From Sulfurospirillum sp. (lineage in GTDB: Bacteria > Campylobacterota > Campylobacteria > Campylobacterales > QNZT01), in contig JANTHT010000004.1 of NCBI GenBank assembly GCA_024762235.1, positions 1 through 41,239 on the forward strand: DNA of 41,239 nt, given 5' to 3'. The notes beneath the pieces are model-generated. The model did no database searches, was not told where the DNA came from, and saw nothing but the letters and a program-made list of their open reading frames with translations. The translations under genes and the position numbers were made by a program. Below, piece after piece: positions 1 to 41,239 of the stretch. The stretch's first letter is position 1; the number at the start of each line of letters is the position of its first letter.

Positions 1-413
1 CCCACACCCATACCCAGCGCTGCAAGAATCCAGGGTTTTTGCAGATCTGTTTTCGCCTCTTTTTTGAAAAACATCATCATACTTGCACTGAAGATCAGAA
101 AGAGAATAAAAAGCCATTTAACGACGCGTTCATCAGTAAAACGGGAAAGCTGTGCACCGATGGGGGCAAAGATGAGGAGCGTCCCCGCCAAAGGGAGGGT
201 AAAACGGATATCGAGGACTTTGTGTTTAAAGTTCATCACTGTTGAAGTGAGGGTTGTCGTAAAACCGACGAAAAGCCCGACCGCTTTGGCGAGATTGAAC
301 TCGATGCCCAGCATATGAAGGAGAGGAATCACCGCAATCCCCGAACCGGCACCACCCATTGCAAAGAGTGTTGCCAGCATCGCGGTCAGAAAAAAATAGA
401 GCAGATACTCCAT
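1..413 (-). CDS. TSUP (TauE/SafE-like) membrane permease, partial (C-terminus beyond window edge)
   Basis: Reverse-strand translation from ATG at 413 gives MEYLLYFFLTAMLATLFAMGGAGSGIAVIPLLHMLGIEFNLAKAVGLFVGFTTTLTSTVMNFKHKVLDIRF..., typical TSUP N-terminus; open to window edge. Confidence 0.75.
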   Translation of the reverse strand, partial: MEYLLYFFLTAMLATLFAMGGAGSGIAVIPLLHMLGIEFNLAKAVGLFVGFTTTLTSTVMNFKHKVLDIRFTLPLAGTLLIFAPIGAQLSRFTDERVVKWLFILFLIFSASMMMFFKKEAKTDLQKPWILAALGMGV

Positions 414-426
414 CAAGACTCCCCTT

Positions 427-1416
427 TTATCTCTTTTTTGGCTTTTTCAATACCCTGGCATAATAGATATGATCATTATATCTTATCTCTTTGAGTTTAT
501 TCTCACGCAAAAGCGCTTCCACGTCATCCCAGCTGCCTCCCGATTTTGTGAGAAATTTCTCTACCGCTTCTTTGCGCATCGGATGCACAGAGGTAATACT
601 CAAAAGATCTCCCCGAGTCTCTTGTGTGAAGGTGAAATCATCTCCTTCATATTCGATCAGCAGCTCCGTATCGATACCATGGGCTTTGAAGATATGATAT
701 GCCATCATGATCGTTTCCTCTTCCGGTATCTCGACAGATTCCTCTGCCGGAGGCCGGGTAGGGACGGAGATATAGCTGCATTGCGGTTGCAACTGTGCCA
801 GCCATGCTGCGGTCGCTTCCAACTCTTTTTCACTGTCATTGATACCTTTGACAAGCATCGTTTCAGTGGCGAGGAATCCTTTAAATCTTTTTTTGAAAGC
901 CAATGCTCCCTTTTGCAAGGCATGGAAGTCGAGTTTGCCATTGGGACGGTCCAGCCTGTGCCATGTGGCTTCGATTGCCGTATCCATTTTCAGCGATACC
1001 CAGTCCGCTTTCAGAAGATCTTCCTGAACATCGGCTCTATCGATCAGGGAAGCATTGGAGATGACAGCGGTTTTGATTCCCAGGGGTTTGAGTGCTTCGA
1101 TCTCCCTTCCCAGATTTAAGTCAAGGGTCGGTTCTCCGTCTGGTACAAAAGTGAGGTAATCGATTGGAGCGCCGATCTCTTCGGCTTTTTCGACACGTAC
1201 TTTGATCGAAGCAACAATATCTTCGACAGGATAGAAACTCTCTCTGTCGATCTGCATCTTGAGTGTATTGCCTAGTTGGCAGTAGAGGCAGCCGTAGCTG
1301 CAGATCTTGGGGACAATGTTATTGATACCAAGGCTTCGCCCCAGCCGCCGGGAGGGCACCGGCCCAAAAGTAAGTTTGCCAATATCTGTATTCACATTAT
1401 TTCCTTTTTCTTGCAT
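427..1416 (-). CDS. Radical SAM protein (COG0731-like)
   Basis: CSYGCLYC (CxxxCxxC) cluster motif with GPVPSRRLGRSLGIN N-terminus. Confidence 0.85.
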   Translation of the reverse strand: MQEKGNNVNTDIGKLTFGPVPSRRLGRSLGINNIVPKICSYGCLYCQLGNTLKMQIDRESFYPVEDIVASIKVRVEKAEEIGAPIDYLTFVPDGEPTLDLNLGREIEALKPLGIKTAVISNASLIDRADVQEDLLKADWVSLKMDTAIEATWHRLDRPNGKLDFHALQKGALAFKKRFKGFLATETMLVKGINDSEKELEATAAWLAQLQPQCSYISVPTRPPAEESVEIPEEETIMMAYHIFKAHGIDTELLIEYEGDDFTFTQETRGDLLSITSVHPMRKEAVEKFLTKSGGSWDDVEALLRENKLKEIRYNDHIYYARVLKKPKKR

Positions 1417-1423
1417 TTTACAA

Positions 1424-1738
1424 CTACCCCGCTTGCAACAAGTGCTCGAAAGTCTCCGTCAGTTCTTCCGCACTTACCAGCCCCTCTGCGAGGATTTTGT
1501 CACCCAGCATGAGTGTCGGGTCTTTGCTGACACCCGCTTCTAGCGATTTTTCTGCATCTTTTTCATAGCGGATCGTCAGCCGAAGCGGCAAATGTTTGAT
1601 CGCGCAGACGAGCCGCTTGGAGAGTTTGACCCGCTCCCGGTCGCTGCCGTGGATCGTCACTGCGAAGAGCGGGTATTCGGGATGTGCAACGTTAAGTATC
1701 TCTCCCTCTTTGAGGGGATAACAGTATTCGAGTGCCAT
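1424..1738 (-). CDS. Thioredoxin-fold domain protein lacking an obvious CxxC
   Basis: ORF 1424..1819; ATG at 1738 preceded by AAGGAG. C-terminal SKDPTLMLGDKILAEGLVSAEELTETFEHLL resembles thioredoxin-like fold proteins. Confidence 0.5.
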   Translation of the reverse strand: MALEYCYPLKEGEILNVAHPEYPLFAVTIHGSDRERVKLSKRLVCAIKHLPLRLTIRYEKDAEKSLEAGVSKDPTLMLGDKILAEGLVSAEELTETFEHLLQAG

Positions 1739-1908
1739 AGTGTGCTCCTTCGGCAATTTACGCTCCGGTAGTGTCACTCTGCCAAATGTATTACATCGGA
1801 TTGTGATGTATAGTTGCAAGTGTCGCAGTTACGGGGGTTTTAGCGGTACCCTACAGATTGTCAAATTATACTGTTTTACCGATATCGATCCCTTTAGAAG
1901 GAGGGAAA

Positions 1909-1953
1909 ATGAAATATCCATTTGGCAATACTTCAATCCGCACGCTGTTTTAG
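1909..1953 (+). CDS. Possible 14-aa small ORF MKYPFGNTSIRTLF
   Basis: Strong Shine-Dalgarno AGAAGGAGGGAAAATG directly upstream; lies in the divergent intergenic region before the 2058 gene. Confidence 0.25.
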   Translation: MKYPFGNTSIRTLF

Positions 1954-2057
1954 AAGTGCCCTTTGGATAAAATAGAACCGGATTGCAATTGTACCTGGCT
2001 ATCATCCCGCAACTTGCACAGCACTGAATCTAAAAAGCCGAACAGAGGAATCAACAC

Positions 2058-2843
2058 ATGCCAAAATGGAACTACAGAACCATCGACTACGACACAATCG
2101 ATAAATCCGCACTGACAGAGAATGACTTCCTTTTCACCCTGGTCACGATCGCCTCTTTCATCGAGATCACATCCGACATCTATGAGAAAAATCTCGTCAC
2201 CTACTACGAAGGCGACGAAACATTGACCGGTTGGCTGACCAATGTATGGGAACCGGAGGAGATTCAGCACGGCAAAGCACTTCGTAAATATGTCACAACT
2301 GTCTGGCCACACTTCGACTGGGACGGCGCCTACGCGAAGTTTCGCGAAGCGTACGGGGCACTCTGCACCATCGACGAGTTTCAGCCCACAAGAGGAAGAG
2401 AGATGCTTGCACGGATGGTCGTGGAGACAGGCACAGCTACATTCTACAAAGCCCTCAGCCGCTACGCCGAATCTCTCGAAGAGCCGATACTCATGCAGAT
2501 CGCGAACCATATCAGCAAAGATGAAGTCTACCACTACGACATGTTCGAAGAGGGCTTCGTCAGGTACAACGAAGAGGAACGCCTCTCCCGCGCGGATATC
2601 ATGAAGGTGATCTACGCCAGGCTCAAAGAGGCCAGCGACGAAGATATCGCGATCGCGTTCAAAAACATCTCACCCGGCCGCTCACGTGAAGCGTTCCAGA
2701 AAGATGTCAAGAAATTTGCCAAACGCTATTATCCTTACAACATGTCCGTCAAAATGCTTCTAAAACCGCTGAAACTCAACCACTATGTCGAAAAAGCGAC
2801 AGCATCGACCGTGGAAAAGGCGCTGCAGGTGCTTGGAATCTGA
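2058..2843 (+). CDS. Ferritin-like diiron protein, acyl-ACP desaturase-like
   Basis: EPEEIQHGKAL and KDEVYHYDMF (ExxH motifs) in an all-helical 261-aa protein. Confidence 0.6.
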   Translation: MPKWNYRTIDYDTIDKSALTENDFLFTLVTIASFIEITSDIYEKNLVTYYEGDETLTGWLTNVWEPEEIQHGKALRKYVTTVWPHFDWDGAYAKFREAYGALCTIDEFQPTRGREMLARMVVETGTATFYKALSRYAESLEEPILMQIANHISKDEVYHYDMFEEGFVRYNEEERLSRADIMKVIYARLKEASDEDIAIAFKNISPGRSREAFQKDVKKFAKRYYPYNMSVKMLLKPLKLNHYVEKATASTVEKALQVLGI

Positions 2844-2972
2844 AGAGCAAGCGCCATGTCGGCGTCCTCTCCAAAGAGGAGCTGGCGAAAAGGCTGAAAA
2901 CGTACGGATTCGGGAAGTAGCCTGTTCGGGGTTGGGGGGGGTGGTGCCTGTCCTCCGTTTTCTATCCAAAAT

Positions 2973-3344
2973 TCATAACAATTTACAATCATAAGCCCTG
3001 AATTTGCTATCGTCACTCATGAGTTTAAATTTACGATTGATAGCTTGTGATATTAACATCCTGTCGAACGGATCTTTGTGATGAAACGGCATCTCTTTAA
3101 GTGCCAGAGCATCTTCTCCAGAAAAATCCAACATCTCAAAACCGCTCTCTATTGCGATGGCTATCGGATCAAAGTCAATTTGTAATTTTCCTATGGATGC
3201 TTTTATCATCAATTCTGTAATCGTTACGGAACTTACATATATAGTATTTGACAATGTTTCAAGTTCAGATCTTCTTTTTTCTGAGAGTTTATCAGGCATG
3301 GCTATAGCCCACAAAAATATATGTGTATCAATAATGATCTTCAT
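2973..3344 (-). CDS. PIN-domain toxin (VapC-like)
   Basis: MKIIIDTHIFLWA ... HHKDPFDRMLISQAI ... MSDDSKFRAYDCKLL; overlaps antitoxin by 4 nt. Confidence 0.88.
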   Translation of the reverse strand: MKIIIDTHIFLWAIAMPDKLSEKRRSELETLSNTIYVSSVTITELMIKASIGKLQIDFDPIAIAIESGFEMLDFSGEDALALKEMPFHHKDPFDRMLISQAINRKFKLMSDDSKFRAYDCKLL

Positions 3345-3574
3345 GTATCTTCGCCGTAGAACATCTCGTTGATCTCTTCATCTTCCTCAAAAAGGTCATC
3401 GGGAATTTCTACCTTACCACTAAGAATACCCAGCTTTCTTTTGCCTGAGGGTTTATGTTTCACGAGATCGGCAATCGGAAGGTTGTTTTTTGCGATCACA
3501 ACCTTCTCTCCATGATACACCATATCCAACAATTTGGACAGATTCGCTTTGGCTTCTGAGATATTGATAATCAT
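3341..3574 (-). CDS. Phd/YefM-type antitoxin
   Basis: MIINISEAKANLSKLLDMVYHGEKVVIAKNNLPIADLV is typical of the Phd antitoxin family. Confidence 0.88.
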   Translation of the reverse strand: MIINISEAKANLSKLLDMVYHGEKVVIAKNNLPIADLVKHKPSGKRKLGILSGKVEIPDDLFEEDEEINEMFYGEDT

Positions 3575-3602
3575 CGAATATCCTTTTTAGATTAGTTGGT
3601 CT

Positions 3603-3631
3603 ATTATACTAAAGTTGGTCTGCTTAGTCAA
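3603..3631 (-). promoter_or_regulatory. Promoter of the antitoxin-toxin operon with direct-repeat operator
   Basis: Minus strand reads TTGACT-17 nt-TATAAT; AGTTGGTCT repeated on + strand at 3594-3602 and 3613-3621 flanking the -10. Confidence 0.75.
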
Positions 3632-3781
3632 GGTTATACGCCTCCTCCTTGAATATTCTCCCTTAATAACCATTTAACTGATTGTCCCGATATGACAATT
3701 TTATGGAATCCTTTCAAAGATAACCGGCATAGATAGTATGAAACCCGGCGTATCACTATCGATCAAAGTCTCTGGAAACCC

Positions 3782-4783
3782 TCACGCATACCTGTGCTTT
3801 ACATAAATGCTTACTATCAGGACAAGCAACATGAAGATCCATGCGATGATAGCCTGTGTACGATACTTTTTCGCTTTTTTCGCTTCCCACCAGTTCTTCG
3901 GACGCACGCCCTGAAACCTGAAAGTGACTACACCCGAGAGATTGAGAGCGACAAAATTGGCAAAAAAGAGCATCATCGCATCTCCGAAAAGCAGAAACTC
4001 CCCTTTACCCAGTACCAGTCCCGCAGTGACGAGCGGCGGCAAAAGAGAGATCGATACCATCACACCGATCAACGCAAAAGCCGTCCCGGTGGTAAAAGCG
4101 AGCACCCCTGCAACCCCAGACGCCAGTGCGACGATCAGATCCGGATAGTTAAATACCAGAGAGCCCTGTAAAGATTGCGAAGTCAACTCAAAAGGGTAAA
4201 CCAGCCCAATGGCCAGTGCCAGAAAAAGCGCTATCAACACCCCTCCTCCCATCGCCCAGAGTCCCATTTTGCCCAGTTCCATATCACCCAGAACGACACC
4301 GAGGGAGAGTGCGATATTGGGCGCGATCAGAGGTGCGACCACCATCGACCCGATGATCACGACCCACTTATCCTCAATAAAGCCAAATGAAGCGATCACC
4401 GCAGCCAGAGCGACCATCAGTACATAGACATAGTTGAACTGCGCCATTGAGACGACTTGATTGTAGAGCTCTTCGCGACTGACCGAAAGCCGGCCGATAT
4501 GCTTTTTGACAGGCATGATCTGTGCCGGCGGCGTCTCCACCAGCGGCAGGGTCGCCTCTACATCCTGTACGATAAGTCGAAATGTCTCACCCTTTTTAAA
4601 GAGACGGGAGATCTTGTCGATCATCTTTTCGGAATCTTCCGCCTGCAGCAGAATCTTGAAGCTGTATCGCGAACGTGTCCGCTCCTCCTGCCATGCATCG
4701 ATGACCGATGTCTCCTTTCGCAACGCTTCGATCATCTCCTTTTTTTCGACAGGGGTAATTACTTCGATCAAACGCAGTGCCAT
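3782..4783 (-). CDS. DUF389 family integral membrane protein
   Basis: VIIGSMVVAPLIAPNIALSLGVVLGD and TGTAFALIGVMVSISLLPPLVTAGLVLG; adjacent to gpmA stop. Confidence 0.85.
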   Translation of the reverse strand: MALRLIEVITPVEKKEMIEALRKETSVIDAWQEERTRSRYSFKILLQAEDSEKMIDKISRLFKKGETFRLIVQDVEATLPLVETPPAQIMPVKKHIGRLSVSREELYNQVVSMAQFNYVYVLMVALAAVIASFGFIEDKWVVIIGSMVVAPLIAPNIALSLGVVLGDMELGKMGLWAMGGGVLIALFLALAIGLVYPFELTSQSLQGSLVFNYPDLIVALASGVAGVLAFTTGTAFALIGVMVSISLLPPLVTAGLVLGKGEFLLFGDAMMLFFANFVALNLSGVVTFRFQGVRPKNWWEAKKAKKYRTQAIIAWIFMLLVLIVSIYVKHRYA

Positions 4784-5485
4784 CTAACTGCTCTCTATAA
4801 CATTTTTGTCAAGCATCTTCAATGTTTGATCGAAGGTATAGACAATCGGCACACCGGTCGGGATCTCCACTTTGACGATCTCTTCGGGACTCAGATCTTC
4901 GATCGCCATCACGAGTGCTCTGAGCGAGTTGCCGTGCGCACTGACCAGCACCCTCTTCTCCTTCGCGAGCCGGGGGGCGATCGCTTCGTAGAAATAGTTC
5001 AGCGTGCGGGCCCGGGTATCTTTGAGCGATTCGCTGCGGGGTAAAAGCGTGGGGTCGAGAGAGCGGTATTTGGGGTCGTTGGCGGGAAGTCTTGGGTCCC
5101 CCTCTTTCAGTGGTGGAGGCGGCGTGGCGTACCCACGCCGTACTGCGACAAACTGCTCCTCGCCCACCTCCTCTTCGATCTGCTTTTTATTGTGCTGCTG
5201 CCAGGCGCCGTAGTGGCGTTCGTTCAGCTTCCAGCTCTTGAGACAGTCGATCTGCTCCCACTCCAGCTCATGCATTGCCAGCTGCGCGGTGTGAATCGCA
5301 CGTTTGAGCCACGAAGTGAAGCAGATATCGGGATAGAGGCCGTTTTTGGCGAGCAGCCTGCCCGCCTCTTTCGCCTCTTCGACCCCCTGTTCGCTCAGGT
5401 CGATGTCGGTCCAGCCCGTAAAGAGATTCTCTTTGTTGTAGATACTCTGCCCGTGGCGCAGCAGTATCAGTTTGGCATAGCTCAC
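4784..5485 (-). CDS. gpmA: 2,3-bisphosphoglycerate-dependent phosphoglycerate mutase
   Basis: VSYAKLILLRHGQSIYNKENLFTGWTDIDLSEQG ... SAHGNSLRALV; GTG start overlapping gap stop. Confidence 0.93.
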   Translation of the reverse strand: MSYAKLILLRHGQSIYNKENLFTGWTDIDLSEQGVEEAKEAGRLLAKNGLYPDICFTSWLKRAIHTAQLAMHELEWEQIDCLKSWKLNERHYGAWQQHNKKQIEEEVGEEQFVAVRRGYATPPPPLKEGDPRLPANDPKYRSLDPTLLPRSESLKDTRARTLNYFYEAIAPRLAKEKRVLVSAHGNSLRALVMAIEDLSPEEIVKVEIPTGVPIVYTFDQTLKMLDKNVIESS

Positions 5486-6495
5486 TGCATCTTGCCTGCA
5501 ATAAAGTCCGCCAGTTCCAGCAGCCGCTGTGAATAGCCGTACTCGTTGTCGTACCATGCCATCACCTTGACCATACGCCCGCCGACCACTGATGTAGAGA
5601 GGCCGTCGATGATACTGGAGTGGCGGTTTCCGATGATATCGGTCGAGACGATCTCGTCGGTCGTAAACTCCAGTACCCCCTGCAATTCTCCCGATGCCGC
5701 TTTTTCAAACGCCGCATTCACCTCATCGACACTCACCTCTTTGTTCAGCAGCGCGACAATCTCGGTAATCGCCCCGTCAGGCACCGGTACGCGCAGTGCC
5801 ATCGCTTCCATCTTGCCCACCAGAGAGGGGATCACTTCTGTCGTCGCAATCGCGGCACCCGTCGTGGTCGGGATGATATTGACCGCTGCGGCGCGTCCGC
5901 GTCTACGCTTTTTGGCGCGTTTGTCGACTGTTGTCTGGCTGGAGGTGTAAGCATGGGTGGTTGTGATCATCGCGTTTTCGACGCCGAAGGTCTCTTCGAG
6001 CACTTTCATCGCAGGTGCGAGCGAGTTGGTCGTACACGAAGCGTTGGAGACGACATGATGCTTCGCGTCATCGTATTCGTTCTGGTTGACACCCAGTACG
6101 AAAGTTTTGTCCACATTTTTACCCGGTGCGGAGATGATCACCTTCTTCGCACCCGCCGTGATATGCTGTGCCGCCAAACTCCCTTCGGTAAAGTGTCCGG
6201 TACACTCAAGCACGATGTCGATGTCCAGATCCTTCCAGGGTAACTCCAGCGGATTATGGGAGCTGACGATCGTGATCTCATGCCCGTCGACGATCAGTTT
6301 TTCGTTGCCCTGCGTCTGAATATCAAAATCCGCACGTCCATGCACAGAATCGTACTTCAGCAGATAGGCGGCATCTTCCACACTCGAAGTATTGGCCGCA
6401 ACGATTTCACAGTTTTTGGGCAATGCGTGGATATAGTGTCGAAGCACTTGATTGCCGATACGTCCCAGTCCGTTGATAGCCACTCTTTTTTTCAT
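5482..6495 (-). CDS. gap: Glyceraldehyde-3-phosphate dehydrogenase
   Basis: INGLGRIGNQVLR, SNASCTTNSLAP, WYDNEYGYS. Confidence 0.95.
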   Translation of the reverse strand: MKKRVAINGLGRIGNQVLRHYIHALPKNCEIVAANTSSVEDAAYLLKYDSVHGRADFDIQTQGNEKLIVDGHEITIVSSHNPLELPWKDLDIDIVLECTGHFTEGSLAAQHITAGAKKVIISAPGKNVDKTFVLGVNQNEYDDAKHHVVSNASCTTNSLAPAMKVLEETFGVENAMITTTHAYTSSQTTVDKRAKKRRRGRAAAVNIIPTTTGAAIATTEVIPSLVGKMEAMALRVPVPDGAITEIVALLNKEVSVDEVNAAFEKAASGELQGVLEFTTDEIVSTDIIGNRHSSIIDGLSTSVVGGRMVKVMAWYDNEYGYSQRLLELADFIAGKMQ

Positions 6496-8654
6496 GATTT
6501 TTCTCCTGCTATTTTGGTTTGTTGTTGCTGTTTCAGTACAGTTTTTGAAATTGGTATGTAAAACTTCTCCAGATACTCGTGCATCATGCGTCGGGCGCTG
6601 AAGTTGGGTGCGACACTCTTGATCGAATCACGCATCATCGTCACCCAGCCGTGGGGAATGCCCTGCTCCCCGACATCATAGTAGAGCGGTACGATCTCAT
6701 TTTCCAGCGTATCATAGATGCTGGCGGCATCGGCTGCGTCGTCGGAGTGCTCCCCGCCGATCACCCAGCCGTTTTTGCCGTTGTACCCCTCCGGCCACCA
6801 GCCGTCCAGCGCCGAAAAGTGCAGTGTACCGTTGACCGCCGCTTTCATGCCGCTGGTACCGCATGCTTCCATCGGGATTTTGGGATTGTTGAGCCAGACA
6901 TCACATCCGCGTACGAGATACTTGGCGATATTTTCCCCGTAATCCTCCACAAAGGCGATCCGCCCGCGAAACCTTGGATCCTGCGCCGTCTTGAAAATCC
7001 GCTGTAATATCTTCTTGCCCGGCTGATCTGAGGGATGCGCTTTTCCTGCGAAGATGATCTGCACCGGTTGTGCAAAGTCGTTGATAATCTTCTCCAGACG
7101 ATCCAGATCATGCAGGATCAGATCGGGTCGCTTATACTCCGTCATACGTCTGGCGAAGCCGATCGTCAGGACGTCGGGATCGAGCATGACACCCTCCGCC
7201 ATCGCGACCAGCGGATCGACACCCTCGTCCGACCATTTTCTGCGCACCAGTTCGCGGATAAAGCCCATCATGCGCACTTTGTAACTGTAGTGAAGATTCC
7301 AGATCGTCTCGTCGTCTATCTTCTCTATGTGCTCCCACACATCCGGCAACTGCTGCACCCTGAGCCACCCCTCTCCGAGTGTTTTGTCCAGCGTCTCAAA
7401 AAGTTCATCCCCCAGCCACGTCGGCAGATGGACACCGTTGGTGACATAGTCTATGGGTACATGGTTGGCCTTATCCTCTGCAAAGACGTTTTTCCAGATC
7501 TCCCGGGTCACTTCACCATGCTTTTTACTGACCCCGTTTCGGTACGCGCACATCTTCAGCCCCAGCACTGTCATGTTAAATCCCGCACCAGGATCGTCCG
7601 GATTGACCCCGAAACTCATGAAACGCTCTTTGTCCATGCCGAGATTTTCCCAGTAGTCACTGAAATATTTACTAACCGCATCAAAACTGTAAACATCCGT
7701 CGCCGCCTGCAGTGGCGTATGGGTCGTAAAAACTGAGCTCTTGCACACCCGCTCGATCGCTTCGTCCAAAGAGACACCGTCATCCTCTATACAACTGCGC
7801 ACCCGCTCGAAGAGTGCAAAAGCGGGATGCCCCTCGTTGAGATGAAGAATGGAGTACTCGATCCCAAGTTCCTCCAGCACACGATACCCGCCGATCCCCA
7901 GCACGATCTGCTGACGCAACCGCTGATTCTTGTCCGGCGTGTAGAGGTGTGAGCTGATCTGCCGGTCCCATGGGTCATTTTTTTCGACATCCGTATCCAG
8001 CAAATAGAGCGTGACACGGCCGACATTGATCTTCCAGACAGAGACATAAATAGGAGGGTCAATAAACGGTACCTGCAGGATCAGTTGATCGCCTTTTTTA
8101 TCCAGTACCCGTTCGATCGGTGCCACATCACGCTCGATCGGTTCGTTAGTACCGTTTTGCCAGCCGTCACTGCCGATCACCTGACGCACATACCCTTCCG
8201 GATACATAAAGCCAACCCCCACCATCGGCAATCCAAGATCGCTCGACTCCTTCAGGATATCTCCCGCCAGAAACCCCAGCCCGCCGGAATAGATAGGCAC
8301 AGAGTGGTGCAGGCCAAATTCGGCACAAAAGTAGGCGATGGGCAGCGGCTCTTCTTCACTGTAGACGGTTTTGTCTTTGATATAGGTCTGAAAAATCGCT
8401 TGCACATAATGGTACTCCTGCATAAAAACCTTGTTTTTCACAGCGCGCTGGAGTTCACGTTTGGGTATTTTTCTGAGCATCTCTATCGGGTTGTGTTCAC
8501 TCTCTTTCCAGAGGTAGGGATTGAGCAGCTTGAAAAGATTTTTTCCTTTCGGATTCCAGGTCCACCAAAGGTTCAGCGCCAGTTCCGAGAGTCCTGAAAG
8601 CTCTTCCGGAAGTTCCGGTATCGCGATATTCGCGGAAGGATCTTTATCAATCAT
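6492..8654 (-). CDS. glgP: Alpha-glucan (glycogen) phosphorylase
   Basis: AYFCAEFGLHHSVPIYSGGLGFLAGD, FTTHTPLQAATDVY, MEACGTSGMKAAVNG. Confidence 0.93.
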   Translation of the reverse strand: MIDKDPSANIAIPELPEELSGLSELALNLWWTWNPKGKNLFKLLNPYLWKESEHNPIEMLRKIPKRELQRAVKNKVFMQEYHYVQAIFQTYIKDKTVYSEEEPLPIAYFCAEFGLHHSVPIYSGGLGFLAGDILKESSDLGLPMVGVGFMYPEGYVRQVIGSDGWQNGTNEPIERDVAPIERVLDKKGDQLILQVPFIDPPIYVSVWKINVGRVTLYLLDTDVEKNDPWDRQISSHLYTPDKNQRLRQQIVLGIGGYRVLEELGIEYSILHLNEGHPAFALFERVRSCIEDDGVSLDEAIERVCKSSVFTTHTPLQAATDVYSFDAVSKYFSDYWENLGMDKERFMSFGVNPDDPGAGFNMTVLGLKMCAYRNGVSKKHGEVTREIWKNVFAEDKANHVPIDYVTNGVHLPTWLGDELFETLDKTLGEGWLRVQQLPDVWEHIEKIDDETIWNLHYSYKVRMMGFIRELVRRKWSDEGVDPLVAMAEGVMLDPDVLTIGFARRMTEYKRPDLILHDLDRLEKIINDFAQPVQIIFAGKAHPSDQPGKKILQRIFKTAQDPRFRGRIAFVEDYGENIAKYLVRGCDVWLNNPKIPMEACGTSGMKAAVNGTLHFSALDGWWPEGYNGKNGWVIGGEHSDDAADAASIYDTLENEIVPLYYDVGEQGIPHGWVTMMRDSIKSVAPNFSARRMMHEYLEKFYIPISKTVLKQQQQTKIAGEKS

Positions 8655-9559
8655 GCATCACCCCCGGCAATTTTAAGCGCCTCTTCGACACTGGCATTTT
8701 TGACCGTGACAGCATAGATCGCATTGGCCATGCGGATCGCTTCGTCCAGCGGTCTCTGGTGGATATTGCGCCCGGTGCCGTTGCCACGACTGCCACCGAT
8801 GTGAATCTGTTCGTAGAGCTCTTTGAGAAACGTCACTTCGTCGACCTTGCTGCCTCCTTCGCAGAGTACACCGGTGCGTCCTGCGGCCTGTGTCGCTTCC
8901 TGCAGCAGTTCGGGCACGAAACGGTTCTCCTTATAGGGGACTTTCAGCTTGGCAAAGTCCGCACCCAATGCCGCGCCGACACCCGCCGCACCTGCGATCA
9001 GATGGGGATCGTGCTCATCCTCAACGAACTTGCCTTTGGGATAGATCCAGAGTACCGCGAGCATGCCGTTTAGATGCGCCTGGTGGATGATATTGGCTGC
9101 TTCACGCAGCATGGCATGCTCGTGTTCACTGCCCAGATAAACCGTGTAGCCCACACCGAGTATATCGAGGCCGCTACTCTTTTTGAACGCGACCACATCT
9201 TCGACCTCCAGCCACTGCTGCGAATAGGGATCTTTCGCCTCATAGGGAATGATGTTGGTCTTGGAGTTGAGCTTGACCAGATAGGGCACTTCACGGTACT
9301 CTCTGGCATAACGGCTGATGAGTCCGAATTGCGTCGCGAAGACGCCGATATCCGCTTGGGAAGCGATCTTGAAGAGGTGCTCGGGATCGTTGTCTTCGGG
9401 AGGGATCCCCTCGCCGTAAAAATCGTTGTTGAGATGCTCCACTTTCTGATCTCCAGCAAAAAGCATCAGACGGCCGCTGCCGCCCGTCGCTTTGTCGAAG
9501 TTTCCCAGAAAAACCTCTTCCTTGTCAAAAGGGACATCCGCAGGTAAGAACTGTTTCAT
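8651..9559 (-). CDS. Class I fructose-bisphosphate aldolase, archaeal/FbaB-DeoC type
   Basis: LMLFAGDQKVEHLNNDF ... LGADFAKLKVPY ... IHIGGSRGNGTGRNIHQRPLDEA. Confidence 0.8.
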   Translation of the reverse strand: MKQFLPADVPFDKEEVFLGNFDKATGGSGRLMLFAGDQKVEHLNNDFYGEGIPPEDNDPEHLFKIASQADIGVFATQFGLISRYAREYREVPYLVKLNSKTNIIPYEAKDPYSQQWLEVEDVVAFKKSSGLDILGVGYTVYLGSEHEHAMLREAANIIHQAHLNGMLAVLWIYPKGKFVEDEHDPHLIAGAAGVGAALGADFAKLKVPYKENRFVPELLQEATQAAGRTGVLCEGGSKVDEVTFLKELYEQIHIGGSRGNGTGRNIHQRPLDEAIRMANAIYAVTVKNASVEEALKIAGGDA

Positions 9560-11982
9560 TTTTCACTCCTGCCCAGTTTTGCTTCCAGCTTCACGATATC
9601 CTGCAGCGTTTTGAGCACGCTGTCGGGATTGAGGCTGATCGAGTCGATCCCCAGCCGTACCAGGAACTCCGCCACTTCCGGATAGTCCGAGGGCGCCTGC
9701 CCGCAGATGCCGCTGTGGCGTTTGTTGCGCTGGCACCCTTCGACCGCCAGCTCGATCATCTTCATCACCCCAGGATCACGCTCGTCATAGTCAAATGAGA
9801 CGATCTCACTGTCGCGGTCCACACCGAGGGTGAGCTGTGTAAGGTCGTTGGAGCCGATGCTGAAACCATCGAAGATTTCGCTGAAGGCGTCGATCTGGAT
9901 CACATTGTTCGGAATCTCGCACATCACGTAGATTTTGAGACCGTTTTCACCCTGTTTCAAACCATATTTTGCCATCGTCTCCACGACACGTTTACCTTCC
10001 TCCACACGGCGGCAGAAGGGGATCATCAGGATCACATTGTCAAACCCCATCGTCTCACGCACCCGTTTCATCGCTTCACATTCCAGCGCAAACCCCTCTT
10101 CGTAGGCGGGATGTGCATAGCGCGCTGCACCACGGAAGCCGATCATGGGATTGTCCTCTTCAGGCTCGAAAAATTTGCCGCCCAGCAGCGTGGCGTATTC
10201 GTTGGTTTTGAAGTCACTCATGCGCACGACGCAGGGTTTGGGATAGACCGTCGCCGCGATCGTCGCGACACCTTCTGAAAGTGTCTTGACGAAGAAACTC
10301 TCTATATCTTCATACGCAACGCTGAGTTCCTCCAGCTGCTCTCTCGTTGCTTCGTCCACTTTTTCGGGATGTTTCAGCGCCATCGGGTGCGCTTTGATAT
10401 ATTCGTTGATGATAAACTCCATCCGTGCCAGACCGATACCGTCCACCGGCAATGATGCCAGGGAAAAAGCGATATCGGGATTGCCCAGATTCATCATGAG
10501 TTCCGTTTTAGTTTTGGGAAGTTTGGAAAGGTCGGTTTCGACGATCTCATAGGCCAGTTTGCCCTCATAGACATATCCGGTTTCGCCCTCCGCGCAGCTG
10601 ACGGTCACTTCCTGTCCGTTTTTGAGCACTTCGGTGGCATTGTCCGCACCGACAACGGCAGGTATGCCAAGCTCACGTGACACGATCGCCGCATGGCAGG
10701 TACGCCCTCCCCGGTTGGTCACGACAGCCGCGGCGATCTTCATGACCGGTTCCCAGTCGGGCGTGGTCGTATCCGCGACCAGCACTTCACCCGGTTTGAA
10801 TTCGCTAAGCTGTTTGATATCTTCGATGATGTGCACTTTACCCTGTCCGATCTTCGTACCGACTGCGCGTCCGGTCACCAGCAGTTTGCCCTTCTCTTTG
10901 AGACGGTACATTTTCAGTACCGAACCTTTTTTCTGCGACTCTACCGTCTCCGGGCGTGCCTGTACCATGTAGATATGCCTGTCATTGCCGTCTTTGGCCC
11001 ACTCCATATCCATCGGTTTGTGATAACCCGCTTTCTGCGAATAGTGGTTTTCGACTTTGATCGCATAATCCGCCAGCACCATCACATCGTCATCGCTGAT
11101 ACAGAAGTGGCTGCGCTCTTCGGGCGTGGTTTCGATATTTTTAGTATATTCTACGGCGATATTGTCGGTGTTGAGCTCTTTGGTAAAGACCATCTTGAGC
11201 TGTTTTTTACCCAGACGTCGTTTCAGCACCGCGCGATACCCCTCGTTGAAAGTGGGTTTGTGCACATAGAAACTGTCGGGATCGATCGTTCCCTGTACGA
11301 CATTTTCCCCCAGTCCCCATGCCCCGTTGATAAAAACGACATCCTTGAAGCCTGTCTCGGTATCGATGCTGAACATGACACCGCTGCTGCCGATATCGGA
11401 GCGCACCATCTTCATGACCACAACGCTCAGGTAGACTTTCGCCCAGTCAAAACCGTTGTCGTGTTTATAGTGCAGGCTTCGGTCGGTAAAATTGGAGGCA
11501 AGACAACGCTTGTAGGCATCCAGCAGTGCTTCTTCACCCTCCACGTTCAGATAGGTATCGTTCTGTCCCGCAAAAGAGGCTTCCGGGGAATCCTCCGCCG
11601 TCGCGGAAGAGCGCACCGCCAGCGATACATCGTCGCCATACTCTTTTTTGAGCCCGGCGTACCCTTCCAAAATGGCGCTTTTCAAATCGTCGGGAATTTC
11701 GCAATTGTAGATAATCTCACGGCACGCCGCACCATGTTTTTGCAACGCTTTGACATCGTCGTAATCGAGACCGTCGAGCTCTTCGTGCAACTTCTCCCAT
11801 GCACCGTTGGCTTCAAGTACATGCCGGTACGCCGTTGCCGTCACGGCAAAACCGTCGGGTACCCGTACCCCTTCGTCCGTGAGATTGCGATACATCTCAC
11901 CCAGAGAAGCATTTTTGCCTCCTACCTCATCGACATCCTCGATGCCCAGCTCTTTGAACCATTTGATATACGCATGAGACAT
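9556..11982 (-). CDS. ppsA: Phosphoenolpyruvate synthase
   Basis: VGGKNASLGEM, GGRTCHAAIVSRELGIPAVVG, GSNDLTQLTLGVDRDS; ATG at 11982 with GGAG upstream (track start is a TTG). Confidence 0.95.
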   Translation of the reverse strand: MSHAYIKWFKELGIEDVDEVGGKNASLGEMYRNLTDEGVRVPDGFAVTATAYRHVLEANGAWEKLHEELDGLDYDDVKALQKHGAACREIIYNCEIPDDLKSAILEGYAGLKKEYGDDVSLAVRSSATAEDSPEASFAGQNDTYLNVEGEEALLDAYKRCLASNFTDRSLHYKHDNGFDWAKVYLSVVVMKMVRSDIGSSGVMFSIDTETGFKDVVFINGAWGLGENVVQGTIDPDSFYVHKPTFNEGYRAVLKRRLGKKQLKMVFTKELNTDNIAVEYTKNIETTPEERSHFCISDDDVMVLADYAIKVENHYSQKAGYHKPMDMEWAKDGNDRHIYMVQARPETVESQKKGSVLKMYRLKEKGKLLVTGRAVGTKIGQGKVHIIEDIKQLSEFKPGEVLVADTTTPDWEPVMKIAAAVVTNRGGRTCHAAIVSRELGIPAVVGADNATEVLKNGQEVTVSCAEGETGYVYEGKLAYEIVETDLSKLPKTKTELMMNLGNPDIAFSLASLPVDGIGLARMEFIINEYIKAHPMALKHPEKVDEATREQLEELSVAYEDIESFFVKTLSEGVATIAATVYPKPCVVRMSDFKTNEYATLLGGKFFEPEEDNPMIGFRGAARYAHPAYEEGFALECEAMKRVRETMGFDNVILMIPFCRRVEEGKRVVETMAKYGLKQGENGLKIYVMCEIPNNVIQIDAFSEIFDGFSIGSNDLTQLTLGVDRDSEIVSFDYDERDPGVMKMIELAVEGCQRNKRHSGICGQAPSDYPEVAEFLVRLGIDSISLNPDSVLKTLQDIVKLEAKLGRSEK

Positions 11983-12075
11983 ATGCAACTCCTTGCATTT
12001 TAGGTTATGTAAAATTGTAACAGAATTTGAAGAGGTTGTATGTTAGTTGGCAAACAAAAAAGAATTTTTTTATGT

Positions 12076-13263
12076 TTAATACAAAAAACCGAACATCCAG
12101 AGGGGAATCTTCCTGCCACTCCCTTTTTCGATATCATCGGAAACAACAAAACTCTCTTCTATCCCGCTTATCTGAGAGAAATCCTTGCTTTTACCGCCTA
12201 TTTCAAAAGTCTCTTTTTCATCTACGATAAAATCGCCACTTTTAGAGATGTGAAGGATATGCTTTTCCTGTAGCTGGTTGGCAAAAAAAGTTTCCCGAAT
12301 AGTCCCTTTTTTGGCTTTTTCGCAATAGGCGTAAAGGAGATTGGTATTGTTGAGATATATCTTTGCAGGTTTCGATATCTTCCTGATTCCTTTTCCGGCT
12401 TCGGTGACCAGAAGTAACATCTCTCCATCCCGCAAATAGGTGATATAGTCGTAAAGTTTGACCCGGCTGATCTCCGCTGCAGCAGCGATTTTCGTATAGT
12501 TCACTTCAAAGGGCTCACTTTCACAGATCACTTCGAGCAATCTTTTGAGTTTATAGGTATACTTCTGTTCGACCAGCCCCAGTGACGTCAGGTCAATATC
12601 TATCGTGAGGTTTATAGTATTCACAAGATTTTGAAGATAAGCACTTTTTTTGTCAAAATAGAAAGGGTAGTAACCGTACTGCAAATAGGTATGGAAATGT
12701 CGTAAAATATTGCATTTTTCGAAACGCTTTGCCAGAGTTTCATGCGCTTCGATGATCTCCTGAAGCGTAACCTTCGCAAAGCGCTCTCCCAGTACCAGAT
12801 TCAGATATTCACGAAACGAAAAACCCGCCAGATGATAGAGGGTGACACGACGGCTCAGATCGCTTTTGGCATCGAGTATCGACACGGCACTGCTCCCGGT
12901 GAAGAGCACATGAAGATCAAAAAGATCATAGATACTCTTCAGATAAGTGCCAAAATCCGGATATCGATGCACCTCGTCCAGCAAAAGATACGCACCCCCG
13001 TTCTGTGCAAACTCCTCCACGAGTTCCAGCAAATCAACACCGCTCAGGAAAGGGTAATCCAGCGAGATATAGAGCACTTTTTTTCCAGCTTTTTGTAAAT
13101 CGAGGAGATACTGCAGAAGCATCGTCGTTTTTCCGACACCCCTTGCACCGAAAATCGCTATCATCCTGTCGTCGAAATCGATCTCGTCAAAGAGATAACG
13201 GCGGTTTTCAATCCGAAACGAACGGAGTATCCGATCCTGATACTTCTCTATCCGGCGTAACAT
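12076..13263 (-). CDS. AAA ATPase (AAA_14/DUF4143-type ATP-binding protein)
   Basis: Walker A FGARGVGKTTML, Walker B AYLLLDEVHRYPDF, FTGSSAVSI. Confidence 0.85.
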   Translation of the reverse strand: MLRRIEKYQDRILRSFRIENRRYLFDEIDFDDRMIAIFGARGVGKTTMLLQYLLDLQKAGKKVLYISLDYPFLSGVDLLELVEEFAQNGGAYLLLDEVHRYPDFGTYLKSIYDLFDLHVLFTGSSAVSILDAKSDLSRRVTLYHLAGFSFREYLNLVLGERFAKVTLQEIIEAHETLAKRFEKCNILRHFHTYLQYGYYPFYFDKKSAYLQNLVNTINLTIDIDLTSLGLVEQKYTYKLKRLLEVICESEPFEVNYTKIAAAAEISRVKLYDYITYLRDGEMLLLVTEAGKGIRKISKPAKIYLNNTNLLYAYCEKAKKGTIRETFFANQLQEKHILHISKSGDFIVDEKETFEIGGKSKDFSQISGIEESFVVSDDIEKGSGRKIPLWMFGFLY

Positions 13264-13353
13264 ATATATCCCTTTTTGTAAATGTATATGAACATTAACA
13301 TATTGTTACTTTGTATACGTTTATGAACATTTACACCAGACTTTAACGAACTC

Positions 13354-14604
13354 TCAGATCCACAACGCCCAGCCTATCGTCGCCACACCGAGCAGCATCA
13401 CCGCCAGCGCTGAACGAAAACTCTTTTTGACACTTCCGAACCAGAGGGCATAGACGCCTTTCAGGATATTATTACTGCCCGCGGCGATCATGATCGCCGA
13501 GACGATCTGTCTCTGTGTGACACTGTACTTGCCTGTCAAAAGCGAGAGAATGAAGGGATCGATATCGCTCAGCCCCGCAGCGAATGAGAGTATCTGCAAC
13601 CCATGCAGGCCAAAACGGCTCGTGATGTAAGTCGTCAGCACCATCATGACGACAAAGAGCATCGCGAACAAAAAGGCGGTCCGAAGCTCCAGCGGGTTGC
13701 GATCGACATAGAGTGATTTTCCGGCAGTGCTCTTCTCATCCCGCAGGAAGAGTAGCGAAATGAGAAATCCCACCAGGGCAAAAAGCAGAAACGGAAGTGC
13801 GACCTCTTTTGCGATCGTCATGTTGAAAACGCCCGCAACGACGATCAGACGCAGATACATCATCGCCGTTGCGGCGATGATCGCGCCATCCAGTACGCTC
13901 CGCTGTTCGCCCGAAGCGATCTTTTTGGCCAGCACCACCGTCGTCGCCGTCGAAGAGTAGAGCCCGCCGATGAGCCCCGTCAGATAGTATCCGCGGTCGG
14001 GGAAGATATATTTTTGCAAAATATAACCGACATAAGAGATACCCGAGATGATCACGACCGCCATCCAGATCGCGAAAGGGGAGATCGGCACCAGATGGCT
14101 CACCGGCTCATGCGGCAGCAGCGGCAGGATCACACCCGAGAGCAGCACCATCTTGCCCAGTGTCTCGAACTCTGTCGTGTCGGCACTCTCACTCATGCGT
14201 TCGATCATCCCCTTGGCGTTGAGGATGAAGATGATCGTCACAAAGAGCAGCGTCGCCATCCAGAAAGGGAAACGTACCAGAAGAGGCCCGAAACTGAAGA
14301 CTAATAGCGACACCAGATAGAGCAGGATCGCACTTCTGCCCTCTTTGAGCTTTTGCATGTAAAAAAGCGCATAGAGCAGTGTAAACCCGGCGAATACGGC
14401 GATGTAGAGCTTCAGCGTCGGGTCGAGTATGTAGAAGATATACCCCAGGATACCGACAAATGTGATCGTACGCGTCGTTCCGAAAAAATCGCTCGGTTTT
14501 TCTACCTGACGATGCCTTCTGTAGGTTTTGACCTCCAAACCTATCAGGAAGGAGAAGACAACAGTCAGTCCAAACTGCACCAGATGGAGGTCGAGACCAT
14601 CCAT
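13354..14604 (-). CDS. MgtC/DUF4010-type membrane protein
   Basis: FSFLIGLEVKTYRRH ... GLIGGLYSSTATTVVLAKK ... GLSDIDPFILSLL. Confidence 0.8.
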   Translation of the reverse strand: MDGLDLHLVQFGLTVVFSFLIGLEVKTYRRHRQVEKPSDFFGTTRTITFVGILGYIFYILDPTLKLYIAVFAGFTLLYALFYMQKLKEGRSAILLYLVSLLVFSFGPLLVRFPFWMATLLFVTIIFILNAKGMIERMSESADTTEFETLGKMVLLSGVILPLLPHEPVSHLVPISPFAIWMAVVIISGISYVGYILQKYIFPDRGYYLTGLIGGLYSSTATTVVLAKKIASGEQRSVLDGAIIAATAMMYLRLIVVAGVFNMTIAKEVALPFLLFALVGFLISLLFLRDEKSTAGKSLYVDRNPLELRTAFLFAMLFVVMMVLTTYITSRFGLHGLQILSFAAGLSDIDPFILSLLTGKYSVTQRQIVSAIMIAAGSNNILKGVYALWFGSVKKSFRSALAVMLLGVATIGWALWI

Positions 14605-14614
14605 TCACTTCACC

Positions 14615-14800
14615 TCAGGGCATGTGCGGATGGAGCATGAACATCCCCATAAATCCGTCGAAAAATATCCCCAGCAGCGCAAATACGAAGTAGACGACGA
14701 TCATCGCCGGAATCGACGCGAACGCCAGCTTCACCATCAGTACCACCAGATCCCAGAAAGGTATATCCAGTCCCGTTATTTTCACTCTTTGATCGTCCAT
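14615..14800 (-). CDS. Small membrane protein of unknown function
   Basis: RBS AAGGAGAAGAAC before MDDQRVKITGLDIPFWDLVVLMVKLAFASIPAMIVVYFVFALLGIFF; two TM-like stretches. Confidence 0.6.
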   Translation of the reverse strand: MDDQRVKITGLDIPFWDLVVLMVKLAFASIPAMIVVYFVFALLGIFFDGFMGMFMLHPHMP

Positions 14801-14821
14801 GTTCTTCTCCTTCATCATTGT

Positions 14822-15046
14822 TTAGAGTAACTCTTCCGCGATCTCGTCCACGTGGTCATGCTTCCCTTTTTTGACATGCCGGTAGCCCAGTAACAGGGCC
14901 GCCGGCAGTGCGATGAGCACCACCAGCCACATGCTGTAGGCCATCATGGCGTAGTAGTCCACCATCCCCAGCAGCGCCACGAACAGCAGAAAGTAGATCA
15001 GCGAAACTTTGAGAAACTTCTTTGTGCGAAACTTTTTCGCCGACAT
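14822..15046 (-). CDS. Small membrane protein of unknown function
   Basis: Two TM stretches FLKVSLIYFLLFVALLGMVDYYAMMAYSMWLVVLIALPAALLLGY; operon context. Confidence 0.6.
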   Translation of the reverse strand: MSAKKFRTKKFLKVSLIYFLLFVALLGMVDYYAMMAYSMWLVVLIALPAALLLGYRHVKKGKHDHVDEIAEELL

Positions 15047-15439
15047 CTACGCTTTGCCCAGCAGCCACTTCAGCGCTTTTTGTTTATCTTTGAAAAATTT
15101 GATCTTCCCTTTCATCAGGGGTTCCATCATCTTCACCGCAACCTCTTCCCACTTCTTCTTGCCCACGACTGCCATCTTGTCGAAACTTCCGCGATGTTTG
15201 AGGCCAAAGACCATGTCATCCCAGGCAGCATGCAGTTTCCAGCCCCTGAACTCCGTCATGTCGACCAGCATGTCCACTTCCAGCCCTTTCGCCTCTTTGA
15301 GCGCACGTTCGAGGATGGGTACAAATACCTCATAATCCTCATGCGTCAGTTTTCCGATCATCTTCAGCTCTCCGTAGAGCTTTCCGTTTTCTCTCTTCAG
15401 CGCTACGCTGATCCCATGTTCTTCGATTTTTGTCGCCAT
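15047..15439 (-). CDS. STAS/SpoIIAA-like domain protein
   Basis: VDMLVDMTEFRGWKLHAAWDDMVFGLKHRGSFDKMAVVGKKKW typical of SpoIIAA-like proteins. Confidence 0.7.
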   Translation of the reverse strand: MATKIEEHGISVALKRENGKLYGELKMIGKLTHEDYEVFVPILERALKEAKGLEVDMLVDMTEFRGWKLHAAWDDMVFGLKHRGSFDKMAVVGKKKWEEVAVKMMEPLMKGKIKFFKDKQKALKWLLGKA

Positions 15440-15489
15440 AGTCAATCCTTTTTGTGATCACCGCACCAACAAATAATCTAAATTTTTGA

Positions 15490-15585
15490 TGCAGTAATTT
15501 TGTTCATAATCAAGGCAGATTTTTGAAGGACTCGCCTTAGCGAATTCGAAAAAATCTAACGCAGAGTATGGACAAAAGTACTGCA
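15490..15585. repeat. 96-nt imperfect palindrome / foldback element
   Basis: Left arm TGCAGTAATTTTGTTCATA (15490-15508) pairs with right arm TATGGACAAAAGTACTGCA (15567-15585), 17/19; inner AGATTTTT/AAAAATCT also complementary. Confidence 0.75.
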
Positions 15586-15621
15586 CCCTTCGGGGAGCAC
15601 GGGAAGAAGCAATCTGCACAC

Positions 15622-15664
15622 CAAAAAATATTTGAATTAACCTGTTAGTCCTGCATATTTTTTG
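15622..15664. repeat. 10-bp perfect inverted repeat CAAAAAATAT/ATATTTTTTG
   Basis: Arms at 15622-15631 and 15655-15664 in the same intergenic gap. Confidence 0.55.
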
Positions 15665-15727
15665 ACGCACATCTCACTCCTTCCCGTTCTCTCAAAACTT
15701 CAGATTATTTATTGGCGCGGTGATAAT

Positions 15728-17110
15728 TTACATCATGCCCCGCATCAGCAGGTTGAAATATGCCCACGGCATAAAATAGCGTTGCAGCCACCACCACAAT
15801 TTTCTGGGGGTATAGGGATCCAGGAAAAATGTCGGCTGTACCTTTTCTCTGTTGTACTCCGCCAGCATGACTTTGCCGTATGCTGTCACCACCGGTGCGA
15901 CGGTATAGCCGTCGTAAGTGTAGCGGAGCCGGTCTCCTTCGAGTGCCGCGGCGATATTGTCCTGCAGAATGATCCCCTGATGCTGCGCCGCACCGCCGCT
16001 TTTGGCATAGTCGAGCGCGATCACATCCCCCAGGCCGAAGATATTTTCATAGCTTCTGTGCCGCAGCGTTTTGGGATCGACATCCATCCACCCTTTTTGC
16101 GGGCCGTCACCCACCGCAAGTGCAGACTCCCGCACCAGCCGGTGCGCCTGCATCGGCGGGGTGATGTGGATGTAGTCGTACGCTTTTTCGATCGTTTGAT
16201 CGCCGGAAGTGAGTGTCGCCTTTTTGGCCGCCGCATCGACCTTTGTCAGACGATGTCTATAGAGCACTTCGACCGAGGGGTACTTCTTGACGATTTTTCC
16301 GAGGGCATGGTTGAACATTTTCTCATCCAGAAGTACCTCATCAGGGGTGACATAGGTGAAACGTACCTTCTTGTCGCCGCCCTTTTTCTGCAGCATATCC
16401 AGATAGAGCAGCATCAGAGAGAGCCCACTCCCTTTCCCCTTGACCGGAGTATCGGGTTCGCAGAAGAGTATCTCCAGCGGTTTGGAAGCGGTCACTACAT
16501 CCGCTTTCATCTTCTCGAAAAGCGCACCCGAGAGCTCCGCCCCCTCTGCGGTTCCTTTGACGGTATCGTTGAGATAGATGCTGAGAATCCCCTCTTTACC
16601 GATCATTGAACTATCCATCCCTTCTATCGCACCATAGTCATATGCACACCCCAGTGCGACGATCAGCACATCATAGGGGAGTTTACCGCTCTTTTCGGTT
16701 TCGATACGGTTATGCTCCGGATCGAAACCCGTCACCTTCTCCTGCAGCCATGTGACGTTGTCCGGGAAAAAGGAGGCAGTCTCACGTACCATTTCACTCT
16801 GCGACATCAGCCCCGCCGCGCGAAAAAGTGCACCGGGCTGATAGAGATGTGTCGTATTGGGAGAGATGAGCGTGATCTCGGCATTTGGCGCGGCGCGGCG
16901 CGTTCGGGCTGCTGCGATGATCCCGGCTGTACCCCCTCCCGCGATGACAATACGTGCATATTTGTGGCTCGCAGGGTGGGAGAGATGCGCACCCCCTTTC
17001 AACTCCGACTTGTTCGTAGCGGCATGCAGGCTGCTCGCTGCAAGGCCGCTGCCTGCCGCCATCAGCTTCAGTGCTTCTCTTCTGTCGATTTTCCGATCTT
17101 TTCGCATCAC
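15728..17110 (-). CDS. Tat-signal FAD-dependent pyridine nucleotide-disulfide oxidoreductase, SQR/FccB-like
   Basis: RREALKLMAAGSGLAASS leader; IVIAGGGTAGIIAAAR dinucleotide-binding motif; SQR-like C-terminus YTVAPVVTAYGKVMLAEYNREK...WAYFNLLMRG. Confidence 0.75.
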   Translation of the reverse strand: MMRKDRKIDRREALKLMAAGSGLAASSLHAATNKSELKGGAHLSHPASHKYARIVIAGGGTAGIIAAARTRRAAPNAEITLISPNTTHLYQPGALFRAAGLMSQSEMVRETASFFPDNVTWLQEKVTGFDPEHNRIETEKSGKLPYDVLIVALGCAYDYGAIEGMDSSMIGKEGILSIYLNDTVKGTAEGAELSGALFEKMKADVVTASKPLEILFCEPDTPVKGKGSGLSLMLLYLDMLQKKGGDKKVRFTYVTPDEVLLDEKMFNHALGKIVKKYPSVEVLYRHRLTKVDAAAKKATLTSGDQTIEKAYDYIHITPPMQAHRLVRESALAVGDGPQKGWMDVDPKTLRHRSYENIFGLGDVIALDYAKSGGAAQHQGIILQDNIAAALEGDRLRYTYDGYTVAPVVTAYGKVMLAEYNREKVQPTFFLDPYTPRKLWWWLQRYFMPWAYFNLLMRGMM

Positions 17111-17116
17111 AGCCTC

Positions 17117-19672
17117 CTAGATGATATCTATACCGAGTTTTTTACGGTAGTAACGCAGCACCGCCATCTTGACCGCATCGTTGAAGACAAACCATGTCAG
17201 CGCGTATGCCCACATCCAGAGTGCCCACTCCCAGCCGATCGGCTCCATCAGACCGAAACCGTAGACCGCGATGATCGTTCCGGCGACACGGCTCGAAAAG
17301 GTCGCACCGAAGAGTGTCCATGACGGCCATGGCCGCTTCCAGAACCAGTCGTCGATACGGGTGTTGTAAATCGTGCCATGTCCCGCGATGACCAGCTTGG
17401 CGAAAAAGACACTCTGCACGAAATCGAGCGGCAGGTGCATCAGGGAGATCAGTATCCAGAAGAGCAGAAATGAAGAGAGCACCCCCGCGATACCCAGCCA
17501 TGAGGCGAGGATAAAGACCTCTTTCATGTCCCACCGTACCGGATTTTTCCGAACCTTCGTATTGTCGTAGGCGATCGTCATGATCGGTATGTCGTTGAGC
17601 AGCGCGAGAATGATGATCATCAGCGCGGTGATCGGATAGAAGTCGTAGATCACGATCGCCAGTGTCATGAAGATGATGACGCGAATCGTCTCGGCGATAC
17701 GGAAGATCGCATAACTCTTCATGCGCTCGAAGATCTGCCGTGCCGCTTTGATCGCATCGACGATCACCTTCAGACCCGGCGCCATCAGGACGATATCGGC
17801 CGCCGCACGGGCCGCGTCTGTCGCGCCGCTGACGGCGATACCGCAGTCCGCTTTTTTGAGCGCAGGCGCGTCATTGACACCGTCACCTGTCATACCGACG
17901 ATGTGATCACGCTTCTGCAACTCGTCTACGATGAAATATTTGTCTTCCGGGTAGACCTGCGCAAAGCCGCCTGCCTCTTCGATCATCGCGATGATTTCGG
18001 ACTCATGCTTTTTGACGGTACCTTTTGGCACCGGTATATTGTAGAGCTCCTTCTCCACCTCCTGGACGATCTTTTTGGTCAACTGATCGATCTGCTCTTT
18101 AGGGGTATCGGGTTTGAGCACTTTCGTGAACGCTTTGGAGAGGATCTTCGCAAGTGCCAGATACTCGGCGACACTCTCCCCCTTCAGTTCACGGATATCG
18201 AGGATCTTACCCTTTATCCCCAGCAATCCGGCGATATATCTGGCGACAGCGATATTGTCGCCCGTGACCATCTTGACATCGATCCCTCTGTTGCGCGCCT
18301 CTTCGATCGTCTCTTTCGAATCTTCCCGCAGCGGATCGTAGAGCGGTATGAGCCCGACGAAGTGGTACTTCTCCTCTTCGCAGTTGCGGTATCCGACACC
18401 CAGCGTACGAAAACCGTTGTTTGCAAACTCTTCGACCTTTTGGTAGGCCGCATCTTTGTCGAACTCACTCTCGTCACTCAGCTCGATGATCACCTGCGGC
18501 GCACCTTTGGTCACCACCAGTTCACAGTTGCCGTTTTCGATCACCGCTTCGGTTCGTTTATGTACCGGATCGAAAGGGATGAACTTTTTGAGCTTATATT
18601 CGACTTCGATATGGCGCTCCTGCGCATAGTCGAAGATCGGCTTCTCTATGGGGTCGTGGTTATGCTTCTGGCTCGCCATCAGGGCATATTTGATCAACTC
18701 CTCTTCGGTATGGCTGGCCGTCGTGTAGGGATCAGAGATGACCATCTCGTTTTTGGTCAGTGTTCCGGTCTTGTCCGAACAGAGGATGTCCATTCCCGCC
18801 ATCTCTTCGATCGACGCGAGCCGGCTGACGATGGCGTCTTTGGCAGCCAGTGCCTTCGCACCGATCGCCATCGTGACGGTAAGAACCGCCGGCATCGCCA
18901 CCGGAATCGCCGAGATCGTCAGTACCAGCGCGAAGACCAGCATCTCCAGTGTCGGCTGGTGGGTTTTGATACCATGGTAGAGGATAATCGCGATCATAAA
19001 AAGGGTCAATACAATCAAAAAGTTTCCGACTCTGATGACCATCTTCTGGAAGTGGCTGCGCTCTTCACGCTGTGCTTTGGCCACCAGCGCGACCGTCTTG
19101 CCGAAGTAGGTGTTTTTGGCAGTGGCGGTCACTTCACCGATCATCTCGCCCTGTTTGATGATCGCGTTGGCATAGAGTTCGTCTCCCGGCTTTTTATGTA
19201 CCGGCAGCGACTCGCCCGTCAGTGCGGACTGGTCCACCTGCAGAAAATCGCCGCCGCCCAGCAGTTTCATGTCTGCCGGGACGATATCACCGATCTTCAC
19301 TTTGACGATGTCACCGGGGACGATCTCCTTAGCGTCGATTTCGATCCAGTGTCCGTCGCGCAGGACAATCGCCTTGCGCGCCAGCTTCTTCTTCAAAACG
19401 GCGATGGCGTTGAGCGCTTTGGACTCCTGATAGAAGTCGACGAACGCGTTGACAAAGAGCAGGATCATGATGATCGTGAAATCTTCCCAGCGCTTCGCGA
19501 TCGCGGAGAGGATCGCGGCAGTCTCGATCATCCAGGGAATCGGCCCCCAGAAACGGCGGAAAAGACGCTGCCACCAGCTCTCACCCTTCTCTTCGATCGT
19601 ATTGGGACCGTACTTCTTCAGACGCGCCTGCGCCTCTTTGGAAGTGAGGCCTTTGATCTGACTCATATCCAT
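17117..19672 (-). CDS. P-type H+-ATPase (P3A plasma-membrane proton-efflux type)
   Basis: CSDKTGTLTKNEM, VDQSALTGESLPV, MTGDGVNDAPALKKADCGIAVSGATDAARAAADIVL. Confidence 0.9.
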   Translation of the reverse strand: MDMSQIKGLTSKEAQARLKKYGPNTIEEKGESWWQRLFRRFWGPIPWMIETAAILSAIAKRWEDFTIIMILLFVNAFVDFYQESKALNAIAVLKKKLARKAIVLRDGHWIEIDAKEIVPGDIVKVKIGDIVPADMKLLGGGDFLQVDQSALTGESLPVHKKPGDELYANAIIKQGEMIGEVTATAKNTYFGKTVALVAKAQREERSHFQKMVIRVGNFLIVLTLFMIAIILYHGIKTHQPTLEMLVFALVLTISAIPVAMPAVLTVTMAIGAKALAAKDAIVSRLASIEEMAGMDILCSDKTGTLTKNEMVISDPYTTASHTEEELIKYALMASQKHNHDPIEKPIFDYAQERHIEVEYKLKKFIPFDPVHKRTEAVIENGNCELVVTKGAPQVIIELSDESEFDKDAAYQKVEEFANNGFRTLGVGYRNCEEEKYHFVGLIPLYDPLREDSKETIEEARNRGIDVKMVTGDNIAVARYIAGLLGIKGKILDIRELKGESVAEYLALAKILSKAFTKVLKPDTPKEQIDQLTKKIVQEVEKELYNIPVPKGTVKKHESEIIAMIEEAGGFAQVYPEDKYFIVDELQKRDHIVGMTGDGVNDAPALKKADCGIAVSGATDAARAAADIVLMAPGLKVIVDAIKAARQIFERMKSYAIFRIAETIRVIIFMTLAIVIYDFYPITALMIIILALLNDIPIMTIAYDNTKVRKNPVRWDMKEVFILASWLGIAGVLSSFLLFWILISLMHLPLDFVQSVFFAKLVIAGHGTIYNTRIDDWFWKRPWPSWTLFGATFSSRVAGTIIAVYGFGLMEPIGWEWALWMWAYALTWFVFNDAVKMAVLRYYRKKLGIDII

Positions 19673-19675
19673 TGC

Positions 19676-20626
19676 TTACTCCTTTGGAAACAGCGGTGTT
19701 TTGTTCGCTTCATGCCACGCCTGCATACCTTCCCAGGCTTCCTGCGCACTCTCTGCGAACCAGAAAAGATCGCGATCTTCCGGATCGATCGTCCCTTCGA
19801 TCTCCAGCATCTCGAAATCGATCAGCTTCTCCCAGTACTCGCGTCCCAGAAAGATCACCGGTACCGGATTGATCTTCCGCGTCTGGATCAGCGTCAGCGT
19901 CTCGAAGAGCTCATCGAGGGTGCCGTATCCGCCCGGGCAGACCACCAGTCCGGCGGCACGTTTGAGAAAGTGCATCTTGCGGATGGCGAAGTAGTAGAAC
20001 TGAAAACAGAGATCGGGCGTGATGTAGGGGTTGGGGAACTGTTCGTGCGGCAGGGTGATGTTGAGCCCGATCGTTTTGGCCCCCACATCGAAGGCTCCGC
20101 GGTTCGCCGCCTCCATGATCCCCGGACCGCCGCCCGTCATGACAGCGACACGGTTGTCCTCGCAGCCGCCGCCCGCCTCTCCGACCAGCCTGCCGAACGC
20201 TCTGGCCATGTCGTAGTATTTCGATTTTTCCAGTATGCGTTCCGCCTTGCGTACCGCTTTGAGCAACTTGTCGGAGTCGGGCTCTTTCGCGAGCGCTCTC
20301 TGCGCCTCTTCGAGCTTTTTGAGCGCACTCTTTTGCTCGACGATACGCGTGCTGCCAAAGACGACGATCGTCCGTTCGATACCATAATTTCGCAGGACCA
20401 GTTCGGGCTTCAGATAGTCCAGCTGCAGACGCACCGGAAGCGTCTCGTCGCTGAAGAGAAAGTCATGATCCTCCGCCGCCAGCTTGTAGCTGGGGCTCTT
20501 CATGATCGCATTGATGCGTTTGAGGGCTTCAGGGTCTTCGGTACGCGGCTTGGGATGCTGCCAGGGCAATTCACTTTTACGTCTTCTCCTGTTGGGAGGT
20601 TTGATGAAACTCTTTTTGATATGCAT
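19676..20626 (-). CDS. LOG family / TIGR00730-type Rossmann-fold protein
   Basis: TGGGPGIMEAANRGA and PGGYGTLDELFETLTLIQT; ATG at 20626 with GGAAGGG upstream. Confidence 0.85.
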   Translation of the reverse strand: MHIKKSFIKPPNRRRRKSELPWQHPKPRTEDPEALKRINAIMKSPSYKLAAEDHDFLFSDETLPVRLQLDYLKPELVLRNYGIERTIVVFGSTRIVEQKSALKKLEEAQRALAKEPDSDKLLKAVRKAERILEKSKYYDMARAFGRLVGEAGGGCEDNRVAVMTGGGPGIMEAANRGAFDVGAKTIGLNITLPHEQFPNPYITPDLCFQFYYFAIRKMHFLKRAAGLVVCPGGYGTLDELFETLTLIQTRKINPVPVIFLGREYWEKLIDFEMLEIEGTIDPEDRDLFWFAESAQEAWEGMQAWHEANKTPLFPKE

Positions 20627-20669
20627 GGCGATCCCTTCCTCATCTGACTTATTCAGAATCAATTATAGT

Positions 20670-20688
20670 GAAAACGCGAGACGTTTTC
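20670..20688. other. Hairpin GAAAACG-CGAGA-CGTTTTC between GMPP-PMM and LOG genes
   Basis: Perfect 7-bp arms; adjacent TATAAT on the minus strand, so attenuator/operator is as likely as terminator. Confidence 0.45.
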
Positions 20689-20704
20689 TGTCATCTGAGT
20701 GACA

Positions 20705-23224
20705 CTACGCCTCCTGCGTCCAGCTTTCGATCAGTTTATGATAACGCTCTTTGAGCACGACACCGCGACGTTCATCGACTGCCTGTACATAGAGGTGGAC
20801 CAGATCTTCATGGTCGTCCGGAATCATCAGCACCCATTCGTGCCGTTCGAAGATGATCTTGATGCCGTCGACGAAGGAGAGTTCGTGCCCCTCCCCCTCT
20901 TTCATGAAGAGGCGCATCACCTTCCCTTTGCGCGCTGCGGGACAGGGCAGTACCGTGTGACAATAGTAGAAATCGTCTATCTCTTGCAGCAGATGCGAAA
21001 GGGAGAGCTGGTGCATCACCATAAAATCGAAAATCTTCAGACTCGCGTAGATGGCATCGCTGTGGTATCCGAACTCGGTAAAGGCGTAGTGCGCGTCGAC
21101 ATCGGCCACGAGATCGAACTGTCCAAGATAAGCCGTTTTTTTGCCCATCAGACGTCCGCGCGTGATGGTGATGTCGGTGAACTTGTCATCCATGATATCC
21201 GGTGCCCAAGCCGGCAGGTAGATAGCATAGGTCTTGCTGTCATGCAGATGGAGCATGTAGAGCAGCGCCATCAGCACGCGCTCACGGGAAACGATCTGCC
21301 CCTCGTCGTCTACGATATCGAGCCTCTGGCCGTTGGGATAGAGCATGATCCCCGCAGAGAGTCCGAGTGCTCGTACGATGCGCGAAAGTTCCGCTTTGGC
21401 GGCATACTGATTTTTGGCGGTGATCGTTTCAAGTTTTCTTACACTGACATAATCGTTGATCATGATGTTTTCGATACCCAGCGTATCAAGCAGGGCAGGA
21501 TAGATGTCGCTTACCATCCCGTGCAGCATGTTCGCGACGATCTTGAAACGGGCATTGACGAAACGCTCTTTTGAGATAAGCTCGCGTACATCCTGCTTAT
21601 AATCCAGCTTCATGTTGAAAGCAGGGAGTATCTTTCCGATACGGTGCGGATTGACATGGCGAAACTGTTCCCTGAAAAAGATCCGTTCGATGCTTTTGGA
21701 GAGGTTGGTGTCGATCAGCATCCCCTCATGGGTGAAAAAGACAATCTCCGTCTTTCCGATGTGGCTGACGGAGTGGCGTACATGCACACCTGCCGCGATA
21801 TCCTCCTTTTTGAAGAGTTCGTGGCGCATGACGTTGCTAGGTATCGCCTGGATATCGACACAGTTGACACCGGTAGAAAGCAGCCCTCCCAGCAGAAAAC
21901 GCTTGATCATGCGCGACGAGGGGTGGTAGTCTCTCGAGACAAAGACTGTCGACCCCTCCTGCAGGATACTCCCGAAGGCTTCGGCGATCTTTACCGCCAT
22001 CTCTCCCGTCAGTTCGACGTTGGCGGTACCGACCACTTTTCCTTTGTGAAAGAGGGTGTTTTTGTAGGATTCACCCCAGACGATATTGCTGCTCACCACC
22101 GCTCTCTTTTCGACATGTTTGTGCGGCCAGATCGTCACATCTTTGATCACTTTGACCTTCTCTTCGATCTCGCAAAACTCGGCGATGACCGCACCGTAGG
22201 CGATCGTACACTCACTGCCGATGGTCGTGTCGTTGCAGACGATGGAATCGTTCAGATAACTCTTCTCCCCCACCTTCACGCGGTCCCAGAGTACCGACGC
22301 TTTCAGGTGTGTCTCTTCACCGACGACACACCCCTCCCCGATCACGCAATCCTCCAGCGTCACACCCTCTGCGATGATCGTATCTTTTCCGATGATCACC
22401 ATCCCCTTGCATGTGACCGAGGGAGGGAGTTTGACAGAGTCGTCCAGGCAGAGGACCAGGCCATCTTTTCTCGCACAGGTACCGGGCAGGTCGTAGAGCA
22501 CTTTGCCCGAAAAGATATCTTTGTGAACGTCGCGGTAACTCTGCGGATTGCCCACGTCGCGCCAGTACCCCTCGATCGTACAACCCCAGAGGTCTATTCC
22601 CTCTTGCATCAGCTTCGGAAAGAGATCTTTGGAAAAGTCATAAGCACCCTTGGTCGGGATATACTCCACAATCTCCGGCTCGATGATGTAGATACCGGTG
22701 TTGATCGTGTCGCTGAAGACCTCTCCCCAGCCCGGCTTCTCCAGAAACCGCTCGATCCTGCCGGTCTCATCTGTGATGACGACACCAAACTGCAGCGGGT
22801 CTTCGACCGGTGTCAGGGCGATCGTCAGTTTCGACGCTTTGCGTCGGTGAAAGTCGATAATCTCTGCAAAGTCGAAGTCGGTCACGAGGTCGCCGCTGAC
22901 GATCATGAAAGTGGTGTCGAGATGCTCTCTGGCGAACCCGACCGCACCGGCTGTACCGTAATCCTCGTCGGGCAGCGCATAGGCGATCTGCACACCCCAG
23001 TCGCTTCCGTCGCCGAAATGCTCCTGGATCACTTCGGGTTTGAAAAAGAGTAAAATGACGATCTCTTCGATACCGCTGCGTTTGAGTTTGTTGACGATAT
23101 GCTCCATCATCGGGATGTTGACGACGGGAAGCATCGGTTTGGGAATGGAGTTGGTCAATGGCTGAATACGCGTACCAAACCCGCCCGCCATCAGAACGGC
23201 TTTGATCTTCTGTAGTGGTTGCAT
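20705..23224 (-). CDS. Mannose-1-phosphate guanylyltransferase-like NTP transferase fused to phosphomannomutase-like domain
   Basis: KAVLMAGGFGTRIQPLTNSIPKPMLPV nucleotidyltransferase N-terminus, left-handed beta-helix region, C-terminal PMM/PGM-like region. Confidence 0.88.
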   Translation of the reverse strand: MQPLQKIKAVLMAGGFGTRIQPLTNSIPKPMLPVVNIPMMEHIVNKLKRSGIEEIVILLFFKPEVIQEHFGDGSDWGVQIAYALPDEDYGTAGAVGFAREHLDTTFMIVSGDLVTDFDFAEIIDFHRRKASKLTIALTPVEDPLQFGVVITDETGRIERFLEKPGWGEVFSDTINTGIYIIEPEIVEYIPTKGAYDFSKDLFPKLMQEGIDLWGCTIEGYWRDVGNPQSYRDVHKDIFSGKVLYDLPGTCARKDGLVLCLDDSVKLPPSVTCKGMVIIGKDTIIAEGVTLEDCVIGEGCVVGEETHLKASVLWDRVKVGEKSYLNDSIVCNDTTIGSECTIAYGAVIAEFCEIEEKVKVIKDVTIWPHKHVEKRAVVSSNIVWGESYKNTLFHKGKVVGTANVELTGEMAVKIAEAFGSILQEGSTVFVSRDYHPSSRMIKRFLLGGLLSTGVNCVDIQAIPSNVMRHELFKKEDIAAGVHVRHSVSHIGKTEIVFFTHEGMLIDTNLSKSIERIFFREQFRHVNPHRIGKILPAFNMKLDYKQDVRELISKERFVNARFKIVANMLHGMVSDIYPALLDTLGIENIMINDYVSVRKLETITAKNQYAAKAELSRIVRALGLSAGIMLYPNGQRLDIVDDEGQIVSRERVLMALLYMLHLHDSKTYAIYLPAWAPDIMDDKFTDITITRGRLMGKKTAYLGQFDLVADVDAHYAFTEFGYHSDAIYASLKIFDFMVMHQLSLSHLLQEIDDFYYCHTVLPCPAARKGKVMRLFMKEGEGHELSFVDGIKIIFERHEWVLMIPDDHEDLVHLYVQAVDERRGVVLKERYHKLIESWTQEA

Positions 23225-23274
23225 GGCGTTCCTTTACACAAATAGTGCCGGCAGTTTTGCGCGGCAGCAAGGAA

Positions 23275-23571
23275 TCAGGCTACGACAGTTTCGAGTTCGA
23301 GCAGAGAGTTTTCAGTGCCGTAGGGGTTGTGCACACGGGGTGCATGGTCATCGTTGACCCACTTTTTATCGTCAACGAGATAGCGAAACTGGTAGTTCGA
23401 GCCTGTCAGCAGGTATTTTCGGATATAAAACGAGCCATCTTTTTTCGGCCGCATCGGTTCGGGTTCCCAGTCGTTCCAGTCACCGGCGATCGCGACATGA
23501 TCGACTGCATGATCCGGTTTGAAGTTAAAGGTCACCCACGCTTTGGCACCTTTGGGAGTGATTGTCACCAT
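23275..23571 (-). CDS. Stand-alone CBM48/isoamylase N-terminal (AMPK glycogen-binding) domain protein
   Basis: VTFNFKPDHAVDHVAIAGDWNDWEPEPMRPKKDGSFYIRKYLLTGSNYQFRYLVDDKKWVNDDHAP. Confidence 0.85.
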   Translation of the reverse strand: MVTITPKGAKAWVTFNFKPDHAVDHVAIAGDWNDWEPEPMRPKKDGSFYIRKYLLTGSNYQFRYLVDDKKWVNDDHAPRVHNPYGTENSLLELETVVA

Positions 23572-23603
23572 GATAGCTCCTTTGTCTTGACAAAATGATA
23601 GAG

Positions 23604-23636
23604 ATAATACCCAAAAACCGGTAACATATCAGTTAC
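23604..23636 (-). promoter_or_regulatory. Putative CBM48-gene promoter with dyad operator
   Basis: Minus strand GTAACTGATATGTTACCGGTTTTTGGGTATTAT; -10-like TATTAT at 23609-23604; AAAGGAG RBS downstream. Confidence 0.5.
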
Positions 23637-23678
23637 AAAAAGTAATTATATTATTACCTCAGCCACCATTAATATTTA

Positions 23679-23915
23679 TCAATTTTTCTTATCTGCCTGG
23701 CACTTGAGCTCGGAAGCTTTGATCGCATGCAGTCTGTTGAGAATATGCTCGAACTCGCTCAGGTTCTCTTCGCACTCTTTTTTCAGTTTGTCGCGTTTGC
23801 CCTCGACATAGGCGATCTGTTTGTCCAGATCCGCCAGATCGATCCTGCAATCCTTCGCAGCCTCCTGCTCCTTTTCCAGTACCCAGTCCATCGCTTTTTT
23901 GAGAAAATCTACCAT
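23679..23915 (-). CDS. Small coiled-coil protein of unknown function
   Basis: Heptad-like KQIAYVEGKRDKLKKECEENLSEFEHILNRLHAI; RBS AAAGGAGTGATTCA before ATG. Confidence 0.6.
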   Translation of the reverse strand: MVDFLKKAMDWVLEKEQEAAKDCRIDLADLDKQIAYVEGKRDKLKKECEENLSEFEHILNRLHAIKASELKCQADKKN

Positions 23916-24013
23916 TGAATCACTCCTTTAAAAGTTTGATAACAGATCATAACCGGTTTTACCATAAAAGTCTGTCTGCTGGCTAACAGTGGATACCTGC
24001 ACAAGGCTCTTTG

Positions 24014-24643
24014 TCACTGGTCTCCTATCGTGCCGAGCGCTTCGCGGCACAGGCGCGTCACTGCTGCAAAATCACCTGCACGAATCGCCGGCTTCGGGAC
24101 GATCCAGCTTCCCCCCACACACAGGACGTTGGGGAGGGAGAGAAACGCATGCATGTTTTCCGGAGTCACGCCCCCTGTAGGGCAGAAGCGCATCGATGCG
24201 AAAGGACCGCTGAAGGCTTTGAGCGCAGCGGTACCGCCTGCCACCGTTGCCGGAAAAAGTTTACAGTAGTGAAGCCCGCTGTTTTGTGCCAGCATCACTT
24301 CCGACGCGGTGGCGACACCGGGTATCAGTGCGATCGTTTCATCCTCTGCACTCTCGATCAACTCCTGCGAGATTCCCGGACTGAAGATAAACTGCGCACC
24401 GTAATCGACCGCTTTCCTGCACTCATAGCCGTTGACGACGGTACCCGCACCCACCGCCATCTCGGGCAAAGCGTCTGAAACCGATTTGATCGCATCGAGG
24501 CCCGCATCTGTGCGCAGTGTGATCTCCATCACACCCACACCTCCTGCCAGCAGCGCCTCAGCCAGCGGCAGCGCATCTTCCGCACGTTCAAGCGCGATGA
24601 CCGGTACGACAGGAGAGATCTCCATCACTTCCTGAGCTGTCAT
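24014..24643 (-). CDS. eda: 2-keto-3-deoxy-6-phosphogluconate aldolase
   Basis: PVVPVIALERAEDALPLAEALLAGGVGVMEITLRTDAGLDAI ... CKLFPATVAGGTAALKAFSGPF ... FCPTGGVTPEN. Confidence 0.95.
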   Translation of the reverse strand: MTAQEVMEISPVVPVIALERAEDALPLAEALLAGGVGVMEITLRTDAGLDAIKSVSDALPEMAVGAGTVVNGYECRKAVDYGAQFIFSPGISQELIESAEDETIALIPGVATASEVMLAQNSGLHYCKLFPATVAGGTAALKAFSGPFASMRFCPTGGVTPENMHAFLSLPNVLCVGGSWIVPKPAIRAGDFAAVTRLCREALGTIGDQ

Positions 24644-26469
24644 GCGTGCTCCTCTCCGGGAATGTCAAAAAGCGTCGCCCCTTCGTCCGCAGGGCCTGTG
24701 GCGGCTCTGACAGAGACAAAGAGTTCACGCCCGAATCCATACCGGTTGTGCGTGAGATCAGGGGTCGCGGGATGGCGCCGCGCCAGGATCTCATCCTCCA
24801 CCAGCAGCGTGATTTTCCCTTCTGCCACATCGAAGCGAATCATATCTCCATCTTCGATTTTGGCCAGCATGCCGCCTTTGACAGCTTCGGGCGTCATGTG
24901 GATCGCAGAGGGGACTTTACCCGAAGCGCCGGACATACGCCCGTCTGTGACGATCGCCACCTTGTATCCCTGATCCTGCAGGACGCCCAGCGGGGGCATC
25001 AGACCGTGAAGCTCCGGCATCCCGTTGGCCCCCGGCCCCTGATAGCGCACCACTGCGATAAAATCGCGCTTGAGCTCCCCTCTTTTGAAAGCTGCCTGAA
25101 GCGCCTCCTGCGAATCAAAGACCAGTGCCGGTGCTTCGATAAAGAGATACTCCGGCTTCAGGGCGGAAGTTTTGATGACACTGCGGCCGATATTCCCTCC
25201 CAGCAGCTTCAGGCCGCCTTCGGGGCTGAAAGGTTTCGCGACCGAAGCGACAACGCTCTCGTCTCTGGATATGACCGGTCCCTTTTCAAACGAGAGGAGA
25301 TGGTTTTCCAGTTTTGGCTCGGTCACATATCGCTGCAACCCTTTGCCAACGACCGTTTCGGTATCTGCATGCAGAAGGCCGGCATCGAGCAACTGCGCGA
25401 TCACCACGCTCATCCCTCCCGCATCACGAAAATGGTTGACATCGGCCTGGCCGTTGGGATAGAGACGGCACAACAGCGGCGTTACCTTGGAAATGGCGTC
25501 AAAATCTTCCCAGGTCAGCAGGATGCCCGCAGCTCTGGCCACAGCGATCAGATGGATCGTGTGGTTCGTCGAGCCTCCCGTCGCCATCAGACCGATGATG
25601 GCATTGACGAAACTGCGTTCATCGAGAATCGACGCGATCGGTTTGTAACGCCCCAGATGTTCCGTCATCTGTACCATGACGCCGGCCGCTTCGTCTGTCA
25701 GTGCGTCACGCAGCGGCGTGTTGGTATTGACAAAAGAGCTGTTGGGAAGTTGCAGTCCCATCATCTCCAGAAGCATCTGGTTGGAGTTGGCGGTACCGTA
25801 AAAAGTACATGTTCCGCAACTGTGATACGAGGCGGCTTCCGCCTGAAGCAGCTCCCCTTCGCTCACTTTTCCCTGCGCGAACTCCTGGCGGATTTTCGCT
25901 TTTTCCGCATTGGATATTCCTGAAGGCATCGGTCCTGCAGGAACGAATATCCCCGGCAGATGGCCAAACGCCAGCGCCCCGATCAGCATCCCCGGAACGA
26001 TTTTGTCACACACTCCCAGATAAAAGACGCCGTCAAAGACGTTATGCGACAGAGCGATAGCCGTTCCCATCGCGATATTGTCGCGGCTGAAGAGGCTCAG
26101 TTCCATACCCGGCTGTGACTGGGTCACGCCGTCGCACATCGCGGGAACACCTCCCGCCACCTGCGCCGTCGCACCCAGATCCCGCAGCCGCTTTTTGAGA
26201 CGGTCGGGATAGTCCCGGTACGGCGCATGCGCCGAAAGCATGTCGTTGTAGGCGGTGACGATAGCGATGTTGGGCTCGACCATCTCCGAAAGCAGCGCTT
26301 TCTCTTTTTCCTGCATCGGCGCCATCGCATGTGCGAGATTGCTGCACCCCAGCTGTTGGCGGTAGACACCGTGCCCTTTCGCCTCTTCGATACGTGCCAG
26401 ATAGATCTCCCTGCTTTTTTGTGAGCGTTCGCGTATCTTTTCGGTAACTTCCCGGATTGTTTGATTCAT
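24640..26469 (-). CDS. edd: 6-phosphogluconate dehydratase
   Basis: [80 protein letters not shown]. Confidence 0.96.
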
Positions 26470-27170
26470 GCGTAATATACCTCGATCTTTTTTTCGTTCT
26501 GTTTTAAAACCGCACGTATGGGCATCGCAAATGCGTCATCCCCCTGAAGTGCCTCTTCATAGACACGCAGTTTCTCCTCACCTTCGAAATGGAGATAGAT
26601 ATGGCCGGCACTCAGGATCGCCTGCAGCGTCAGACTCATGCGCGGATGCGGTGCGTCTGAAGGGGTCATGGCGATACAGAGTTCGGGATCGCTCTTCTCA
26701 AGCGCCTCCTGCAGCCTGGGATTCCACGGGAAGAGAGATGCGGTATGCGCATCGGTACCCATACCCAGGACGATGACATCGAACGGCCATAACCACTCTT
26801 TGAGTCTTCTGCTGCAAAGCGCTTCGGCCTCCTCAGGTACGACACCCTCTGTATAGATCCCGACGAAGGTCGCAGCGGCGGCATGCTCCTGCAACAGTTC
26901 TCTTTTGACAAACGCCGCATTGCTCGCCGGATCACTCTCCGGCACCCAGCGCTCATCGCAGAGACCCACCCTGACATACTCCCAGGCTATGGGCTTTTTT
27001 CGTAACGCCCTGAAAAGGCGCAGCGGCGTACTCCCTCCGGAGACGAGAAGCGTGGCACGTCCTCTCTCTGCGATCGCCTCGCTCAGATCGACCGCAATCG
27101 CATCACTGAGGCTTTGCGCCAGTGCATCCGGCGTCTCGAAGCGGTGGAAAGAGGCATCAGGACTCATCAT
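26466..27170 (-). CDS. pgl: 6-phosphogluconolactonase
   Basis: TLLVSGGSTPLRLFRAL ... VGLCDERWVPESDPASNAAFVKRELL ... LGMGTDAHTASLFP; ATG at 27170 with AGGAG upstream. Confidence 0.93.
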   Translation of the reverse strand: MMSPDASFHRFETPDALAQSLSDAIAVDLSEAIAERGRATLLVSGGSTPLRLFRALRKKPIAWEYVRVGLCDERWVPESDPASNAAFVKRELLQEHAAAATFVGIYTEGVVPEEAEALCSRRLKEWLWPFDVIVLGMGTDAHTASLFPWNPRLQEALEKSDPELCIAMTPSDAPHPRMSLTLQAILSAGHIYLHFEGEEKLRVYEEALQGDDAFAMPIRAVLKQNEKKIEVYYA

Positions 27171-28623
27171 GCCAACTCCTTCCATCCCGTTCGATCAGCG
27201 CGATAGCGGCACTCGGGCCGTCGCTGCCGGCGCTGTAACTCTTCATCGGTACGATATTTTCCGCCCAGCCTTCCAATATGAGATCAGCCCATTTCCACGC
27301 CGCTTCCACCTCATCCAGTCGCATGAAGAGTGTCGGGTTGGCACGGATCACATCCAGAAGCAACCGTTCGTAGGCCTCGGGTTTACGGGAAGTCTCCATC
27401 GGCGCATTGAGCTCCAGATCTACCTGCTGCAGGCGCATCTGCTCGGAGAGTCCGGGGATCTTGTTCATCAGTTTGAGCTTGATACTCTCTTTGGGCTGCA
27501 GCGTGATGACCAGCTTGTTGGAAGAGATACATCGGCCTTTGTTGGCGAAGATAGAGTGAGGAATCGACTTGAACTGTATGACGATCTCCGAGTTTCGCTG
27601 ACGCATGCGTTTACCGCTGCGGATATAGAAAGGGACACCGTTCCAGCGCCAGTTGTCGATATCGACCCGCAGTGCAGCGAAAGTCTCTGTCGTACTCTCC
27701 TCCACGCCCACACCCTCTTTGTAGCCGGGTACCGGCTGTCCGTTGATCGATCCCTGCACATACTGCGCACGTACCGTTTTCTGTTCGATGTCGGCAGGGG
27801 TCATGGGACGCAGTGACCGCAGCACCTTCACCTTTTCGTCACGTACACTGTCGGCATCCAGCGAACATGGCGGCTCCATCGCGATCAGACACAGAAGCTG
27901 CAACAGGTGGTTCTGAATCATATCACGCATCGCGCCGTAGTCGTCGTAGTATCCCCAGCGCCCCTCGACACCGACACTCTCAGCGACTGTGATCTGCACA
28001 TGATCGATATTGTTCGCATCCCAGAGCGGCATGAAAAAACGATTCGAAAAACGCAGCGCCATGATGTTCTGTACCGTATCTTTTCCCAGATAGTGGTCGA
28101 TACGGTAGATTTGCGACTCCTGAAAATATTTGAGTACCTCTTCATTGATCGCCCGTGAAGACTGCAGATCACGCCCGATCGGCTTTTCAAGCACGACCCG
28201 GCTCTGCGGGGTGATGAGATTCCATTCGAAGAGATCTTTACAGATAGTGCCGAAAAAGTCAGGCGATGTCGAAAGGTAGTTGACGCGGTCGCGGTCGGGA
28301 TGGAGGTCAAGAAGCGCTTTCAACCCCTCATACGTGGAAGTATCGCGAAAATCGACCGTAACCACCTCCATCTGCGCAGCGAAACGGGCAAACTTCTCTT
28401 CGTCGAAATAGTCCGGACGGACAAACTCCTGCAGCTTTTTTTTCACCAGCCCCCGATGCTCCTCCAGCGTCATATTGTCTCTCGCGACAGTGATGATGCG
28501 GCTCTGTCCATTCAGGTAACCGTCATTTGTCAAATGGTAAAGCGCAGGCATCAGTTTGCGAAAAGCCAGATCGCCGTGTCCGCCGAAGATAATCACATCG
28601 CACAGATTTTCAGTTTCACTCAT
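27157..28623 (-). CDS. zwf: Glucose-6-phosphate 1-dehydrogenase
   Basis: IIFGGHGDLAFRKLMPALY, RIDHYLGKDTVQNIMALRFSN. Confidence 0.96.
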   Translation of the reverse strand: MSETENLCDVIIFGGHGDLAFRKLMPALYHLTNDGYLNGQSRIITVARDNMTLEEHRGLVKKKLQEFVRPDYFDEEKFARFAAQMEVVTVDFRDTSTYEGLKALLDLHPDRDRVNYLSTSPDFFGTICKDLFEWNLITPQSRVVLEKPIGRDLQSSRAINEEVLKYFQESQIYRIDHYLGKDTVQNIMALRFSNRFFMPLWDANNIDHVQITVAESVGVEGRWGYYDDYGAMRDMIQNHLLQLLCLIAMEPPCSLDADSVRDEKVKVLRSLRPMTPADIEQKTVRAQYVQGSINGQPVPGYKEGVGVEESTTETFAALRVDIDNWRWNGVPFYIRSGKRMRQRNSEIVIQFKSIPHSIFANKGRCISSNKLVITLQPKESIKLKLMNKIPGLSEQMRLQQVDLELNAPMETSRKPEAYERLLLDVIRANPTLFMRLDEVEAAWKWADLILEGWAENIVPMKSYSAGSDGPSAAIALIERDGRSWHDES

Positions 28624-28736
28624 ATAAACCCTCCCCGGTCTCTCTTGTTAAAAAATGTACTATTGTACTATAATTTTCCACCCGCTCCTTCCATGAAACT
28701 GTATAAAAACAGGGCAGAGCGGGCGGGAATGGCTCT

Positions 28737-30137
28737 TCAGACCCACACTTTCTCTCCCTCTTTGACGATATGCACCTTATGCTCCGGCATTTTGTGTCGG
28801 ATCACTTTCTGAAAAATCTCCTGTTTTTCACGCTCACCGTGAATCAGAAAGATCTTTCCAAGCTGTTCAAATCCCTCCATCCACGCGATGAGTTCATGCT
28901 GATCGGCATGGGCCGAGAAACCGTTGATCGTATAAATACGGGCATTGATCCTGATCTCTTCGTGGTAGATTTTGATCGTTCTGGCGCCATCGACGATCCT
29001 GCGCCCCGGCGTCCCGTTGGCCTGATAGCCGACAAAGATGACACTGTTTTTGGGATTCCAGATGCGATTTTTGAAGTGATGCATGATACGACCGCCCGTA
29101 CACATGCCGCTGCCCGCGATGATGATACACCCCTCCTCTTCATTGATCTTTTTGGACTCCTCGGGTTTGAGGGTATAGTGCAGCCAGGGAAATTCGAATA
29201 TCGTCCCATCCTCTTTCAGAAAGAGATTGCACTCTCTGCTTAGTTCGCTGTGGTATTTGTTGTAGAGATTGGTCGCACGGATCGCCATCGGCGAATCGAG
29301 AAAGATCTTACAGGGCGGCAACTCTTTTCTTTTATACATGCGCTTGAGCAGGCAGAGAATCTCCTGTGTACGCTCGATCGCAAACGAAGGGATGATGACG
29401 TTTCCCCGCGACATGAGGGTGTTGAAGATCACTTCTCTGAACTCTTCGACGCTCTCTTTGATCGGCTTGTGGTTACGGTCTCCGTAGGTGGACTCTATGT
29501 AGAGTGTATCCGCTTTTCTGACCTGTACGGGATCGGGCATGACGATGTCGTTGTGATTTCCCAGATCGCCGCTGAATACGACAGATCTGTGTTCATTTTT
29601 CTCACGGTAATGGATCTGCACCGTCGCGGAATCGAGAATATGCCCGGCATTGCGAAAGATGGCATAGACGTCATGGGCGAGGGGTATCTTCTCCCCGTAC
29701 TCCGCGAAGGTACTCGTCAAATCGAAAACCGCTTCGACATCTTCGGTGGTATAGAGCGGTTTGGCGACTTTGCGCTCTTCCCCGCGACGCTGCGCTTTGC
29801 GAAAAAGGGTACGGTACTCCTCTTCCATCAGGTGCGCGGCATCCAGCAGGACCACTTCCATCAGATCGAAAGTGGAACGCTGGGAGATGATCCTGCCGCG
29901 AAACCCCTCTTTGACCAGTTTGGGGATACGGCCGACATGGTCCAGATGCGCATGGGTGACGAGCAGCACATCGATGTCACGCGGGTGAAACCCGAACTTT
30001 TTGTAGTTCTCCTTCTCATGCTCTCCCTGAAACATCCCGCAGTCGACCATCACCACCGGCCCCTTTTCGATATGCAGCACATGGCAGGAGCCCGTGACCA
30101 CCTCTGCCGCTCCGTATGATTGTATATATGCCATCAT
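28737..30137 (-). CDS. Beta-CASP metallo-beta-lactamase RNA nuclease-like protein
   Basis: VTHAHLDHVGRIP, SGDLG, ESTYGDR, GSGMCTGGRIMHH, NGFSAHADQHEL. Confidence 0.9.
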   Translation of the reverse strand: MMAYIQSYGAAEVVTGSCHVLHIEKGPVVMVDCGMFQGEHEKENYKKFGFHPRDIDVLLVTHAHLDHVGRIPKLVKEGFRGRIISQRSTFDLMEVVLLDAAHLMEEEYRTLFRKAQRRGEERKVAKPLYTTEDVEAVFDLTSTFAEYGEKIPLAHDVYAIFRNAGHILDSATVQIHYREKNEHRSVVFSGDLGNHNDIVMPDPVQVRKADTLYIESTYGDRNHKPIKESVEEFREVIFNTLMSRGNVIIPSFAIERTQEILCLLKRMYKRKELPPCKIFLDSPMAIRATNLYNKYHSELSRECNLFLKEDGTIFEFPWLHYTLKPEESKKINEEEGCIIIAGSGMCTGGRIMHHFKNRIWNPKNSVIFVGYQANGTPGRRIVDGARTIKIYHEEIRINARIYTINGFSAHADQHELIAWMEGFEQLGKIFLIHGEREKQEIFQKVIRHKMPEHKVHIVKEGEKVWV

Positions 30138-31063
30138 GCCACCTCGCCGCTATGCAGATCGAGGAGTATCCAGTGCAGATAGGCTACCAGTGCGAAAAAG
30201 GGTGTGAGGATATTGACGACCGGGACCAGATTGAGCAGTGATGTCACAAAAGCGATTGCCCATATGACAAACTCATGTCTGTGCAGTCGCTCCTGCTCCT
30301 CAGCGGGAGCATAGAGTGACGCAGTCGCCCTGAAGTAGGCATCCCGGATCAGCCATGCCCACAAAATCACCTGCACAAAAAGGTTGAAAAACGGTACGAA
30401 CAGCAGTGGGAAAAAGAGCAGAAGAAGAAGAAAGAAAAGCAGCACATCTTTGACCATCTTTGCAACATAACTCTTTTGCGCCTCTTTTTCCAGCGGTGCA
30501 GCGGCCGGGTAGTCACGCTGCTGGATATAGTGCAGGAAACGGCGACGCATCAGCAGTACGACGATCGCCTCGGAAGCGATGAACAGGTTGTAGAAGAGCA
30601 TCCCCGCCAGCAACGCGGCAACCCCCGCTTCCAGTGTCTGGAACGGAAACCACGCCAGCACCTGTTTGACTTCGCTATAGACCAGATCCCAGTTCAAAAG
30701 ACCGAATATGGTCCATCCCATCGCGATCAGAAGCAGCAGCAGTATCGAAAACTGTGTCTGCCTTTCACTTCGCACAAGCCGCATGATGAGCGGATTGAAG
30801 AGGGCGACGACGATCCCGAAACTCATCAGAACCACTGCCATCCAGACAAATCCTCCGATCAGAAACGCACCGTTTGCCTTCAGCACGGAGAAGGGCACCC
30901 ACCCGATCAGCATCTCCATCACCCCCATGACCCAGGGCCACAGATAGTAGCCTGCCGCCAGCCACAGTATCGCCAGCGGTATCGCCGTCACCAGAGCGAT
31001 CCTGATGACATTCCAGCCCAGTGTATCTCTTATCGCGCGCAGCAGCGCTTCACTCACTCGCAT
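30134..31063 (-). CDS. EI24/CysZ-like multi-pass membrane protein
   Basis: Six or so hydrophobic segments; MLFYNLFIASEAIVVLLMRRRFLHYIQQRDYP and YLHWILLDLHSGEVA; AAGGAGG RBS before ATG at 31063. Confidence 0.55.
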   Translation of the reverse strand: MRVSEALLRAIRDTLGWNVIRIALVTAIPLAILWLAAGYYLWPWVMGVMEMLIGWVPFSVLKANGAFLIGGFVWMAVVLMSFGIVVALFNPLIMRLVRSERQTQFSILLLLLIAMGWTIFGLLNWDLVYSEVKQVLAWFPFQTLEAGVAALLAGMLFYNLFIASEAIVVLLMRRRFLHYIQQRDYPAAAPLEKEAQKSYVAKMVKDVLLFFLLLLLFFPLLFVPFFNLFVQVILWAWLIRDAYFRATASLYAPAEEQERLHRHEFVIWAIAFVTSLLNLVPVVNILTPFFALVAYLHWILLDLHSGEVA

Positions 31064-31131
31064 AAAACCTCCTTTTTGACGATACTCTGTGACGATTATA
31101 ACACAAACCGCATTCCGCAAATGTTAGCTGT

Positions 31132-31165
31132 GTTACAGAACTGTAACCGGTTTTTTCTATATAAT
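31132..31165 (+). promoter_or_regulatory. Putative promoter with dyad operator in divergent intergenic region
   Basis: GTTACAG-AA-CTGTAAC (31132-31147) followed by CGGTTTTTT and TATAAT (31160-31165). Confidence 0.55.
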
Positions 31166-31234
31166 GTCAACAACGAACCGTCGGGAAGTGGATGCCCTGC
31201 AGGGTTCAAGAGTATCAGATACGGAGGTCTTTGC

Positions 31235-31765
31235 ATGAGATACAAAGAGGAGGTCAAGGCGAAAATCGCGTCGATCAGTGACGGGGAAGAGGCCTACGAA
31301 GAGCAGGTGCGCAGGATCGTCACGGAGATCTACAGCAGAGCTCTGGATGAAGCCAAAGTGACAGGCGAGTCTGTAGAGAGTGTCACCTATGAGATCCTCG
31401 AAGGGATTCAGGAGGCGCTTCTTGAACGACATGAAGAGATTCTGCGCAGGGTCTCGGAAGAGATGGTCGACATCATTCATGCGCATGCAAACGATTGTAT
31501 AGAGCTGCAGCATAAGAAGGCAAAAGCTGCGCAAGAGGCTTTTGAAGAGACGATCGCTCGCGAAAAAGCGCACCTGCACGAGTCACTTGAAGCCTTCAGA
31601 GCCTTCGCCAAAGAGAAGTCTCTCCACCACTTTGCCGCACATCTGCAGAGAGTGGAGGCGCATATCAAGGGCATCATGCACCAGATGGTGCAAAAAATCG
31701 CTTCACTTACACAAGATAAACGCATGCAACCTGAAAAAGAGGATCTACCGGATCAGGATAACTGA
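31235..31765 (+). CDS. Amphipathic helical protein of unknown function
   Basis: ATG at 31235 in the 30476..31765 frame (upstream part is antisense of EI24 gene); 176-aa charged helical protein. Confidence 0.65.
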   Translation: MRYKEEVKAKIASISDGEEAYEEQVRRIVTEIYSRALDEAKVTGESVESVTYEILEGIQEALLERHEEILRRVSEEMVDIIHAHANDCIELQHKKAKAAQEAFEETIAREKAHLHESLEAFRAFAKEKSLHHFAAHLQRVEAHIKGIMHQMVQKIASLTQDKRMQPEKEDLPDQDN

Positions 31766-31827
31766 AAAGTCAGGTTGGAAACGTTATGATTCACCTATAC
31801 AAAACCAAAAGAGGGTGAGACCATTCT

Positions 31828-32571
31828 ATGCCTGCTGAACCGATCGAGACTCTCCAAAACTCTGAACTGTTTGGCGGTGCGGATATGTCGCTGTTACAGA
31901 GGATTGTCAACGCAGGCGAAAAGATCTCCTGGCCCAAAGGGGAATCCCTCTCACCCGATATCGCACAAAAAGATCTCTTTGTCATCCTCGAGGGCAGACT
32001 CAAACTTTCTCAGGTCGACCCGCATACAGGAAGAAGTATCACCCTCTTTCTGCTTGGCAGCGGAGATATCTACGATATTTTCACCCTTCTTGACAATGCC
32101 GAGCATATCACATTTCCCGTCACGCTCGACCGTGTCGAGGCGTTGCGTATCCCCCTGCCGCAGGCACGAGAATGGCTTTGCCGGTATCCAGAGCTCAGCA
32201 ACCGATTTCTCCCCTATCTGGGGAAGATGATGCGTCATCTCGAAGATTTTTCCGAGTCGATGGTGTTCGACGATACGATGACACGACTGGCGAAGCTCAT
32301 CCTCAGGCATGTCGATCCCCAAAAATCACAAACCGACGGGCACCACCCTGTACGACTCATACACAATCTTTCACATGAATCTCTCGCCGAGATGATCGGT
32401 TCGGTGCGCGCCGTAGTGAGTACCCAGATACACAAGCTCAAAGATCAGGATATCATCTTCAGCAAACGGGGGCATCTGGCTGTCAAAAACCTGGAAGCAC
32501 TGCGTAAAAAAAGTGATCTCGCACTGCAGTGTCTCTGTCCGGAGCGTAAAAACAGAAAAGCGGATAAATGA
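31828..32571 (+). CDS. Crp/Fnr family transcriptional regulator
   Basis: cNMP-like N-domain DLFVILEGRLKLSQVDPHTGRSITLFLLGSGDIYD; HTH LSHESLAEMIGSVRAVVSTQIHKLKDQDII. Confidence 0.88.
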   Translation: MPAEPIETLQNSELFGGADMSLLQRIVNAGEKISWPKGESLSPDIAQKDLFVILEGRLKLSQVDPHTGRSITLFLLGSGDIYDIFTLLDNAEHITFPVTLDRVEALRIPLPQAREWLCRYPELSNRFLPYLGKMMRHLEDFSESMVFDDTMTRLAKLILRHVDPQKSQTDGHHPVRLIHNLSHESLAEMIGSVRAVVSTQIHKLKDQDIIFSKRGHLAVKNLEALRKKSDLALQCLCPERKNRKADK

Positions 32572-33863
32572 GTGCCCCAACCAAAGCCTTCAACACTTTC
32601 AGCGCTGTCATGCTGGGTATCGGCTCGATGGTCGGTGCGGGGATCTTCATCGTCATCGGAGAGGCGGGTGCGATCGCCGGAAACATCGTCTGGCTCTCTT
32701 TTGTCATCGGGGGCATCGCCGCACTGCTGAGCGGATACTCTCTGGCGAAACTGGCGCTGCGCTACCCCTCACGCGGGGGAATCGTGGAGTATCTGGTGCA
32801 GTGTTTCGGGGAAGGGGTCTTTTCGGGCAGCGGAGGTGTCCTCTTCTACCTCTCCCAGCTCGTCTCCATCGCTGCCGTCGCCAAATCGTTCGGCGCCTAT
32901 GCCGCCACCTTCATGCATACGCCCGGTCACTGGGCCGACATCTTTGCCGTGGGTATTCTCCTCCTCTTTATCCTCATCAATCTGCTGGGCGCCACTTTCG
33001 TGGCGAAGTCGGAAAATATCATCGTCATCGTCAAAGTGACAGTGCTGTCACTCTTCACCGTCGCCGCGCTCTTTTTCGTCAAGCCGGAGCTACTGAGCGT
33101 CTCGAAGATGCCGCCGATGCTCGACATGCTCTTTGCCGTGGGACTCACTTTTTTTGCCTATCAGGGCTTCAGTGTCATCACCAACACCGTCGAAGAGATG
33201 CCCGATCCCGCACATACCATGATGCGTTCCATGTTCATAGCGATCGGAGTGGTGGCGCTGCTCTATATCCTCACCAGTATCGCAGTGCTGGGAAATCTCC
33301 CGTTCGAAAAGGTGATCGCAACGAAGGACTACGCCCTTGCCGAAGCGGCGAAACCGATCTTTGGCGAATGGGGCTTCAGGATCATGGCCGCGACCGCCCT
33401 GCTCGCCACCGCTTCGGCGATCAACGCCACACTCTACGCCGCCACCGAAATCAGTTACACGATGGCCAAAGAGGGGGATCTGCCCCCGATCTATACCTAC
33501 AACGTTTACAACTCTTATGAGGGACTTATCATCAGTGGATTCCTGATCCTGCCAATGATCCTCTTTTTCAACCTCGCGGAGGTAACGACCATCGCCGCAC
33601 TGGCGGTGTTGATCATACAGGGGATCACCCATGCGGGGCATCTTCTGCATATCAGGGAGACGGGTGCAAATCCCTGGCTCGTAGCCTCCGCGATGGCGGC
33701 GATGTTCGCTATCGCCTGGCTGACACTCTGGTATACCAGTAAAGATATGCCTCTGATCGGTTATGACTTGCTCGGTACTTTCGCTGTCGCTTTTGCGATC
33801 GAGATGGCACTGCGCTTCTTCACACAGCGCGTCATTACACGTCAGATCGACAGCGCGAAATAA
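32568..33863 (+). CDS. APC superfamily amino-acid permease
   Basis: FNTFSAVMLGIGSMVGAGIFIVIGEAGAIAG, typical APC TM1; 12-TM-like hydropathy. Confidence 0.88.
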   Translation: MSAPTKAFNTFSAVMLGIGSMVGAGIFIVIGEAGAIAGNIVWLSFVIGGIAALLSGYSLAKLALRYPSRGGIVEYLVQCFGEGVFSGSGGVLFYLSQLVSIAAVAKSFGAYAATFMHTPGHWADIFAVGILLLFILINLLGATFVAKSENIIVIVKVTVLSLFTVAALFFVKPELLSVSKMPPMLDMLFAVGLTFFAYQGFSVITNTVEEMPDPAHTMMRSMFIAIGVVALLYILTSIAVLGNLPFEKVIATKDYALAEAAKPIFGEWGFRIMAATALLATASAINATLYAATEISYTMAKEGDLPPIYTYNVYNSYEGLIISGFLILPMILFFNLAEVTTIAALAVLIIQGITHAGHLLHIRETGANPWLVASAMAAMFAIAWLTLWYTSKDMPLIGYDLLGTFAVAFAIEMALRFFTQRVITRQIDSAK

Positions 33864-33950
33864 CCGCCGGAACCGCCCTGCTCTTTTACAGAAAATCCTA
33901 TCCTTTTTCCGATATAATGCGCCACGTCCAGAGAAGAGGAACACCCTGCC

Positions 33951-35234
33951 ATGCTTTTGAAATTACTCATCGCATCTATCATCACCGGCCTTATCAGCGG
34001 CATCTTCATCACCTTTTATGAACTGCTCATCACCTTCATGAGCTATTTCATCTTTTTCGGCAATCCGGTCGACACGATTCCCGAGCTGCCGGTCTGGTAT
34101 ATCTACCTCGTCCCTACCGTCGCAATCTTCATCGTCAACTATATCATATCGCGTGATAAAAATGTACGGGAATATGGCGTCAGTGAAATCGCAGATTCGG
34201 TGTGTGAAAACAGAATGATACTGACGATCCGGACACTTTTTCTAAAAGTGCTCGCATCCGCACTCTCCCTCTCCAGCGGCTTTCTTGTCGGTACAGAAGG
34301 ACCCAGTGCGGGTATCGGCGCGATGATCGCCTACCAGGTACACAAATGGTTTCGCATGCCCGCGATGTTTACCAAACTGATGATCAGTGTCGGTGCCAGC
34401 AGCGGTATCGCTGCGATCTTCGTCTCTCCGGTCACCGGTCTCGCGTTCGCCTTTGAAAATATCGCCTATCAGTTTCTCAAGCAGTACATGGGCTATCTGA
34501 TTCTCTCGGCGGTCATCGCTTTTTCCATCAGCCTCAACTTTCTCGAACCGATCATTTTTCAACATTCACACGGACGCCGGGTCGACCTCGATTACGTCTA
34601 CGCCAACCTGCTCTTCATCCCCTTTATCACGCTCTTTATCTACTTCTACCTCTTTTTGAAAAAGCGGGTGTTGCACTTCGTCGACCTCGAAATCTTTATA
34701 AAATTCAGTCGCTACAGAAACTACATCTTCGCACTGATCGGCGGCAGTATCGTCGGAACGATCATGCTGATCAAACCCGAAGCGGCTTTTTCCGGCAAAT
34801 TTATCGTGACGACACTGATCAACAAAGAGAGCCATATACCGCTCTTGTTGATCTTCGGCGTCATATTGCTGCGCATCATCGGAACCACCGTCGCGATCTA
34901 CGCCAACGCCGTCGGCGGACTCTTTCTGCCGCTGATGAGTATCGGCGCGCTGATCGGTTACGCTTTCGGTGAAGTCATGCTCGCCTACCACATCGTCGTC
35001 GAACCCTTCTACTTCGCTGCAATCGGCGCTGCGGTATTTATGGGAGTGCTGATGAACCTGCCGCTGACGGCGCTGATTCTCTCGCTGGAAACCACCTTCG
35101 ACTACAACGTCGTCGTCGCAACTGGCGTTACAGTCGTACTCGCCTCCTACCTCTCGAACCTCTACTTCGACATACGCAAGAAGGCAAGTACACAAAAAGA
35201 GAAGATCGACGCCAGAGAGATCGGGAAAGAGTAG
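33951..35234 (+). CDS. ClC-family chloride channel/transporter
   Basis: FLVGTEGPSAGIGA (GxEGP), ANAVGGLFLP (GxFxP), GVLMNLPLTALILSLE. Confidence 0.87.
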   Translation: MLLKLLIASIITGLISGIFITFYELLITFMSYFIFFGNPVDTIPELPVWYIYLVPTVAIFIVNYIISRDKNVREYGVSEIADSVCENRMILTIRTLFLKVLASALSLSSGFLVGTEGPSAGIGAMIAYQVHKWFRMPAMFTKLMISVGASSGIAAIFVSPVTGLAFAFENIAYQFLKQYMGYLILSAVIAFSISLNFLEPIIFQHSHGRRVDLDYVYANLLFIPFITLFIYFYLFLKKRVLHFVDLEIFIKFSRYRNYIFALIGGSIVGTIMLIKPEAAFSGKFIVTTLINKESHIPLLLIFGVILLRIIGTTVAIYANAVGGLFLPLMSIGALIGYAFGEVMLAYHIVVEPFYFAAIGAAVFMGVLMNLPLTALILSLETTFDYNVVVATGVTVVLASYLSNLYFDIRKKASTQKEKIDAREIGKE

Positions 35235-35253
35235 GGAAAAACAGGTGTAAAAG

Positions 35254-35277
35254 AGCACGCCTCGTCTGAGGAGTGCT
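35254..35277. terminator. Bidirectional hairpin terminator between ClC and HdeD genes
   Basis: AGCACGCCTC-GTCT-GAGGAGTGCT (one G/A mismatch) followed by TATATTTTG; convergent genes. Confidence 0.7.
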
Positions 35278-35286
35278 TATATTTTG

Positions 35287-35844
35287 TTATGACTTCAGAT
35301 CGTCGTCCAGCTTCTGCATGAATTTTCCGCCCATAAAGAGTGCGAGACCGTCAAAAAGCAGGCTGATGCCTACGAAAATACCGACCAGATAGAGAGAGCT
35401 GAAGGGCCATCCGACTACGAAGAGTACCCCAAGCACCAGCGAGAGCAGTGCATTGAGCAACCAGATCCACCAGCCGGATGCCGGTCGCATGTTCATCGCC
35501 AGACCAAATCCCGCAAATGCATCGGTAAAGAAGTAGATCGAAAGCAGCAGGCCGATCGTCGCAGCCCCGCCGATCGGAACAAAGAGCATATAGAGCGACA
35601 CCAGAATCAGCGCAAACGCCTTGAGCCAACCCATCCAGTCACTACGGTCCGTCTGCCACGTAAAAATCGCAGCCGAGATCCCGGCAAAGAGCAGCAGCCA
35701 TGAGACAAACGCGACTGTCGCCATCGTCATAAACGGCGGAAACGCGATCCCCGCGATCCCCAGCAGCATGAAGATCACACCCGCGATCTTCGCATGTTTG
35801 CCAAACTTTTTAAACAATGATTCTTCTATCGGTATATTCCACAT
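35287..35844 (-). CDS. HdeD/DUF308 family membrane protein
   Basis: MLLGIAGIAFPPFMTMATVAFVSWLLLFAGISAAIFTW ... WIWLLNALLSLVLGVLFV. Confidence 0.8.
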   Translation of the reverse strand: MWNIPIEESLFKKFGKHAKIAGVIFMLLGIAGIAFPPFMTMATVAFVSWLLLFAGISAAIFTWQTDRSDWMGWLKAFALILVSLYMLFVPIGGAATIGLLLSIYFFTDAFAGFGLAMNMRPASGWWIWLLNALLSLVLGVLFVVGWPFSSLYLVGIFVGISLLFDGLALFMGGKFMQKLDDDLKS

Positions 35845-35911
35845 TTCAAACTCCCTGATGCGTGATTTTTAGAAATTATACACAAATATCACCCTCTTAG
35901 GTTGATGCGTA

Positions 35912-35935
35912 AAGTTTAAACTTACAAACTTAAAC
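35912..35935. promoter_or_regulatory. Overlapping palindromes in divergent HdeD/Hsp20 intergenic region
   Basis: Perfect 12-nt palindrome AAGTTTAAACTT (35912-35923) plus GTTTAA/TTAAAC dyad (35914-35935). Confidence 0.5.
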
Positions 35936-36022
35936 GGACTTAAGAGAAGCACTTGTTAACGGTCGATTAATGCAACTGGATTACAATAACAGATATAAAC
36001 AAACTTTAGTACAAAGGAGTAA

Positions 36023-36523
36023 ATGATGAAACGCAAAATTGTGACACTTCTGACAACAGCGCTGCTTGCATCTGCAGCTTTATGGGCGACAGAAGTCCGG
36101 ACATCCCAGAACACAGAAAACCCTTTCACTGAAATCGAAAAGATCCAGAAAGAGATGGATGCGGTTTTCAATCGCCTGCATCAGCATTTTCTGAGTGATA
36201 CAACATTTTCCGGTTTTCAGGGCACCTTCATCAAAACCCCGGCTGCCGATATCGTGGACAAGGGAGATCACTACCTCATCAAAGCCGACATACCGGGTGC
36301 CGATGCAAAAAGTATCAAAGTGACGGAGAAAGAGGGCATGCTCACGATCGAAGCCAAAACCGAAAATGAGAAAAAAGAGAAAGGGGAGAACTACGTGCGA
36401 CAGGAGCGCTTTGTCGGCGCCTTTTCAAAGATGATGACCCTGCCCAAAGATGCGGACGCCTCCAAACTCAAAACCGACTACAAAAACGGCGTTTTGGAAA
36501 TCACTATCCCAAAACGTAAATAA
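36023..36523 (+). CDS. Hsp20/alpha-crystallin small heat-shock protein with N-terminal signal peptide
   Basis: MMKRKIVTLLTTALLASAALWATEVRT leader; ACD PAADIVDKGDHYLIKADIPGADAKSIKVTEKEGMLTIEAKT...GVLEITIPKRK. Confidence 0.87.
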   Translation: MMKRKIVTLLTTALLASAALWATEVRTSQNTENPFTEIEKIQKEMDAVFNRLHQHFLSDTTFSGFQGTFIKTPAADIVDKGDHYLIKADIPGADAKSIKVTEKEGMLTIEAKTENEKKEKGENYVRQERFVGAFSKMMTLPKDADASKLKTDYKNGVLEITIPKRK

Positions 36524-36528
36524 CTTTT

Positions 36529-36548
36529 GATCCGGAGCGATCCGGATC
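36529..36548. terminator. Bidirectional hairpin terminator between Hsp20 and Na/Pi genes
   Basis: GATCCGGA-GCGA-TCCGGATC perfect 8-bp stem, T-rich flanks on both sides, convergent genes. Confidence 0.7.
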
Positions 36549-38224
36549 TACGATTTTTCCCCAATTTCTTTTTTGACTTCCTCCTGTGCAAAGATCAGTG
36601 ACAAAATATTGCGCAGTGATTTGGTGAAACTTTTACTCAAGTGCATGTCATTGACGGCAATGGTCAGCATGTAAGAAGAGATATTGCTGTTTTTTGCCAT
36701 ATCTTCTATCAACATCATACTGTTTTTGTATGATCTGGCGATCTTTTGATAGATTTCATTCATCTTTTCGTACGCATCCTTTTCACCATCCAGTGCCCGC
36801 TCAAAGACTTGCACACTCTGTAGTATCTGATAGCGAAGGTTACGATAAAACTGCTGTTCTTCGGGTGTCTCTGCCTCATAAAGCGATTCCAGATCGGGTA
36901 GCATATCTTTGATGGCTTTGGCTGCAGTGGCCAGATAGGTGATTTTACGTGCCTGTATGTTGAGATAATCCTGAAAGTGAGGATCGTTACTGCTGACGGC
37001 CAGATGTGTGATAAAACGCAGTATCTCTCCCTCCAGCTGACGTGCTCTGGCATAGAGTCTGTCATAGGAGACTGCAAAATTCTCCGTATAGGTATCGAGC
37101 AGTTTTTCCGCACTTTCCCTGTCTTTGAGGGCTTTTGCGGGTGGAATATTGATAGCCAGCAAAGCGAAATTTTCCACTTCATGTGCCAGATGGATAATCT
37201 CTTTGTCCAGTGCCTCTGCGGCTACATCGGGCAGTTTTGCAGAGACATTGTGAATGTACTCTGTGATGTGTTCGGGCTCTTTTTTGAAGACTTTTTGCAA
37301 AGCGCGTGTCAGTGGATCGATAAAGGGATACCAGAGCAGGACACCCAGAAGATTGAAGATGGTATGAAACAGAGCGATCTGAATGACAGGATCCGCATGT
37401 GGAAGGATATACTCCGTAACCAAGACCAGCGGTTTCAGCAGTGCCAGCGCTACGGCACCCGTGGAAACATTGAACAAAAAGTGTGCGAGGGCGGTACGTT
37501 TTTTATCCGGCGTGCCGCCGATGGCACCCAAAAAGGCTGTCACTGTGGTACCGATGTTGGCGCCCACCACGAATGCCGCCGCTGCATCAAAGCCGACAAT
37601 ATGCGCAAACAATGCACTCTGGATAATCGCAATGGAAGCGGAGCTCGACTGAATCACCCCTGTGAGTCCAAATCCTATCAACGCGTACCAGTAGGGATTG
37701 TCGAAACGATAGCGCCCAATATCAAAAGCGGTGCTAAAAGAGGCGAAACTCTCCTTCATTCCCTCCAGACCCAGAAAAATCAATCCAAATCCGACCATCG
37801 CACCAAAGTAACTTTTCCAGCGACTCTCCTCTCCGGCGAGCACACTGCCAAGCCCGCCAATGCCAATAAACAGATATGAGAGCAGTTTGATATCCATCTT
37901 GAACCCCACAAGACCTACAATCCATGCTGTCACAGTCGTACCGATATTGGCACCGAAGATCACGGCGATCCCGCCAGAGAGGGACATCATCTGTGCACCG
38001 ATCAAAGAGAGTGCCATCAGTGTCACGACAGAAGAACTCTGAAACAGGGCAGTCGCCACCAGTCCGGTGAGCAAGCTTTTAAAATGGGTACCGGTCGTAT
38101 AGCGAATAACGCTTTTAAAGGCTCTGCCGGCAGCGGCTTTGATCTGGGACTCGAGATAGAGCATGCCAAAAAGGAAAAGTCCAAGCCCGCTGAAAGCTTC
38201 GATCCACAGTGTAATAGTCTGCAT
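36548..38224 (-). CDS. Na/Pi cotransporter family protein with PhoU-like C-terminal domain
   Basis: FQSSSVVTLMALSLIGAQ and VIQSSSASIAIIQSALF (QSSS repeats), VGANIGTTVTA. Confidence 0.92.
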   Translation of the reverse strand: MQTITLWIEAFSGLGLFLFGMLYLESQIKAAAGRAFKSVIRYTTGTHFKSLLTGLVATALFQSSSVVTLMALSLIGAQMMSLSGGIAVIFGANIGTTVTAWIVGLVGFKMDIKLLSYLFIGIGGLGSVLAGEESRWKSYFGAMVGFGLIFLGLEGMKESFASFSTAFDIGRYRFDNPYWYALIGFGLTGVIQSSSASIAIIQSALFAHIVGFDAAAAFVVGANIGTTVTAFLGAIGGTPDKKRTALAHFLFNVSTGAVALALLKPLVLVTEYILPHADPVIQIALFHTIFNLLGVLLWYPFIDPLTRALQKVFKKEPEHITEYIHNVSAKLPDVAAEALDKEIIHLAHEVENFALLAINIPPAKALKDRESAEKLLDTYTENFAVSYDRLYARARQLEGEILRFITHLAVSSNDPHFQDYLNIQARKITYLATAAKAIKDMLPDLESLYEAETPEEQQFYRNLRYQILQSVQVFERALDGEKDAYEKMNEIYQKIARSYKNSMMLIEDMAKNSNISSYMLTIAVNDMHLSKSFTKSLRNILSLIFAQEEVKKEIGEKS

Positions 38225-40186
38225 CTATTTCCTGACACTCCCCAATTCACACTCCTCTGTAGTACAAAAACGTGAATCGATCCCGTCCGATCCGCCGAAC
38301 CCGGACCAGTCGATCTCGCCCAGCGCCGCAAGCCGCTCTTCATACTCTTCTTTGCTGATTCCCTCATAGGGCATCTGTTCGTAAGCGCCCTCTTCGGTAT
38401 GGGGCAACATGGAGACGCTTTTGATCACCGGTGCGAACTGCGCCAGCATGTGTGCGATCTGATCCCCCTCTTTTTCTTTGTCGAAGTAGACGGTACAGCT
38501 GACCATGTTATCGCTCCATTCGCGCTGCAGCATCGCCAGAAAAGCGAACTGTTCCCAGGCGGAGACTTCCGTAGCCTTGCGTGTCTTGCCCTGATCGATC
38601 GGAAATTCGAATACCAGGGTATGTTCGCTGTAGAGATCCTTTTCATGCGGTATGCCCGCATCGATCAGAACTTTTGTGATCGGTGAGTCTTCTCCGACAC
38701 GGATACGCCGTATCGCGTATTTGAATGTCGGAAAATGCATGCCACTCGAAACGCCCGCCAGCTGACTGATCGTACCGGAAGGCTTGACCGTCGTAACGCG
38801 GATGGAGACGGGAATACCCGCTTCCTGCGCCAGTTTTTCATTCTCTTCGCGTACGATCCTGTAGCCGTTTCTGAGACGTCTGGTCAACTGTGCAGCGCCA
38901 ATCTGCTCCAGGAAGTCGGCCACACCCGAGAGACTGACGCCGATGCGCCGGTTACGTGCGACGATGGCATTGGTCTCCGGCCGATGGCTGGGCAACAGTG
39001 CGACGGTGGAGGCATAAAATGTCGCATACCGCAGAGCCTGGTAGAACTCCTCTTCGCTCTTGCATTTGGTCGGAAAGACTTCGGCGAGGTTACAGAGCTC
39101 GAAACTCTCCAGAGGGATCTCCGAACAGGGATTGCTCAGCCAGGCTCTGTCCGGCATCTCTTTTCCGAAACGGCCATACTTCTGCATGTTGATCAGGTTG
39201 CAGATACCCGGCTCGCCGTTGTGCCTGATATAGCGGGCGATATGGGGAATCTTCTCAAAATCTTCCGCTTTTGAGAGAACGACGGTGTTGTTGCTCATCC
39301 AGCCAATTTCCGCACGTTCGGGATTTTTCCGATAATCCTTGAGCTCGAGAAAAGTACGGTCGTTCGGGTCCCCCAGTGCTATCTCCGCGCTCCGGCGTAC
39401 ATTGCCCGCGACGACGCAGGCTCCGATCGCATTGAATATATCCGCTACGGTTCGCGTGGTATCGTACGCGCCGTCACAGTAGTCGTCCAGGTACTTTTCA
39501 AGTCGACTGTGCAACAGTTTCAGAGGCTCCGGACCGCTGGCCTTGCCGCCGAACCCTTTGATGGGCGCTCCGTAGGGCCGGATCTGACTGTAGTCGAAAC
39601 GGTACCAGTCGCCACCCTTCGTGTACGCTTCAATCACTTTTTTGACACTCTCAACCCACCCCTCCCGTGAATCGGGGATGACAAAGGTCTGCGGTGCCGA
39701 TTTGTCCGGTTTGACGGCATCCCCCCGCCATGCGGTGTTAAATCCGACACCCACCCCGCACATGAGGGCATCCATCGTCCACTCCGCAGCATGTGAGAGA
39801 TCGGTCGTATCGACCGCACCGCAGTTGTTCAGGGCCATCGAACCTCTCTGATAGACATATTCGGTACCCATCGCCCACAGTCCCCGTCCCGGGGGCAGAA
39901 ACGCCATACGAAACATCGCATGCGCAAAATCGAGTGCATATTCCTGCCATGCCTCGTCATCAAACGCCAGACCGTTTTGTACGTAGTGGTTTTTGCGGAT
40001 ACTGAATACCCCCTCCACCACGCGTATGATCGTATCGGCCCACTCCTCCTGCGAACCGTCCGGTTTGAGTCGGCTGTAGGTGCGGTAGTAGGTCACTTCT
40101 CCAAAACCGTTGAAGCCAAATTCAGGCTTGAGGGATTTGAGAAAACTCTTCACTTCCTCTGAAAGGGTAAAACGTTCCGTTACCAT
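38225..40186 (-). CDS. Class II (adenosylcobalamin-dependent) monomeric ribonucleotide reductase
   Basis: MFRMAFLPPGRGLWAMGTEY, NPCSEIPLESFELCNLAEV, VKPSGTISQLAGVSSGMHF, C-terminal CTTEEC cysteine pair. Confidence 0.85.
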   Translation of the reverse strand: MVTERFTLSEEVKSFLKSLKPEFGFNGFGEVTYYRTYSRLKPDGSQEEWADTIIRVVEGVFSIRKNHYVQNGLAFDDEAWQEYALDFAHAMFRMAFLPPGRGLWAMGTEYVYQRGSMALNNCGAVDTTDLSHAAEWTMDALMCGVGVGFNTAWRGDAVKPDKSAPQTFVIPDSREGWVESVKKVIEAYTKGGDWYRFDYSQIRPYGAPIKGFGGKASGPEPLKLLHSRLEKYLDDYCDGAYDTTRTVADIFNAIGACVVAGNVRRSAEIALGDPNDRTFLELKDYRKNPERAEIGWMSNNTVVLSKAEDFEKIPHIARYIRHNGEPGICNLINMQKYGRFGKEMPDRAWLSNPCSEIPLESFELCNLAEVFPTKCKSEEEFYQALRYATFYASTVALLPSHRPETNAIVARNRRIGVSLSGVADFLEQIGAAQLTRRLRNGYRIVREENEKLAQEAGIPVSIRVTTVKPSGTISQLAGVSSGMHFPTFKYAIRRIRVGEDSPITKVLIDAGIPHEKDLYSEHTLVFEFPIDQGKTRKATEVSAWEQFAFLAMLQREWSDNMVSCTVYFDKEKEGDQIAHMLAQFAPVIKSVSMLPHTEEGAYEQMPYEGISKEEYEERLAALGEIDWSGFGGSDGIDSRFCTTEECELGSVRK

Positions 40187-40281
40187 CTCTTTTCCTTCTA
40201 TAGAGCTCCCCTATTTTACCACACGCCCCATCATCTCCCCGACTTTTTTATAGTATAATAGTCAAATCAAAGGATCTTCTC

Positions 40282-40806
40282 ATGAAATATCTGATCACGC
40301 TTATGCTGCTCTGCGTCACACTTCCGGCGACAGAGGTCCCCCTCACCCTGCAAAATACAGAGGTCACTTTCAAAGTCAGGCATCTCTTTATCAGCACCGT
40401 CAAAGGCCGCTTTACCAGGCTGCACGGCCGATGTGACATCGAAAAGGAGCGGCTCAAAATGCTCTTTGGAAGTGTCGAAGTCGCGTCGATCACGACCGGC
40501 AGCGAAAAACGCGATACCCATCTCGTTTCGGAAGCCTTTTTCGACGCAGCAAGATACCCACGCATGAGCCTGCAGCTGAAAAGTGTCGATGGTGACAGAG
40601 CCGTCGCGGCACTCACCATCCGCCAGACCACACATGATCTGCCTCTGAAGATAGACAAACAAGCAGGCACCATCCTTCTGACCGGTAAGATCAGTAGAAA
40701 AGCGTACGGTCTGGTATGGGGTAAAGCGGTAGAGGCGACAGGTGCTGTCGTGGGAGATACGGTCAGGATAGCAATATCAATAACGCCGGGAGTCGGCGGT
40801 GATTAA
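40282..40806 (+). CDS. YceI-like periplasmic lipid-binding protein
   Basis: Signal peptide MKYLITLMLLCVTLPATE; TEVTFKVRHLFISTVKGRFTRLHG and HLVSEAFFDAARYPRMSLQL. Confidence 0.75.
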   Translation: MKYLITLMLLCVTLPATEVPLTLQNTEVTFKVRHLFISTVKGRFTRLHGRCDIEKERLKMLFGSVEVASITTGSEKRDTHLVSEAFFDAARYPRMSLQLKSVDGDRAVAALTIRQTTHDLPLKIDKQAGTILLTGKISRKAYGLVWGKAVEATGAVVGDTVRIAISITPGVGGD

Positions 40807-41042
40807 GCGCGCTTCGCTCCCGAAAAGAGTCGTCTGAAAAATCGTACCAGCAGACGCACGACACCCAGCAGCAGGTAGACCGCCAGTGTCAGATAGAGCG
40901 GATGCCACAGGCCCAGAGGGCTCGATGGCAACGCTTCGAGGTGGTGGATCGGGTGATCGATCCATGCACTGAAGTGCATGGCGAGCGAGAGTACGACAAA
41001 CAACACCCCAAAGAGTATGAGTTCACGTACTACTGCGCGCAT
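40803..41042 (-). CDS. Small membrane protein of unknown function
   Basis: VRELILFGVLFVVLSLAMHFSAW ... LGLWHPLYLTLAVYLLLGVVRLLVRFFRRLF; stop overlaps YceI stop at TTAA. Confidence 0.55.
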   Translation of the reverse strand: MRAVVRELILFGVLFVVLSLAMHFSAWIDHPIHHLEALPSSPLGLWHPLYLTLAVYLLLGVVRLLVRFFRRLFSGAKRA

Positions 41043-41045
41043 TGA

Positions 41046-41239
41046 CTACATCAGTCCCTTCATCATGAGGTGCCAGTACATCGGCTTGAGCATGTAGAGG
41101 TCAAACGCCCACCAGATCCATCTGGGCTCTGCAGGATCGAGGAAAGGAAACGAAGGTGCCGGTCCGTCGTAGTTGAACTCGGCCAGCATGATCTTGCCAT
41201 ACTCTGTCTTGAGAGGACATACAGTATAACCGTCGAACT
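41046..41239 (-). CDS. Sulfide:quinone oxidoreductase-like protein, C-terminal fragment (partial at window edge)
   Basis: Minus strand ends FDGYTVCPLKTEYGKIMLAEFNYDGPAPSFPFLDPAEPRWIWWAFDLYMLKPMYWHLMMKGLM*. Confidence 0.8.
   Translation of the reverse strand, partial: FDGYTVCPLKTEYGKIMLAEFNYDGPAPSFPFLDPAEPRWIWWAFDLYMLKPMYWHLMMKGLM

Follow-up and report, generated by a model that had tools for sequence, protein, structure and literature searches.

Two promoter-like stretches of the window, the 41,239-nt stretch of DNA analysed here, resemble each other closely. One lies at 23.6 kb, just upstream of a gene for a CBM48 protein, and the other at 31.1 kb, between two divergent operons. An earlier note described them as one shared promoter-operator element and proposed one regulator for both, with the Crp/Fnr-family gene at 31828 as the candidate. 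The question is whether the two stretches are the same element, and which protein would read each of them. The reading that we consider likely is that they are different elements that look alike: a CRP-like operator at 31 kb and a Pho-box-like promoter of the CBM48 gene at 23.6 kb. The features discussed are collected in Table 1.

Table 1. Predicted regulatory sites and genes of the window
Feature	Position	Strand	Remarks
PPDK/PEP synthase, DeoC/LacD aldolase, glycogen phosphorylase, GAPDH, histidine phosphatase, DUF389	3782..11982	-	Pfam
Crp/Fnr-type operator TGTTTGCCAACTAACA	12041..12056	-	upstream of PPDK/PEP-synthase-like operon; matrix rank 2
Crp/Fnr-type operator TGTCACTCAGATGACA	20689..20704	-	upstream of LOG-family gene and H+-ATPase; matrix rank 3
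CBM48/AMPK1_CBM protein, 98 aa	23275..23571	-	PF16561, 8e-10
CBM48 element, Pho-box-like TGTAACTGATATGTTACC (23637-23620)	23604..23637	-	promoter just upstream of CBM48 gene
78-aa helical ORF, MVDFLKKAMDWVLEKE...	23679..23915	-	no Pfam match
Crp/Fnr-type operator TGTTAGCCAGCAGACA	23973..23988	-	upstream of 78-aa ORF and CBM48; matrix rank 1
Entner-Doudoroff operon: EI24-like, beta-CASP nuclease-like, Zwf, Pgl, Edd, Eda	24014..31063	-	Pfam, gene overlaps
-10 hexamer TATAAT	31095..31100	-	21 nt past the 31122-31137 dyad, toward EI24/CysZ-like and Entner-Doudoroff genes
Crp/Fnr-type operator TGTTAGCTGTGTTACA	31122..31137		between divergent operons; matrix rank 4 of 41,224; kept in G001, G002, G003, G004, G007
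31 kb element with Pho-box-like 18-mer TGTTACAGAACTGTAACC	31131..31155	+	overlaps Crp-type operator
-10 hexamer TATAAT	31160..31165	+	22 nt past the 31122-31137 dyad, toward 31235-31828 operon
176-aa helical ORF, first gene of regulator operon	31235..31765	+	no Pfam/NCBIfam match
Crp/Fnr-family regulator, 247 aa, candidate activator	31828..32571	+	PF13545, 8.5e-12; PF00027, 1.6e-5
Amino-acid permease and ClC-type channel genes	32568..35234	+	downstream of regulator; PF13520, PF00654

Similarity of the two stretches

The two sequences were reported exactly: the minus strand at 23636-23613 reads GTAACTGATATGTTACCGGTTTTT and the plus strand at 31132-31155 reads GTTACAGAACTGTAACCGGTTTTT, identical at 19 of 24 positions, and each contains a perfect 5-6-5 dyad, the 16-bp dyad of the earlier note. 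The dyads are followed by the -10-like hexamers TATTAT (23609-23604) and TATAAT (31160-31165), 11 and 12 nt away, respectively; the earlier statement that the hexamers start 12 and 13 nt after the dyad gives the same spacing counted to the first base.

As a pairwise match, the 19/24 likeness is not beyond chance. The window contains two intergenic pairs with at least 19 of 24 identical positions, compared to 0-5 pairs in 12 Markov-1 shuffles, five of which reached at least two. Such a likeness is unremarkable between intergenic stretches and was therefore judged by conservation. At the scale of the genome (pattern searches in a 1.96 Mb assembly, an 85%-complete MAG), scanning with the full motif returned the seed sites only: the degenerate pattern, with up to three mismatches allowed, had two matches in the window and the assembly together, which shows rarity and not function because the pattern was derived from both sites themselves. 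The bare dyad GTWAC-N6-GTWACCGGTT, with three mismatches, gave 51+47 matches genome-wide vs 54+62 in the reversed control, so that the motif scan proposed as a check revealed no regulon. Conservation in orthologous promoters divided the two copies: the one at 23.6 kb has a counterpart in the nearest congener and in no other, whereas at 31 kb the GTWAC-N6-GTWAC dyad was kept in none of the five congeners. For the 31 kb copy, this is the outcome that the earlier note had named as refuting its proposal.

A third place bearing AACCGGTT, at 23938-23958, was dismissed: it overlaps the spacer and the -10 of the promoter that belongs to the 23973 operator, and is not retained in G003. The LacI-type GntR operator is ATGTTACCGGTAACAT. 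This operator, considered for the nearby Entner-Doudoroff genes, was rejected: CCGG is not a centre of symmetry in the sites, and none of the window proteins scanned turned out to belong to the LacI family. The HcpR2 motif, GTAAC-N4-GTTAC, was rejected as the identity of the motif on account of its different spacer.

A predicted CRP-like operator in the proposed bidirectional promoter at 31.1 kb

Five congeners and one genome of another family have orthologs of the 176-aa ORF (31235), and the upstream regions from the five congeners were aligned. The sequence TGT(T/C)A(G/A)-N4-CT(A/G)ACAGAA is present in all five (here TGTTAGCTGTGTTACAGAA, 31122-31140); the GTAACCGGTTTTT part of the 31 kb element is matched at just 5-7 of 13 bases. 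The conserved element is an overlapping CRP-like dyad, TGTYA-N6-TRACA (TGTYAG-N4-CTRACA), not GTTAC-N6-GTAAC, and the first GTTAC noted previously falls within the right arm of this operator dyad. The dyad of the genome under study has two mismatches to the consensus. The two-sided arrangement of -10 hexamers around it recurs in the congeners. A 16-bp dyad with a -10 at 21-22 nt is centred at about -41.5/-42.5, where CRP-type activators bind at class II promoters; the class II distance is -41.5 (PMC5957442).

An operator matrix was constructed from 74 oriented dyads found in 28 loci of other genomes, with both the studied genome and the -10 criterion left out. Its four best positions among the 41,224 in the window are 23973, 12041, 20689, and 31122 (20.4, 19.1, 15.2, and 14.2 bits); the fifth, at 10.1 bits, is located in a coding region, a gap of 4 bits below the top four. 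The three additional operators are each followed by a -10 hexamer 21 nt away, namely, TATGAT at 23951-23946, TACAAT at 12019-12014, and TATAAT at 20667-20662, and that at 23973-23988 lies about 350 nt upstream of the CBM48 element. Scanning the window for the dyad together with the -10 yielded five oriented matches and no others: 12056(-), 20704(-), 23988(-), 31137(-), and 31122(+). In the whole assembly, TGTYAGN4CTRACA-N21-TANAAT with up to two mismatches had four matches, all inside the window. With only four to five sites in one 85%-complete MAG, the part of the regulon that lies beyond the window may have escaped detection. No Crp-type site was seen in the DUF308/HSP20 intergenic region (35845-36022).

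The position of the -10 hexamer emerged from dyads that were chosen without regard to it. The -10 peak appeared at 21-22 nt only, where the fractions with at least five of six TATAAT matches were 0.42 and 0.23, compared to 0.05 or less otherwise. The class II geometry (centre near -41.5, about 29-30 nt from centre to -10) accordingly holds for these predicted promoters.

Linkage of the operator to the regulator clade

Loci surrounding 71 proteins related to 31828 were fetched from named genomes, the 28 closest coming from Sulfurovum, Hydrogenimonas, and Campylobacterales/Campylobacteraceae MAGs and 43 being remoter. Around the 28 closest orthologs, dyads combined with a -10 numbered 57 in 349 kb, vs 5-7 in shuffles; around the 43 remoter paralogs, there were seven in 594 kb, not above background. 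The dyad alone behaved the same way, with 37 vs 1-7 in shuffled sequence for the closest set and 3 vs 3-7 for the paralog set. The promoter of the regulator itself bears the operator in most of the 28 loci. The remoter paralogs (L178-L218), for which no enrichment of TGTYA-N6-TRACA was detected nearby, come from Gamma-, Alpha-, and Deltaproteobacteria, Nitrospirae, and Sulfurospirillum, and mostly have the helix SVRxVVNR or TVRxVLNR.

Genes directly downstream of such sites in the relatives include those for PPDK, GAPDH, 6-phosphofructokinase, and polyphosphate kinase 2, as well as HdeD-family, Bax-inhibitor-like, and AhpD-like proteins, amino-acid permeases, the 78-aa ORF, and YfdX-like proteins (the latter by sequence likeness, with no family match). 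The same 78-aa ORF carries a Crp-type site in L150, L156, L163, and L177, and the PPDK/PEP-synthase-like gene is also preceded by a site in G007 (L099), L165, and L166. The predicted target list reads as that of a regulon for carbon storage and stress. YfdX-like exported, HdeD-like, and Bax-inhibitor-like genes occur repeatedly behind the operator in vent genomes (L153, L154, L157, L158, L161, and L177), a group that resembles a stress-tolerance set.

The 31828 protein belongs to the Crp/Fnr family, with PF13545 at 45.3 bits, over the cut-off, and PF00027 at 25.2 bits, just under the cut-off of 27.5; the profile of its clade matched solved Crp/Fnr structures with E about 1e-20. It is not a cAMP-CRP proper: the FGEL...RSA cAMP motif was not recognisable by eye, and the equivalents of E181 and R185 are replaced. 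Nor is it an FNR proper, the N-terminal cysteine cluster being absent from the protein and its relatives. The recognition helix is GSVRAVVSTQ, and the site-linked clade has SVR[SA]V[VI][ST][ST]Q vs SVRxVVNR in most of the site-less paralogs; L210 is an outlier, 35% identical, with the helix VVTTQ and dyads nearby. In the alignment to solved Crp/Fnr proteins, CRP R180 is kept (R194), E181 corresponds to A/S, and R185 to T (T199). Residues 180, 181, and 185 (CRP numbering) contact bases, and residue 180 is associated with the G of TG (PMC12531629, PMC1274295). Retention of R180 together with TG, and the loss of E181 and R185 alongside the change of the half-site from TGTGA to TGTYA, would make a consistent story, with the last step being conjectural. 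The regulator is tandemly duplicated in G002:C292 (L123) and G007:C265 (L124), each copy being about 55-58% identical to 31828.

A putative Pho-box-like promoter upstream of the CBM48 gene

The Pho box of this order, TGTAACCRTTTTGTAACC, which usually stands about 10 nt before TATACT, is found in front of pstS in G002, G003, G004, and G007, in the genome under study, and in other relatives. The best PhoB-like gene of the studied genome lies near its pstS. Pho boxes of this genome (G000) also precede genes for PhoX, a GT4 glycosyltransferase, a patatin-like protein, and pyruvate kinase; contigs C12, C30, C144, and C185 (L255, L064/L069, L073, and L074) carry the boxes at pstS, the divergent GT4/patatin pair, PhoX, and pyruvate kinase. 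These boxes could hint at a remodelling of lipids under phosphate starvation and at a link with glycolysis.

The Pho matrix was built from pstS because PhoX was present in only two genomes in the congener search. The two best of the 82,444 window positions on this pstS-only matrix are the 31 kb element (17.2) and the CBM48 element (16.9), compared to 22-27 for the clear Pho boxes of the same genome and about 20-30 bits for most pstS boxes. For the CBM48 element, a value of 16.9 corresponds to p of 4e-6 per random AT-rich position. Its -10, TATTAT (23609-23604), is 11 nt past the second repeat, and not 10 as in the true Pho boxes here; the counterpart in the nearest congener, G003, CGTAACTGCTATGTTACC, has the same 11-nt spacing and scores 10.0 bits. 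A counterpart was not recognisable in G004, G002, or G007. The CBM48 element is probably a weak Pho box that forms an internal promoter. At the 31 kb element, the same matrix gave 17.2-17.3 here vs 2.5-4.5 in the five congeners, so that a pstS-type box conserved among congeners was not found there, and the Pho-box likeness, seen in this genome only, appears to be lineage-specific or due to chance.

Alternative explanations

The hypothesis of the earlier note as written, with GTWAC-N6-GTWAC as the binding site of the 31828 regulator in each of the two promoters, is in our judgement highly improbable. The regulator gene does adjoin the 31 kb site, and the motif predicted for HcpR2, from a Crp/Fnr subfamily, is GTAAC-N4-GTTAC (PMC1274295), showing that such half-sites exist in the family. 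However, the congeners do not keep the motif at the 31 kb promoter, its spacer is N6 and not the N4 of HcpR2, the same motif class precedes pstS and PhoX in the genome, and on the dyad matrix of the regulator clade both sites fall at the bottom end of the window (rank 41109 and rank 35356 of 41224). The notion of one shared regulator with 31828 as the candidate is nevertheless supported, through the other element and not on the basis of the original motif: the guess seems to have been sound, but the motif that led to it was the wrong one. That a different Crp/Fnr paralog binds the real TGTYA-N6-TRACA operator is quite improbable. The genome encodes at least one more such paralog (C122, 36% identical to 31828), but the sites cluster around the 31828 orthologs and not around the remoter paralogs, and the promoter of the regulator itself has the site in most genomes.

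It is rather improbable, too, that both stretches are functional Pho boxes sharing PhoB, with PhoB and the Crp/Fnr protein competing or cooperating at overlapping sites at 31 kb. The two top scores on the pstS-only matrix fit this possibility, and a Pho box and a CRP site in one operon are known in E. coli ugp (PMC4415409). Against it, none of the five congeners has the 31 kb box, the distance between its second repeat and TATAAT is 12 nt instead of 10, and both scores fall short of the clear Pho boxes of the genome; moreover, half of the 31 kb box coincides with the right arm of the Crp dyad, so part of the Pho match comes free. A doubtful but somewhat stronger contender is an ordinary sigma-70 promoter, or a site for some other repressor that binds dyads, at 23.6 kb; the resemblance of this element to Pho boxes and to the 31 kb stretch would then be due to chance. 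Matches of 19/24 also arise in shuffled intergenic regions, the perfect dyad GTAAC-N6-GTTAC is retained in G003, and the spacing to the -10 is 11, not 10. The score on an independent Pho matrix, the promoter position, and the retention in G003 argue for the Pho reading instead.

Proposed regulation and closest known systems

The proposed mechanism builds on the observed sites, their spacing, their conservation, and their linkage to the regulator clade. In this scheme, a Crp/Fnr-family activator, most likely the 31828 product, would bind a CRP-like operator, TGTYA-N6-TRACA, whose centre lies near -41.5/-42.5 for each of the two divergent 31 kb promoters; the identity of this protein and the signal to which it responds are inferred. 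Once bound, the activator would turn on its own operon and the EI24-Zwf-Pgl-Edd-Eda operon through class II contact with RNA polymerase; the -41.5 geometry suggests an activating and not a repressing role. The same operator would drive the PPDK-aldolase-GlgP-GAPDH genes (12.0 kb), the 78-aa ORF and CBM48 gene (23.98 kb), and the LOG-family and H+-ATPase genes (20.7 kb). Genes 24014..31063, read away from the 31.1 kb operator, presumably form one transcript, as do, presumably, genes 3782..11982. The 23.6 kb element would be a second, internal CBM48 promoter with a Pho-box-like direct repeat of GTWAC as its -35 region, probably read by PhoB, and the 31 kb copy would be a lineage-specific resemblance to this box. 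Two similar promoters of one window may carry unrelated operators, which calls for caution.

Judging from the sequences compared here, a local Crp/Fnr-type regulator of deep-sea vent bacteria probably uses the 16-base mirror-image site shared by the operons of the window to switch on genes for sugar, storage, and stress functions. More broadly, it seems reasonably plausible that vent Campylobacterales have a Crp/Fnr subfamily of switched specificity (R180 kept, E181 to A/S, R185 to T; operator TGTYAGYYRRCTRACA) whose compact regulon is physically clustered around the regulator gene, often with a symmetric two-way class II promoter. This regulon would bring enzymes of the Entner-Doudoroff pathway, gluconeogenesis, and glycogen metabolism together with genes for polyphosphate, proton pumps, and acid/envelope stress. 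The predicted assignment of operator and regulon appears to be new, within a kind that is already known. It gives a binding site and candidate targets to a subfamily for which we found no operator in the literature searched, in Sulfurovum-like vent bacteria, a group with few known cases of transcription control, and the recognition-helix change with its matching base change offers a cheap direct test of the Crp/Fnr specificity code.

Among known systems, E. coli CRP shares with the regulator described here the 5-6-5 half-sites (TGTGA-N6-TCACA vs TGTYA-N6-TRACA), the class II centre near -41.5, and the equivalent of R180 (R194). It differs in the half-site G, replaced by Y here, in E181 (A/S here) and R185 (T), in its cAMP-contact residues, not recognisable here by eye, and in the size of the target set, which is small and regulator-linked here. 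HcpR2 (GTAAC-N4-GTTAC) and NssR (TTAAC-N4-GTTAA) (PMC1274295) are Crp/Fnr regulators as well; the HcpR2 half-site resembles the motif of the earlier note, and NssR comes from a member of Campylobacterales. Both differ in the N4 spacer, the nitrosative-stress targets, and other specificity residues (NssR A180 and Q181). The Pho box of PhoB/PhosR, two repeats 11 bp apart replacing the -35, is matched here at pstS and PhoX and, more weakly, resembled at CBM48; the CBM48 copy is also 1 nt further from the -10 and conserved to the nearest congener only. In E. coli ugp, a CRP promoter lies upstream and a Pho-box promoter downstream (PMC4415409). If the Pho reading is right, the 78-aa ORF-CBM48 operon would have the same order, a Crp-type and then a Pho-type promoter, with other genes and regulators and with promoters predicted from sequence.

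Two conserved helical ORFs without a Pfam family, 23679-23915 and 31235-31765, each stand first in an operon behind a Crp-type operator. Adjoining the CBM48 gene, 20705-23224 encodes a single protein that combines a sugar-phosphate nucleotidyltransferase with a left-handed beta-helix and phosphoglucomutase/phosphomannomutase domains.
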